In this document: piece after piece, positions 1 through 64,000 of the stretch | How the letters are laid out: each line of letters begins with the position of its first letter | Numbering within the stretch: the first letter of the stretch is position 1 | Assembly (NCBI GenBank): GCA_001247695.2 | Contig: LGRX02025851.1 | Location: forward strand, 42,346-106,345 | DNA from: Cymbomonas tetramitiformis | Taxonomy: Eukaryota > Chlorophyta > Pyramimonadophyceae > Pyramimonadales > Pyramimonadaceae | DNA length: 64,000 nucleotides | Reading direction: 5' to 3' | Notes under the pieces: generated by a model | The model's input: the letters and a program-made list of their open reading frames with translations, nothing else | Databases searched by the model: none | What the model was told of the DNA's origin: nothing | Position numbers and translations under genes: made by a program

Positions 1-433
1 TCTGGGAATCTGAGCAGCAGCAGGCATTTGATAACCTCAAAAGTGCCATCTGCCATGCTCCAGTACTACAGCTTCCAGATCAGAAACTGCCATCTATTAT
101 GGAGGTCGATGGATCAGGCACACACGTTGGTCAAGTGGTATTACAGGATCAAGGAAAAGGTATGAAGCCATGTGGCTATCACAGCGTCACTCTTTCTGAT
201 ACACAGAGACGCTGGCCTATTCCTGAGATCGAGCTATTTGCCATTGTGGAGGGCTTCCGATTCTTTCGCCACATCTTGCTGGGAGCTCCTGAGACTATTG
301 TTCGCTCAGATCATCAGCCACTGGTTTATTTCCGGTCCAAATCCACACTAAGCCCCAAACAGGCGAGGTGGTTGGATGAGCTCTCTGAGTACAACTTCCG
401 AATAGAGCACATTTCTGGCGAGAAGAATAAGGT
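1..433 (+). CDS. Ty3/gypsy RT/RNase H fragment (truncated both sides)
   Basis: The frame is open from the window edge and reads the end of a reverse transcriptase followed by RNase H of a Ty3/gypsy pol. Visible landmarks are an FDNLK..I segment before the RNase H, the first catalytic Asp in MEVDGSG, the Glu in EIELFAIV and the Asp in RSDHQPL. The connection segment ends ISGEKNK. In related elements this segment continues with an ADALSR-type motif. Here the frame instead runs straight into an LTR start (TGTCAGGG, 434), so the gene was cut by insertion of another LTR element. The upstream part lies outside the window. Family assignment is secure; the element itself cannot be named. Confidence 0.85.
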
Positions 434-1843
434 TGTCAGGGTTATGACCGATGACATATGTGTCATACATGTCATACGTGCCATACCTATCATACATGTC
501 ATACCATGTCATGTTATGTCATGTCGTGTCATGTCATATATTATAATGACAGACAGTCGTCAGTACGGTCGACTATGACATTAAGAGTGGTATTCTTTGA
601 CTCGTCAAGGCGACGAACGAGGACGCATCAAGTGTGAGTGCAGCAGTAGAGATATTGTATTTTGTGTGTGCAGGTTCGCGGATCGCGTATATCATACAGG
701 CGCCGCAGTCGCACATATCAACATATCTCGCATAATATCAACCGCTGCGGAATAAACAGCGAAAGCAGTGCGCGAGGAGACATCGTCGCAATAGCATTGT
801 TCGCACATACACCGTCAGTGGATAACAGCGCGACAAGGTGTGCATACAGCATGCGGATCGCACATATGCGCAGCTATCATTCGCAAAATTGTAAGATATG
901 CGACAAGCTGACGCGAATATGATCAAATCATCAACAGAATATGATCCATGCGAGAAATGGCATTCGTATCATATGCCGTACATACTGCGACAGAGATATG
1001 CTCACCATTCGCAGCGCGCACATCAGCGATTCATCAAAGTCGCAATAAATTGCCCATTAGCGCTATATCGCTCAGTGCAGTTTTGATGCGTACACTGATC
1101 TCGTCATCAAAATATCGTCATTTCAAATGGTTGCAAAAATCACTCATCTGCGCGCATCATGATTTACTTTGACAGGATATGTACATACCTGCTAGATTTA
1201 TCATGAACAGATGACGCGCGATGATGGTATAATGTGCAGCATGCTATACTAAGTCTGTGATGCTTGCACATAAGAGATGGTATTATCCATTCACTGTCAG
1301 ATTCACACACATAGTATGACATCAGATAAGTTGTTGCTGTGCAGCAAATATCATAGAGTGTGCAGTAAATTTCATAGTGTGTACAATTAAATGGTGTGCA
1401 GTACTTACAATACATGCAGCACCACACACACACTTGCAGTATATACTATTCATTCAGTATATACCAAGTGCACGCAGCAAGATGTACCATGCATTATTAT
1501 ACTGTGCAACTATATCATGCAGTTTGATTCTACTTTGTTATACAGTGACATGTGCATGCATTTATGCAGCCAGCTTGATCACGATAGCAGCTGGCATGCA
1601 TAAACCAGCTTGACCACGATAGCAGCTGGCATGTATGGTCTCATATAACAATGCATCAGACATTGCACATAGCATACCTGCTGTGCATGTAAACTATAAA
1701 TGAACCCACATGGTGTAAGGTGCCTCTTCATGGTCTTAACACAATAATTAGCTCAGTATACCCTGACGCAAGATTTGGGATGGGTATACTGTTCTATTGT
1801 GGATCACTGAAAGGAATGCTCACCGGAACCATGTGTGAAATTC
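434..1843 (+). mobile_element. LTR family A fragment: decayed 5' LTR plus leader
   Basis: The segment starts TGTCAGGGTTATGACCGATG, as do the LTRs at 17492 and 30733, followed by the same GTCATACATGTCATAC-rich tract. The LTR is shortened: after about 150 bp it jumps to the end, lacking the TATA-containing part, and is followed at about 587 by the leader beginning GTGGTATTC, which matches the leader at 18122. Homology to that copy continues, with small differences, to GTGAAAT near 1842 (compare about 19410). There the DNMT-PHD element begins. No coding region is recognisable. Family A therefore inserted into the gypsy pol at 1-433 and was later cut itself. Reading of the borders: LTR 434-586, leader 587-1843. 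Confidence 0.7.
1563..1635 (+). repeat. Tandem hairpin-forming leader repeat
   Basis: Two adjacent copies of a unit of about 33 bp contain CCAGCTTGA(C/T)CACGATAGCAGCTGG, an imperfect inverted repeat (CCAGCT ... AGCTGG). A single diverged copy sits at about 19163-19188 in the other family A element. The conservation of the paired arms suggests an RNA hairpin in the leader, such as a packaging or dimerisation signal; that role is inference. Confidence 0.5.
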
Positions 1844-4800
1844 TCGTTTGCAGGCAGTGCAGTGGTTTGGTGGTGGCTGGGACGAGGCCCCATGCCCATG
1901 GTCGCCGTTTGGGCGATGTTTGAAACAGTGGCGTGGCGCCTGTCGTGGTGCCCCTTTCAGGTCTGGTGGGGGCGCTGCGTGGCCTCGCTTTGGGACTCGC
2001 TGCCGATATGGTGGTCGATTGCTCGACGTTATCCCCGTCGTGCATGCTATGACGTTTGGGTCCTGTGGGCCCTCGCTTATGTCTGGTACGTTGGGCTCCT
2101 TATCGTACGCACCACAGGTGTCTATGCTGGCGTACACCGTGTTCGTACAGAAGGTTGGATGGTGGTACCCCTTCGGGGGGTGGTCGTTTCCCTGGCGTGC
2201 TGGTCGCAGTGTGCCGCAGCCCTTCTCCTCGTGGTCCTCGCCTGGCTCTGGGTCTGCGCTGGCGTTTATGCGGAGGATGGGGCGCACCACGCTTCTTGTG
2301 CCGTGGGTGTCCCTCTGGGCGTATGTGACGTCCGAGATCGCCGGGGGTGGACTGTCCCATCCTTGCGCTGGTCCCAAGTTTTCTTGCTGGGCCGCGTGCA
2401 CCTGCCCGCTTTTCCGGCCAGGTTGGATAAGCCTCGCTTTGCAGCGCGTTGGGCGCAGCTTCGGCGGAATCTCCAGCTTCATCGTGTCGCGCAGGCCGCT
2501 CACCTAGTGATTGTCCTTGCGCTGGTGGTCTCCACTGCTGCTGGTGGGAGTTCTCGCTTGGCGCTCGGGGGGTGGAGATTAGTGGCGTGCTTCTTCGCCT
2601 CGAACTCGCCGGTAGCCGCAGTGCGGTTCAACAGAATTTTGCGATTTTTTCTGCTTTTGTGCGGAATCCTGTGGGTTGCTGGCGAGTTGACGGAGAACAT
2701 GCCTGCGCATGGCGTCATGTCACCCACGCGGAGTGCCTGGAGTGCGTCACCCTGCACTTCTTGGGAGGCTCAGCAATCGTCGAGGCAATGGGAGCCGGGT
2801 TGGCAGGCCAATGTCGCGGAGCAGGATGAGGTCTTGCCGTATACCGTGCTGGACGAGCTTCAACCTCTGGGTGACACGACTGTGACCAAGGACGAGGCAG
2901 CGTGGCTCGACACTGAGCTCAATGCCACGTTTGGAGGACATCCCGACTTCAAGGAGGAGCACTGGGAGGAAATGCGAGCTGTTCTTCGCAGATGCAAGAG
3001 CACTTTCGCCAACAGCCCTCACGACCTGACAGGCTACAAGGGCAAGGCGGAGCACAACACGTTCTCCATCCCTTTTGTGGACGAGTCCAAGGCTGCTTAC
3101 CAGAGACCCAGGAAGTACAGCCCGGGCGAACAGGAGATCATTGACATCCACTGCAAGGAATTGCTGGAGTACGGCTTCATAGAGCCTGCAGCCAAGCATT
3201 GCAGACATGCGAGCAACGTCGTCGTGGCCGGCAAGAAGGATCATGAGACTGGCCTGTGGACCCAAACGCGCTTCTGCGTGGATCTCAGGGGCGTCAATCG
3301 ACACTCCCTCAAGGACAACACTCTGCCACATCGACCAGAGGAGCTCTACCAGAAGGTTGCGAAGGCCAAGTTCAAGACCACGCTGGATGCCACCAAAGCC
3401 TTCCATCAGATTCCCATGGCTACGGAAGAGGACAGGAGCAAGACGGCATTCTGGTGGAAGAACCAGTTGTACCAGTACACTTCGATGCCCTTTGGGGCTG
3501 CTGGAGCAACATCTGCGTTTGTGAGAATCATGGACTACGAGTTACGTCACCTGCAGCATTGCACGGTGGCATACGTCGATGACGTAGTGGTCTACACTGA
3601 CTCCACGCCTGAGCAACATCTGAAGGACGTCGAGGACGTGTTGCGCACGTTGGGGGACGCTGGCATAAGACTGCACGCAGGCAAGAGCACCTTTGGGGCA
3701 GCTACGGTGGACTTTCTGGGTTACCGCATTGGGCATAACTCCATTGGCGCACAGGAAGCGAAGTGCAAGGCCATCCAGGAGCTTCCGAGGCCGCAGGACA
3801 AGACTGGGCTTCGTTCCATCTTGGGCATGATGAATTACTATAAGGGCTTGGTGGGTGAGCCAGGGGGGCCGAATTACTCCGAGATGGCCCGCCCTCTCAA
3901 CGACCTGCTCAAGAAAGAGATTACCGATATCAAGGGAGCTTGGGGGAAGGATCAAGATCAAGCGCTTCAGGACCTGAAGGACGCGCTCTGCTCTGGGAGA
4001 TGTCTGAGGCCTATCGATTACGACAGACCCCTCATATTGTACACCGATTGGAGCACCTATGGCATTGGCGCAGTGCTGGGCCAGAAGGATGACGATGGGA
4101 AGGAGTACATCTGCATGGCAATCAGTCGATCCTTGAGCAAGACAGAGAGGCAGTACGCCAGCTTCAAAGGTGAGATGCTTGCAGTGGTGTGGGCAGTGCG
4201 CACGCTGAGGCAGTATTTACATGGCATTCACTTCACGCTGGTGACTGACCACTCACCGCTCACTACCTTGATGGAGAAGGCTGATCTTCAGGGACAGCAC
4301 CTGCGCTGGGCAATCAGCTTGCAGGAGTTCGACTTCACGGTGCAGTATCGCCCAGGAGCCAAGAACAGCAACGCTGACGTGCCGTCTCGTTACCCGCTAC
4401 CGTCTACGGCAGACGAGACTGGGGCAAGGCATGAGAGGGAAAAGGTGACTGCGCTCCACGCAGGCGTGGGGGAAGTTTGCACGAAGGACTTCTGCGACTA
4501 CCTGTGCTTTATGTTGGCTGGGGATGTTTCCCCAGGGGAAGAGGCCACGCCAGAGGTGCAGGTTGCCAACTACTGCAAGAGGGCTGCCGTGGAGCAGCTG
4601 GGCACGGGACCAGTGCATCGTTTATTTGATTTGCACCACCAGGAGGAATTGGAGTGCAATCATGGGGACATGTTCGACACAGACCTACCCGAGCTGGTGA
4701 CCGACTCTGGGAGGCTAGCGAGGGCGGCTTGGAAAGCGCTGAGCCTGGTGCGACCTACACGAGGCACGCATGGCGAAGGAAGCCCCGCTGTATACAGCAA

Positions 4801-5287
4801 TGAGTACTTTGAAGGCGAACGCATCTTGAAGCCCGAGAAGGTGGACACCAGGGTGCTGGGCAGGCAGTTCTTCTCGCAAGCTCGAGAGGAAGGCGTGGTG
4901 TGCTATGAGCCATGTGGAGGCCTCTGTGCTGGCCTGGAGATGTTGCTCCGCAATGGCATGAAGGTGGATCGGTACCTGTACCAGGACATATCACCGAGCA
5001 GTCGGACAGTGGCCAGAGCCAGGTGCACGGCGTTGCTGCGACGATATCCTGACCTCATCTCACCCAGTGCAATAGAATTTGGGGCCTTACCCCAAGATCT
5101 GCACGACACGACGAGCGCCGATTTCATACGGGCAGGAGCTCTTCAAGGACGCCAGTGGGTCATGGTGTGCGGGTTTCCATGCCAGGATCTCTCCCCTGCT
5201 GGAACGCTTACAGGCCTGGATGGCAGGCACAACAAATTATTTTATGAAGTGGTTCGGCTTCTGTCCACGCTGCAGCAGCTACAGTAG
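1835..5287 (+). CDS. Pol N-part: RT, RNase H and first half of C5-methyltransferase
   Basis: The first 300 or so codons are hydrophobic and probably not genuine protein; credible homology starts near 2880. RT landmarks: RFCVDLRGVNR (about 3270), FHQIPM, and the catalytic YVDD (3572-3583). RNase H: LYTDWSTYG, GEMLAVVW and VTDHSPL, ending GAKNSNADVPSR (about 4390). A linker follows, then a cytosine-C5 methyltransferase: SAM-binding EPCGGLCAGLE (about 4905) and the motif IV catalytic GFPCQDLSPAG (Pro-Cys-Gln at 5177-5185). The frame ends at TAG (5285-5287) but continues in the same frame with motif VI (ENV at 5312). The frame from 1835 to 7399 is therefore one reading frame with a single nonsense codon, which may be a mutation or a readthrough site. 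Confidence 0.8.
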   Translation: MKFSFAGSAVVWWWLGRGPMPMVAVWAMFETVAWRLSWCPFQVWWGRCVASLWDSLPIWWSIARRYPRRACYDVWVLWALAYVWYVGLLIVRTTGVYAGVHRVRTEGWMVVPLRGVVVSLACWSQCAAALLLVVLAWLWVCAGVYAEDGAHHASCAVGVPLGVCDVRDRRGWTVPSLRWSQVFLLGRVHLPAFPARLDKPRFAARWAQLRRNLQLHRVAQAAHLVIVLALVVSTAAGGSSRLALGGWRLVACFFASNSPVAAVRFNRILRFFLLLCGILWVAGELTENMPAHGVMSPTRSAWSASPCTSWEAQQSSRQWEPGWQANVAEQDEVLPYTVLDELQPLGDTTVTKDEAAWLDTELNATFGGHPDFKEEHWEEMRAVLRRCKSTFANSPHDLTGYKGKAEHNTFSIPFVDESKAAYQRPRKYSPGEQEIIDIHCKELLEYGFIEPAAKHCRHASNVVVAGKKDHETGLWTQTRFCVDLRGVNRHSLKDNTLPHRPEELYQKVAKAKFKTTLDATKAFHQIPMATEEDRSKTAFWWKNQLYQYTSMPFGAAGATSAFVRIMDYELRHLQHCTVAYVDDVVVYTDSTPEQHLKDVEDVLRTLGDAGIRLHAGKSTFGAATVDFLGYRIGHNSIGAQEAKCKAIQELPRPQDKTGLRSILGMMNYYKGLVGEPGGPNYSEMARPLNDLLKKEITDIKGAWGKDQDQALQDLKDALCSGRCLRPIDYDRPLILYTDWSTYGIGAVLGQKDDDGKEYICMAISRSLSKTERQYASFKGEMLAVVWAVRTLRQYLHGIHFTLVTDHSPLTTLMEKADLQGQHLRWAISLQEFDFTVQYRPGAKNSNADVPSRYPLPSTADETGARHEREKVTALHAGVGEVCTKDFCDYLCFMLAGDVSPGEEATPEVQVANYCKRAAVEQLGTGPVHRLFDLHHQEELECNHGDMFDTDLPELVTDSGRLARAAWKALSLVRPTRGTHGEGSPAVYSNEYFEGERILKPEKVDTRVLGRQFFSQAREEGVVCYEPCGGLCAGLEMLLRNGMKVDRYLYQDISPSSRTVARARCTALLRRYPDLISPSAIEFGALPQDLHDTTSADFIRAGALQGRQWVMVCGFPCQDLSPAGTLTGLDGRHNKLFYEVVRLLSTLQQLQ

Positions 5288-7399
5288 CAGAGGCCCCCAG
5301 GATACATCCTGGAGAACGTGTCCCCATTGTCGCACAGACCCGGGACCAAGATCAGGGACGAGGTGTTCCCGTACATTGCCAGCGTCATTGGCCGACCAGT
5401 GTCCTTTGACGCAGCACAAGCAGGCGCTTACGCACATCGATTGCGAGCGTACTGGAGTAACTTGTTCCAGATCCACCAGTTTCGCTCCGTGATGGGCAAG
5501 GTGGCGAGACCAGAAGGACGAGTTGTATCGTCAATCCTGTGCAAGGGCTGGCAGCCCAGACCAGTGATAAGAACAGACCGCGCGCCTCACTACGTGGTGA
5601 ACGTGGTGGGAGAACCGCTGAGGGCTCTTCCCACCATCATGGCAACGCAAGGGTCGAGAGCATTCAGAAGAGCAAGAATGGGCACCGTGGTGCGCAACCA
5701 TGACGATGAGGACACTGAGGAAGAATCCCGAGAAGTGAACCTCGACGAGAAGGCGCGAGCCATGGGCTATAGCGCAAGTGAGCTACGCATGGCTGATGGC
5801 CTGAACGACGTAGAATTGGCGAGCATTCTGGGCCTGGCCATGGATCGCAGGGCTATGGAACTGCTGATGGCAGTCGCAGAAGCAAGCAGGAAGGGGCTTC
5901 CTCACAGCGAAGAGTCCCCAGAGGCGGAGAATTCCCCAGGACAGCCTATCGTTGTAGACAACAACTGGGCAGACCACGCGAGGTCGGACCTTCAGCAGAG
6001 ACAAGCTTTGATGGCGGAATGGGTTGAGAATTCGAACGCATATACTCAGCAGGTGGCGAAGACCATGAGCCACCGTGACTGGGAAGAGAAGCTGCAGATA
6101 ATGTGCTCACAAGGGCAGAAAGGTGCAGAAGGAATTGGGGCTCAGCGGCAGAAGGCTGGAACCAAGAAGAAGAAGAAGAAGAAGAAGAAGAAGAAGAAGA
6201 AGAAGAAGAAGAAGAAGAAGAAGAAGGAGTGGCAGCTCTACGCCATCGAGCAGTATCGCCAGAGGCACGAGAGCCACTTCGTGAAGGAGGGCGCAACTCC
6301 AGCAGCGCGCGTTGACGTGCCTGCTTGGAGTCCGCCTGGCAAAGATGCGGAGATGAGACTCCCCAGGTTGGCGTGTACCACTAGATTCGTGGACTTGATG
6401 GCCAGTGTGGCTGAACAGCAGGCCGACCGTGACAAGCATCGAGATGTGCATGACGATGCATGGTGCCTCAGATGGTTGAAGTCCAATGGCAGCGTGAGAT
6501 TGCCAGAGGATGAAGTTCGTCGTGTAAGGAGACGTGCAGCACGACATCGATGGGATGAGGCTACGGACGAGATCTACATGATCACGCTGTCGGGCAAGGA
6601 GGTGAGAATACCCAAGCCTGCTGACCGTCTTGCATTGGTCAAGGAATACCACTCCAGAACTGGCCATTGGGGGATAAGACGTACGCAGCATCTTCTGTGG
6701 CAGCGCCATTGGTGGGCCGACTTGAAGAAGGACGTGGAGGCTGTGGTTACTCAGTGTGAGACTTGCCAGCGCGTGAAGACCCACTACGCAAGAGAGGAGG
6801 CGTGTTTGTCCCCCCTCGAGATCGTGTCGTTCATGTATCGCTGGTCGCTAGACTTGGCATGGCCTTCGAGGAGGGAGACCAAGGCTGGCAACAACAGGGT
6901 GCTCATCATGACCGAGCACTACACCAGATTCATAGTCTGTGTACCTATTCCCAACAAGGAGGCAAGGACCATCGCGGCGGCATTTCGCAGTCATGTCCTG
7001 GCTGTGTTCGGTGCGCCAGCAGAGTGCTTGGTGGATGGAGGCAAGGAGTTCGAGGGTGAGTTCGAGCAGCTATGCAGAGACTGTCTGATAGACAGACGAG
7101 TCACCTCGCCAGACTCTCCAGAAGGCAACGGGCTCACCGAGCGAGTGGTGCGTACAATGAAGTTTTGCTTCAAGAAGATCGCCTTGGAGAAGGGCCTCGA
7201 CTATGAGTGGGATGAACAGCTCTGGCCGCTCGTGCTGAGCTACAATGCAGCACGCCAAGAGTCCACAGGAGTGGCGCCGTTCACCTTGCTGTTTGCCCAA
7301 GAAGCAGTGGTGCCGCCAGATCTGAAGCAAGCGCCCAGCATGGATTCAGTCCAGAGGTCAAAGATGACAAGGACGCCCGAGTCAAGGACCTCCTCCTGA
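5288..7399 (+). CDS. Pol C-part: rest of C5-methyltransferase, poly-Lys linker, integrase
   Basis: In phase with the preceding frame after one TAG. It opens with GYILENVSP, the motif VI ENV of C5-methyltransferases, and continues to DAAQAGAYAHRLRAYWSNLF, a plausible target-recognition and C-terminal part. A linker of about 350 residues contains a run of about 21 lysines encoded by (AAG)n. Integrase follows: an HHCC zinc-binding module (HSRTGHWG at about 6651, CETC at about 6754) and a catalytic core with Asp in SLDLAW (about 6850), Asp in LVDGGKEF (about 7030) and Glu in GNGLTERV (about 7138). The frame ends at TGA 7397-7399, but integrase homology continues in frame 1 from about 7340, so a one-base indel lies near 7340-7360. 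Confidence 0.85.
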   Translation, partial: QRPPGYILENVSPLSHRPGTKIRDEVFPYIASVIGRPVSFDAAQAGAYAHRLRAYWSNLFQIHQFRSVMGKVARPEGRVVSSILCKGWQPRPVIRTDRAPHYVVNVVGEPLRALPTIMATQGSRAFRRARMGTVVRNHDDEDTEEESREVNLDEKARAMGYSASELRMADGLNDVELASILGLAMDRRAMELLMAVAEASRKGLPHSEESPEAENSPGQPIVVDNNWADHARSDLQQRQALMAEWVENSNAYTQQVAKTMSHRDWEEKLQIMCSQGQKGAEGIGAQRQKAGTKKKKKKKKKKKKKKKKKKKKKEWQLYAIEQYRQRHESHFVKEGATPAARVDVPAWSPPGKDAEMRLPRLACTTRFVDLMASVAEQQADRDKHRDVHDDAWCLRWLKSNGSVRLPEDEVRRVRRRAARHRWDEATDEIYMITLSGKEVRIPKPADRLALVKEYHSRTGHWGIRRTQHLLWQRHWWADLKKDVEAVVTQCETCQRVKTHYAREEACLSPLEIVSFMYRWSLDLAWPSRRETKAGNNRVLIMTEHYTRFIVCVPIPNKEARTIAAAFRSHVLAVFGAPAECLVDGGKEFEGEFEQLCRDCLIDRRVTSPDSPEGNGLTERVVRTMKFCFKKIALEKGLDYEWDEQLWPLVLSYNAARQESTGVAPFTLLFAQEAVVPPDLKQAPSMDSVQRSKMTRTPESRTSS
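6164..6226 (+). repeat. (AAG)n microsatellite coding poly-lysine
   Basis: About 21 consecutive AAG triplets inside the pol frame between the methyltransferase and the integrase. In this frame they read as lysine, so the expansion keeps the frame open. A poly-Lys segment could act as a nuclear-localisation or DNA-contacting linker, but neutral triplet expansion is equally possible. Confidence 0.95.
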
Positions 7400-8472
7400 G
7401 AGCACAGGTAGTGAGGCGACTGATGGTGCACGCTGGCTGCAGCCTGGAGGTTGCACAGCATCGTGATACTTTACATTATGAAGGAAGAAGGGGTGGGGGC
7501 ATTGAGCCTAAGCCACACCAGTTTAAAGTGGGTGACTTCGTCTACATCAGACAGAAGCCTCGCAGCGGCATGGAAGTCGCGACCAAGTCCGCCATTCTGA
7601 AGCTGGTCAAGATACAGCGAGATGGTGTTGTGGTGCTTGAGGACGCCACCAAGTTAAGGGAAAAGAGCACTGTGCAGAGCATCGCGCCATGTCACCTGCA
7701 GGTGAAGGACCAGTATGACTGCAGTGCAGCCGTGCCCAGCAGACACCTTGCATGTGAAGTGTGCAGGAAGACTGATGGGGAAGCAGAGATGTTGTTGTGC
7801 GACGCGTGCAACAAGGGGTACCATTTGTGGTGTCTTACCCCAGCATTGGATGAAGTACCAGAAGGCGAGTGGCTATGTCCTAGGTGCTCAGGCACGAGGA
7901 TGCAAGCTGCTAGCGCTGAGGTACAGACCCAGGAAACCAAGAGTTCTTGTGTCCTGGAGGACAGATTGGGGATGAAGGAGCAGCAATTGAATGAGAAGCT
8001 GTCCTCAGACATGCGCCTGCTGCCAGCAGACGTGGGTCCCCGTCGTGTGGTGAAGGGAGACAGATTTCAGCCATGGCATGCTATCTCATCAAGGGAGATG
8101 CTATTGGAGGAGAAGGACATGTTCCTCTGCGTGCCAGATCAGATTGATTGGGGTAGACAGGACAAACTCTCCGAGGCTGTGCAGATCTTCATGCCAGGGC
8201 ACTGGAATGAGGGCCATCGCACCGTGCCGAGCAAGAAGTACCGGGAACAGAAAGCAATGGCAAGGCAACTGAGGGATGCACCTCTCGTGCCTGCTTTGGC
8301 TGAAGAAAAAGTTGAAAAACGAGGAGAATTGAGACATATGACTAAGGCTCAGGTGCGCGAAGCTAGCGCACTGCAGTGGGGGCTTGAGCTGGTCATCACG
8401 GTGCCTTCCGAGGTGAGGCGCTTGGCGACAGAAGTGGACTGGAAGTCCATCGATGGCGTGTGGGACCCATAG
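7340..8472 (+). CDS. Integrase C-terminal domain fused to a PHD finger
   Basis: Frame 1 takes over from the integrase frame. It first reads the usual integrase tail (ARVKDLLLRAQVVRRLM, then FKVGDFVYIRQK, a GPY/F-like barrel). A canonical PHD finger follows at 7753-7887: CEVC, then CDAC, GYHLWC and CPRC, with the conserved Trp of GEWLCPRC. PHD fingers read histone-tail modifications, so this module could steer integration or bind nucleosomes; that is inference from the family. The rest (to 8472) has no recognised domain until DWKSIDGV near the end, which leads into the methyltransferase-like domain of the next feature in another frame. Confidence 0.8.
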
Positions 8473-8992
8473 GCAGGTACGTGGGGTCATCAGTGAGGTG
8501 ATGGTGGAGCAATGGCCGCAATTGAGATTTATGAATAATGACTGGAATTCTCAGCTGGGTTGGTCTGAGGCGCATGACGCACTTCAGCCAGGTAACTATC
8601 GCATATGGAAGGAGAAGTATGGTGTCTGTGATGCCGTGGTGACTTCACCCTGGTTTGCAGCGCTGGATATCGCGTTTCCATTGGCAGTTATGGCCAGTCG
8701 TGTGGTGGCATGTGTCCATGTTCCTTTTTACTATTTGACAGACATGACCGAGAGCAGAGCTGCGTACTTCAGACGATTGAGTTAGTCTGGACGCTTGCAT
8801 GTGATTGGACATCTAGAACATGGACCTATTGGCCGCAGATGCATGTGGGTTTTGGTGTTCAAGAACCCTCTGGTCAGAGCCAGGATGTTACAGGATGGAG
8901 AAGGTGAAGGCATTGGTATGTTCACTTTCAGTTTGGGCAAGTTCATGGCGGATGGTGATACGACCCAGTATGCTGAACAAGCCCACATTTGA
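8440..8992 (+). pseudogene. Decayed amino-methyltransferase-like domain
   Basis: Frame 2 reads a domain with the layout of a class I SAM methyltransferase: a glycine motif right after DWKSIDGV (frameshifted near 8465; GTHRQVRGV), then NNDWN about 25 residues on, then VVTSPWFAALDIAFPLAV (about 8636-8690). Amino-methyltransferases have (D/N/S)PP(Y/F) at this place; here it is SPWF, so a proline is replaced. The frame then has TAG at 8777-8779 but continues in phase with GRLHVIGHLEHGPIGRRC up to 8992. I read this as a decayed N6-adenine or N4-cytosine methyltransferase-like module. It could also be a structural, non-catalytic relative. Function in this copy is unlikely. Confidence 0.45.
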
Positions 8993-9013
8993 GTCTGTGC
9001 TACGGCAGGCAGC

Positions 9014-9029
9014 AGCTACAGATGGGGGA
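9014..9029 (+). other. Polypurine tract of the DNMT-PHD element
   Basis: AGCTACAGATGGGGGA directly precedes the LTR start TGTTGGAAAT. The same 16 bases recur at 9702-9717 before the second LTR copy, so they belong to the element's 3' internal end. A G-rich tract at this site is the usual primer for plus-strand DNA synthesis. Confidence 0.7.
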
Positions 9030-9701
9030 TGTTGGAAATCTGGGCTTGCATATAAGAGCTTAGCGTTCGATCTCAGAATATCAGAATTTCAAAAATTTTG
9101 TAGCTCTACGATCTTGTGCTGTGTTAACACTTAAAGGGCGAATCGATGTAATAATGCTCATACTGATATTGTTTTCAGGTTGGTGTCGCATACGTTTTGG
9201 GGCATATCTCGCGTTCTACTTATCCATTCGTGCCCCTACTTCGCGTGCCTAACAAAGCACACACGCCGAACTATCTACTTCACATCACGGCTTACACCTA
9301 GAGCACGCGAGCATACATGTATGCCGCTAGGTTGTAGTGCATACACGCATTCCTCCCTACCCTTTAGTATAGGGCACTCATACCCCTGCACTTTCCAATT
9401 AGTTTTTTGCTCAATATATTGAGTTTGGTGGCCTTTACGGGGTTGGGGGACCTTGCTCAACTCACAAATATGGATACCAATACTTCATACATCTCAAGTA
9501 GGTGACTAACGTAGAAGTTATGGCACTTTCCGCGCTCATACTGATCCTATACTGCAAAATCTGAATTCGCCCTTTAAGTGTTAAGACCGCCCTGGATGAT
9601 TGCCGACACAAGTGAATGTTAAGAACGAGTTTATGTCCCGCGAGTGTTAAGATTGCTCGGACCCGATGTATTCGTACCATCATGTGCACGCGTTTGCGAC
9701 A
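9030..9701 (+). repeat. 3' LTR copy 1 (split by a MITE)
   Basis: It starts TGTTGGAAATCTGGGC and ends GTTTGCGACA (TG...CA). It contains CATATAAGAGC as a TATA-like box. Without the 453-bp MITE and its duplicated TTAA it would be about 215 bp, the same size as copy 2 at 9718-9929. Confidence 0.75.
9128..9580. mobile_element. piggyBac-type MITE with TTAA target duplication
   Basis: The ends are inverted copies, CACTTAAAGGGCGAAT at the left and ATTCGCCCTTTAAGTG at the right. TTAA flanks both sides (9124-9127 and 9581-9584). LTR copy 2 has a single TTAA at the same place (GTGTTAAG), so the empty site is visible in the window. Exact TTAA duplication is the hallmark of the piggyBac superfamily. The 453-bp interior has no transposase, hence a non-autonomous element. 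A subterminal GCTCATACTGAT motif occurs near both ends in direct orientation. Confidence 0.8.
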
Positions 9702-9717
9702 AGCTACAGATGGGGGA

Positions 9718-9929
9718 TGTTAGAAATTTGGGCTTGTATATAAGAGCTTGGCATGTGATCTCAGAATTTCAAATTTTTTGTAGCTCTACGATCGTGTGTT
9801 GTGTTAAGATATGCCTGGATTATTACCGACACATGTGAATGTTAAAGATAAGTTGGATACATACGCGCGAGTGTCGAGGTTGCTCAGGGCTAGCAGTATT
9901 TGTCCCATCATATGCACGCGTTTGCGACA
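9718..9929 (+). repeat. 3' LTR copy 2 (tandem, empty MITE site)
   Basis: It starts TGTTAGAAATTTGGGC and ends GTTTGCGACA. It follows LTR copy 1 after only 16 bp (9702-9717), which equal the internal sequence before copy 1. The tandem arrangement fits unequal recombination, or a near-complete internal deletion of a second element. Confidence 0.75.
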
Positions 9930-10960
9930 ACCCCTCCACTCGCACCCGGCCATGGCCGGCTGCTTCTCCATCTTCTAGAGTTTTTTATTGCCTAGCACTT
10001 TGCTTTTTCTCTAGATGTCACCCCGCTGATAAGCGGGGTGAGCCCCTTTTGTGGGCGCGTTGTAGCAGAGGGAGTAGCCCCTGGTGTTTTCACTAGCCTG
10101 CTTTGCGGGGATACTGCACTCTCAGGACTTTGTCCCCTTTGCTAGCGTAAATGTTTTACTATTATTATTAAGCTCAATCTGCGTTACAACCCCGAAGTAA
10201 TATTCGCGCTATTTCGGTCCGGAGACTCGGGTTCGGGAGTAGAACAAGAGTGATCTGAACTCTGAATTCCGATTCTGAATCTGAATTCAGAATTGCCAAC
10301 CTTGAAAACGATACCTTAATGGGGAGGGGGTTATGGTTGCCGGGGGTGATGAGACTTCAGTCTTGGGACTAGGTAACCAGGTGAGAGGTGTTTACGTGTT
10401 ACAGTCAACGGAGTCAAATTAAATGCTGCTGACGTCGACAGGTTGATTGGATACCATGCAACGACAGGACGTTTTCCGTTCTCCAGCCAAACAGATGCAC
10501 GATCCAGTCGGAGTGATCGACTGGGAAGTGGGAACTCCAAGAGCCAAAAAACAAGGTTTATACTGGACTGCCGTGTGTGCTCCTAAACTGCTTCAAACGA
10601 GCACAGTTCGGCATTGAACGTTAAACAACGGAAGAGGTAATAGCAGCGATTCTGTTCAGAGCCTGGCATCTGTAACATTTTGCTGGTGATGAGAGATCCT
10701 TAACAAGAGATATCTTTCTCAGGGACCCAGCCTGTGTTTTATTGAGTTTTGTGAGTTACGTGAGCGATTGTTTGTTGCCTACTTCGCCTCTTGTTTGCTG
10801 GTTTTGTGTGAAGGAGTGTGGTATGCTTTCTAAATTGAATTGTGCCTCTAAATCATTTTCGTTGGAGTTCCATTGTGCAGTTCTGCTGTGAGCATATGCG
10901 TGCGACAGGGATGTACTCTGAAATGGTTGACTTGTTCCTCTCGGCAGAAATATAAGAGTC
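9930..10960. other. Unassigned region upstream of the tetraspan gene
   Basis: No convincing coding frame. It holds a perfect 9-bp stem with a GATA loop at 10019-10040 (CACCCCGCT / AGCGGGGTG), a GGCCATGGCC palindrome near 9948, and a run of GAATTC-like short repeats near 10255-10295. The last few hundred bases presumably contain the promoter and 5' UTR of the gene starting at 10961, but no distinct element beyond ATATAAG just before the start codon stands out. Confidence 0.4.
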
Positions 10961-13900
10961 ATGGCGTTCGAAGACTTAGATCTAACTGTTACTCGGAGCC
11001 CGCGGTTCCTTTGCTATGCAGTCGGATGGGTAGGTCCTGCCGGCATTAATGCTAAATATTTTCTGTTTGCTTTCGTGTGGGTAATATGAATATCGTGGTT
11101 CCCGTATGATGATGTTATACCCTAGTTTTATTCGAGCGTTTGTTGTGCGCACCTGGACAGTTATTCGCCATGATCGCGTTCTCCTGCATGTCCAGTCAAC
11201 AAGATGGCCTGAAAGGGGTGGACAGTGACTGTGGTGAAGACGGCTGTGGCTTTGACCAATATACAGAGTTCCAGTAATTCCCGATCTACAAACCTGGGTC
11301 TTTTTCTTACAACACCCAGCTTTGTTCTTACTTGTCTTGGGGCTTCGCAGGTATTTAGTGGCAGTCGGTGTATTGTACTGGATCCTGTCTTCATTCCTCA
11401 TGATTGGTCATCTCTTGAAGAAGCGCACAACGGACTTTCAGGTGATTCGGTTTGTTCGAGTCTCGTGAGACCTGCAACTCGGTACACAAAAACATCATTT
11501 TGTCCCTCTTGATATTGCCGCTGGTTTGATAAGATCTTGGCAGTATTTTTCGCAACGTATCGCAACGTGTTGCTGCTCTCCAGAGCGGCTTCGAGACCTC
11601 GCCCCAGCCTGGTGAATACTGCGCTACGACTTGCAAATTTGCAGGAACTCGTTACTTGCAGCGCCGTTAATTTGCTTGTATTCGTCGCGTTCTGCGCGGG
11701 TGCCACTAAGTGCGAAGACGACTATGGCAAGACGGTCTGCGACGGCGCTACCAACGCACAAGCGGCTGTTGTAAGAGCGATCTACCATTTTCCTCAGATT
11801 CCTCTCCGCTCACCCTTCCCAGCTGCACTCTCACGGTCTGCATCTTTACCGCACGCGTCCGTTAGTTGCCTAACCCGCTGAGAACCTTGGGACATAACTG
11901 CTCATGGACGGCCTGATTGAATGCCCCAAGAAAAGGCGCGTGCTGAGGCTTGGGCCATCTCAATATTGCGCCGGGCTTGACGAGCTTTCCGCGTCCTTCG
12001 AAGAACTGTTTGACGAAGGTGACTTCTAAACGCAGGCTTCAAATTAACCAGAGGCCTTTGACTTGAGTAATTCCGCGGTGATGGTTTTATAGGTATTCAC
12101 GTTCTTCCTCTGGTTGGCGGCGACGGGCAGCTGCTTCTTCATCTTCAAGGACTGGTATGTCAAGTCGCCCGGCTTCCTGCGTGTTTCTTGACTGTAGGCA
12201 GCACGTCCGTGTAATGCAGAGGCCTTCCAGTTATTTGAGCACTTGCACCTTCGGCCCCTGTTTGTGGTTGTTGTCCGTCACTAAATATGGAGTTTTGGCG
12301 CGAATCTTGAAAATCATCCATCTCTGCGAGTGAAGCTGCCTATCTTGGTAGGTGAAGCTGTCCTAGAATCTCCTTCTGGGCTCCTTAATTCTTGATGTCA
12401 CATGCCCCTGGGCTCGAAGCACATGTCCTTTGCGAGGTACGACAAGCATGCTGATGGGTGGGAAGGACGCGCGAGAGCGCTCAGATGCTGAGCTTGGCGG
12501 ACGGCCGTATGCTTGTCGTGGGCACTGCTGTGCATTATGTGAAATTAGGACAGGATCCCGGCGGCTAAGACTCTGTGTTCTATGAAGTGCGGAAGCTTAC
12601 CTGCAGGGATAATTCACTGCTCCCGGTATGATGGCTTCTGTGTGCGGCGCAGGCGAGAGGACCACTATGAAGGCATGCCTGAGGCATTTTCAGATGCTCT
12701 CAGCGCGGAAGGTGGAAAGGTCGGCGGCATGGGGGCCGGCTTCACCCCACCTCCCCCCGTGCCTACGGTGTCCGCCTCGACCCAGACATACGGTAAGTGG
12801 TGTCTTCCCCCGAGTCAGTGGCGTTCCGATGCACGAACGAAAAGTATACCCGCCAAAGCCCCGTCAGAGGCATGGCTTGCGAGCCGCATGTTGTTACTGC
12901 ACAACTGATCGAAGTTACAGTGTGAGAAGTTAATCGGTGTCTCCGCTTCTTATGCCAACAGCTCTGCGTGGCCGCTTTTCAGTGTTTGATACTGCGCCGG
13001 CTCGATGTGTCCACATATCTATACTTGGTATTGCGCCGGCAAAAGGTGGACACGGGTCTGTGCTTGTATTGCGCCGGCAAAAGGTGGACACGGGTCTGTG
13101 CTTGTATTGCGCCGGCAAAAGGTTAAAAGGTGGACACGGGTCATGAAAAGGTGGATCTGTGCCTTTCTGTGCTTGGTACTGCGCCGGCAAAAGGTGGACA
13201 CGGGTCTGTGCTTGGTACTGCACCAGTTATTCATGAAGATGTGCCTTTGCTTAGTATTGTGCCGGTAATGGACGAACGCGTGTTTGTGCTCGGTATTGCA
13301 CCAAATATGGATGGACATGTGTCTCCGGTTGGTATTGCACCGGTTACGGATGGACACGGGTCTCTGCTTGGTACTGCACCAATTGTGGATGGACACGTGT
13401 CTGTGCTTGGTATCACACCATTTATGGATGGCTCTGTGTCTGTGCTTTGCGCTGTTTATGGGTGATCACATGTCCTTGCTTGGTATTGTGCCTTTTACGA
13501 GAAGACACTTGCTGGTCTCTGCTTAGTATTGCACTATTTTGGGGTGGATATGTGTCTATGCTTGCTATTACACTTCGCATGCGCGGACATGTGTCTCTGT
13601 TTGACACTACACCAGCTGTGGGTGGGCATGTATCTCTGCTTCCTATTGCACCAGCAATGGGCAGACGCGTGTTTCCGCTGGGTATTGCACCGGCTATGGG
13701 CAGACACGAGCCTCTTAGTATTATATCACCTCGATTAGGTTTACTCACAAGGTCACAAGGTCATGCCGGAGAACGCCCCCTGTTAACCTCTCAACATAAT
13801 CTGAAACACAACTGCTGAATCTCGTCCACCCAGTCTCAACTCTTTCCATTTGGCTTTTGTCCCAGGGACCACCGGACAACCTCAGCCTGGATTTCAGAGT

Positions 13901-13996
13901 GGTGGTGGCCCGCCACCACCTTTCGCAGCAGCATCTAATGCAGAGGCTCAGCCGTTTGCCCAACAAGCTGTCTTGCAAGCAGACTCTGCAAACTGA
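10961..13996 (+). CDS. Four-helix (MARVEL-like) membrane protein, seven exons
   Basis: The only clear host gene. Exons read by eye: 10961-11029, 11161-11273, 11351-11441, 11645-11770, 12093-12154, 12653-12792, 13866-13996. All introns are GT...AG, all phases match, and the sum is 732 nt (243 residues plus stop). The protein has a short N-terminus, helix 1 (residues about 15-33), a Cys-containing loop ending DQYTEFQ, helix 2 (YLVAVGVLYWILSSFLMIG), helix 3 (CSAVNLLVFVAFCAGA), a second Cys-containing loop (KCEDDYGKTVC), helix 4 (VFTFFLWLAATGSCFIF) and a Pro/Gln/Gly-rich C-terminal tail. Four helices with paired cysteines in the loops fit MARVEL/synaptogyrin/SCAMP-like tetraspan proteins of the secretory pathway; the exact family is inference. 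The exon 2 acceptor could alternatively lie about 30 nt upstream. ATG 10961 gives the cleanest N-terminus. Confidence 0.65.
11904..12029 (+). CDS. 41-codon ORF inside intron 4 with NLS-like and acidic motifs
   Basis: A short frame with ATG at 11904 and TAA at 12027-12029 lies wholly in intron 4 of the membrane-protein gene. The product has a basic cluster PKKRRV close to a classical nuclear-localisation signal and an acidic end DELSASFEELFDEGDF. It may be a nested microprotein, an alternative exon or chance. No homologue is recognised, and length alone gives no support. Confidence 0.2.
   Translation: MDGLIECPKKRRVLRLGPSQYCAGLDELSASFEELFDEGDF
13015..13735 (+). repeat. Minisatellite of about 40-42 bp in the last intron
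   Basis: Roughly 17 diverging copies of a unit like TTGGTATTGCACCGG...ATGGACACGGGTCTGTGC. The first units, with GCGCCGGCAAAAGGTGGACA, are nearly identical; later ones drift. The array fills most of the 1,073-bp intron 6 (12793-13865) of the membrane-protein gene. Part of the array is open on both strands, but that is a by-product of the repeat. Confidence 0.85.
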
Positions 13997-14745
13997 ACCC
14001 TTAAGGAGCAATTTCGATATAAAGTGGGGATGCAACATGAGGAGAGATGAGGTACAAGCTTCTTCGTAGCCCTTGTATTTCTGTCTCAAGAATCTGTGTC
14101 CACCTGTAGTAAGAATTGTGTCAGAAGTTTTTAAGGTCTAGAACAATAACTACATACTACATAAGGGGAAAATATGTGTCCCATTTGAAAGATGGACATG
14201 GCCCGAAATAATTATTTGTTTAGATTTTCTGACATGGCAAGCTTTATGTTGACCAATTTTGAGAGGAAGACTTTCAACATGCATGCATTTTTTTCATATG
14301 ATGTAGATCACGACTGGATTTTTAACAACATTGTGGTGGGCATCAGTTTGGTTTCGTCAGCAAATTGCTTAAAGTATAAGTGATGACACACAGACTCAGT
14401 GGTTGCCGAAATAACTGCCTCACAGCAACATTTATCATAAATGCAATTATATCTATCATGCTTTTTCTTGATACACACTGAAAAACACTGCGACAGAATA
14501 AGTGGAACAATGAAGGTCTTCCTCTTTCAATGAAACCATTGCATCCTGCCGTGCGGCCCTCGCACTTTGCTTAGCCATTGCGTACCGTACATCCAACATG
14601 TTTTACTTAGCTGGCCCAAACGCAGACTCCAATGAACAATGAACTTTGTGAGGTTGCCTTGACTCGTTTAAAGTTAGAACGCAGTAGTATACTACCGATT
14701 ATAGCCTGCCCCCAAAACCCTAAAGACTAAAATAAATGATTACTA
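13997..14745. other. 3' flank of the host gene; nothing recognised
   Basis: This probably includes the 3' UTR of the membrane-protein gene. No coding frame or repeat is convincing. Base composition drops towards AT-rich after about 14700, where the polinton-like element is taken to begin. No terminal repeat or target duplication could be identified at that border. Confidence 0.4.
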
Positions 14746-14942
14746 AATACAAGAGAAAGCCCTAAAGAAATAATTACATAATAAATAGGGAATAAATTAC
14801 GTGATTAAATGTGAGTACAATAAAAAACAAAAATAAATAAATAAAAAATCTGCAATAAAAAGATAAAGATAAAAATTGTAAGTAAATGAAAAGTGAATTA
14901 ATTAAGTTTACAATAGACATATGTTAATTGTTCTTAAATCAT

Positions 14943-15338
14943 TTATGGAAGTTTTAAAAACCTTTCGAGTACTTCATGTTTTCTACCACTAACTTTTGAA
15001 TTGTTAATTTTACATAAGATTTTTAATTTTTCCAATGTATAATAACATATATAAAAAATTGATTTTAGTATATCTCTATTCATACATCCGTTGACTTGTG
15101 ATTTACCTCCTTCGACACGTAAATTATTATACCAATTGTTACAATAAACATGTTCTATATTATTTAATAATCCTATTTTATTTTTACGGTCGGGGATTAT
15201 AGCTTTGTTTGCTATATATCCATCAACTCTAAATTTACCTTGTTGATGTTCACTTGTCAATTGATTCAATACCACCTTCATTTTCGATTGATGCTTCATA
15301 AAAATCTCAAGAGGAAGTTCTTTGAATGTGGTATTCAT
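14943..15338 (-). CDS. F-box-like / SAP-like small protein (polinton-like element)
   Basis: 131 residues, intact. The N-terminus TFKELPLEIFMKHQSKM resembles the start of an F-box (LPxEI). The C-terminus CKINNSKVSGRKHEVLERFL fits a SAP DNA-binding helix-turn-helix. It has the same architecture as the broken gene at 54782-55171. Both motifs are common in large DNA viruses and polinton-like elements; a role in recruiting ubiquitin ligase or binding DNA is inference. It sits downstream of fibre B on the same strand. Confidence 0.5.
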   Translation of the reverse strand: MNTTFKELPLEIFMKHQSKMKVVLNQLTSEHQQGKFRVDGYIANKAIIPDRKNKIGLLNNIEHVYCNNWYNNLRVEGGKSQVNGCMNRDILKSIFYICYYTLEKLKILCKINNSKVSGRKHEVLERFLKLP

Positions 15339-15589
15339 CTTGCTTTGTTTACACTACTGAGTTACACTCTTTAAGTGGATTTTATTTTTTTGAGGTGTTT
15401 TGTCCCCCTGAAAAAACCGAAGAAATTCATTACTAAAATAACGGTATAGGTATCAATTCCAATACAAAACGTAAAGTGTTATTTGCAAATTGTTCGCCGA
15501 AAAAGTCCATTATTCTTAACTCAACTTCGTTATCAGCTTCAATATAATTTACACTTGAATTTAATGTAGATTTTTTGCTTTTGTGGTAT

Positions 15590-16693
15590 TTACCGTTTTG
15601 TTGAACATCTCAAGAGATATTCCGTACCAATCTTTGGTTGAATTGAAGTATCGGCGTGTGTTATCTTAAACTTGATATCATCTGTACCATCACTAATTAT
15701 AGTAGCAAAATCCAAGTAAATAATAAAACTATCATCAGGAAATTGAATGGTTCGTATATTTTCATCTCCGGGTGCTGAAAGCGTCGTTACTCTTGAAATT
15801 CCTGCACAATTCAATTCTTTTTTTACTCTCAACTCATCGACATACAAGACAGGAGTTTGAACAACATCAGCTTCTATTAAATTAGCACCTTGGATATCAC
15901 CTAACATGTTAATTCTAAAAAATTCATTTGCTGGTATAATAGGTCGTTTTTTAAACTGCAAAGCATACACTGAATTAACTCCTGCTAAATCAACCAGTGA
16001 TGTATTCAAATCTATAAATGTTGAATTAGCAGATTTTGGCCCTTGTAATTCTAAATTTGTCTTGGAACCTGATTGTACAACGTTGACAATTCCACCATTA
16101 ATTCTAATATTATTGCATTCTATATCATTACATTATATATCCCTGCGACCATTAATATCACCCGACATGTTAATTCTGAAAAACCTATTTGTAGCTGCAT
16201 CAGGTTTCCTTTGAAAATTTATGAAATATATCGTTGAAGCATTTGGTATGTCTACACCTGCGGTATTTGAATTTATGAAACTATCACCTGATGTTTTATT
16301 TCCAAATAAATCAATATTTGTGGTATTATCTGGTGCGACCAGTTCTGTTCTCCCATTGATTTTTGCATCACCATTTACTATCAAACCGAAAGTTGTATTT
16401 ACTTGCGGTTCACTGCCTGTAACAATTATAAGACTATTATCAGTTCCATCCTTCAGTTCAATTTGTGCAGTTCCATTATTTAAAATATTGTTCGAATATC
16501 GGAAGTTTATAATTGAAGTATTTAAAACGTCTCTGCCGTATAGATTGTTTACGTATACGTCACCAACTGTCCTTTCTATATCATTAACACCGGGTAGGTT
16601 TTGCCACTTAGTTGACCCACCACTTGGGGCGTTTCCGTTTACCGTATCACATGGTATATTTTTACAAACAATATCGTTTCCAAAAGAAGACAT
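15590..16693 (-). pseudogene. Fibre-like beta-rich protein B with one internal stop
   Basis: One reading frame of about 367 codons on the minus strand, broken by a TAA at 16133-16135. Two copies of a module ending FFRINMxGDIxG occur (about 16160 and 15920), each preceded by an aromatic-rich VYALQF or IYFINF strand, so the protein is internally repetitive. Asn/Thr/Gly-rich short strands without long helices fit a viral fibre or spike. It lies 15 bp downstream of fibre A, same direction, so the two probably form a transcription unit. The assignment rests on composition and context, not on a recognised family. Confidence 0.5.
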
Positions 16694-16708
16694 ATGATAT
16701 ATATTAAA

Positions 16709-17220
16709 TTACAATTTAAAATCAGGTTTGATCCAAACCAATATTCCCGAACCCGGAGTTGTTATAACTTTACTTTCCATACAAACACCGATAATTCCAA
16801 CATTATTTGTAGTAATTTGTGAAGAATTGACTGAACCTCCCGGTGCACAACCTAACATTTGACCTTTGACACAACTTCCATCAATAGCTTTGCAAGTTGT
16901 GAATCCCTTTGTACAAACAAAACACGAATTTCCGGTTGTTGAATTTTGAACACAAACACCAATAGGCATACAATTTTGATTAGATTGACTTGCCGACGCT
17001 GAATATATTTTTACACCATTTACATCTGAAAAATCATCAGAAAATTGAACAATATCTCCAGCACTTATTGTTCCTCCAGTATTATTTTCAAAAGTGAATA
17101 CATCACCTGTATGAGGAACCGGACTTGTGGGTAATGTCGCCGTATATGCATTTGTCAAACCTGTCAAAGGAATTCCTGAGGTCGTCAATGATGATGTTGG
17201 CGTTGTATATGCACAGTCTA
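16709..17220 (-). CDS. Fibre A, distal (C-terminal) part
   Basis: C-terminal 170 or so residues of a fibre-like protein, with TAA just before 16709. It is rich in Thr/Ser/Gly with hydrophobic strands and several Cys, and contains MPIGVCVQNSTTGNSCFV. The frame continues across the DNA-transposon insertion: removing 17221-36747 and one copy of the duplicated TCTA joins this part in phase to the segment at 36752-37285. The gene was therefore intact at the time of insertion. The protein probably decorates the particle of the polinton-like element. Confidence 0.6.
17217..17220. other. Target-site duplication TCTA, left copy
   Basis: TCTA directly precedes the left inverted repeat of the DNA transposon. 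The partner copy is at 36748-36751. Removing the element and one copy restores a continuous fibre A frame, which supports the duplication. Confidence 0.8.
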
Positions 17221-17247
17221 AACACACTATTCGATGAAAATGACATT
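17221..17247 (+). repeat. Left terminal inverted repeat of the DNA transposon
   Basis: 27 bases beginning AACACACTATTCG, identical to the reverse complement of 36721-36747. Similarity continues weakly inward (TCATGTG versus TCATATG). Confidence 0.9.
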
Positions 17248-17491
17248 CTCATGTGAAAATGATATTGCCTTATTTACCTCATGATAGGATTAAAAAGCCG
17301 CATTTTAACAGTCAAGAACATGCAAGTGCAGGTTGTGCATTAGATTTAATGGTTTTTATGATACAAAATTGAGGTCAAATGCACTTTTTCGAAATCTAGG
17401 AGGAGTGAAAACACAAAGAACTTTTGACTCGGAATCTATATACACGTTATACACATATTATTTACATGTTTTTTTTCAGTCTTGCTTTACG

Positions 17492-18121
17492 TGTCAGGGT
17501 TATGACCGATGACATATGTGTCATACATGTCATACCTGTCATACCTGTCATACATGTCATACCATGTCATGTCATGTCATGTCATATATTATTATGACAG
17601 TCGGTCGTGTCATATATTATTATGACAGTCGACAGTATGGTCGATCATGACTGTACAGGTCGAGTCGCGTCATACATTTATGACAGTCGTCAGTACGGTC
17701 GACGATGACTGTACATGTCGCCAGATGATTATGTCATATCATCAGGCATCCCTGTCATCGAGAGTTCGTATGATTGAACTCGAAGATGGCAAAGCAAAGA
17801 TACATCTTGGAAACAAACCAAGAACCATCTTTAGCTTTCAGCATGCGCGGAACTCGCATGTGCAGCATGAACGAACTAGTCGTTATTACCATGCTGGTCG
17901 TTCAACCTACGTCTCGGGTTCACAACCCAATGGCGGTACCATCTAAGATGATGGGTGACGTAGGTATAAAAGTGAGGAAGCGTTGTGCTTCAGCAGATCT
18001 TCTACGGAGACTGCACTCACAAAATTCCGCTTATACGTACACTTGCATTGCTGTTCAACTTTGCAGTGTTACTTTTGTATATTGATAATATATCGCGGCG
18101 CTTGTATGTTTAGCCGTAACA
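17492..18121 (+). repeat. Family A 5' LTR
   Basis: 630 bp, TG...CA ends. The 5' part is an array of GTCATACATGTCATACC-like units followed by GTCATATATTATTATGACAGTC repeats. A TATA box (GGTATAAAAGTGAGG) lies at about 17963-17977. It is nearly identical to 30733-31356, which implies recent insertion relative to the decay seen elsewhere. Confidence 0.85.
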
Positions 18122-20765
18122 ATGGTATTCTAAACTCGTCAAGGCACGAACACGAGAACTCAAGTGAGTGCAGCGTTAGATATTGTATATATCACATTGT
18201 TCGCAGGTTGCAGGTTCGCGCATACAAGCAACAGCGCTCGCAGTTATACTGAATATCTGCAAACCGAATAATAAATACGCTCGAATATCGACAGCATACG
18301 GATTGCGCGAGGATTGATCATCGCGAACATATCCGCAGCTGACAGCATTCGCAGAGAAATCGTCTTAATACTATAAGCGACAAGGTGTGCGCACAGTATA
18401 CGGATCGTATACATATGATGTCAAAATTCGCAGGATTGTCACGGTATGCGAGATGCAGATGCGCTAGTGAAAAATGACCGTCAGTACGTATGATTCGCAT
18501 CAGCTGCGAATGGACGTACGAAATTTCGTTAAACAGCGCGATCGCATTCATTTATGCGACAATACACCGGCGACAATGAGATACTTTGTGAAATAATTGG
18601 CAACATCGATTTTCGCAAATGATCTGCTTGAATCGTATACAATAATCCGCTCGTACGATGATTTTTAGCTCGTCAGCGCGATGTGCACCTGTCATGATTT
18701 CATCGGATGCAATAAACGCACGATTTTAGGGCGCATGATTCCTGATGTATCTACATGCAGCGAGACATTCATTTGTCTACAGTGTCCGCCATCCGTACAT
18801 ATGCCATGTTGCGCGCGTCAATATCCTCTGCAGAATAATTGTATACTCGCAGGGATATTTTGGATGGATGCATGACGGACACATGATTACTATACTGCAG
18901 CATTTTACACCACATATTGATGACTGCAGAAATATTTCAAACCGTCAGCATTTGTATGCTTATTGCAATATAGTGTGCAAAAGATGTATATACCGAGTTT
19001 GCAATGATTGCATTATATACCAACATGCAGCACATGAGTATATGCAGCACACACCAGCATGCAGCACGCACCAACATGCAGCATTACACCATGTATACAT
19101 TCTATACTGAGTGACTGCAATATTGTAAGTTGTGTATGCATCACGTTAGCAGATGTTATGTATAAACCAGCTTGATCACGTTAGCAGCTGGAATATGTGA
19201 CATTATATTACAATGCATCAGACATGCACATAAGCATACTTGCTGTGCATGTTAACTATATTCGAACCCATATAGTGTAAGGTGCCTATTCAATGATCTC
19301 AACACAATAATTAGCTCGTTATGACCCGGTGGAGTCGAGATACTCTTCGGACCACATATCGTTCTATTGTGGATCACTGAAAGGATTGCTCACCGGAACT
19401 ATATGTGAAATAAACCAGCAACGCATTATTGTGAATGAGATGATCTCAGGACTACAACAACCCCTAACCTGATATATATCATGCTAGATTCATTCAGTAC
19501 ATGGTATGCTGATTATCATCCTGCATGATAAACTGTTTGGGAATGTTGAAATATCCAGAACTTATCTTCTTGTAAGTGTATAAAAGTGAACACACACACT
19601 AGGTACTAATCAGTAGTACCATACACTGCACATCACCAAGCATTCATCATACATGTTAAGATTCACTGACTCAAAGTGAATAAATTAACTATATTATGTA
19701 TGATAATATGGATCCCACTTCCAAACACATGTGCGTGGAAGTGTCAGTGATGGCGATACATAAGGGAACAGGATAAGAAACCATGCTGAAGGGCTGGATG
19801 GAGAATATCTCCAGACCCGAAGGCATTATACAATGCTCAAATAAGCAGCTGGTCACTGCTGAGCATTGTCCACTCGTCTCACATATCAGCTGGAGCAACT
19901 ACAACAAGTACATTGCATTATGATAGTTGATTCAGAATTGATCAGCTCAATTTGCATGTAACATACAGATCAGTTTTCATATGATTTCTGACAATAGTAT
20001 AAAGGACATTCACACACACATAAATGTGTTGTGTGAAGTTGCTGTGATTGTATCCAGCAAAGTCCAGATTTGTTCCAAATGAGATATATCACTTTGATAA
20101 ATCTTAAGAGCACAGACCTATGCTCAAACAAATCATAGGTTGAGAAATATCACTAAAGTGGGTGTTTCCACTTAAGTTGATTAATATATACATAAACCAG
20201 AAAAGTACATTTGCTGTGCATGGGTTTAAATCAGTAAAACCCAGAATGCTGTCAACTGTAAATGTTGATATACAGCACAACTCACTTATTTGCTATGAAA
20301 AAATGTCATATGCAAAAGTGAAGTTCCTTGTAATGATTCTGTACTTACATTTCACATTTACACTGAAATATGTCACCACAGCAATATTTCAGACAGCTTA
20401 AAAAAGCTATAAAATGGGTGAAAAAGCTCCACGTTTAAATTCAAAATGAAAAATGTGTGCCCATTTTATGTAAGATTATGATTTTATACCTATTAAGGTA
20501 TCAGAAAATCATAATGACACATGTCATATCAGTGTGACACCCTAAAATATTAGGTGTTGAATATATATGGGTAACGCTATTGCTATGGCAATAAATCGCT
20601 CAAAATGCTCTACGTTAAATACGTAAAACAACATTTTGAAAATTTCGGATTGATTTTTTTTGCTAAAATGAATATTTATATATCAAATAACAATCCTTGA
20701 TTTATGCAGCATGTGTAACGCCCTGTAACAACCCTAAAATTAAATGTGTGTAACAGGGGTGTAAC
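18122..20765 (+). other. Family A leader and left interior, non-coding
   Basis: This starts with the putative primer-binding site and is homologous to 587-1843 up to about 19410. It contains one copy of the CCAGCT...AGCTGG hairpin (about 19163) and scattered AT-rich sequence with repeated GTAAC(A)CCCTAAA-type motifs near 20540-20760. Only short frames occur, none with recognisable domains. Confidence 0.5.
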
Positions 20766-20770
20766 GTACC

Positions 20771-23700
20771 TACTGGAATATCCTAGTTCACTAGATATCA
20801 GAACTCCCGAACTGTGTGGATAAACTCATAAGATAAATAAACCCTAAGCTAGATATACCCGGAACGGTCTCGGACGGTTTCGGAGTCTAGCCTACCTGTG
20901 ACACAGCGTGTGTCACAGCACGAACCTATAGATCAGTCAGCAGTCCAGTGTTGGTCCTAGGAGTCTGTCATAGGGGCCTGACCGGGACTCCCAGTCAGGG
21001 CTGCCTATACAGATTTCAGCACACCACCCCAGCACTGTGGGTGGTGACTGTCTAGGAGAGTCAGATAATGTAAGATAAGTTAGGGCAGGAGCCAGGTTGA
21101 CAGACCTAACTGCTAATCCAACTGTGCAATTCTGAAACACAAATTGGAAACCCTCTAGCTAGCACAGGTGCAGAAACCTACGGGCATTGTGCACCCGCTA
21201 AACAACTGAAAGGCACCGAGCTAGCAAGCCAGAATGTAACTTGTAGATGTCAAAAGCAAAACATAAACCAGAAAAGTTGTTGAAGTCACCGGAGTTCCGC
21301 ACACCACCATGTCGGTGTGCATCCAGAGTGAACAAGAAGTCAATCGACAGCACCAAAGTAGCCAGCTGTGGTCTCAATCAAGTCGGACCCGAAGGGAGGG
21401 TTCCCGAAAGGACCTCTCTCATGTAGAGCCACACCGTAGAAGAAGGCCATGTCGAAGCTCAAATCTGCCTGAGCAAGATCCTGAAAGATGTCAGGGGGCT
21501 CAGGCGGCTCAAGCGGTGGCACATTGTCAGCCACAAAGAAACCCTGAGCCGGGATCACGGGTTCAACAAATTCATTCGTGGAGAAAATTGACGGAGTCTC
21601 CCAATCGAGATCACCACCAGGCGAGGGCAATCCCCAAGCCGACTGAGCATCGGGCACAGCTGCCACTCCCATGATCGAGATGCAAAGAACGAGGGAAAGG
21701 AGGAAAGGAATTCCCCACGGCCCAACCGTGGCAGGAAAGCCCCAGGGCGGCTTCCCACAACCGTAGGTCCTCTGCTCGCCCACGGGCGGCCCGGAAGCAT
21801 GATTGGCCGACGGAGGCGAACCCCGCGGCGTCAGCCGGAAGCTGCCGTCGGCAAAGTCCTCGTAGTCGTCGGTGTCGTAGCCGGTGAGGTCAACCGGCGC
21901 GATGGCGGCGTGGTTGACAGTCTGAACGAACCCAGGGAACTCACCGTCCGTCGTGGCAGTCACCCGCGCCGATTGAAGCGGCACGGGCTTCACATCCTCC
22001 TCCTGCGAGACAGGTATAGCAGGGGCCGGCACGGCGGATGCCGATGCCGCCGCACCACCTGCCGGACCCTGCTCCTCCGGCATGCCCCCCGCTGCCGCGG
22101 GGCCGCACACCAGAGCCGATGCATGCGGCTCGAGAACCGCCGGTGGTGGGAAGGATGCGTGGGTGTAGTGCACCTTGCAGTTTGCCGCGGCATGGACCTC
22201 CGCGGCGAGATCGTCCAGCCGCTGATGAATGTCGTCACCTGCGGGCTCGTCAGCAGGCTGCTGCGGCTCTACCGTGAAGCCGTAGGCGGACACGTCGATC
22301 CCGCCCACCGCACCCGCACAGAGTACCGCAGGCGGCCCGTACGTGGATGCCGCAGTGGCAAAGGCCTCGGCCCCATCATCCGCCGCCTGCTGGAACAGGG
22401 CACACATGGCCAATGCACGCACCCCCTCCGCGTCCTCCTCGTCGATGGGAATGCAGAATGCCGCGGCCGAGTGCGGGGGATGCTGACGCCCGCCCAACGG
22501 ACAGTCGCGGTAGAAATGGTACTGCTCACCTTTCCCCGCCTTCTTGCACTTCCCGCAAAAAGGCTTCGCCTTCTGATCGTCACGGTCAAAACCGACTGCA
22601 GGCAGCGGGTGCGTGCCGACACGGAATCCCCGCTGCGTACCGCGCTGCTGCTGTTGCCGCTGCTGCCGCTGCGGCTGCTGCCGTTGCTGCTGCGCCGGCA
22701 GCGCGTCCGCCCCGCGCTGTTGTCGCAGCAACTCCTGAAGCTCGTTGATCTTGTTGAGGAGAGCGCCGTACTCCGTGCTGGAGAGCTGCGCAGAGACGCC
22801 GCTCTTGCCCGAAACCGCCTTCCCCGTCCCCGTCTGCGCCCAAGCCTGATAGATCTCTACCACAAGGGAGCGGAGAGATGCCAAGGAGACATGCGCGAGG
22901 TCGGCCGCGAGAGGATACCGCACCTTGACCGCGGTGTAAAACACCGGGTCCAGCCGGTTGTACAGGGAGAGCTTCCTGGTCTCCTCGGTGGGCGTCCAGT
23001 CCGTAGCTTTGTTATCCCGCACCAGACGCTGTTCCCGAGCCAAGATGGGCTGCGGGTCAGTGTCTGCGGGATAACGTAACGCGGCGTGCTCCTCCTGGTG
23101 CGACTCACGTAGCGCCACTGGTACGCAGCCCTTGATGATGTCCACAAGAGCTCGCCTTCCATCACGGTCAGACGAGGCGTCGGTGCCAGTCAGCCAGACG
23201 TAGGCGTTGCTGTGTTTCTCGACAACCAGAGCCAGAACGTCGTAGAGCAAGCCGTTGACCTTGGTCACCACACGAGCCAGAGGGTCGTCGAGGTCAAAGG
23301 ATGCCAGCTCCAGCCCAGCCGAATGAAACTCCGTACGCAGCTGCACCACCAGCTCGGAGAGGAGGCCAGCGTCGTCCGTACCGCGGAAGTGGTGCTTCTT
23401 GTCCCCAAGGACATCCTCGCGGACACCCTTGGCCCATTGGCGGTGTAGACGCGTTTTGTAGACGTCGTCAACCAGCTTGCTCTGCTCCTGCAAGTACTTC
23501 CTGGTCGCCACGTCTGCATCTTCGTTGGAATTCGGAGCGGGGGTCGGAACAGTTGGCGTACGCACCGTCGGACTGTTCCGAACCCCGTCTAATAGCCTCA
23601 GTGAGGCGTCGATGTCACTGTCCCTGTCCAGGGACTTCTTCGCTCGGGTTAACATACCCATACTCTGAAAAGCCAGAGGGGAGGTGGTACGCAGTCGTGC

Positions 23701-24314
23701 GGTTGGGTGTGGTAGCGGAAAAATGGTAATGGTCAGCAGCGGAGAGAAGCTGAGAGAGCGGAGCGGCGAGGGGCACTCGAAGATGTCGTCGAAGTCGAAG
23801 GTGTCGCGAACACCAGCCCAGAAAACAGTAACCAGCAGGGCCAGTGCTGGTGCAAAACTGGATCCGAACTTTGCTAAGACTAGTCCGTAACGAGGCGCGG
23901 TCCCCATGGCCGCCACTCACAGTTGCTCACCGCAAACAATTCATACCATAATTCCTAGTCGCACCCAAACGCGCATGTGCGCACCACCTCTCCAAGCGGC
24001 CGTTTAGCCAATCATGGCCAAATCGGCAAGTGGAATAAAAGCGTGGATGGGGCCACGACCTACTGGAATATCCTAGTTCACTAGATATCAGATACTCCCG
24101 AACTGTGTGGATAAACTCTCATAAGATAAATAAACCCTAAGCTAGATATACCCGGAACGGTCTCGGACGGTTTCGGAGTCTAGCCTACCTGTGACACAGC
24201 GTGTGTCACAGCACGAACCTATAGATCAGTCAGCAGTCCAGTGTTGGTCCTAGGCGTCTGTCATAGGGGCCTGACCGGGACTCCCAGTCAGGGCTGCCTA
24301 TACAGATTTCAGCA
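20771..24314 (-). mobile_element. Gag-only LTR element (TR-GAG type)
   Basis: LTRs of 251 and 254 bp lie at 20771-21021 and 24061-24314 (minus-strand ends TGCTGAAATC...CCAGTA), flanked by GTACC on both sides (20766-20770 and 24315-24319). The only gene, on the minus strand, encodes an 858-residue Gag-like protein. The 3.5-kb layout of two short LTRs plus gag without pol matches the non-autonomous TR-GAG class known from plants. It is GC-rich (coding) within AT-rich family A interior, so it is a later arrival. The two LTRs are very similar, again suggesting youth. Confidence 0.8.
21340..23916 (-). CDS. Gag-like protein of the TR-GAG element
   Basis: 858 residues, complete. The N-terminus has a hydrophobic stretch (about residues 12-35), possibly upstream of the true start; a second Met at MGMLTRAKKSLDRDSD (about 23660) begins the likely Gag. 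The central helical part (LSLYNRLDPVFYTAVKVRYP, LAHVSLASLRSLVVEIYQAW) fits a capsid region. A Gln-rich tract (QQQRQQPQRQQRQQQQ) precedes a zinc-knuckle-like C-x2-C-x9-H-x4-C in CGKCKKAGKGEQYHFYRDC. The acidic, Pro-rich C-terminal half includes a hydrophobic segment (FLLSLVLCISIMGVAAV). No protease or RT follows. The knuckle has a longer C-to-H spacing than the usual CCHC (x4), so it is either a variant or a different metal site. Confidence 0.65.
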   Translation of the reverse strand: MAAMGTAPRYGLVLAKFGSSFAPALALLVTVFWAGVRDTFDFDDIFECPSPLRSLSFSPLLTITIFPLPHPTARLRTTSPLAFQSMGMLTRAKKSLDRDSDIDASLRLLDGVRNSPTVRTPTVPTPAPNSNEDADVATRKYLQEQSKLVDDVYKTRLHRQWAKGVREDVLGDKKHHFRGTDDAGLLSELVVQLRTEFHSAGLELASFDLDDPLARVVTKVNGLLYDVLALVVEKHSNAYVWLTGTDASSDRDGRRALVDIIKGCVPVALRESHQEEHAALRYPADTDPQPILAREQRLVRDNKATDWTPTEETRKLSLYNRLDPVFYTAVKVRYPLAADLAHVSLASLRSLVVEIYQAWAQTGTGKAVSGKSGVSAQLSSTEYGALLNKINELQELLRQQRGADALPAQQQRQQPQRQQRQQQQRGTQRGFRVGTHPLPAVGFDRDDQKAKPFCGKCKKAGKGEQYHFYRDCPLGGRQHPPHSAAAFCIPIDEEDAEGVRALAMCALFQQAADDGAEAFATAASTYGPPAVLCAGAVGGIDVSAYGFTVEPQQPADEPAGDDIHQRLDDLAAEVHAAANCKVHYTHASFPPPAVLEPHASALVCGPAAAGGMPEEQGPAGGAAASASAVPAPAIPVSQEEDVKPVPLQSARVTATTDGEFPGFVQTVNHAAIAPVDLTGYDTDDYEDFADGSFRLTPRGSPPSANHASGPPVGEQRTYGCGKPPWGFPATVGPWGIPFLLSLVLCISIMGVAAVPDAQSAWGLPSPGGDLDWETPSIFSTNEFVEPVIPAQGFFVADNVPPLEPPEPPDIFQDLAQADLSFDMAFFYGVALHERGPFGNPPFGSDLIETTAGYFGAVD

Positions 24315-24319
24315 GTACC

Positions 24320-27300
24320 TCCTAAAAAACACTTTACGTTTATGTAAGTATTAAATGCAGTTTTGCTTAAAAATCTTTGCAAAAACGTTATACTGCTTAT
24401 TTTTTACCTGTATTAGGGTTACTGATATCAAGTAACACCCTAAACACTGTATTGAGTAACAGGGTCACTGTAACTGTATATGCTCTAAAATGCCAGTTTT
24501 ATTTCGTAAAACTTCGTTTTTTTGGCATTATTATATCATGCTACATCATCATAGACATGATAATACTATGGGCAACAACCCTAAAACTGTAGGGCAACAA
24601 CCCAAAAACTGCAGGGCTACAACCCAAGGACTGTAGGGCTGCAACCCTAAAACTGTATGAGCTGCTTTCTATAAGGACTGCAAGCTATAAGCTATAAGCT
24701 ATAAAGTATATAAACAACTGACTGCCTATGTATTCACACTTCCTCAAGGGGGGAAGAAGGTGGATAGGATTCACACATATCCATTTCATATTCCGATCTG
24801 GTGATTTCTGATGGATTACTTTTGATAAAATCACTGCATACACAAATAACGTTGAAATCTGTACAACGTTGAATCCACCATCACTAATAAAGTGTAAACT
24901 CGGATGGGAAACTATATTCCAATGACTATAAGTTGACTCTTGCTCAGCATTTACATTCTTGAGTAAGTTTGGAATGCTGAACTATATACATAACATATAA
25001 CCTGATACCATGCTTAATTGCATTTCCTGGATCAGAAGATGATAGTTATATAATGTATATATATATATCCCACCTGATGCACTTTGGCACTATAGCCGTA
25101 TATAAGAGTGGGAAGGACAAGTGCATCGCTGTAAGACTGGTTGATATAGTCCCAGTGTTGAAGGCAGAATTTGGCACCCGAATAACAGCTGATAACTGTT
25201 GGTGACCACCATGCAAAACCTTCCAAGCGTAACTCTTTTGTCCTGAGATGCAAGTGAATTGTTCATAAATGTTGACATCACATAAAAGCATTCTGATAAA
25301 AACCCTATATATCCATGTGAGTTGTCATTGCTACAAATGACATGGGTTTTGAATCGTCGAATGAGTATAACTCCAATGAATTCATTAGTACAGAATAGCT
25401 GTAGAGATTATTACTCCGGCTGGATTGCAATCATTCACAATCCCTGTACATTCCGGTGACAAAATATTGCACTGGACTGATCACCACATTGGTATAATCT
25501 GTGATATATAAGTCACCAGAGAAAGCATTGCAATCAGCACAATGCTGTCTAGACTCACAAAGATGAGTAACAGATATTCTCAGATGTAATAAATGGAGGC
25601 ACAATGTGAACTACGCTAAAATCGCGTATGCTCGGGCACTGTATTGTGACCTGCGCTAAGATCGTGTATGCATGGACACAACATGACTCGTGCCAATGAC
25701 GTGGACATATATTTTTGCCACGACATCACATCTGAAATCAATAAATCACTCAGAGTAAAGGTGTTGACATCAGTATAGCACCATTATACATATAGTCATG
25801 AGGATTTTAAAGAAGACATAGTCTCTCCGATATTGACAAACATGGTACATATATATATATATCCATGCTCTCTGATCATATATTGATATCCCACAGCATA
25901 CGATGATGGTAATAGCAAGCCACTTCGCCGCTGGAGGGTAGTGTTGTATATATACAGCACATGCTTGGGCACTATATGACCCACGCTGATGACGTGGATT
26001 CAGGCTGCATCCCAATAACTGCAATGCACCTTCGGTGCAATGGGCTGCAACCCGAGAACTGCTATCCAGCTTCATAGAAAGCTTCCACGTCATCACATAG
26101 AGGTCGGACCTCTGTTGTATTTGAACGGCGCTTGACAACCGCCTAGCAATACACTTCCTTGAGGGGGGAAGATGATAAGCTAGAAATACAACTAAAAACC
26201 AAATAAATAATAAATAATAAATAATAAAGACAAATAATAAAACAAGTAAGTTGCATCATTGTTTTTGTTGTGGTAAGCCTGACTATATACAGTCAAACCA
26301 TGCAAAACTCCATGAAAGTTGACACATACATCAGCCATGACATTCATATGAGCTTGATTTTGAAGACCTAGACATTGTATACATCTGGTCTAGCATGTAT
26401 CCAGACTAGAATTGTATACTGACACGGTGCAAGCACTATAGCCTCTGCCACCGATGATCATTGAAAAAGGGCAACCATTCTTGATATTTCATACATATCA
26501 TCTGATTGTATCATTAAAAATGTCAAGAGTACTCAATGCAATATGCAGGCTACAGCCTGAGTACAACACCTAAAAAGGTCAAAGCCACTGAGCTGCCCAA
26601 TGCAGCATAAATGCTAGCTACCTTGAAGGCTATACAATAAGCCTATTGCCCTTATGTCTTGATATGTATCCGTGTATTGGCATCTCTTTGAGGTAATTAT
26701 GCCTACTGAATGAGCCATACCAACCATCTTGTCTTCATTGATCATTACATATCTGATCATATCGCCATTGAGCAAAGCCTATTCTGTGAGATTATATATC
26801 ACGAGACATTTCATTAGTGCACATTAAACAATTGAAGTGCAACAAAGATCATCAGCTCTGCATCATACCAAAAGGTTGAGTTGTTGTCAATTGAATTTTT
26901 TAGACACCATTTCTCAGAGGTCTATTCATCATAAAAGACAGAGTCTGTGCAATCATGGCTATTCAGCCTCCGACATAGCTGCATAGCTATTTAGCTTATG
27001 ACCCAACCGTTGTTAAGCAGCCTCCACGCTATATGGCTGAAAAATGGCAAGCAATCTCTTCGGTCATTCTTGGGCATAGAGCAATCAAGCACAGCCAATC
27101 CAGGATATTTATCCCAAAATTCTCTTCGAATTATTCATATCTTCTATGTGTCATATGAAACAACCAATATACCACCCTATGATGAAAGTCATCTCCTTCA
27201 GTGGTGATTTTGCATAGTGACTTTCTTGCTGTTTATTTTCTTCTCATGCTGCAGGTCTGCTGCATCCCTGTGTGATTCGTCCTCGATGAAAGAACAAGAC

Positions 27301-30300
27301 ATGTTGAAGTCAGTTTTGCTTTGGATGAAGAAAGCTCAGAAGATGAAGTTACCAGCAAGTTTCGTAGCTGGTACAACGTTCCGGATGTAGCAGTAGCAAA
27401 GAGGCGCTTGCAGAATAAGAAAAACGCTGAGCGTGATGCCAAAAGACATAAGAAACAATGTCCTCAGTGGATGTTGGATAGTCAATGGTAGCTCTAGCTA
27501 GAAAAGTACATTAGATTCAGATTCTGAACATTCAAATGGACTTGAATGCACTCGGGTTTGTACTGAGTTGCAATTGTCCAAAGTTTTCACTCTAACATCA
27601 TTGCTTATTGTGGAATAGCATACAATGGTATAAACCATCCACATATAGATTGACACCATATTTGTAATTTCATAACATTTTGGCACATAAGACAAGCATG
27701 CTTCATTAAGAAATGAAAACTCTTTGAAAGTTCATTCTGGAATGTTTAGAAATTTGTTGCCTCATCCATTAGGCCACGAAGTCTTGGAAAACCCGCAATC
27801 TGCATACGGTCTCCAAGCGCAGTTCATCCTCATTCTGGAAAATGACAGAAATTTTATAGTCATAAAACAAGTCACAATTCTATCGGATTGAAATGACACA
27901 TTCATCATTCATACTTCTTTATCATAACAAGTCTCTGAATAGTGTTTGCCCAAAAATAACATGGGCACCATTGAGATAAGTGATCATGTGCTGAAAAATA
28001 TACACATATCACTAGGCAATGCCATGTTCTATTCATAATAAAATGACATGTCAGCCATCCATCAACTACGAAAATACAACTCGTAGTAAGTTGTTGTCAT
28101 TACGGACACTTCTTGATTGACTCTCCATTAGCTTCGATACCAAAGTTAACTTCGGTAACCCTCCATCACTGATTTCTTTGTTCATCATGACAATTATTTT
28201 CCAGAACATTGTCTAAGTTGGGCACACTATAGTGACCCTGAATTGACAAATGTATGTAAGCTGCAATCCAACAACTGCATTTGACATCATCTGGCATTTG
28301 CCACATTCAAAAACGTCAGGCATATTGCCAATATGACGTAGAGAGAATCAATGTTCAGATTGACATTGTTACCTCTAAAGCATTCGATGAATAATCTCAG
28401 TCTGATTCTCTATCAAATCATTTTTCACATAACATAATGATTGAATAACATCCTCCATCACCATCTGATTGGTTTGATACATCTCTTTTTGCGAGGGGGA
28501 GGAAGAGTATAGATTCATTCATTTTCATACAGCTGCCACACCTTACATCATTGTGATTTTGCTTGGAAAATTAAAAATCTTATCAAAAGTTCCAGCATCT
28601 GTGTATAGCAGCCATAAAGTTGATGACACGGTACATCATGCCGATTGAAACATCAAATGAAGTCTTATTTGACTTATTGACACATAAAGTTCATTATGAA
28701 GAAATCATAGATGCATATTTCTCCGGCTCTATCATATTATATGAAGGGCACTGATACTGGAAAACGATGGTTTTTCAAAGGTGAATAAGCTATATTGTAA
28801 GCTTACGACCATCACTTTGACGTCAACAGCCTGAGATGCTGATTGTCGAAATTCAAGAGTTGAAGGATTCGATGAATCAACCTTGATACATGTGTTTTGA
28901 TTGATGAATTGTTGATCCATGGTTTCTCCCCAAATCTAGAGAAGCTGGCACACAAGTTGTTGCCAATGTCTTGAGGAAAGCATCTGAGCAAAGGATTGCC
29001 AGTTGTGCCATCAGGCATCGAATTCCATAAACAGCAAAGCCGAGTGAGTAAATCCGCCACTCTAGCTAAATTGCCCGTCATTCCTTCCAGGCGGTTCATG
29101 ACAAGAGACAATTCATCAAAGTCATACACCAATGCATAAGTCACATGCATGGTTGCACAGTTTGTATCCGAATGCCATTCCATCAAGGTTAAGCATCTTG
29201 ACAGTAACACTGGCCAACCAAAAGCCTTCCTGTCTTTGGATATCTTGAGCACTCTCATTTCCAGCTCTTTGGACTAGGAAGCATCATGACTGTGCCTCGC
29301 CAGAACGCTAATCCTCAAAGCCGCACACTTGAGGCGAGCCTTATGAGACAGTGACCTTTGGCTTGGGGGGCGTCAACCCCTTATCAAATCCTGAACACTT
29401 GTTAACACCTGGATAAATTTATCATGATGCAACTTAAGTGGGATTATAAGTTCCACATAATCATATTGTCTACGTATGCTAAAGACATAACTGCCGCATA
29501 TGATCACAATAGGTCGCAGCTTCTATAACATTGTGGCTTCTGAGTCAAAAGCTGATAGCCAATGACTTTTGCCAATAATTGCCAACCTAATAATAATCAA
29601 GCCGTGGAAATATGTACCCAAGAGGTTTTCATCCATCGGTTGTATAAATATATCAGGGCTGCATCCCAAGAACTGCAGGGCTGCATCCCAAGAACTGCGA
29701 TGCGCCTTCGGTGCAATGGGTTGCAACCCAAGAACTGCAGGGATATATCCCTAACATTTTTTACCCTGCATCAAATTGATATGACAGGAGCAGGAATTGA
29801 TCCTTCCTTGCTAAGGTGTAGTGAGCCTTGTGTAAATCATACCCTTGCACAGATACGCACATATGCGAGATATCATATCTGTGGATAAATAAAAACTGCT
29901 AAATGCTACCTTTGCCAAAACCGTGGTTTGTCATCGGATTATTGGCCAGTCATCCGAAGCTACCGGAGATAATGACTGAGGTAGAAGGAGTTGTGATCCT
30001 AAGTTGTGCTTGACAAACATGACTAAATAAATTTCACATTAGTACGTGGCGAATTCATTCTCACTCATCGCGATAGATGTTCGTCAAAGCGTGCGTACTG
30101 GACAAAAATATTGAGGAGTTAAGCAGACCGGTTAAGGATTATAAGTCCAATTCCGTTAAGCAGGGCCGCTCCGTTTGCATTAAAACAAGCCCCTTTGTTC
30201 GTTTATTATCGAAATCGGGCTCCCCATCACCGCCTAGGATCCTCCAAAGTAGTTTAAGGAGGGGAGGAAGAGTTGGGTGCACTATATTAGGCCGAGAATC

Positions 30301-30732
30301 GTTCGAATATAATTCGTTATAATCGTGGGATCATCGATCGCGCAAAGGCGACGACGGCTCGCGCAAATAATCCGTAACGTAGACTTCGGATGCTTTGAAT
30401 CGTCTAGCACATACATGATAACGTGTGGATCAATCAGTAATCCAGCGTAGGATTGTATCGCGAAAACGCTCTTCATTGAACCTTGGAACGTCACTCAACG
30501 ATACGATTTCCGGAAAGGCGGGCTGCATCCTAAGGACTGTATGGCTAAATGCCTAAGGTGAGGGACTAAAAGTGGACTCAGTTTCCCCCAATAACCTAAA
30601 AACACCATGAGGGACGCCTCAAATCGGTGTAAGAAGACTGGTACCAGCAAGAAGCGACAACAACAAAGACATCAAAGACATATACAAAGGTATGCCCGTT
30701 GTGAGGTCACAACTCTCTTAAGAGGGGAGATC
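24320..30732 (+). other. Right interior of the family A element; no clear genes
   Basis: 6.4 kb of AT-rich sequence. It contains a recurring motif close to GGGCTGCAACCCAAGAACTGCA at 24570-24660 (four tandem variants), about 26005-26065, about 28258, 29655-29760 and about 30520. A possible 3' splice site near 27255 is followed by a frame to TAG 27489-27491 with acidic-then-basic sequence (ESSEDEVTSKFRSW ... KRRLQNKKNAERDAKRHKK) but also one in-frame TGA. A 148-codon frame lies on minus at 28812-29258. None can be assigned a function. Confidence 0.4.
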
Positions 30733-31356
30733 TGTCAGGGTTATGACCGATGACATATGTGTCATACATGTCATACCTGTCATACCTGTCATCCATGTCA
30801 TGTCATGTCATGTCATATATTATTATGACAGTCGGTCATGTCATATATTATTATGACAGTCGACAGTATGGTCGATCATGACTGTACAGGTCGAGTCGCG
30901 TCATACATTTATGACAGTCGTCAGTACGGTCGACGATGACTGTACATGTCGCCAGATGATTATGTGATATCATCAGGCATCCCTGTCATCGAGAGTTCGT
31001 ATGATTGAACTCGAAGATGGCAAAGTAAAGATACATCTTGGAAACAAACCAAGAACCATCTTTAGCTTTCAGCATGCGCAGAACTCGCATGTGCAGCATG
31101 AACGAACGAACTAGTCGTTACTACCATGCTGGTCGTTCAACCTACGTCTCGGGTTCACAACCCAATGGCGGTACCATCTAAGATGATGGGTGACGTAGGT
31201 ATAAAAGTGAGGAAGCGTTGTGCTTCAGCAGATCTTCTACGGAGACTGCACTCACAAAATTCCGCTTATACGTACACTTGCATTGCTGTTCAACTTTGCA
31301 GTGTTACTTTTGTATATTGATAATATATCGCGGCGCTTGTATGTTTAGCCGTAACA
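30733..31356 (+). repeat. Family A 3' LTR
   Basis: 624 bp, TGTCAGGG...GTAACA, nearly identical to 17492-18121 but missing a few GTCATACC units. TATA box GTATAAAAG at about 31198. It is preceded by the purine tract at 30718-30730 and followed by TTACG (31357-31361). Confidence 0.85.
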
Positions 31357-33610
31357 TTACGCGTCCACTTCAGGTGCTACCGCTACCGCTACGCAATTAT
31401 CAAAAGCTTCGTCTTCATCGGAATCATCCGATTCATTCAAGTCACCTAGGTCCTTGCGCGTGCGTTTGGATTGTTGTGCAAGCAAAGCGACGACTATCTG
31501 CGCGTATTGCTCGTTCGGTATACTCCGTTCGGGGTCTTTCGCATCCGCATTCCATGCCAACACTATTTCATTCTTATCGAAAGTCTCGGTAGACGGTCGG
31601 TGCCCCGGTGGCGCTGCGAAAGCTCCTGGGTGACTCGCAAGCTGCTTGCCGAGGTGCTTCTTCTTGGTGTCGGTGTGCTTTTTGGGTTGGAAATAGCGAT
31701 ATAGCAGCTGTTGAGTTGACGGATACCGCGCCTCCACCTTCACCAAGTACAACGGATCCGACCATTCGCTTCGCCTCAGTTGTACGCGGAAAGCGAACTT
31801 GTCGTTTTCAAATTCCACCGCGAGAGCCACTGCAAAGCTGCCGACTGTCATCTGGCCGTAGATGACCTCCCACTGGGCGTTGTCCACGTACTGCTCTGCT
31901 TGCTTTTGGGCTCGACCTTGGTGTTTCCGTTTACCGTTGTACACTTCTATCGGCGCTCGATCAATTCGGCGTTGGATGCGCACCGGTATAGCGGGGACGG
32001 CGGCAGCCCCGGCAGCTTCTATCGCCAACGCGGGCGCCTCTATCAGTCGAACCAAGGTGGCATTGCGCTCGATGGCGATTTTCTCGGGATGCTGGAAGGG
32101 TATCGCGGGCGCTTGACATTCTCCACCAGCAGTTAGGTGGCGCTGTTTCTCGATGACATCCTCGCGCCAAAACTTTCCGTGCACGTCCGTGAGCTTTGTG
32201 CCCAAAATGTCCTTCAACGCCTGTAAGGTATGCTCAAGCTTTTCGATGCCTTCTTCGGTAAAAGGAATCGGCTTGATGTATCCAGGCCCCGCGACAGGAT
32301 ATAGAAGCAAGCTTTGCCAATGGAGTCTCGGGTAACCATTTGGGTGAAATGGAATACTGTTTGTACTGCATGCCCACTTCGCCGTGCTCGTCCTTCTTGA
32401 ACTTGAAAGCCTGCTGTGCTAAAATATTGTGGCAATCGAAGACGTGACCATCAAACCAAGAGCTGAAGTCGAAGATCTTCTCGGTGTGCTCGCACGTTAC
32501 ACCATCCGTAAAGCATGCTTGTGCGAACTCTATCATCTCGTCGAGCGTCCAAGCTTGCTTGCGTCGTAGACGCACGGAGAAGCGTGAAAACATCTGGTCA
32601 ATGTTCTCGTGCGTATGTCCCACCAACAGAAAGTTGAGTTTCACCTTGCGAAAGACGTCCGTGTGAACCAGCCAAGCTGCGTATGCCAACATCAACTTGC
32701 TCTTGTTGGTGCTCACATTGTCAAGCTGTACATACAATACTTCCGGCATCGGGTATGAATTTTCCCCGTCCCCGTTGCGTCGATGCTCTTGAATGCGGAG
32801 GATATCCCGGTGCAAAACGTTGACAAGGAAGTTCGCATCGTCCTTGAAGTTGGCGTAGTTGAAATCCATGAAGCGGCCCACGTTCTCGATCATGCTCCCC
32901 ATGTTGTGCACGTCAAGGAAGTCCTTAGAGTCCAGATGTTTAGGGATACGTCAAAATTGTGGCAGTCGGGTGGTCCACTGCGTCATGCCATCGATGATCA
33001 CCGAGGCATACTTATGCCAAGTTTTGTTCATGGCAATGCTCTTGGTCATATTCGCTTTACGACCATGTTTGTAGAACTTCTGGCGCTCCGCTCGTGCGAT
33101 TGCCAGATGTTTGTTGAGAGGCCCGTTGTATTGCGCTGTACAAGGTACACAAATTCGGGTCAGTGAAAAAATTACATAAGCATATAAACACATCACAAAG
33201 CTATTCAAGAATATTCACCTTTTTGAGATTTAGTTAAGCCTTCCTTCAATAACTTGAAGGACGCGCAAACATCGCACTGAGAAAATCGGTTCACCGATGG
33301 AATCTTGAGTCAAGAGCTGCAATCTTCGTCAAATACTTTGTAGAAGTAACTGAGAGAGATCTTTTTGCTCTCCTCATTCTCACGCAAGCCCTCGATGTAC
33401 TCGTCCCACAGCTCTTCGATGGTCAAACCATCCGAAAGGTGAATCTCGGCTTTGTCAGGTTGGGGTTGTCCGTATTCGTCGGCGTATTTCTTGATCCATG
33501 CGACGACCGACTCGCGTTTCAGGGAATCTTGTGGTTGTCCTCCTCGTACGTCAATCGATGAACAAACGTGCGTCGGCCCTCAATGACCTGGTGGCTCCAG
33601 AGCGTTTACT
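31357..33610 (-). pseudogene. DUF7869-like gene of the DNA transposon (candidate transposase)
   Basis: Reads on minus from about 33610. An N-terminal part (RESVVAWIKKYADEYG) leads to a possible zinc-binding FSQCDVCASFK, then an 83-bp GT-AG intron (33136-33218, phase kept), VIIDGMTQW, a central region with QLDNVSTNKS and the signature LLVGHTHENIDQMFSRFS (about 32595-32645), and a Lys/Arg-rich C-terminal half ending in acidic residues with TAA at 31357-31359. GHTHEN-D-x-F-R is typical of DUF7869-like proteins found in many algal and protist genomes. Damage: two in-frame TGA codons (before LKIP and after LPQF) and one frameshift near 32300. It is the best candidate for the transposase of the surrounding element, but catalytic residues are not established. 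Confidence 0.55.
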
Positions 33611-33625
33611 GGAGCAGGCGCTAAT

Positions 33626-36466
33626 GTGGATATGTCTCAAGTGGCCACCCCATCTGAGGCAAGGAAGGCAGCCGAGGAGGCCGCACATGGGTGGCACGCT
33701 AAGCTGAAAGTGGAGCATTCAATCAAGTTAGATTATGCGGAGAAAGCTGAGCTGTGCAAGAAAATCGAGATGGAGCACCGGTGGCCGAATCCGATGTCGA
33801 CCGACGAGGCGTCGGAGCAAGGGAGTGTGTTCCGTCTCCCCATCAAGTGCCTGTACCACGCAAAGGGGTACGAGGCTTCCCGGGATCAAGAGAGGGGCTG
33901 GGTGAACGAGATCAAGTCCTGCAGGAAAGAGAACCCGTGGGCCCCTTTCAATGCGGGTCTCGTTGCGATCGACGATGTCAAAACCCGTGCCGAATTCTCC
34001 CTGAAAAAAGCACTGAGGGGAGAATACAGAGGCAAGGTTTCTGGGCACCAGCATTGTTATCAAGCCACCGACGAGTGTAACGAGGAAGTCCCGTTGGAGG
34101 TAGATTTCCAGTCCTTCGAGAGCAAGATCTACATCGGTCTCACGCCTGACATGATTCGGTTCTTAGGCGAGATGCAGAACTCGATCGATCAGAGGCAAAA
34201 AGGTAAAGACAACACTCAGTTCATGCAAGGGCTCCGCTCGACCCTTTTCGAAAAGCATGGGGTCGTGTACACCATCTACCGAGAAGCGTTGATCTCCGAG
34301 TTCGAAGCTAGCGTCCCCGAGGACGCCGAAGAGGGCGACACTCGTCAACCTGGGCGGTACCAGGCCGGAGGGCTGGTGGAAAAAATGGCGACATACGAAT
34401 CAGAGCATGAATTTGCAATCCCGGATCCCGTGAAATATCCCAAGGGATTCCAGTACATCGAGGAGCATGCGACGGGGGAGCAGGAAGAGGAAGAGCAGAC
34501 GGTGACGGTGCTGGACGATGACATCGACGCTCACCTCGATCGGGTCACAGATTGGTACCCCGTAATGTCTCACTTGAACCAGTCGATGGAGACGCATGTG
34601 AAGCAAATAGCGATGTCCAAGCATTCCGTATTCGGCAGCACGCTTATCAACGTCTACTTCATGCACTGGACCGTTGCAAATTTCCGGCCGCAGACGTGGA
34701 ACCTCTGCGTTAGCATCATGGAGGCTTACAGAAGGTTTGACCTGAAGGGCATGAAAAACCCTTTGGCTTCGAAGACCAAAAAGCGCAAGGCCTCATCTTC
34801 GCCCGCTAGCGGACCCTCCAAGAAAGCTGGCAAAAAGGCCACCTTCAACCGACAGGTAAATTATTTTTTGCTTCTGCTTCAAACAGTGTTTTCCCTCCCA
34901 AAGCATTCTTTTCTATATTTTGAGACATGCTAAAAATGTTTTTTTTTTACTTATAGCTGGAAGACGAGGTGCAACGAGGAGGCGGGGACGGAGCGGGGGG
35001 CTCGTCTAGAGGGGCAGGCATTTTGGTGGAAGAAGCTCAGTTTCTCCACAATGCCAAATCCATGGGTATGACGTTCTGGATTAACTTGAGCGGCTTGGCG
35101 GGGAATGCGGAGTTCGACAAGGTGGACACGTATCTGCGCCTGATTATTGAGAAGGAGATCTCACTAACAGAGGGGGGCAATATGATAAGCCAGTTCAAGA
35201 AGGAACGCATGGTGCAGAAGCACTTCGTGTCCGCGGCAGGATTGCAAACCTGGGACGAATTCAAGACGGAGTTCACCCCCTACTGGAGCTCCCAAGAGAA
35301 AATCGAGTCGTTGATCGGCTGCTTACAGTCCGCGAAGGGGGGAGCGCGCCGGGGGGTCTGGGGAAGTTCCGCTAGCGATCTTCAATTACGTCGAGAACGC
35401 GCGGGCAAATCTCAAAGAAGCGCAGGCGCCAAGCGCGGCTCACATCCTAGGCTTGCAACAGGTCGAGGTGAAAGTCGACATCAAACTGTATCGGGAGGCG
35501 CGGACCGACGGGCCGCAGCCTAAGGTTGCAGGAGAGGCGGACCTGGAGGGCGACGAGCCCACACATCAGGAGGACGTGACGATGTTTCCTCATTGGAAGA
35601 TCGTCAAGAACAGCATGGACGATTTGAAGGACATCCCGAGACTGCCCTTCACGGGGGCGGTCATCGACTGCAATTACGCGCTCGACAAGGAGAAGACTCC
35701 CGACGCGATGATGACCAAGGAGGAGGTGCAAACGTTCCTGGAGTCTTTCAACGCCAAGACCACCGCCCCGGCATGGACAGTCGCTTTCTTTTGCGGTTTC
35801 GTCCAACAAACCGATTTTCTGGAGGTGATTGACAATTACTGTTCCGGCCGCGCGGAGCGGTTCTTCTGGCACAAGCAGAACGTGCACATGAACCCCAACA
35901 AGTCCGTACGCTACAATGACGTTGAATGTGGGGTCCTGGGGTACCATGTAAAGAGCGATGCCGCGGGGGAGTCTTCTAAAAAGCCGGAGTGGATGTTCAA
36001 CTTTGATCTGGGGGAAGGTGAACGTTACAGCCGCGCGTCACTTTTGCGCGGCTTCCCGGTTGTGCACCAGATGTTCAAACGCGACGGCAAAGTCGTCAAT
36101 AACCATCAGAAACCCCTAGCTCTGTTGATGGAGCTGATCCAGTGCCACATGCTCGGTGACAATCCGGGCAAGGTGGATGAGGACGGCCATCCACTCAACT
36201 GGATTCTCGACGCTTGCTGCGGCGTCGGCTCAACGTCCATGGCCGCCATCAGGTGTGGTTTGAACGCGATCGGTTTCGACCACGACCCGTACATGGTCAG
36301 CTCTGCGCAGCAACGGCTGACCAATTTCGACGCCGAGCCCGATCCGGATGCCGAGACGAAGCCAAAAAAGAAGACTGACCCGACGAGTAAGGGGAAGGGA
36401 GTTGCCACTGTCGATTCTGATGAAGGAGACGTAGATGAAGATGAGCCAGAAGAGAATACTGAATAA
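33626..36466 (+). CDS. Beta-class DNA N4/N6 methyltransferase carried by the DNA transposon
   Basis: Two exons, 33626-34855 and 34957-36466, with a 101-bp phase-0 GT-AG intron. A one-base frameshift at a G-run (about 35336-35341) separates the frames within exon 2. Product about 910 residues. The N-terminal two-thirds is helical with an Lys/Ser-rich segment and no known domain. The C-terminal methyltransferase has the beta-class order: motif IV (VIDCNY, 35660-35677; DPPY in active relatives, here DCNY), then QKPLALLMELIQC (motif X), then motif I ILDACCGVGSTSMAA (about 36203-36247) and the acidic FDHDPY. Methylation of adenine-N6 or cytosine-N4 would be expected if active; the Pro-to-Cys/Asn changes at motif IV make activity uncertain. 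It is transcribed divergently from the DUF7869-like gene. Confidence 0.6.
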
Positions 36467-36720
36467 ATTGGCAGGATTTGTCGACCGCCCTGACTGATAG
36501 TATCAGTCATGCCTCGACGGTATAGGGTGAAAAGTACTCTGCTCGTAAACATTTGAATAAAGAATGATACATGCATGCATATTTCGGTGTTTTCATTGTA
36601 CGCATACCGCACTTTTCTAGCTTGTTGCCTTTATGTATCCCTATTTCGCGCATAAATATCACTAAACCCTGATTTTTATGAATATATGAAATATATATAA
36701 ATCCAAAAATGACATATGAT

Positions 36721-36747
36721 AATGTCATTTTCATCGAATAGTGTGTT
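36721..36747 (-). repeat. Right terminal inverted repeat of the DNA transposon
   Basis: Perfect inverted copy of 17221-17247, outer end GTGTGTT, followed by TCTA (36748-36751), the second target duplication. Confidence 0.9.
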
Positions 36748-36751
36748 TCTA

Positions 36752-37285
36752 TGCTACTTACAAGTCGTATAGCACTACAATCCAAATCTCCGCTTAAATT
36801 AATGTTATTTCCAGAATTTCCGACAGCCAACACTTGGCTCAAACTACCAATACTTCCAGAATTTATAGCACCGCTTCTTACTTCATTTGACGCTAAATCA
36901 TAATATAATTGTACACTTTCTGAAGATACATCAGGACTTGCTCGGATGGGTTTAATATAACAAGAATTATTTACACCAGCATTCAGTTCAACACCACTTG
37001 CGTTTAAAATGATTGTATTATCAATAACCGTAGCACTTTGTGCAGAGTTCTGTCCGGCCAACGCACCAATATTAATAGAATTTTCGCCAGCCAAATATTC
37101 CCCACTATATTTACCAATATTGACGGAATTCTCCGAAGCAAAGTTTTGACCTGCGTCGTCCCCAACGTTTACAACGTAAGCCTTACATTGATTATTACCG
37201 GCTCCGCTACCTATACATATTGAATCGTTTAAACAATTGAAAGCCCCACTATTCCTGCCTATCAAAACCGAACGTTCTGCGTATC
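36752..37285 (-). CDS. Fibre A, proximal part with head-type repeats
   Basis: The frame runs on minus from about 37285 to the transposon border. It contains repeated short motifs of the trimeric-adhesin/fibre head type: SVNIGKYSGEYLAGEN, SINIGALAGQNS, VVNVGDDAGQNF and SICIGSGAGNN, roughly every 16-20 residues. Such NxG/IGxxAG repeats form a stacked trimeric beta-roll. It joins in phase to the part ending at 16709. The true N-terminus is missing: upstream DNA is the polymerase relic, so a deletion fused the two genes near 37270-37300. Confidence 0.6.
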
Positions 37286-38949
37286 CTTTGGAGGTTTTCT
37301 TTGAACGTTGATGTCATGCTCCACTATCAATCGGAAATCAAATTTGGAACCGCAATGAGCGATGAATGTGTGGCCAGCATGTTTGTCTAGACAGGCTCAT
37401 TCAAGAAACTCTCCGATGGTTTTATGAATCACATGTGTACCATCATGGTACTGACTTTCACAATGATTTACAACCAACCTACCGTCGTCGTTTCGAGTTT
37501 CAAAATCAAACCATACAATTGATTCAGGTGATAATACGGGTTTTGGTTTGACTTGTGTCATATAGCATTTGTGTTCATACAATTCGCACACAGTCTTGCA
37601 ACTGGGACATGCTCTGTATCCACACACGTGTTTCTCCGTGGGATTAAACTTAACCGAACACTTTCCACACTTGTGAAGCTGATTGCACGTCACCAATTCT
37701 CTGTGCAGATTGTAGCAATCCTCGTTCATAAACTTTCGATTGCAAACATCACAATGATGCCATTGCTTGTTTCCTTTTGACAACCGTACTTCCTTGCTCG
37801 CAAAGATGCATTTCTGAGATTTGCATTGGGTGCAAGATGGACGATAGGTTTTCCCTCTGAAGCAGTCAATACGTGTGATGGGCTCGTAATGATTGTCATT
37901 CAATAATATGTGGAAGCTGTCACTATAACTTGAAAACTCGTCGCGTTCGTTGAAGTATGGGGGATAGTACATAATTGGTTCACCTCCAAGTCGTTCGGTG
38001 ATGCCCCACACAAATATATTTCTGCTTTAATACTTCTCTAAGCATGGAAAGTCTTCTATGTTGATTCCTTCATCAACATCCTTTTTCGGAAACAATTTCA
38101 GACGCAGTCGATGTGAGGCTAATGTTATGTTGCCCTTATGACCGCTGGCGTCTCGTTTCAGTTGTTTCCACTTATTCTCATATTGATTTTTGCATACAAC
38201 ATTGTCGCTTAGCATTATATCTAATTTTCTTTTTCTATCAAGCAGTTCCAAAGATTTTATACCACAGTTGTTGCGGGATTCAATCTTAATGACGCATTGC
38301 TTAAGTCGCAATTCTGCCGTATTTTTTGGTGCGGCTAAGCATCGAGACCCCTTGCCTTCTGGCGGTTTGGATGAGTAGTATTCTACCTCTACATCTTTAG
38401 CAACCTCAACCGACTTTTTGCTGCTATCTCCACCCTTCGGACTTTGCAGCATCTCTTCAAACTTCATCATCACATCTTGACGGTCGGAACCTTTCACCCA
38501 TTTGGATGTAGTCCCATCCTCGAAGACCGCTCTCATTGATACTCGCTCAACTCCTTTGTCTTCTCCGGTAACCAATAGTTCAGACTGCTACCATCAGGTG
38601 CTGCTCTTTGTAAAAACGTTGTGAATGGTACCTTCAACTTCTCAACGTCTGTGCTAAACTTCTTTATATGTCTCTTGGAATCTCCAATGCTGTACTTTTG
38701 AATCTCATCAAGTCTACTTTGTTGTTTGGCAGGTTTCTTCTCTATCTTGGTCCATTGTCGCCTGGTGACTTTCTCAACCTTCTCTTTCGATTTCCGATAG
38801 TTCTTCTTGTAATCACGTATAGCTTTGGCTCTATCATCACCGGTTAGGTTTCTACTTTGTAGATTTTCCCAATCGTCGGCTGTAAGCTTATGGCGAGCCT
38901 CCGGATTTTGTTTTCTTGATTTGGGGGGGCATCTTCCTATACTATACAA
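37286..38949 (-). pseudogene. Protein-primed family B DNA polymerase relic (N-terminal part)
   Basis: N-terminal region of a polinton-type DNA polymerase. It starts with a basic segment (RKSKEKVEKVTRRQW), then a Cys/His-rich region (CTQCKSQKC, CDVCNRKF, CGKC, CPSCKTVC), exonuclease motif I IVWFDFETRND (about 37500) and, past a stop, exonuclease motif II TFIAHCGSKFDFR (about 37330-37370). The palm, thumb and priming-loop regions are absent because a deletion joins the gene to fibre A. Damage: frameshift near 38560, TAA at 38027-38029, TGA at 37397-37399. Length before truncation about 555 codons, versus well over 1,000 in intact relatives. Confidence 0.75.
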
Positions 38950-39011
38950 TTATATTTTTGTGACGTCGCTGCGTTTATCGGAAACAATCTTCGATTGTTT
39001 CTTTTGCTTTC

Positions 39012-39503
39012 TCATATCGGAAACAACGGCAACATTCTTTGAATGTTGCTTATCTTCGATTGTTTCTTTTGCTTTTTCAACTTTTCCCGTTTCTCAATAT
39101 CATCTATGGAGTCACGAAATGTGTTTACACCGGTGAATTCTGCAGTAGTAGGCCTTTGAAACACAGAGTCGCCCGTTATTGTACCAGTGCTCGTTTTGTC
39201 CAAAGGTGCTACCATAATAGGAGCTATCATACGAGGTGCTTTAGTAGGTAGAGCTGGGTCCTTAATGGGCTGTTGGTAGACTGGCTGTCCGGTTGGAGTG
39301 CCATGGTCTAAAACTGTTCTATTTGTGGATTTCTTTTTTACTACGGGTCGACCACGTAAGCTTTTGAGATTTTTTCCTTGTGACATCTTACCAGGTCTCT
39401 TTTTTACTCCATGTTCTTGTCTATACTCAGCGGCACACGCTTTTAATTTTGCTATCCAGGTTTCTCTGGTCATGTATACATCAGGAATCAAAAAAGGTGG
39501 CAC
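39012..39503 (-). CDS. Basic small protein of the polinton-like element, unknown function
   Basis: Open from 39503, but the first ATG is at about 39473 (MTRETWIAKLKAC), giving about 153 residues. Lys/Arg-rich at both ends with a Pro/Thr-rich middle. It lies between the polymerase relic and the divergent promoter and is transcribed leftward. I do not recognise it; a DNA-binding or virion core role is possible from composition only. Confidence 0.45.
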   Translation of the reverse strand: MPPFLIPDVYMTRETWIAKLKACAAEYRQEHGVKKRPGKMSQGKNLKSLRGRPVVKKKSTNRTVLDHGTPTGQPVYQQPIKDPALPTKAPRMIAPIMVAPLDKTSTGTITGDSVFQRPTTAEFTGVNTFRDSIDDIEKREKLKKQKKQSKISNIQRMLPLFPI

Positions 39504-39565
39504 ATTAGGTCATATTATAGACTATATATATAATAACCAGAATATAACCTAATATGCCACCTTTC
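39493..39565. promoter_or_regulatory. Palindromic divergent promoter of the polinton-like element
   Basis: GGTGGCACATTAGGT and ACCTAATATGCCACC face each other across an AT-rich core, TCATATTATAGACTATATATA. The block separates two divergent genes (39503 leftward, 39554 rightward) and overlaps both starts. A second copy of the left arm plus core occurs at 55267-55320, where an LTR element cut off the right arm. A conserved arm and TATA-like core at two separate sites argue for a real promoter family. Confidence 0.65.
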
Positions 39566-39766
39566 TGGTTTCATCGAGAAATCGTAAGTCAAATTCAGAA
39601 ATATTATTTTCTTAGGGTATCTTATAGTGACTTAATGCCACTTAAAGGGGAAAAAATTACCGATAGTGCAACGTTAGAGCGTCTCGCCAAAATGAGAGAA
39701 AGCTTTAGAGACACGTCGAGCAAAGGCAAAAGTCAAATCAGATTTGAAGATGGCCGAACAACTTAA
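39554..39766 (+). CDS. 70-residue protein of the polinton-like element, unknown
   Basis: ATG at 39554 immediately after the palindromic promoter. Starts MPPFWFHREIVSQ and ends in a basic/acidic helix (ATLERLAKMRESFRDTS). Overlaps the next gene by 23 bp in another frame. Not recognised. Confidence 0.45.
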   Translation: MPPFWFHREIVSQIQKYYFLRVSYSDLMPLKGEKITDSATLERLAKMRESFRDTSSKGKSQIRFEDGRTT

Positions 39767-40100
39767 GGAAAATGAGAAAGTTGTTGCAGCTCAGGAAACT
39801 ATAAAGAAAGCTTCAACAAAACCTCCTGCTGAACCGGAACCGGAACCAGCATCAGAGCCAGAAGAAGTCGAACACGTGGTTGTTAAGAAACCAAAAACAC
39901 CTAAGAAGAAACCAAAAAAACAGGTAGTCATCGTTGAATCGGACAGCTCTGAATCTGAAGAAGAACCTCAGGTAATTGTTAGGAAGAGTACCAGGCGTAA
40001 GCAAAGCCGAGTTGCATCTCAATCACCACCTCGAAAAAGAGACGCCGAGATGGAACCGGGATATGAGAAAGCTTACTCAAGTCTATTTCTATCATTATAG
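39744..40100 (+). CDS. Charged low-complexity protein of the polinton-like element
   Basis: 118 residues with alternating acidic (EPEPEPASEPEEVEH, ESDSSESEEEP) and basic (KKPKTPKKKPKKQ, RKSTRRKQSR) blocks. The first good start may be MAEQLKENEK (39750). It lies 3 bp before the packaging ATPase, so the two are probably co-transcribed. Composition suggests a disordered nucleic-acid-binding or scaffold protein; no family recognised. Confidence 0.5.
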   Translation: MKMAEQLKENEKVVAAQETIKKASTKPPAEPEPEPASEPEEVEHVVVKKPKTPKKKPKKQVVIVESDSSESEEEPQVIVRKSTRRKQSRVASQSPPRKRDAEMEPGYEKAYSSLFLSL

Positions 40101-40103
40101 TAT

Positions 40104-40574
40104 ATGCAGTTCCAACGACTGAAAGATAAACCATATGATATTCAAGTGCCAAAGAGTTCAGCGTTTCCAATTGACACACCCGATGATTTTATTCAATTGC
40201 ACGGGGTCATATTAGCGTGTGCGAAACGTGGTACGGGAAAATCGTGTAGTCTTACACACCTACTTCGATTGATGCAGCAAAACCGTGCTCTAGACAGATT
40301 GATTCTTGCGAGTCCGACTTATCATAACAATATGCATTATTACAAAGACTTACCGCTTGATGAAGGTGATGTATTAGAGCCTACCGTCGATGTCCCGCAA
40401 CAGATTGAAGGTATCCTTGATACCGAAGCTCAAGAGTATGATGAATATCAAGAGAAGCTAGAACGTTATAAGAAGGTAATGAAAATGTTAAACAATAATA
40501 ACATAAGTGTGTATGAGATTCCGGGTGAATTGCTATTGGAATTTGGTGATGAGAATGGAAACATTCTCCCTCCC
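40104..40574 (+). CDS. Packaging ATPase, N-terminal part (split by LTR element)
   Basis: The FtsK/HerA-type genome-packaging ATPase of polintons and related viruses. Walker A is ILACAKRGTGKSCSL (about 40205-40250), followed by RLILASPTYHNN. The frame is intact up to the LTR element at 40575, where it meets the target duplication CTCCC (40570-40574). The remainder of the gene, with Walker B, resumes at 54334. The enzyme would use ATP to translocate the genome into capsids. The gene shows no other damage, so the insertion is what killed it. Confidence 0.8.
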
Positions 40575-41267
40575 TGTGCCCGGAGGCACAGCGTGAGCCA
40601 ATATGTCTATGCGTCCGTATGTGTGTCATCGGGGGTAATCTGGGATTGGCACGATGACAGTGAAATTGGGCTTGAAATCACGATGAGAATGAATACCAGA
40701 TGTCCGGGGTATGACAGTATGACACTATGACACTATGACAGTATGACAGTATGACACTATAGTAGTATGACAGTACTGTGGGGGGTGTCATCGTGGAACT
40801 CAGTCAGACCCTCGAAGAATGGTCAGATTCGCATCGGGGTTGAAAAGACAATGAAATCGAATATCAGATATTAAGGTTATGACAGTATGACAGTATGACG
40901 CTATGACAGTATGACAGTATGACAGTACAGTAGTATGACAGTACTGTGGGGCAGTCATCGTGTCAGCCTGTTGGCATAACATCTGAATCGAGAATGACGA
41001 ATCGGAATTAGAAATGAGATCGGATCGGGAACTGAACGTTGAGCCGAAGTGTGACATCGGCTCTCGAGTGGTTGACCCTGCAACCTGAGTGACGAGTGAA
41101 TAAGTAGAGCACTTGAGAAGTGTTTAGCCTTCAGAACTCGGAACCGAATTATCGTTTGCACCTCAATCTGGCCCTGATCCAGTATATTATAAAAATCCGA
41201 ATTGTGTACCTTTGCACGTTCAATCAAAAACATATCTCCGAGCATCTGTCGTCGTGCCCCTGGCACA
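40575..41267 (+). repeat. 5' LTR of the dual-methyltransferase element
   Basis: 693 bp, TGTGCCCGG...GGCACA. It contains arrays of TGACAGTATGACAC(T)A units and a TATA-like TATTATAAAAAT at about 41185-41196. It matches 53604-54328 except for small repeat-number differences. Confidence 0.9.
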
Positions 41268-41269
41268 TT

Positions 41270-41280
41270 TGGTATCAGCG
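41270..41280 (+). other. Primer-binding site (initiator tRNA-Met type)
   Basis: TGGTATCAGCG starts two bases after the LTR. The first eight bases equal the usual initiator-tRNA-Met primer site of plant gypsy elements. The element at 55327 has the same site at 56085 with the same two-base gap. Confidence 0.75.
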
Positions 41281-42021
41281 TGCTGCGATTTCGCCTCTGC
41301 GCAACTCGCCCACGGGCCTTTTGAAACTTCCGTTGTGATACAGGGGGAGAGCTGCACTTCCGGCTATCTGGGCGCAATTTTAGCCTCCGTAAGTACATTT
41401 TTTTTCGTATACAACGGCCGTATCCTTTGGAAAACATCTCCAAAACTTCATATTTTCGTCCCTTAACACTGGGGGCTCAACCAGGCTCAGAAAAGTCAAC
41501 ATTCGTTTTCCGATCTTAAACTCCAAGTCTGCCCCAGGCTACAAACAACCGTCAGGGAGCACCCTAAAGGGTTTCCCCGGTTTATAGTAGCCAGGAAAAC
41601 CTCATAGCCCACTTTCTAGAGCCTTAAAAAGGCGAAAAACAGCCAAAAACAGCCCAAAATAGCCGTTTTAGCCCGTTTTCAGCCTACCCCAAAACCTTCC
41701 ACAGTAGCCCCCACCACCAAAAACTCCTTCCCCAGACCCCATAGGACACCCTAGAACCCCTCAATACCGCCCTCACGGCCACCAGCAGTTGGGAAAGCCC
41801 CTCAAAACAGCGCTTTTAGTGGCTTCTGGACAGTTCCTGGACAGTTTCTGGACACCTCTGGTTTACCCTCTGGCCGGAATATTTTGGGAGTGTACGAAGT
41901 CCGGTTACCTTCTGGGACCTTGCTGAGCTTTCTGGTTGCAGTTTCTTGACCCCTGCCTGCATACATAGGCACTTGAAATCTGTGTCGCGGAGCCCTGGCG
42001 AAATTTTGAGTTCGCCGGTGC

Positions 42022-42201
42022 ATGGCAGTACCCCCTTCGCCAGAAGAATACAGAAGAGCGTGGTGGAAACAAGGTCCCATCAAGTGGGTATTCCCCCCTG
42101 ACCCTACCTACCCACCAGCAGGCGCCTTCTGGCAGAGCGGTCCTTGGAGCGGTCCTCCTTCCCCCTCCTCCTCTTCAGACGACGAGGTGGAAGACAACTG
42201 A
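42022..42201 (+). CDS. 59-residue accessory ORF upstream of gag
   Basis: ATG 42022, TGA 42199-42201. Product AVPPSPEEYRRAWWKQG, then KWVFPPDPTYPP, then a Ser/Pro stretch and acidic tail DDEVEDN. It resembles the next frame (see 42202-42424): both have (A/x)(V/I)PP..YR.W..QG, a F.PDP..P segment and a Pro/Ser-rich acidic tail. The paralogy supports real coding. Function unknown. Confidence 0.4.
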   Translation: MAVPPSPEEYRRAWWKQGPIKWVFPPDPTYPPAGAFWQSGPWSGPPSPSSSSDDEVEDN

Positions 42202-42424
42202 GCGCCTGGACAGCATACACCCTGGCTATCCCACCAGCGCGCCACTACCGTGAGTGGTACTACCAGGGGTTCACGGTTTTCGTCTTCAACTACCCGGACC
42301 CTTACCACCCAGCAATACCGGTGCTTCCTGGTGAAACCTTGGCCGACGCTCCACCGTCTCCAGAAGTCAGCCCTACACCTTCACCTCCTCCTTCCCCCCC
42401 TCACGAAAGCGACACTGAATAAAT
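42202..42424 (+). CDS. Second accessory frame, paralogous to the first
   Basis: Frame 3, with no ATG of its own near the homology (open from 42144). It reads AIPPARHYREWYYQGF, then VFNYPDPYHPAIP, then a Pro/Ser tail ending ESDTE and TAA at about 42422. It parallels 42022-42201 in order of motifs. It may be joined to the first frame by splicing or frameshifting, or the pair may be a decayed duplication. Confidence 0.35.
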
Positions 42425-42505
42425 AAAGGCGAGCACTTCCTACCTTCTGCTCACCTGTGGCTTTTGCCACACCCAGCGTGCGATCTGATCAGCTCAGCAG
42501 CCAGT

Positions 42506-44611
42506 ATGTCGCAACATATATCAGAGTCCTTTCCCAGCATGGGGGTCAGTGCAGAGCCGTCACGCCCCCCATTGTTCTCGCCCCTCACCTTCCCATCGCC
42601 CGCCGCTTACGCTTCCGCTCACCCCATTCCACATCCGGGCACCACCATGCCCTACACAGCGGTGCCCCGCCCTTATACTATGCCGGATGGCACCCCCGCA
42701 CAGGCTGTATGGAACGGCGTCAATTGGGTATTGCCCCAATCAGCGCCCCTCGCTGGGGGAGTATCACCAGTGCCGTTCACACTGGGAACCCATCACCCCG
42801 TGGGCGCATATCCCACACCGTTCCAACAACAGCTACAGCAGCAGCAGCAGTGGCTCGCGTACCAGCAGCAGCAACAGCAGTGGCTTCAGCAGCAGCCACT
42901 GGAACCGATGCAGCAGCAGTTACAGCAGCAGCAGTTACAACAGCAGCAGTTACAGCAGCAACATCAGCAGCAGCAGCAGCAGCCACAGCAGCCCCATCAG
43001 CTGGCGCCAGCCACCTCCACGCTTCATGACTCAGGCGCGGATCCCTCATCGCTGCAGCACTTCATCAGCATCGGCGCCGCGGCCCTGCCGGACCCTCTGC
43101 AGGTACCCCTTGACAGCGGGGTTCAGCAGAACGTCTTGGGCGGTACCCAGCTCTTGGTGCGTCACCTTCCCGCGGTGGCGACAACCTCAGAGACTCGCCG
43201 GCGTCGGCGTTCCCGAAGGGCATCCTCGGGCCCTGCGACACATGGCAAGCATCTTCCAGGCCCAAGCCACGCACCTGATCACTCTGACCCCGACTCCGGC
43301 ACGGACATCAGCCGCACCAGCACGGGGACCAGAGGCAGCCGAAGCACGCAGGCACGGGCTGAGCGCAGGCGGAGGGCCGCCCACAGGTCCGGCTCTGACT
43401 CGGACGCGAGCAGCCGAAGTGAACACATTCGCAGAGAAGTCCTAGCGGCAGTACAGGCCCTGGACATCTCCGCGGTGCTCTCGAGAGGACTCGCGCTGCC
43501 TGGTGCGACGACATCGGCAGGAGCCTCCCCACCCGGCGACCCTCAGGGCAGCGCACAGGGCCTGACGGCGGACCATCTACACGAGGCAGACGCCGTCGCC
43601 AGCGTAACCCCTCCAGTGCCTCAGACCGCCGCTGAGACCGCTCCCGCCGAACCTCCCACTCAGGGCCGGCCAAATCCCCATAACATGATGGTGGCCCGCC
43701 GGCGACAGTCGATGGAGACGGTGGTGCACGGCGGTGGCAATCCCGACTCAGAGCCCAGAGACTCCAGTTCAAGCGACTCGCCACCAGGCCCCCCTAGTGA
43801 TCCACCTCAGGATCCCCCTGACGATCCCGCACCAGAGCCCTCCTACCCTCAGTACCCAGAGGTCAGAGCCCTCTTCGTCACCCACGATGGTGGGTCATTG
43901 TGGGTGCACCAGTCAGCTGGGGTGCGAGGCGCGGCAACCGTCTCCCTACCATGGGACGAACGCCGCCGGGCTGGGGTGCAGGGCGACGCCATCTTGTTCA
44001 GGATCATGCACCTGCTGGGAGCGCCGCTGACTGCATATGCGCGCATGGGGGGCCGGCTACACCATGCACCCCTACCCCTTACCAACCCTCGCGTGGAGAC
44101 CTGGGTCCTCATGGTCGACCGCGAGGTCATGGATATGGCAATGGGGGACCCAGCCGCGGCCAATGTGCGGTCTACCAGCATGGGGCAGCCAGTATGGGAG
44201 TGGATCCCTGCTACTGCGCGGGAGTCGGAGATGCAGAACTTCGATCAGGACGGGCTCGCCGCGTGGTCGGAGGTCAGCAACTCCGATTGGTACCGGAGCA
44301 TGAGCGTGGTGGCCGCACAACCATCCACACCCCTGCCCTTCCATACACCTCTCCCACTCCCCGCACCACCATCAGCCCCTACATTACCGCCCACTCCGAC
44401 CGCAGTCCCCACAAATCCCGCGCCTGCGCCTCCGCCCGCGCATGCCCCGGGACCACCACCTCCTGCCCGTTTCCCCCATTCCGCCGCCGCAAACCCCGTT
44501 CACTCTGCCGCTGCCGCGAACCCCGTTCACTGCCGCCGCTGCGAACCCCGTGCTCTCTCCCAGCGCCACCCCCTTTGTTCCAGGCATCGTCCGTCTGCCG
44601 CAGGGCACTAA
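42506..44611 (+). CDS. Gag N-terminal region: Gln-rich, Ser/Arg-rich
   Basis: ATG 42506 (MSQHISESFPS) is the first Met in a good position. A poly-Gln tract (CAG/CAA runs, 42826-42990) follows, then an Arg/Ser-rich part (RRRRSRRAS, RGSRSTQARAERRRRAAHRSGSDSD), a Pro-rich part and a domain of about 130 residues (RALFVTHDGGSLWVHQSAGV ... VWEWIPATARESEMQ). The frame ends in a Pro/Ala tract made of repeated AANPVHS-like units, where the capsid frame (+1) takes over between about 44450 and 44600. Either one base was lost or gained in the repeat, or the shift is used in translation. The Gag assignment rests on position and on the following frame. Confidence 0.55.
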   Translation: MSQHISESFPSMGVSAEPSRPPLFSPLTFPSPAAYASAHPIPHPGTTMPYTAVPRPYTMPDGTPAQAVWNGVNWVLPQSAPLAGGVSPVPFTLGTHHPVGAYPTPFQQQLQQQQQWLAYQQQQQQWLQQQPLEPMQQQLQQQQLQQQQLQQQHQQQQQQPQQPHQLAPATSTLHDSGADPSSLQHFISIGAAALPDPLQVPLDSGVQQNVLGGTQLLVRHLPAVATTSETRRRRRSRRASSGPATHGKHLPGPSHAPDHSDPDSGTDISRTSTGTRGSRSTQARAERRRRAAHRSGSDSDASSRSEHIRREVLAAVQALDISAVLSRGLALPGATTSAGASPPGDPQGSAQGLTADHLHEADAVASVTPPVPQTAAETAPAEPPTQGRPNPHNMMVARRRQSMETVVHGGGNPDSEPRDSSSSDSPPGPPSDPPQDPPDDPAPEPSYPQYPEVRALFVTHDGGSLWVHQSAGVRGAATVSLPWDERRRAGVQGDAILFRIMHLLGAPLTAYARMGGRLHHAPLPLTNPRVETWVLMVDREVMDMAMGDPAAANVRSTSMGQPVWEWIPATARESEMQNFDQDGLAAWSEVSNSDWYRSMSVVAAQPSTPLPFHTPLPLPAPPSAPTLPPTPTAVPTNPAPAPPPAHAPGPPPPARFPHSAAANPVHSAAAANPVHCRRCEPRALSQRHPLCSRHRPSAAGH

Positions 44612-45893
44612 CCTGCGAGCATCTCCAGACGAGGTCCGCCTGGAGCACAAGACCAAAGAGATGGTGCTAAAGCTGGTCAAGAGCGTCACCAGGTTCCCCC
44701 GCTCCGCGTCCGACACAAAATCGGCCGACAAGGAGGGCCTCCTGACGCAGCTGGAGCACTACTCCCACATGGTGCGGAAGGTATTCCAGGAGGCCATCGT
44801 GATCGAAGCACTGACCACTCCCAGTTGTACGCCATCAGTATCAGAGTACCAGGCGAGTGTGTCAAGCCTTCTTTGGAGCTTCAAGGAGTACACTCTTCAA
44901 GACCAGCAGAGGAAGTTCTTGGAGCGCGCGGCGGGGACCTTTGGGTCCGAGCAAGCTTGGCACCAACGCTACGGGGAGCTGGACGTGTTCTTCAGCGATC
45001 TGGCGGTGTGCTCTCTGACGCAGGCCTACCTGGAGAACGCACACGGCGAGGCCATTGCCCTGAAGCAGGCGGTGAACGAGACCGCGGCGGAGTATTTCTC
45101 GCGACTGGAGACCCGCATGGCCTCCGTCAACTTCTTGGCCGGCAGAGTCCCAAATTGCGTGGAGATGACCAACTTGTCGATGCTCTCTACGTACCGCCGG
45201 GGGCTGAAATATGCACCCAAGGTGATGCGGCGCCTGAGAGCCATCCACTTGGATGTCTCCAAACCAGAAGAGTGGGAGAGGAAGGCCGTCGCTGACGACA
45301 TCCCAGGCACCCACAACGCCTTGTTGAAGATTCGGGAAGTTGCTGAGGAGGTGGAGAGCGACATTGACACGGAGGCGGCTCAGAGGCGCTCTCAAGACCG
45401 TCCTCCCCGTGCTGTTTCCTTCGCTAACCCACCACCTCGCACCCCCTTCTACAGGCGTACCCCCTCTTCGAGCCGCCCAGCTCTTGCCATGCTGGAGAAC
45501 GGGCCTGCCACCACCGTCGCCGCGGCGGTGACTCCTTTGCCACCACCACCTGGCCTCTCCCGCCCTGATGCTCCGAAAGTCCGCCGGTGCTTCGCCTGCG
45601 GCTCTGCGGAGCACATCGTCCGTAACTGTACGGACGAGGCTAAGCTCAAGGAGTGGAGGGCCAATGCACCCGCTCGACTGGCGAACTCCCCTGGGTTTGT
45701 AGCCGCCGTCGTTTGGGCCATCGAGCAGCAGGAGGACATCTCCTCGGTGGATGGCGTCCCAGAAGAGTTCTCCGAGGAGGTCTTGGCTCTTGCTACCTGT
45801 GAGGACGACCAAAGCTACCAGACCCTGGCGGCCCTTGCGGGCATCGAGCTTGTGGAGGGTGACGGCCTTCCCCCGGTGGAGAGCGATGAATGA
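44442..45893 (+). CDS. Gag capsid and zinc knuckle
   Basis: Frame 3. The retrotransposon-Gag capsid region (about 44640-45330) has helices such as QQRKFLERAAGTFGSEQAWHQRYGELDVFF and AEYFSRLETRMASVNFL, the usual DFxxRF-like and IxxxL spacing. A classical CCHC zinc knuckle CFACGSAEHIVRNC follows at 45588-45629. The frame ends at TGA (45891-45893) followed by CTG. Pol continues in the same frame right after, so Gag-Pol may be made by UGA readthrough; UGA followed by C is a leaky context. The N-terminus overlaps the Pro/Ala repeat shared with the previous frame. Confidence 0.8.
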   Translation: MPRDHHLLPVSPIPPPQTPFTLPLPRTPFTAAAANPVLSPSATPFVPGIVRLPQGTNLRASPDEVRLEHKTKEMVLKLVKSVTRFPRSASDTKSADKEGLLTQLEHYSHMVRKVFQEAIVIEALTTPSCTPSVSEYQASVSSLLWSFKEYTLQDQQRKFLERAAGTFGSEQAWHQRYGELDVFFSDLAVCSLTQAYLENAHGEAIALKQAVNETAAEYFSRLETRMASVNFLAGRVPNCVEMTNLSMLSTYRRGLKYAPKVMRRLRAIHLDVSKPEEWERKAVADDIPGTHNALLKIREVAEEVESDIDTEAAQRRSQDRPPRAVSFANPPPRTPFYRRTPSSSRPALAMLENGPATTVAAAVTPLPPPPGLSRPDAPKVRRCFACGSAEHIVRNCTDEAKLKEWRANAPARLANSPGFVAAVVWAIEQQEDISSVDGVPEEFSEEVLALATCEDDQSYQTLAALAGIELVEGDGLPPVESDE

Positions 45894-48800
45894 CTGGCCG
45901 GCGGCCAGCCCCAGACCCTGCCCTTCGAGGAAGTGAGGTCTTGCCCTGATGATCAGACCCTCTCCGCCCTGGAGAAGCGGTCAGAACCAGTGGAACCCCG
46001 ACGCGCCCGAGGACGCAGAGACCCTTGGGGCCAACGTCCCCATCCCAAGAGCGTGGCCTTCACCTCTGGGACCCGCTTGCGACGCACCTACCGCTCAGCT
46101 GGTGCCCCATCGCCGCCGAGGGATGACTTGTCCAGCCACCCTCTTGCAGGAAGCACCCCCTTCGATGAGCCGTCGCTACCTCTTGATGACGGCCCTGCTT
46201 ATACACAAGCGAGGATCGAGGGTCGGAGGGGACGGCGAGTTCCCCGGCACAGACCCCCCATTATGGGCAGCAACCGCGGAGAGCCCCGCGACCTTCGCCC
46301 CCGACCGCGTGTTGTCCTACCGCTGCCCATCTATCAGTCCAACCTCGCAGACCCACGGAAAAGGCTAACTGCGTGGCACTGGAAGAGAGATCTGTACTCC
46401 CTCCCCCTCGAAGTCGCCATGCAGCAGGTCCGCAGAGCTCTGCGCAAGTCCCCAGAGGCTGCCAAGGACCTGGTGGATAAAATGTCGGAGCGCGTCCGCA
46501 GCCGCGTACACTCTGGGAGTCGATCGCCAAAGGAGCGCGTGAACCGCGCCAACCAGCTGGCAGAGAGGATACGCATTGCCCGCGAACCTCAAGATCGCAA
46601 GGAGGGCCATCAGCGAATAGCATTGTGGCACCTCCTTTCACACGACGGTCGCCAGCAAGTCCCCGAACCCTCTAACACCAGCTCCCACGACCTCTACGCG
46701 GCTTGGAGAGAGCTGTCGCCTGCCGAGCAGCAAAAGGCAATCGCCACTTCGAGTCCAGACTCTTCCCCAGGTAGCAGGCTGTGGGAAAAGGAGGGCGCAC
46801 GAAGAGCAGCAGCGAGGTCTTCGACATCCCTCTGCACCCTGGACACTGAAGTGGGCACGATACCTGGGACAGCGGGAGATGTGGGTTTACCTGGCGCCTG
46901 GTGCAGTCTGCACGCAGTACACCAGTACAAGATGAGGAAGCTGGGTCCCAGCCCCTTGGGAGCATCCCCTCCATCATCCTCGCTGGCCGAGCCCACAACA
47001 GAGACTACATCTTCACACCATGATAACGCGCCGGCCACTCCGGGAGGAAACCCCGAAGGTTCATCCTACTGCTCAGAGGCGGAGGAGCCCTCCGCACCCA
47101 GTTCGCTTTGCTTCACCCAGCAGATGACCACCGTCAGAACGCATGAAGCGGATGAAGCGCCACCCTGTCTCGACAGCCACCCCATCGCTGAAGACCCTGA
47201 GGTGATGGAAGAGGAGTCCTCGGTCAATTCGCTCTGCTTCACCCAGCAGATGGCAGCAGCTGGGACCCCTCAGACGAGAACTGACCACCAGAGCTCCCAC
47301 CAGCTCGCCCACAACTCCCCTGCTGGCAGCCCTCAGCATGACGAGGACCCTCTCACCCATGGCAGTCTCACCAATAGTGTCACTACACATGTGAGCCCTA
47401 CTACCAGTGACACCACCCATGTGAGCCCTACCACCAGCGACACCACTCATGTCAGCCCCACCTCGAGCGAATGCACCTCAGCGGGCACCCTGCTGACGGC
47501 GAGTGCAGACAACTTCGTCAGTCATCCGACTGAAGATGTTGATTTGCTGGATGAGGAGTTCTACGCCGCGTGTAGGCAAACGTTGGAAGAATGCCGCGAG
47601 GCCTCGGACAACCTCCTCCCCAACCTCAAGTGCAAAAGCATACGCACAGATGGGGGAGTTCGGTGGAAGACCGACATCGAGGGTACCCTTGCAGCGGCAC
47701 ATGACGAAGAAGGACCGCTACTGCTGGTATTCTACGCAACCCTCAGAGGGCACACGGTCAAGGTGCTGATTGACTCGGGGGCCTCTGACAACTTCATCTC
47801 GGAGCAGAGCGCTAAGCGATGTGGCCTCACAACACGAGCCGGCTCCGAGATGCGGGTCACCCTGGCGGATGGATCTGTGAAGATCACTGGCGCCACCGCG
47901 TACGCCAAGTTTAACACGCACACCACCACGGGCACCTATACGGAGAACGCCCTTGCCCTCCGGATCCTACCACTGGGCATACAGGTGGATGTTATCCTCG
48001 GCGGAAGGTGGCGGCGCAGTCACTCTCCTGTCACTCTGGGCTATGAAGGGAATGGCTCCGTCTCCTTCCTCAGGAAGTCCCGCAGTGGCAAGATTGGGGA
48101 TCGCGTCACCATCACGGGCTGTTCTCCTGGGAAAGCATCTGGGGACAGGTCTCCGAAGGGCACGGCCTGCGCGGGATTGGTGGATGAGGTGTTCCTGACC
48201 CCTGCTCAGCTGAAGAAGTACCTGGTGTATGCGGAGACGCAGAAGCTACGCGGCAATGACGACCCGGAGATACAGCCCGCCTGGCTCATGGTGGCCGAGA
48301 AGTCCCCCGACGATACTGCTTCTGCCTTTGCAGCCACGGCTATCGACTCTGAGAACGCCGAACCCGTTGCGGATACTGAAGATGCAGAAGTGAGCCCTGA
48401 GTGGACCCTCAAGTTTCAGGACTTCTGGGGTGAGGAGTACAAGAAGGAGATGACGACTGCTCTACCGAACATCGATGGCCTCAGACATGACCCCCAAGAT
48501 GAAGCCAACATTAACCTGGACCCTGAGCTGAGCAAGAAGGGACCTCCCTGCCAGCGCATCTACAAGAAGTCCGCAGAGGAACTCCGCCAACTTCGAGAAC
48601 GCGTGGAGACCCTGATGTTCAAGGGCTACATCCGACTCTCTTCCAGCCCTTATGCAGCTCCCTGTTTGATGGTCCCTAAACCCGGGAACCCCAAGGAGCT
48701 GCGACTGGTGATCGATTACCGGCTCCTCAACCGCCAGACAGTTAAGGACAAGTATCCTCTCCCAGACATCCAGATGATGTTCGACGAGATGCAGGGTGCG

Positions 48801-51800
48801 AAGTTCTTCTCTTCGTTCGACGCGGTGGATGGCTTCTGGCAAGTACCGATGGCACCAGGAGATGTTGAGAAGACCGCCTTCACCACCCAGATGGGGTCAT
48901 ATGAGTGGTTGGTCATGCCGCAGGGGCTGCAGAATTCACCGTCTCAGTACCAGCGACGGATGCAGCGGGCCTTGGGCCATCTCCCAATTGTCCGGATCTT
49001 CATCGATGATGTGGTCGTCTTCAGCAACACCGCTGCAGAGCACTACGAGCACGTCAAACAACTGCTCCTGACATGCAGGGAGAAGGGCGTCTTCCTCAAG
49101 AGGTCCAAGTGCCAGCTGTTGAAGAAATCCTTGCGGTTCCTTGGCCACTGTATCTCCGCAGATGGCTGCAGACCCCAACACGACAAGGTGGCTGCAGTGA
49201 GGGACTGGCCCGAGCTGGAGACGGTTACCCACGTCAGGCAGTTCTTGGGCCTAGCGGGGTATTACCGCAGGTTCATCCACTGCTTCTCCGAGATCGCTCA
49301 GCCCCTCACCCGGTTGACCAAGTCGGACGTACCCTGGGAGTGGGGTCCCATGCAGCAGTGGGCCTTCGAGGAGCTGAAGAAGGCCCTCACATCAGCGCCC
49401 GTGCTCGCCTTGCCCAACATTAAGGGTGCCGCAGACGGCACAGCACCTTTCGTGGTGCAGACGGATGCTAGCGGCATCGCTCTTGGGGGAGTACTGATGC
49501 AAGACAATGGAGATGGTCTTGGGCTGCGCGTGATAGCGTACGAGAGCCGCCAGTTCTCAGCCGCCGAGCAGAATTATCACACCGGCGAGCGTGAGCTAGG
49601 TGCTCTACACCACTGTACCACCGTCACCTGGCGGCATTACCTCATCTTCACCAACTTCCGCATCCAGGGTGATCACCGCCCTCTTGAATGGCTGATGGAA
49701 CCTGGCAGAGAGCTTAGCCGCAGACAGGCACGCTGGTACATGGATCTGGTGGAGGTGGGAGTCCCGAGAATGGAGTACATCAAGGGAGCGCTGCTGCTGG
49801 TACCAGACGCCCTGTCCAGAAGGCCCGACTTCAAAGACAAGGACGTTCGCGAGGGGTTGAAGGAGGCAGGAGTGATCGACCCCACCTCAGACCTGCCGAA
49901 AGACCCTCTGGCAACGCTGGAGTCTGAATGCTTCTCCAGCTCACCACCCGCAGCTCATCCCCACTGGGCCCAGACGGTTGACTGTTGGCTCTCAGCAGTG
50001 GAAACCCTCTCCGTGGCGGAACAGGCCATGGACATGGGGGAGACCATCGCTCTCGTTAATCCGAAGCTCTATAAGGGGATGAAGGAGGATCACCTCGACT
50101 TCGACATGCCTGACTGGCCTGAAGCTGATAGCGCGAAGCCGACAGAAGCTCCACACCAAACCCCTGACAGAGCTCCACCTCAGATAAGGATAACGAGGAG
50201 CATGTCACGCGCTGGAAGAGCCTCTACGACCCCAGCGCCTCCACAGTTGGCGTCACCGAAGACGCGAACGCCTACATCACGAGCTGACGCATCGGAGGCG
50301 CCCACTGAGAAGGTGCCAGTGAGCTCACCACCCCCGCAGCAGGCGCCCCAGCAGTCAGCTCCATCCCCGGTCCATCACCCGCAAAAACGGCAGACTCCCC
50401 CCGAAGACTCACAGAATTGGCGTGTCCGAGCAGAGTACTCCTCGAAGTACGCCGAGAAGTTTGGACCCTTCGATGTGGACGCCTGGTGTGACTTTGGCGG
50501 CCGCAACAGACAGGCGGATAGGTTCTGGACAGACTGCCTTTCAGAGAAATGGAGGGGCCTTCGGGTTTGGTGTAACCCTCCATATAACTCCAAGCACATT
50601 ACGGTGGAGGCGATTTTGAACAAGTATATCGCAGAATGGAAGGCAGACCCAGAAAACACCTCAGCAGTCTTCGTTCTACCAGATCACCAGTCCAAGCTCC
50701 CCGCGTGGCGCAAACTTTTCAGAAAGGCTAATATGCAGATCGTGGAGGTCATCCCTACTCACGATGATAAGGGCGAGCCCAATCAGTTCTTCGAGAACCC
50801 AGATGGGAAGGCCTTCGACCTTCGTTGGCCTGTTCTGATAGTACACGCCCCTCCCGCCAAACCACAGCCGGCACGCGTGAGGCACCCGCGAACGGCCCCC
50901 GCTGTGATAAGGACAGGTGAGGCAGCAGCCTTCAGAGACGCAACCTCCCAGCAGTCGGACTCAAAGTTCCTGCGTGCGTTGAAAGCGGAGTACACCCGAG
51001 AGGGGACACTTCGTTCGCTGCGAGAGAAAGTGAAGGCAGCACCACACCAATGCCTGCAGGACTTCAGGCTGGTGGGTGAAGTGGTTTGGAGGACCGCAGC
51101 AGGGAGATATCAGTTGGTGCTGGGGGAGGACTCTCCACTTCGAGAAGTAGTGATTCGCCATGCTCATGAGTCATTGTCCTCGGGTCACACTGGGCGAGAC
51201 AAGACTCTGGAGAGGGTGCTGCGACGCTTCTATTGGCGTGGTGCCGCGGAAGATGTGGGCACTTGGGTTGCATCCTGCGCAGTGTGCCAATCGGTGAGGC
51301 CGCGGGGAACTTACCCGGATGGGTTGCTAAACCCTCACAGCATCCCGAACAGGCCATGGCAGGATGTCGCGGTGGACTTCGTCACCGGCCTGCCGGTATC
51401 AGAGAGGGGCAATGATGCTTTCGTGGCCTTCACCTGCAAGCTGACGAAGATGGTCCACGTTGTGCCGATGAACTTCGGCGACAGCTCCGCAGCTGTGGTG
51501 GCCAGAATCTACTTTGACTCGGTGTGGCGCTTACATGGCGCGCCTATGAAGATTGTCTCTGATCGTGACCCACGGTTTCAAGATGCTTTCTGGCAGGAAC
51601 TCATGAGGCTGATGGGTGTGAAAGTGGCTCGTACCACGCCGTACAACCCTCGGTCTGACGGTCAGGCGGAACACAGCAACAGGGTTATTGAGGACATGCT
51701 CAGGTCCTTTGTTGACGCCAATGTGGAGGACTGGGATCTGTTCACCACTAACGTGGAGTTCGCGATCAATGACTCCAGGAGTGAATCTACTGGCTTCACG

Positions 51801-53414
51801 CCGTTTGAACTGGTGTTCGGGTTCTCGCCACTGTCGCAGTTGGATCTTTTCCTGGAGGCCGCGCAGTCCACCGCTGGACGACGAACTGGGGGAGTAGGCA
51901 CCGCACACGAAGTGGCTGTGAAATTTTCGTCGCAGCTGCGGGACGCCAGGCAGCGGTTGGAGCTGGCTCAACAGCAACAGCGCGAACAGTTTGATCGCAG
52001 ACACGGGCAGCGGGAGTATGCTGTTGGAGATCTGGTCTGGATAGAGGCGAAACACCTTACGGAGAAGGTGATGGATCGCTCCATCTGTAGGAAACTGACC
52101 AAGCGCTGGCATGGACCAGTTCCTGTGACCGAACGTTTCTTCAGCGATGTACAGATGACCATGCCAGAGGCCGACAGAGGAGCTCCAGTAGCCTACCGCC
52201 TACGCCTCCCTCCTCACTGGCGGATTCACGACGTATTCGCTCAACATCGCCTCAAACCGTACACCAGCGGTCAAGATGCTTTTGCCGCACGCGATCACCT
52301 AGCAGTACCTGAAGAGGTGGTAGTGGACGGTCAGAAGGAAGCACACGTTGAGCGTATCCTTGCACGTCGGGTGCGGTCTGTTCGAGGAAAGGAGGTGGAA
52401 GAGTGGAAGGTTCGCTGGACTGGCTACTCCAAAGCTCACGACCAATGGAGGACGCGTGACAAACTTGAACGCGGAAGTCCACTTCAACAACTTCGTGAAT
52501 TCGAGCAAGCGAGGCTGCACATGGAAGCGCAAGTCCGCGACGAAGCCACTCGGCGACGCGAGCAGCGTGGCCGCCACTCCGCTCAAGCCGGAATGACACT
52601 GGCCCACCTCATCACCAATCCCTGCGATGAACTGGACCAGCTCGAACAGATGGAAGATGATATCCCCCTGCCGTGGGAACGCCAAGAGCGCGTGGAAGAT
52701 GGGTCGTTGGCACTGGTGACAGAGCTGCTGGCAATACAGGCAAAAACACCCCGCACGCCCAGGATTCTCGTACTTTTCAGCGGTACTGGCTCAGTAGAGA
52801 GGGAATTCCTAAATTGCTTCCCCTCCGCCTCAGTGGTGACCCTCGACTCCGGACATATCTGGCAACCCACTCATGTGTGTGACATCCTGCAATGGGACTA
52901 CAGACAATACCCGCCTGGATTCTTCGATGTTATTTGGGCAAGTCCCCCCTGCAGGCAGTACAGTCAAGCGCGCACCACTGGTGGACCCCCTGACCTTCCC
53001 CAGGCTGACAAAATCGTACGACGAGCATTGCAGATCATTGACTACCTAGAGCCAAAACATTGGTTCATGGAAAACCCCAGAGGTCGCTTCCCTAACGCGT
53101 TACGGCTTCGCCCTATGATGCGCCAGCTTCCCCCACCGCTGGTGTGTACCTACTGCATGTATGGTACGCAGTACATGAAACCCACCTGCATATGGACGAA
53201 CTCAGCACCACCCTCGCCCCTGCTACGCTGTACTACTTCAACACCGTGTGCGTGCAGATGGGCAACTGGTGCTCATCCAGAGACTGCTCAGCTTGGACCT
53301 CACCCGCAGCAGACTGGAGCAGGTCGATCCGCGAGTGTATATCCCGTGCCAGCACTCCTGCTACGACAACTTTTCCGACATTTACGCCTCCGCGACACTG
53401 AAGACCCGCTTTAG
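45894..53414 (+). CDS. Pol: protease, RT, RNase H, Dam-type MTase, integrase, chromodomain, C5-MTase
   Basis: About 2,500 codons without a stop, in phase with Gag after one UGA. Order by nucleotide: long Ser/Thr/Pro-rich N-part with MTHVSPT-type repeats (to about 47.5 kb); aspartic protease LIDSGASDNF (47772); RT with LVIDYRLLN, MPQGLQNSP and catalytic FIDDVV (49002); RNase H with VVQTDASG, GERELGAL and GDHRPLEW (49450-49690); Dam-like N6-adenine methyltransferase with DVDAWCDFGG and catalytic NPPY (50574-50585); integrase with HxxxGHTG/CxxC and Asp (51371), Asp (about 51560), Glu (about 51668); chromodomain VERILARRV...WKVRWTGY (52340-52480); and C5-methyltransferase with LFSGTGSVER (52776), WASPPCRQYS (52935-52960), WFMENPRGR (about 53070) and GAHPETAQ. 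All key motifs are present. TAG ends it at 53412-53414. Confidence 0.9.
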   Translation: MAGGQPQTLPFEEVRSCPDDQTLSALEKRSEPVEPRRARGRRDPWGQRPHPKSVAFTSGTRLRRTYRSAGAPSPPRDDLSSHPLAGSTPFDEPSLPLDDGPAYTQARIEGRRGRRVPRHRPPIMGSNRGEPRDLRPRPRVVLPLPIYQSNLADPRKRLTAWHWKRDLYSLPLEVAMQQVRRALRKSPEAAKDLVDKMSERVRSRVHSGSRSPKERVNRANQLAERIRIAREPQDRKEGHQRIALWHLLSHDGRQQVPEPSNTSSHDLYAAWRELSPAEQQKAIATSSPDSSPGSRLWEKEGARRAAARSSTSLCTLDTEVGTIPGTAGDVGLPGAWCSLHAVHQYKMRKLGPSPLGASPPSSSLAEPTTETTSSHHDNAPATPGGNPEGSSYCSEAEEPSAPSSLCFTQQMTTVRTHEADEAPPCLDSHPIAEDPEVMEEESSVNSLCFTQQMAAAGTPQTRTDHQSSHQLAHNSPAGSPQHDEDPLTHGSLTNSVTTHVSPTTSDTTHVSPTTSDTTHVSPTSSECTSAGTLLTASADNFVSHPTEDVDLLDEEFYAACRQTLEECREASDNLLPNLKCKSIRTDGGVRWKTDIEGTLAAAHDEEGPLLLVFYATLRGHTVKVLIDSGASDNFISEQSAKRCGLTTRAGSEMRVTLADGSVKITGATAYAKFNTHTTTGTYTENALALRILPLGIQVDVILGGRWRRSHSPVTLGYEGNGSVSFLRKSRSGKIGDRVTITGCSPGKASGDRSPKGTACAGLVDEVFLTPAQLKKYLVYAETQKLRGNDDPEIQPAWLMVAEKSPDDTASAFAATAIDSENAEPVADTEDAEVSPEWTLKFQDFWGEEYKKEMTTALPNIDGLRHDPQDEANINLDPELSKKGPPCQRIYKKSAEELRQLRERVETLMFKGYIRLSSSPYAAPCLMVPKPGNPKELRLVIDYRLLNRQTVKDKYPLPDIQMMFDEMQGAKFFSSFDAVDGFWQVPMAPGDVEKTAFTTQMGSYEWLVMPQGLQNSPSQYQRRMQRALGHLPIVRIFIDDVVVFSNTAAEHYEHVKQLLLTCREKGVFLKRSKCQLLKKSLRFLGHCISADGCRPQHDKVAAVRDWPELETVTHVRQFLGLAGYYRRFIHCFSEIAQPLTRLTKSDVPWEWGPMQQWAFEELKKALTSAPVLALPNIKGAADGTAPFVVQTDASGIALGGVLMQDNGDGLGLRVIAYESRQFSAAEQNYHTGERELGALHHCTTVTWRHYLIFTNFRIQGDHRPLEWLMEPGRELSRRQARWYMDLVEVGVPRMEYIKGALLLVPDALSRRPDFKDKDVREGLKEAGVIDPTSDLPKDPLATLESECFSSSPPAAHPHWAQTVDCWLSAVETLSVAEQAMDMGETIALVNPKLYKGMKEDHLDFDMPDWPEADSAKPTEAPHQTPDRAPPQIRITRSMSRAGRASTTPAPPQLASPKTRTPTSRADASEAPTEKVPVSSPPPQQAPQQSAPSPVHHPQKRQTPPEDSQNWRVRAEYSSKYAEKFGPFDVDAWCDFGGRNRQADRFWTDCLSEKWRGLRVWCNPPYNSKHITVEAILNKYIAEWKADPENTSAVFVLPDHQSKLPAWRKLFRKANMQIVEVIPTHDDKGEPNQFFENPDGKAFDLRWPVLIVHAPPAKPQPARVRHPRTAPAVIRTGEAAAFRDATSQQSDSKFLRALKAEYTREGTLRSLREKVKAAPHQCLQDFRLVGEVVWRTAAGRYQLVLGEDSPLREVVIRHAHESLSSGHTGRDKTLERVLRRFYWRGAAEDVGTWVASCAVCQSVRPRGTYPDGLLNPHSIPNRPWQDVAVDFVTGLPVSERGNDAFVAFTCKLTKMVHVVPMNFGDSSAAVVARIYFDSVWRLHGAPMKIVSDRDPRFQDAFWQELMRLMGVKVARTTPYNPRSDGQAEHSNRVIEDMLRSFVDANVEDWDLFTTNVEFAINDSRSESTGFTPFELVFGFSPLSQLDLFLEAAQSTAGRRTGGVGTAHEVAVKFSSQLRDARQRLELAQQQQREQFDRRHGQREYAVGDLVWIEAKHLTEKVMDRSICRKLTKRWHGPVPVTERFFSDVQMTMPEADRGAPVAYRLRLPPHWRIHDVFAQHRLKPYTSGQDAFAARDHLAVPEEVVVDGQKEAHVERILARRVRSVRGKEVEEWKVRWTGYSKAHDQWRTRDKLERGSPLQQLREFEQARLHMEAQVRDEATRRREQRGRHSAQAGMTLAHLITNPCDELDQLEQMEDDIPLPWERQERVEDGSLALVTELLAIQAKTPRTPRILVLFSGTGSVEREFLNCFPSASVVTLDSGHIWQPTHVCDILQWDYRQYPPGFFDVIWASPPCRQYSQARTTGGPPDLPQADKIVRRALQIIDYLEPKHWFMENPRGRFPNALRLRPMMRQLPPPLVCTYCMYGTQYMKPTCIWTNSAPPSPLLRCTTSTPCACRWATGAHPETAQLGPHPQQTGAGRSASVYPVPALLLRQLFRHLRLRDTEDPL

Positions 53415-53589
53415 ATTTCCAAGTGGCACCCTTCTTCTTGAAAGTGGTGCCCTGGTAGCGGCAGGCAAACTATGCTCGAAGAGGAACCAGAGAACCTAAG
53501 AACTGGAAACAGCAAGGAACCAGAAAACCTAAGAACTGGAACTTAGATGGGTACCTTAGCGGAATGATCCCAGGAGGTAGACCACTCCT

Positions 53590-53603
53590 AAGGGGGGGAG
53601 AGT
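53590..53603 (+). other. Polypurine tract of the dual-methyltransferase element
   Basis: AAGGGGGGGAGAGT immediately precedes the 3' LTR at 53604, the expected place for plus-strand priming. Confidence 0.8.
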
Positions 53604-54328
53604 TGTGCCCGGAGGCACAGCGTGAGCCGATGTGCCTATGCGTCCGTATGTGTGTCATCGGGGGTAATCTGGGATTGGCACGATGACAGTGAAATTGGGC
53701 TTGAAATCACGATGAGAATGAATACCAGATGTCCGGGGTATGACAGTATGACACTATGACACTATGACAGTATGACAGTATGACACTATAGTGGTATGAC
53801 AGTACTGTGGGGGGTGTCATCGTGGAACTCAGTCAGACCCTCGAAGAATGGTCAGATTCGCATCGGGGTTGAAAAGACAATGAAATCGAATATCAGATAT
53901 CAAGGTTATGACAGTATGACAGTATGACGCTATGACAGTATGACGCTATGACAGTATGACAGTATGACAGTACAGTAGTATGACAGTACAGTAGTATGGC
54001 AGTACTGTGGGGCAGTCATCGTGTCAGCCTGTCGGCATAACATCTGAATCGAGAATGACGAATCGGAATTAGAAATGAGATCGGATCGGGAACTGAACGT
54101 TGAGCCGAAGTGTGACATCGGCTCTCGAGTGGTTGACCCTGCAACCTGGGTGACGAGTGAATAAGTAGAGCACTTGAGAAGTGTTTAGCCTTCAGAACTC
54201 GGAACCGAATTATCGTTTGTACCTCAATCTGGCCCTGATCCAGTATATTATAAAAATCCGAATTGTGTACCTTTGCACGTTCAATCAAAAACATATCTCC
54301 GAGCATCTGTCGTCGTGCCCCTGGCACA
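53604..54328 (+). repeat. 3' LTR of the dual-methyltransferase element
   Basis: 725 bp, TGTGCCCGG...GGCACA. It is about 32 bp longer than the 5' copy because of extra TATGACAGTATGAC units; otherwise nearly identical. It is followed by CTCCC (54329-54333) and the resumed ATPase gene. Confidence 0.9.
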
Positions 54329-54333
54329 CTCCC

Positions 54334-54795
54334 AGCCACAAGTATGGTGGTAAGCTTCCAGTGATTGCTGCCTTCTTTGATGACACCCAAGACACGGACA
54401 TGATCAGACCGTCAAGCAAGCTGAGCAACATGGTTATTAAACATAGACATCTTGGGAAGCTTAAGGACGGTGCATTGGGAGTGACAATGCTATTTGCAAC
54501 TCAAAACTACACGAGCAGTTCAGGAGGCTTGCTAAAATCAATAAGAGGTAACCTAACACATATGTTAGTCTTCCGAAATAAGAATAAAAAAATGATTGAT
54601 AAAATAGGGGAGGAGGTCGGAGGGGAGATTTCAATCGAGGAATTCAACTCGGTGTACAATCGAGCCATTCAAGGACCACATGATTTTCTGTTCATTGACC
54701 TTCATCGGAAACCAAATCATCCTTCAATGTTTCGCCGAAATTTTAACGAGTGGACTATTCCAAGTCAGGTAGCTGAATCTTCTATGCAAGTTTGA
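54334..54795 (+). CDS. Packaging ATPase, C-terminal part
   Basis: Continues the gene interrupted at 40575, in phase once the LTR element and one CTCCC copy are left out. It shows a Walker B-type strand LPVIAAFFDDTQD (about 54355-54390), then MIRPSSKLSNMVIKHRHLG, a sensor-like TMLFATQNYTS and FLFIDLHRKPNHPSMFRRNF near the end, with TGA at about 54793. This is the expected order for the A32/FtsK-type packaging ATPases of polintons. No damage apart from the insertion. Confidence 0.8.
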   Translation, partial: SHKYGGKLPVIAAFFDDTQDTDMIRPSSKLSNMVIKHRHLGKLKDGALGVTMLFATQNYTSSSGGLLKSIRGNLTHMLVFRNKNKKMIDKIGEEVGGEISIEEFNSVYNRAIQGPHDFLFIDLHRKPNHPSMFRRNFNEWTIPSQVAESSMQV

Positions 54796-55171
54796 TAAGT
54801 CTATTATTTAATTCACGTTTTGTACCGCTAACTTCCAGATTGTTATTTCTGCATTGGGGTTTCAACATTTTCAGTGAATCTGTTTTTAGGTCGGCGATAT
54901 AATTTTTAACTTTCAAAGTGTGTAAATATTTTGTTCTATTTGAAGAATCTTCGTGTGCATTTTGCATAATCATATGAATGACATATACGTGCAGACGTGG
55001 AATCGAGTTATCAAGCGGCCTGCGATTTTTATGACCTCATTCTTTCATTTCATTCAATACATCCCTTAACTCCATATTATGCTTCATTGCATATATTTTT
55101 TCACGAATGTCAAAAGGTAAATCATTAAAATTAAAGCAACAATCTTTGATTGTTGCCCGTGTAGTCGTCAT
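54782..55171 (-). pseudogene. Second F-box-like / SAP-like gene, one internal stop
   Basis: On minus from ATG 55171: 44 codons starting MTTTRATIKDCC with FNDLPFDIREKIYAMKHNM (F-box-like), a TGA at 55037-55039, then the same frame to 54782 ending RNNNLEVSGTKRELNNRLI (SAP-like). Architecture and spacing mirror the intact 131-residue gene at 14943-15338, so the two are paralogues at opposite ends of the recognisable element. The stop may be a mutation, or the two halves may be separate small genes. Confidence 0.45.
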
Positions 55172-55253
55172 TATATAGCATACAATTCTTATCTTTAAGT
55201 GGTTTATAAGTATATTGCGACTCCGGTATAGTACTTGTTCGCTTCATTATCAT
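55131..55253 (-). CDS. 40-codon ORF next to the second palindromic promoter
   Basis: ATG at 55253, TAA at 55131-55133, overlapping the F-box-like gene in another frame and starting 14 bp from the conserved promoter block. Starts MIMKRTSTIPESQYTYK. Its position makes it the first frame behind the promoter; nothing else supports it. Confidence 0.25.
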   Translation of the reverse strand: MIMKRTSTIPESQYTYKPLKDKNCMLYNDDYTGNNQRLLL

Positions 55254-55266
55254 AATGGATTAAAAC

Positions 55267-55320
55267 AGGTGGCACATTAGGTCATATTATAGACTATATA
55301 TAAGATAATGAGAATATGAC
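55267..55320. promoter_or_regulatory. Second copy of the palindromic promoter, right arm cut off
   Basis: AGGTGGCACATTAGGT plus the core TCATATTATAGACTATATA match 39494-39530. The left half of the right arm (GACCTAAT) is present, but ATGCCACC is replaced by the LTR starting at 55327. The insertion therefore fell inside the promoter. Confidence 0.65.
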
Positions 55321-55326
55321 CTAATC

Positions 55327-56082
55327 TGTACTAGGGTACATCACGAGTCAGTACGAGAGACAGGCCTGTCAGAATGACGAGTGACAGAAACGATGACAGT
55401 CACCAACCGGAAATGATGACAGTCACCAGCATGACCGAATGACACAGGTGACTGGCAGAATTGACAAAGGTGACCGACAGAAGTGACTGACTCAAATGTG
55501 ACATTTGAATATCTGCACCTACAGCAGATCAGACTTGAGAGAATTGGTGGGATACCATTTAGGATTCGATCAGTCGAACATAACTGGAGGGAATCGAGGA
55601 GGACCTCAGTTATACAATCACATCAGCAGATCTGTGAGTATTCAAATGAGAGACTTGGGAGGTGACAATCAGAAACATTTAAGTACTGATGACAGATCCC
55701 AGCTGATTGGTTGTTGCAGTCAGCAAATGACTGAACACATGAAGTGGCATGGTAAGGACGAGTTACCTTAAGTAGAGAGCTGTGCAAGCTCTCGGGGTTG
55801 AGTTTAAAATTGTCGTACATTGGCAGCCACCTCTGTGGCTGTTAGGCAACTTGACCAAAGAGTAATTTAAAAGATCCGATTCCAATATTACCCTATGGTC
55901 CCAGGACCATATTCTCTGCAAGTGTTACTTGCACCCTTGTGAGACTGGTTCAGTCCTCACAACCGAACAACATATATGTATCATGCTTACAGCTATACAT
56001 CTCCTTGTAGGACTGCTGAACTAGGTTCCCTTCCTACATTGTGTAAGTAGACTTAGAAGCTCTGAGAGAGCACCCCCGAACA
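55327..56082 (+). repeat. 5' LTR of the giant-ORF element
   Basis: 756 bp bounded by the interrupted promoter at the left and by a primer site at the right. It contains repeated GACAGTCACCA / GTGAC(C/T)GACAG motifs in its first 180 bp. Only one copy is in the window, so the borders rest on TG...CA ends, the primer site and the known interrupted sequence. Confidence 0.65.
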
Positions 56083-56341
56083 ACTGGTATCAGCGTGATT
56101 GCGACTTTGCGGCTCTCGCTGGCGCTACGTTCTACAACGTCTGTATTCTACGAGACGTAGGAAATCGCGTGTTTTTCTGCGTTCGTGGCAAGCAATTTTA
56201 CGTCGTACCGTTAGCGCGCGCTTAATTGCGTGTTTGGCGGAAAACGCGACGTTTTGTATTTCAGTCTGATCTTTGAATCGCTGAGCTCGTCCGAGATCTT
56301 CTTCTTGGCGGGTGAATTTTCAGTAATCGTGGGGATTAGCG

Positions 56342-57400
56342 ATGAATTTTTTACCGAGAGTTTTTCTGGAAATCCCTGCGAAGGGGTCTTACTCGCATCA
56401 TGCTTCGCGGCTTGCGTCGTATGTCCAGCGTGGTATGATCAGCAGTTCGTTGGCAGTTCATGCGTCGCGCATGGCTCATGCTGCGTTTGCACATCATTAT
56501 GTGGGACAAGCCTTTTTGCCGCCGCAGGACTTGGACAGCATTACGCGGATCCTCTCTTACGAGTGTTCGTGGACTGGCATGCACGACTATGATTCGCCGC
56601 TGTTACCCGCGCTACAACATCATTGTGCATCCGTCGACTGGGCTGCGCGGACTGCTGGTATGACACATGTGGCGGCGTGTCCTCCAGTACTTGTCCACGG
56701 GCATTGTCTGGTGTGGATGTACTCTCGATCGTACGCCATGCTGTTGCATGCGCATGGCGACATACGGTCGCCGCAAGTAGCAGTTGCTGGAATGGGTGCG
56801 ACGATGTATGTGCATCCGCAGCAAGTGTTTACGCCAATGAAAGGTGCGTCGCAACTGCCGCATGCGTGTGTGCATGCGCAACCACCGTGCGCGGGCGCTC
56901 AGGTATTGGGCGTGCCAGCAGCGTGTGCTGATGTATACGACCAGCAGCGAATGGATGAGTTGATGGCTGGATACGCGCGGTGGTTGACCGCCAAGCGTCG
57001 GCGTCAGCAACTTATAGCCAAGCGACGGTGCCAACGGCGGCATCAGCGACAACACGTATCGCCGCTGAGTGATGGCGGTTCTGATGTGTTGGCATTTCAG
57101 TGTTTGTCTTCGCGCGATGACGGGCCATCTGCATCATTGCAGTGCTCGTACTCGTCCTCTGATGCAGCTGTAGATGTGGATCACCGCGGGCAGTTGCGAC
57201 AGCAGCAGGCGCTGCCGATCGGTGATAGCAGCTCAGCAGAGGCCGAGCGGCTATTTGCGATATCTCAGCGGTTACGACCGCGAGCTCTCGTTCAGTTTGA
57301 GGGGGGGGAGAAGCGATCGGTGATGATCGACATGTTGATGCATTCACTGATAATCATGCTGATCCACCACCTCCAGAGCCGCCTCCGGTTTCAGATATAA
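56342..57400 (+). CDS. First ORF of the giant-ORF element, unknown
   Basis: 352 codons from ATG 56342 to TAA 57398-57400. It is His/Met/Ala-rich with a middle basic segment (RRRQQLIAKRRCQRRHQRQ) that could bind RNA. It occupies the gag position but has no capsid or knuckle motif that I recognise. Before its end it crosses a run of eight G (57301-57308), after which the -1 frame is the long open one. Residues after 57300 in this frame may therefore not be the natural continuation. The stop TAA also overlaps ATG 57400 of the next frame (TAATG). Confidence 0.5.
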   Translation: MNFLPRVFLEIPAKGSYSHHASRLASYVQRGMISSSLAVHASRMAHAAFAHHYVGQAFLPPQDLDSITRILSYECSWTGMHDYDSPLLPALQHHCASVDWAARTAGMTHVAACPPVLVHGHCLVWMYSRSYAMLLHAHGDIRSPQVAVAGMGATMYVHPQQVFTPMKGASQLPHACVHAQPPCAGAQVLGVPAACADVYDQQRMDELMAGYARWLTAKRRRQQLIAKRRCQRRHQRQHVSPLSDGGSDVLAFQCLSSRDDGPSASLQCSYSSSDAAVDVDHRGQLRQQQALPIGDSSSAEAERLFAISQRLRPRALVQFEGGEKRSVMIDMLMHSLIIMLIHHLQSRLRFQI

Positions 57401-60400
57401 TGTGTCGTGGTGAATCGTTGCCGGCTGCACAGTATATATCGCCATTGCATCCGTATCATGATACCACCTTGGATATTGACGATTCAGCATCAGCTTTGTG
57501 CTATCCCGACCCGGATGATTCAGCCGATAACGTCGCAGTTGGTTGCATTTCTGATCATGGTGATGTCCCCGGAATTTTGTCTCCTTCAGTCGCATCTGTG
57601 TGCGCTATATCCGAAGTGCATACACTCGCAGAATCGTCACCAACTTCTCATCCAGAATGTTCAGCAGCCGCAGGACTACAAACTCCGTCTTCAGCATGTA
57701 TTACAATATCGTCATCAATGCGCGAGCTTGCCCATGGCGATGTTGCCTTGCATAGAGATGGTGCAACTGATGGTAATCATCACATAACCGACGGTGCAGA
57801 TGGTTATTGCACAACCGAATATTGCGCAGCTGCTGCACCAGCATCAGCATCATATGCTCTTCGTGTTTCTGACTTTTCGGTGCGATCGCAATCCTTGATC
57901 GCAAAGTTCAAACGGCTTCTTGCAATGTCTCAGCGGTTGCGGCAGCGGCGAGCTCGCGTTCATTTTGAGCAGCAGCAATTAATCGTCGGCAGTGATGAAA
58001 TTGGGTATAATACTTCATCAACAGTGTGGTCGCCGTCGCTCATTATGCTGGAAAGTGGCATGCACACACATACACACATACCTGATCGGTGCATCATCGG
58101 CAGGTGCGTGTGTTGCGAGTATTGTATATCATCAGCAGAATATCATTATAATGTCGACGGCCGTATATATTATCGGTGCATCATCGGCTTGTGTGTGCAC
58201 ACACACACTGGAGTCCGGCCATCGACGGCTTTGCTAGCGGCGCGTGATGCTGCTGCAACCGATAATAATGGCACATCATATTATTATACTGCCGACGGCC
58301 GTATATATGATCGGTGCATCATCGGCTTGTGTGTGCACCCACACTCTGGAGTTCGGGCATCGACGGCTTTGCTAGCGGCGCGTGATGCTGCTGCAACCGA
58401 TAATAATGGCACATCATATTATTATACTGCCGACGGCCGTATATATGATCGGTGCATCATCGGCCTGTGTGTGCACACACACTCTGGAGTTCGGGCATCG
58501 ACGGCTTTGCTAGCGGCGCGTGATGCTGCTGCAACCGATAATAATGGCACATCATATTATTATACTGCCGACGGCCGTATATATGATCGGTGCATCATCG
58601 GCCTGTGTGTGCTCACACACACCGGAGTTCGGTCATCATTGACGGCCTTGCCAGCAGCGCGAGATGATGGTACGAATTGTACTACCCTCCAGTGTGAGCA
58701 CACGGTGACAGAGTGCGCGTGGGTACGAGTGCATAAATATTGCTGCCAAGGGTGCGCACTCCCATGTGTATATGTGTGCAGCTGCATGATGACTGCCGAT
58801 GATACGCCGGCCGTGCGTGCGTACACACACGCACATATATATGAGGGGTGCACCATGAGTAGATGTGCAATACTTGAGGACAGCGTGCACATGCCGCACA
58901 CGTTGGCGGGACTTCCGCCGACGAAAGCGCACGTTGGAGCGCCATTGTTGGCGGTGCGGAATGGATTGTCGTCACGGTGTGCGCGGGCAGAAATTCCGGC
59001 GCCGGTGGCGCATGGTGCCGGAAGATCATCGTCGGCGATGCGTACCGGGCAATTATCATCAGGTTGTACACCGTTTTCTTCTGATGATCGTGACTCAACG
59101 TCAGCAACGAACTGCACCAGCAGCAGCGCTGAGATGCGGCCGCCCACGGCAGCGGCAACGAGCTGCCCGAGTAGAGGCGCTGAGCTGCGGCTGAGTGTGG
59201 TTGAAGCATTATACGACGTGGCTGCGCATCCTCATGATGAGGCTATGTGTATCGGCACTTATGGAGAATCTTCGTCGCCAGCATCATCGGCAATGATAGG
59301 GTGCGCGTGCGTACGTGTGCATACACATTGCTGCCACGGGTGCGCACTCCCATGTGTATATAATCGCAGCCGCATGATACCTGCCGATGATAAGCCGGCC
59401 GGAATGCATGGCCGAAGAGCATCCATAGCTAAAGTGCAGCCCCCACAGCTCGGCGAGGTGCGCCAAAGCTGCACGGCTGATAGCTGCAGAGTTGAGGTGC
59501 AGCAGCCCACGGCGCAAATGCAAGGCTGCCCCAGCTGCAGCGTCACCCAGTTGCCTCAGCAGCCCATGGCGCAAGCGCAAGGCTGCCCCAGTAGCAGCAG
59601 TGCCCAGCTGCCTCAGCAGCCCTTAGCGCCAGTGCAAGGCTACCCCAGCAGCAGCAGCTCCCAGCTGCCACAACAGCCCACGACACAAGAGCAAGGCTGT
59701 CCCGGCAGCAACAGTGCCCAGTTGCCGCAGCAGTCCACGGCGCTAGTGCAAGGCTGTCCTCGCAACAACAACGGCACAGAGCTGCCTCAGTGGGCCACAA
59801 CACGTGAGCTGTTCAGTGCAATGGCTAAAGACTCAGCAGCCCACGGCGCAAGTGCGAGTGTTGTTCCACAAGCAGTCCAGCACGTGTCACCCAGCGCGAT
59901 AGCTGAGTGTGCATGCATGGCGTGCGAGCGGGCCGACTTCGAGGTGGAGAGCGAGTGTGTTGCAACGGCGCATGGCAGCTGCAAGTTGGAGGAGCTGGTG
60001 GAGTGCGCAAGTGCGGAGCAGCTGCGGCAAGGCAGCCGGTGCGCTATGATAAAGTGCGCTTGTGTTGCAACGGCACAAGGCAGCTGCGAGCTAGCGGAGC
60101 TGGTGGGGAGCGTACAACGTGCAGCAGTATCGGCGCGGGCAGACAGCTGTTGTGAGCTGGCAGGGTGCACACTATGTGCCACAATACCGGAGCAGGCGGA
60201 CAGCTGTTGCAAGCTGGCGGAGAGTGCACGAGTGGCGCAAGGTAACAACGAGCTGGTGGAGTACGCATGCACGGCGTGCGAACCGGTAGACCTGGTTGGG
60301 TGCGCATGCGCGAAGCACAGCAGGTGCAAGGACCTTCGACTCCAGGTTCAACTCTTATGGCAGCAAGATCGTGACCAACAGATCCGAGAAGCCGAACGAG

Positions 60401-63400
60401 CTGAGCGTCAGAAGCAACAGCCTGTTCCGGCTCGGATAACAATAGCTGCTGCGACTAAGTTGCGTAACGCTGAGGCTGCCCGCGGATTTGCTGCCCCAGC
60501 AACCCAACAGGTCAGTGCTGACTCAGCAGCCTGCAAAAGGGGGGGGGAATGGGCAGCAGGTAATAGCGAGTTCAACGGCACGGACCTGCAACTGTCCACG
60601 GCAGTGAGCTGTCCCAACAGCAGCGGCGTTGAGCCGCGGCCGCCCACGGCAGCAAGCTGCCCTAGCAGCAGCGCGGACCTGCAACAGCCGACGCAAGCGC
60701 TGCCCCTGCTGCTCCACGAGCGGCCTCGGCAGGCGCTGCCTCCGCGTTCGACGCTGCCGACGCAGGCGCTACCTCAGCAGCTAGCACCGGCGCTGCCCTA
60801 CGAGCGGCCCACGCTGGCGCTGACCCCGCTGCCGATGCAAGCGCTGCCCCCGCTGCCGACGCAGACGCTGCCTCAGCAGCTAGCATCCGTGCTGCCCCAG
60901 CTGCAGCAGCCCACAGCAGCAAGCTGCCTCAGCAGCAGCACAGAGCCCCAGCCATCACCGGAGCTGCCACAGCAGCCCACTTCGGAGCTGACCCAGCAGC
61001 CAGCGCAGGTGCTGCCCCGTCAGTCCACACCGGTGCTGCCCCACGACGAGCAGCCCACGCCGGCGCTGTCGCACAAGCAGCCCACTCCGGAGCTGTCTCA
61101 GCAGTCTTGCGCAGCATCCATCGGCTGTCCGCCTGATGATCCAACAGCATCACGTATTTCTGCTCCGGATATTGCGGCGCCATCCAGAGGGGTGCTACTG
61201 TCCGCAACTTCATCCGAGTTGTCGGCTATGGAAGACGATGCTTTCTGGGCTGCAGTGGATGCGATTCTTGAGGAATCGCCGGACTCACAGGAGGAGGATG
61301 ACGATGATGTGTTCTGGGATCGCGTTGATGAGAACATCGCTTGCGCGGCGGCCGCGTCCGTAGCATTACCTCTGGGAGGGCCTTCCGCTGTTGCTAACAT
61401 GCATGGTGTGCATGTCCGAATGGTGCAAAGCGACCCGAGGCCGACGCAACCGCTGCCCCCGCGGTCGACGCAGCCGACGCAGGCGCTGCCTCAGCAGCTA
61501 GCACCGGCGCTGCCCCACGAGCGGCCCCGGCAGGAGCTGCTCCCGCGGTCGACGCAGCCGCTGCCCCACGAGCGGCCCCGGCAGGCGCTGCTCCCGCGGT
61601 CGACGCAGCCGACGCAGGCGCTGCCTCAACAGCTAGCACCGGCGCTGCCCCACGAGCAGCCCACACCGGAGCTGCCCCATGAGCGGCCCACGCCGGTGCT
61701 GCCACAGCGGCCCACTTCGGAGCTGACCCAGCGGCCCACGCAGGTGCTGCCCCGTCAGCCCACACCGGAGCTGCTCCATGGGCAGCCCATGCCGGTGCTG
61801 GCACAGCGGCCCGCTTCGGAGCTGGCCCAGCGGCCCACGCAGGTGCTGCCCCGTCGGCCCGCACCGGAGCTGCTCCATGGGCAGCCCACGCATGCGCTGC
61901 CTTCGCTGCCAATGCAGGCGCTGCCCCCGCTGCCGACGCAGGCGCTGCCTCAGCAGTTAGCACCTGCACTGCCCCAGCGGCGGCGCGGAGCTGCAGCTGC
62001 CCACAGTAGTGAGCGGCCCCAACAGCAGCACGGAGCTGCAGCTGCCCACGGTAGTGAGCTGCCCCGGCGGCGGCGCGGAGCTGCAGCTGACCACGGCAGC
62101 GAGCTGGCCCAGCGGCAGCGCGGAACTGAGGCCGCCCACGGCAGCGAGCTGCCCCAGCAGCAGCACGGAGCTGCAGCTGCCACCGGCATTGAACCGCCCC
62201 AACAGCAACACGGAGCTGCAGCTGCCACCGGCATTAAGCCGCCCCAGCAACGGCGCGGAGCTGCAGCTGCCACCGGCAGCAAGCTGCCCCAGCGGCGGTG
62301 CGGACCTGCAGCTGACCACGGCAGCGAGCTGGTCCAGCAGCAGCGCGGAACTGAGGCCGCCCACGACAGCGAGCTGCCTCAGCAGCAGCACGGAACTGCA
62401 GCTGCCACCGGCATTGAGCCGCCCCAGCAGCGGCGCGGAGCTGCAGCTGCCACCGGCAGCAAGCTGCCCCAGCGGCGGTGCGGACCTGCAGCCGCCCACG
62501 ACAGCGAGCTGCCTCAGCAGCAGCACGGAGCTGCAGCTGCCACCGGCATTGAGCCGCCCCAGCAGCGGCGCGGAGCTGCAGCTGCCACCGGCAGCAAGCT
62601 ATCCCAGCGGCGGCGCGGAGCTGCAGCTGACCACGGTAGTGAGCGGCCCCAGCAGCAACGCGGAACTGCAGCTGTCCACGGCAGCGAGCTGCCCCAGCAG
62701 CCAATGCCCGTGCTGCCACAGCAGCCATCACTGGAGCTGCCCCAGCAGCAGCACGGAGCTGCAGCTGTCCGCGACAGCGAGCTGCCCCAGCAGCGGCACG
62801 GAGCTGCAGCTGCCACCGGCATTCAGCTGTCCAAGCAGCCGTGTGGAGATGTGGCCGCCCACGGCAGCGGGCTGCCCCAGTGGCAGCGCGGAGCTGCAGC
62901 TGACCACGGCAGCGAATTGCCCCAGCAGCGGCACGGAGCTGCAGCCGCCACCGGCATTGAGCCGCCCCAGCAGCGGCGTGGAGCTGCAGCTGTCACCGGC
63001 ATTCAGCTGCCCCAGCAGCGGCGCGGAGCTGCAGCTGCCCACGGTAGTGAGCTGCCCCAGCGGCGGCGCGGAGCTGCAGCTGTCCACGGCAGCGAGCTGC
63101 CCCAGCAGCCCACGCCGGTACTGCCACATCAGTCCACTTCGGAGCTGACCCGGCAGCCCACGCAGGTGCTGCCCCGTCAGCCCACACCGGCGCTGCCCCA
63201 TGAGCAGCCCACGCATGCGCTGCCTTCGCTGCCGAGGCAGGCGCTGCCCCCTCTGCCGACGCAGGCGCTTCCTCAGCAGCCTTACGCAGCACCCATCGGC
63301 TGGCCGCCCGAGGATCAGCGTCCGCAGACTGGCACAATGCATATGTCTAGAGGCTGTACATCTGAGGCTCAGCCCCGGCAGCCAGGCATGGCCAAGAAGC

Positions 63401-64000
63401 AGCCCCTGCAGACCGGCGAGGTGTCCCATGGATGCATGGCTGAAGGCTGCATGGCCAAGACGCAGTCCCCACAACCCGGCGAGGTGCCCCATGGCAGCAT
63501 GGCTGATGGTTGCAGAGTTGAGGTGCAGCCCCGGCAGCCAGGCATGGCCAAGAAGCAGCCCCTGCAAACCGGCGAGGTGTCCCATGGCTGCATGGCTGAA
63601 GGTTGCATGGCCAAGGCGCTGCCCTTGCAGCTCGGCGAGGTGCCCCATGGCTGCATGGCTGATGGCTGCAGAGTTGAGGTACAGCCCCGGCAGCCAGGCA
63701 TGACCAAGAAGCAGTCCTTGCAGACCGGCGAGGGGTCCCATGTCTGCATGGCTGAAGGCTGCATGGCCAAGGCGCTGCCCTTGCAGCCCAGCGAGGTGCC
63801 CCATGGCTGCATGGCTGATGGCTGCAGAGTTGAGGTGCAGCCCCGGCAGCCTGGCAAGGTGCCCCCTGGCTGCATGGCTGCAGGCTGCATGGCCAAGGTG
63901 TTGCCCCCGCTGGCGACGCAAGCGCTGTCCCCGTGGCCGACGCAGGTGCTGCCCCCGCTGCCGATGCAGGCGCTGCCCTCGCTGTCGATGCAGGAGCAGC
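57301..64000 (+). CDS. Giant open frame, at least 2,233 codons, nested protein repeats (partial)
   Basis: Frame 1 has no stop codon from 57301 to the last base; I checked it codon by codon. The first ATG is at 57400 (MCRGESLPAAQY). Regions: Ser/Ala/His-rich N-part; a 46-residue repeat (58081-58660); Cys-rich blocks (CCHGCALPCVYNRSRMIP; CKLEELVECASAEQL type) to about 60.3 kb; a charged hinge near 60.36 kb; Pro/Gln/Leu repeats (ALPPLPTQALPQQ) with an acidic island EDDAFWAAVDAILEE at about 61230; a 15-residue repeat GAAAATGIEPPQQRR (61975-63110); and a 52-residue repeat PRQPGMAKKQPLQTGEV...HGCMAEGC (63370-end). Codon choice and composition shift between blocks. No enzyme motif is visible. A structural or matrix-like protein, or a repeat-expanded Gag, is possible; function unknown. 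Confidence 0.6.
58081..58660 (+). repeat. 138-bp tandem repeat (46 codons), about four copies
   Basis: GACGGCTTTGCTAGCGGCGC occurs at 58224, 58362 and 58500 (spacing 138), with a diverged copy at 58641. Units 2 and 3 are nearly identical. The period is a multiple of three and the frame is open throughout. Each unit codes DGRIYDRCIIGLCVHTHSGV followed by an Ala-rich and Tyr-rich stretch. Confidence 0.95.
61975..63110 (+). repeat. 45-bp tandem repeat (15 codons)
   Basis: Units of the form GGAGCTGCAGCTGCC(C)AC... code GAAAATGIEPPQQRR or GAAADHGSELPQRQR. About 25 imperfect copies, no stop in frame 1. Other frames and the minus strand are also open over long stretches because of the GC-rich unit. 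Confidence 0.9.
63370..63995 (+). repeat. 156-bp tandem repeat (52 codons)
   Basis: CAGCCCCGGCAGCC recurs at 63370, 63526, 63682 and 63838, spacing exactly 156. Each unit codes PRQPGMAKKQ, TGEVSHGCMAEGCMAK and GEVPHGCMADGCRVEVQ. The period is a multiple of three, and the frame stays open to the window end. Confidence 0.9.

Follow-up and report, generated by a model that had tools for sequence, protein, structure and literature searches.

A Gypsy-type retrotransposon Pol of Cymbomonas tetramitiformis with adenine-type and cytosine-type methyltransferase domains and a chromodomain

In this report, we describe a Gypsy-type Pol from the chlorophyte Cymbomonas tetramitiformis that almost certainly combines methyltransferase domains of the adenine and the cytosine type with a chromodomain. 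It lies in a 64,000-nucleotide stretch of contig LGRX02025851.1 (assembly GCA_001247695.2, positions 42,346 to 106,345), referred to here as the window, where it fills a stop-to-stop frame of 2,506 codons (45894..53414, + strand); a preliminary description, made from the letters of the window, had claimed a frame of 2,500 codons at this place, and it is present as described. Methylation normally silences retrotransposons, and for this reason those with one DNA methyltransferase are a puzzle. Here two unrelated chemistries are retained together beside a chromatin reader, in elements with widely diverged reverse transcriptases (RTs), and their retention in related elements suggests an element using such marks for its own benefit. 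The idea of elements writing their own epigenetic marks would be testable in Cymbomonas, for which nanopore data are available with 5mC and 6mA on the same molecules, and where many near-identical copies (the best 150 scored per domain, among thousands of candidates) serve as replicates. It would also bear on whether eukaryotic 6mA can come from mobile elements and not from host enzymes.

The element containing this Pol is a complete LTR retrotransposon (40575-54328). A 5' LTR (40575..41267, +) and a 3' LTR (53604..54328, +), both of the form TGTG...CACA, bound it, flanked by identical CTCCC target-site duplications on the left (40570..40574) and right (54329..54333). Two bases past the 5' LTR is the primer-binding site TGGTATCAG (complement CTGATACCA; 41270..41278, +), which we take to be of the initiator-Met tRNA type, and the polypurine tract AAGGGGGGGAGAG is found at 53590..53602 (+). 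The LTR pair aligns over 725 columns, 685 of them identical and 32 with gaps, leaving 8 substitutions in 693 aligned bases. Taken together, the paired LTRs, the CTCCC on both sides, the primer site and the purine tract show that the whole 13.75 kb is a single complete insertion, and a fairly recent one. Ahead of Pol, a Gln/Pro-rich open frame without Pfam match (42419..44611, +) runs in a frame different from that of Gag, and a Gag-like open frame (44304..45893, +; first ATG at 44442) holds a CCHC zinc knuckle at about 45585-45632 (zf-CCHC, 18.4 bits, under the Pfam cut-off of 20.8). Gag and Pol share a common frame, one TGA codon apart (45891..45893, +), with CTG following. These letters are identical in 10/10 other copies, which are themselves 97-99% identical there, and readthrough of the TGA is likely.

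Within Pol, all domains are on the + strand and follow in a single order. An aspartic protease domain (Asp_protease_2, 47736..48005; DSGAS at 47772) is followed by the RT (RVT_1, E 2.5e-31, 48672..49148; FIDD at 48999), RNase H (49341..49751) and the Dam-like N6-adenine methyltransferase domain (50385..50813; NPPY at 50574-50585). Next come the zinc-binding Integrase_H2C2 domain (51132..51305) and the integrase core (51351..51671), where rve scores 23.5 bits on Pol, below its Pfam cut-off of 32.6, with D,D-35-E present on motif check. The C-terminal part consists of a Tf2-1-like SH3 domain (SH3_Tf2-1, 52182..52262), the chromodomain (Chromo, 28.6 bits, cut-off 25.1; 52344..52505) and the C5-cytosine methyltransferase domain (52740..53411; FSGTGS at 52776, SPPC at 52941, ENP at 53070). 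By eye, an aromatic residue of the typical chromodomain cage seems to have been exchanged in the window copy. The preliminary description had named the RT and integrase catalytic motifs, an NPPY Dam-type domain between RNase H and integrase, and a phage-like C5 domain with SPPC/ENP after the chromodomain, all of which are in place.

The structure of the element is that of the Ty3/Gypsy type, namely paired LTRs, a 5-bp target duplication, a primer site and a polypurine tract, along with a Pol ordered as protease, RT, RNase H and DDE integrase with H2C2. The chromodomain C-terminal to the integrase (Pfam) is a chromovirus trait. Membership in the DIRS class was considered and rejected, as Pol has DDE integrase domains and the three frames scanned against Pfam are without a tyrosine recombinase match. 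Additionally, the N-terminal part of Pol contains THVSPT peptide repeats spaced 10 residues apart (47385-47462, +). The window copy has 3 of these, its relatives P0001 and P0002 have 5 and 6, and the repeat number probably accounts for frames of 2,506 versus about 2,535 aa.

The Dam-like domain is matched by Dam (PF05869) with E 1.8e-6 and 28.1 bits on the whole Pol, a score equal to the Pfam cut-off, and with 33.6 bits when its piece is scored as a separate fragment. Against PHROGs, the same piece finds phrog_111, a DNA methyltransferase family, at E 9.5e-11. A structure model of moderate quality, built from a 13-row alignment, supports the predicted fold of N6-adenine methyltransferases. Searched by sequence against solved structures, the domain returned two aminotransferase sequences (E 0.034) and a regulator (0.16), nothing convincing. 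Its relatives made up 1/82 pattern matches in genome contigs and 6/61 in viral contigs. The window copy carries a private substitution at a conserved Dam residue, absent from 18/18 other copies; going by this change, the Dam-like domain may be compromised in the window copy, and other copies have it intact.

For the C5 domain, DNA_methylase (PF00145) scores E 2.8e-4 and 20.8 bits on the whole Pol, just under its Pfam cut-off of 22, and 25.0 bits on the separate fragment. The best profile found is a phage-type family, phrog_757 (DNA methyltransferase, E 1.7e-17), which covers residues 12-212 of the 238-aa piece, and the PPC, ENP and SAM-binding FSGTGS motifs are present. Here, too, the structure model lends support to a fold, that predicted for C5 methyltransferases; the search of solved structures by sequence reached a SAM-dependent methyltransferase and plant-type DNMT1 sequences at E 0.63-0.8, again nothing convincing. 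In the HMM search, then, Dam and DNA_methylase pass as fragments and Chromo passes, and the absence of any significant match, which had been raised beforehand as grounds for refutation, did not occur. Chance motif matches as the source of both methyltransferase calls are ruled out by the PHROGs profiles and the structure models.

Relatives of the C5 domain account for at least 586 of the 600 pattern matches listed in viral contigs. In a tree of 42 of the best 80 viral-contig (IMG/VR) domains and 13 element domains only, the 13 element C5 domains separate from the 42 viral ones with UFBoot 100 on the long branch between them; the label of the element clade elsewhere reads UFBoot 90, and it moves with re-rooting.

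The window holds further features of related kind. A second retroelement (1811-8472, +) has RT, RNase H, a different C5 domain and integrase; it is interrupted by a single in-frame stop (5285-5287), and a different frame encodes a PHD finger. This makes it a second C5-bearing element within 64 kb. Its C5 domain (PF00145, 31.5 bits; GFPCQDLS) sits between RNase H and integrase, and no alignment was obtained between it and the C5 domain of the main Pol. An open frame at 35453-36466 (+) matches phrog_67 (E 1.5e-14) and, at 24.2 bits, PF01555 (N6_N4_Mtase; cut-off 26.7, so below it). It is the third methyltransferase-like gene of the window, and the adjoining frames are without Pfam matches. A short frame at 8417-8785 (+) shows SPWF in a context that resembles adenine methyltransferases by eye only; it is without Pfam match and found no significant family in Pfam or PHROGs (phrog_3906, E 0.059). 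To the right of the main element are two tandem repeats, one at 58140-58637 (138-bp spacing, 3 copies, 94-100%) and one at 59500-59784 (57 bp, 5 copies, 65-100%).

A Pol of this composition could in principle arise from an assembly chimera or a chance fusion of unrelated genes, a possibility that had been raised at the outset and whose probability we now regard as negligible. The element family is abundant in Cymbomonas. A first look at the assembly gave 7,509 candidates with the Dam query and 8,348 with the C5 query, and the best 150 of each, which were scored, are all at least 98% identical, with 147 of the 150 Dam rows and 149 of the 150 C5 rows free of stops. Frames of at least 2,400 aa surround 33 of the best 150 Dam rows (counted by eye). 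Both domains occur in a single open frame of 2,500 aa or more at no fewer than 12 loci, spread over 12 contigs (also counted by eye), which, with 21 of 29 collected proteins holding both, argues against a chimera. Among named proteins, the closest belong to C. tetramitiformis itself (CYMTET_ names). For example, P0002 is 94% identical in the Dam-like and 98% in the C5 domain, and the Pol of P0001, a JGI protein on a 12,615-base contig, is 98-99% identical in both. Moreover, the same domain order recurs in divergent relatives.

These 29 proteins came from two Pol searches with the Dam-like or the C5 domain as query, so the fractions among them are uninformative on Pols in general: 27 have a Dam match and 23 a C5 match, and three of the 21 with both (P0005, P0007 and P0029) span under 45% of the C5 domain. 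P0013 to P0018 are without C5 match, and the Cymbomonas gene models among them, P0013 to P0016, may be cut. P0027 has a C5 match without a Dam match, and P0028, going by its Pfam list presumably an ankyrin-repeat gene model, has a C5 piece without a Pol domain in that list. P0025 and P0026 are 46-49% identical in C5, the latter with a PHD finger in its Pfam list and Chromo absent.

The catalytic motifs are widely retained across these relatives. NPP[YF] is kept in 25/27 Dam-bearing proteins and in 12/14 aligned Dam domains (window included), and PPC with ENP in 19/23 C5-bearing proteins, the remaining four spanning under half of the domain, and in 13/13 aligned C5 domains (window included). 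In P0020 and P0021, the Dam motif reads SPPH or SPPC and the C5 motifs are intact, a pattern from which the adenine enzyme may have been lost first in some lineages. The environmental P0018 has NPPY and a C-terminus that is weakly C5-like, without PPC and ENP (hhalign probability 14.9, E 0.0018); given that alignment to the C5 profile, its reading as a dead C5 domain is weak.

Trees of 11 Pols are nearly concordant for RT, integrase and C5, and those of Dam and chromodomain have weak support and differ in places. Tree distances correlate at 0.84 between RT and C5 (0.965 without P0025), at 0.95 between RT and Dam (0.84 without P0025) and at 0.78 between Dam and C5 (0.84 without P0025). We read this as pointing to joint descent of both domains from a single two-domain ancestor.

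Substitution patterns among the copies speak to selection. A set of 41 rows was formed from the window and 40 copies of the Dam list. Half of these 40 have mostly long frames (19/20 of at least 2,400 aa), the other half frames shorter than 1,715 aa; 31/41 rows cover nearly the whole stretch. For variants in at least two rows of this set, omega is 0.01 in RT+RNase H (2 N, 77 S), 0.03 in the integrase (7 N, 99 S), 0.04 in the chromodomain (1 N, 12 S), 0.10 in C5 (11 N, 47 S) and 0.40 in the linker (29 N, 31 S). The Dam value from this set (0.02; 1 N, 26 S) was set aside because the copies were picked by Dam score and are biased; a set of 19 rows, the window and 18 C5-list copies, gives 0.11 (7 N, 24 S). 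Expectations were taken from the singleton spectrum for the 41-row set and from fixed weights for the 19-row set. Against neutrality, p is 4e-15 for C5 and 2e-8 for Dam; against the linker, a control itself under neutrality (p 6e-4), it is 9e-4 for C5 and 0.02 for Dam, the Dam and linker counts stemming from different copy sets. Singletons (N to S: 42 to 67 in RT+RNase H and 23 to 34 in C5, 41-row set; 10 to 13 in Dam, 19-row set) fall below neutrality and make an imperfect neutral reference; since variants of related copies are also non-independent, the p-values and omegas are rough. The purifying selection on both methyltransferases nevertheless appears real, at an omega of about 0.1 and weaker than on RT and integrase. 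Judged by these patterns, both domains have been maintained by selection in the element lineage.

Whether selection maintains catalysis is a separate matter, as both domains could now be non-catalytic modules of Pol with a nucleic-acid-binding or structural role. This we consider unlikely, since NPPY stands in 41/41 rows of the 41-row set (Dam-picked and biased) and in 19/19 rows of the set of 18 C5-picked copies plus the window, and SPPC and ENP stand in 34/36 and 35/36 covering rows of the 41-row set, in addition to the PPC and ENP retention in aligned domains and relatives noted above. The two Dam-bearing relatives without NPP[YF], the C-terminus of P0018 and an adenine methylase described as inactive in one class of DIRS1 elements (PMC3537659) would suit such a loss of activity. 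In our estimate, at least one of the two domains is probably an active DNA methyltransferase.

A further point that would suit inactivity, and that also weighs against self-marking of the element (see below), comes from the CpG sites. An excess of CpG transitions, sought among the copies as a footprint of 5mC, is absent: in the 41-row set, singleton transitions, among which sequencing or assembly error is possible, number 0.0665 per CpG site vs 0.0650 per other C or G site, and shared-variant transitions 0.0696 vs 0.0563. By context, transitions are highest at CCG (0.191) and lowest at ACG (0.074). For Pol, the ratio of observed to expected CpG is 0.76, against 0.92 in the left flank and 0.88 in the right, and this lower value, taken alone, would fit slight CpG loss. 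Without an excess of CpG transitions, the copies give no support to heavy CpG methylation over the long term; methylation at other motifs, short-lived marks on the cDNA or efficient repair would be compatible with this result.

How might such an element employ two methyltransferases? Were Pol made as Gag-Pol through readthrough of the TGA, the new cDNA would be accompanied by both enzymes, be it in the particle or in the integration complex. They could methylate DNA of the element itself at that stage, or else at the site of insertion, where the chromodomain would keep the integrase. Such marks might hide or shield the cDNA and determine in what chromatin state the new copy ends up; by limiting harm to the host, they would reduce host counter-selection. 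Self-recognition, cDNA protection and chromatin state at insertion have been discussed for DNMT-bearing retrotransposons in PMC5890265. We put the chance that such self-marking is the main role of both domains at slightly below even. Apart from the CpG result, the substituted motif (SPPH/SPPC in 2/27 Dam-bearing relatives), the window copy's own change at a conserved Dam residue, the weakly supported and partly discordant Dam tree, and the lower constraint on both domains than on RT+RNase H and integrase all count against it. A more far-reaching version, in which the integration complex is guided to particular chromatin by the chromodomain and every new copy receives both 6mA and 5mC from the element, would amount to an element-encoded epigenetic code of two bases, possibly independent of the host methylation machinery; we offer it as speculation, rather doubtful as it stands.

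Other targets than the element's own DNA can be imagined. The Dam-like domain might act on RNA, placing m6A on the genomic RNA of the element, with the C5 domain acting on DNA. The matching families are named after DNA enzymes (PF05869, phrog_111), T4 Dam (9.2) and M.TaqI (9.0), both acting on DNA, trail by only about 2 Z units, and a common fold does not reveal the substrate. We consider an RNA role quite improbable. Alternatively, DNA methylation could be a weapon against giant viruses, polinton-like viruses or rival elements. This idea is published for transposon methylases generally (PMC6338049), and the Cymbomonas genome is reported to have many endogenous viral elements (PMC10675990), but the enzymes of a Pol would be largely confined to the particle, and we hold such a use to be very improbable.

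To our knowledge, no Pol with Dam, C5 and chromodomain has been described. Dam and C5 together in one element were not found in the open-licence literature, nor was any account there of two chemistries in one Pol with a chromodomain, consistent with the earlier claim that this arrangement is undescribed. The capture of C5 methyltransferases by retrotransposons of a charophyte and of dinoflagellates, also claimed earlier, is confirmed in PMC5890265.

The closest counterparts each share part of the arrangement. KnitGypsy-Dnmt3 of Klebsormidium nitens is likewise an LTR Gypsy element with a C5 domain inside Pol, one under purifying selection with Ka/Ks below 0.2, but that domain is Dnmt3-related, whereas the best profile found here is the phage family phrog_757; the accessible text does not mention an adenine methyltransferase, which is present here (PMC5890265). 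SymbioDIRS-Dnmt3 and SymbioLINE-Dnmt of Symbiodinium are also retrotransposons with a cytosine methyltransferase, yet belong to other element classes and have one methyltransferase type each (PMC5890265, same text). DIRS-class elements with a Dam-like domain have it directly after RT and RNase H, as here, an order by which the Dam-like domain of the present Pol may be suspected to stem from DIRS elements, but they possess a tyrosine recombinase and other terminal repeats in place of the DDE integrase, LTRs and 5-bp duplication; the accessible parts of both sources name no C5 domain in them, while one is present here (PMC3266345, PMC5890265). In the same host, a chromodomain-bearing Ty3/Gypsy element akin to the Chlamyvir chromoviruses also has a Gypsy Pol with chromodomain. 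The word methyltransferase is absent from the main text on it (PMC10675990). Furthermore, three Cymbomonas scaffolds of more than 10,000x coverage have coding regions like chromodomain, RNase H and cytosine DNA methyltransferase; in the accessible part of PMC5741210 these repeats are not presented as one element and an adenine methyltransferase is unmentioned, and from their content they are probably fragments of the present or a sister family. Thus, C5 in a Gypsy Pol and Dam in a DIRS Pol were already known separately, and what is apparently new is the presence of both in one Pol with a chromodomain.
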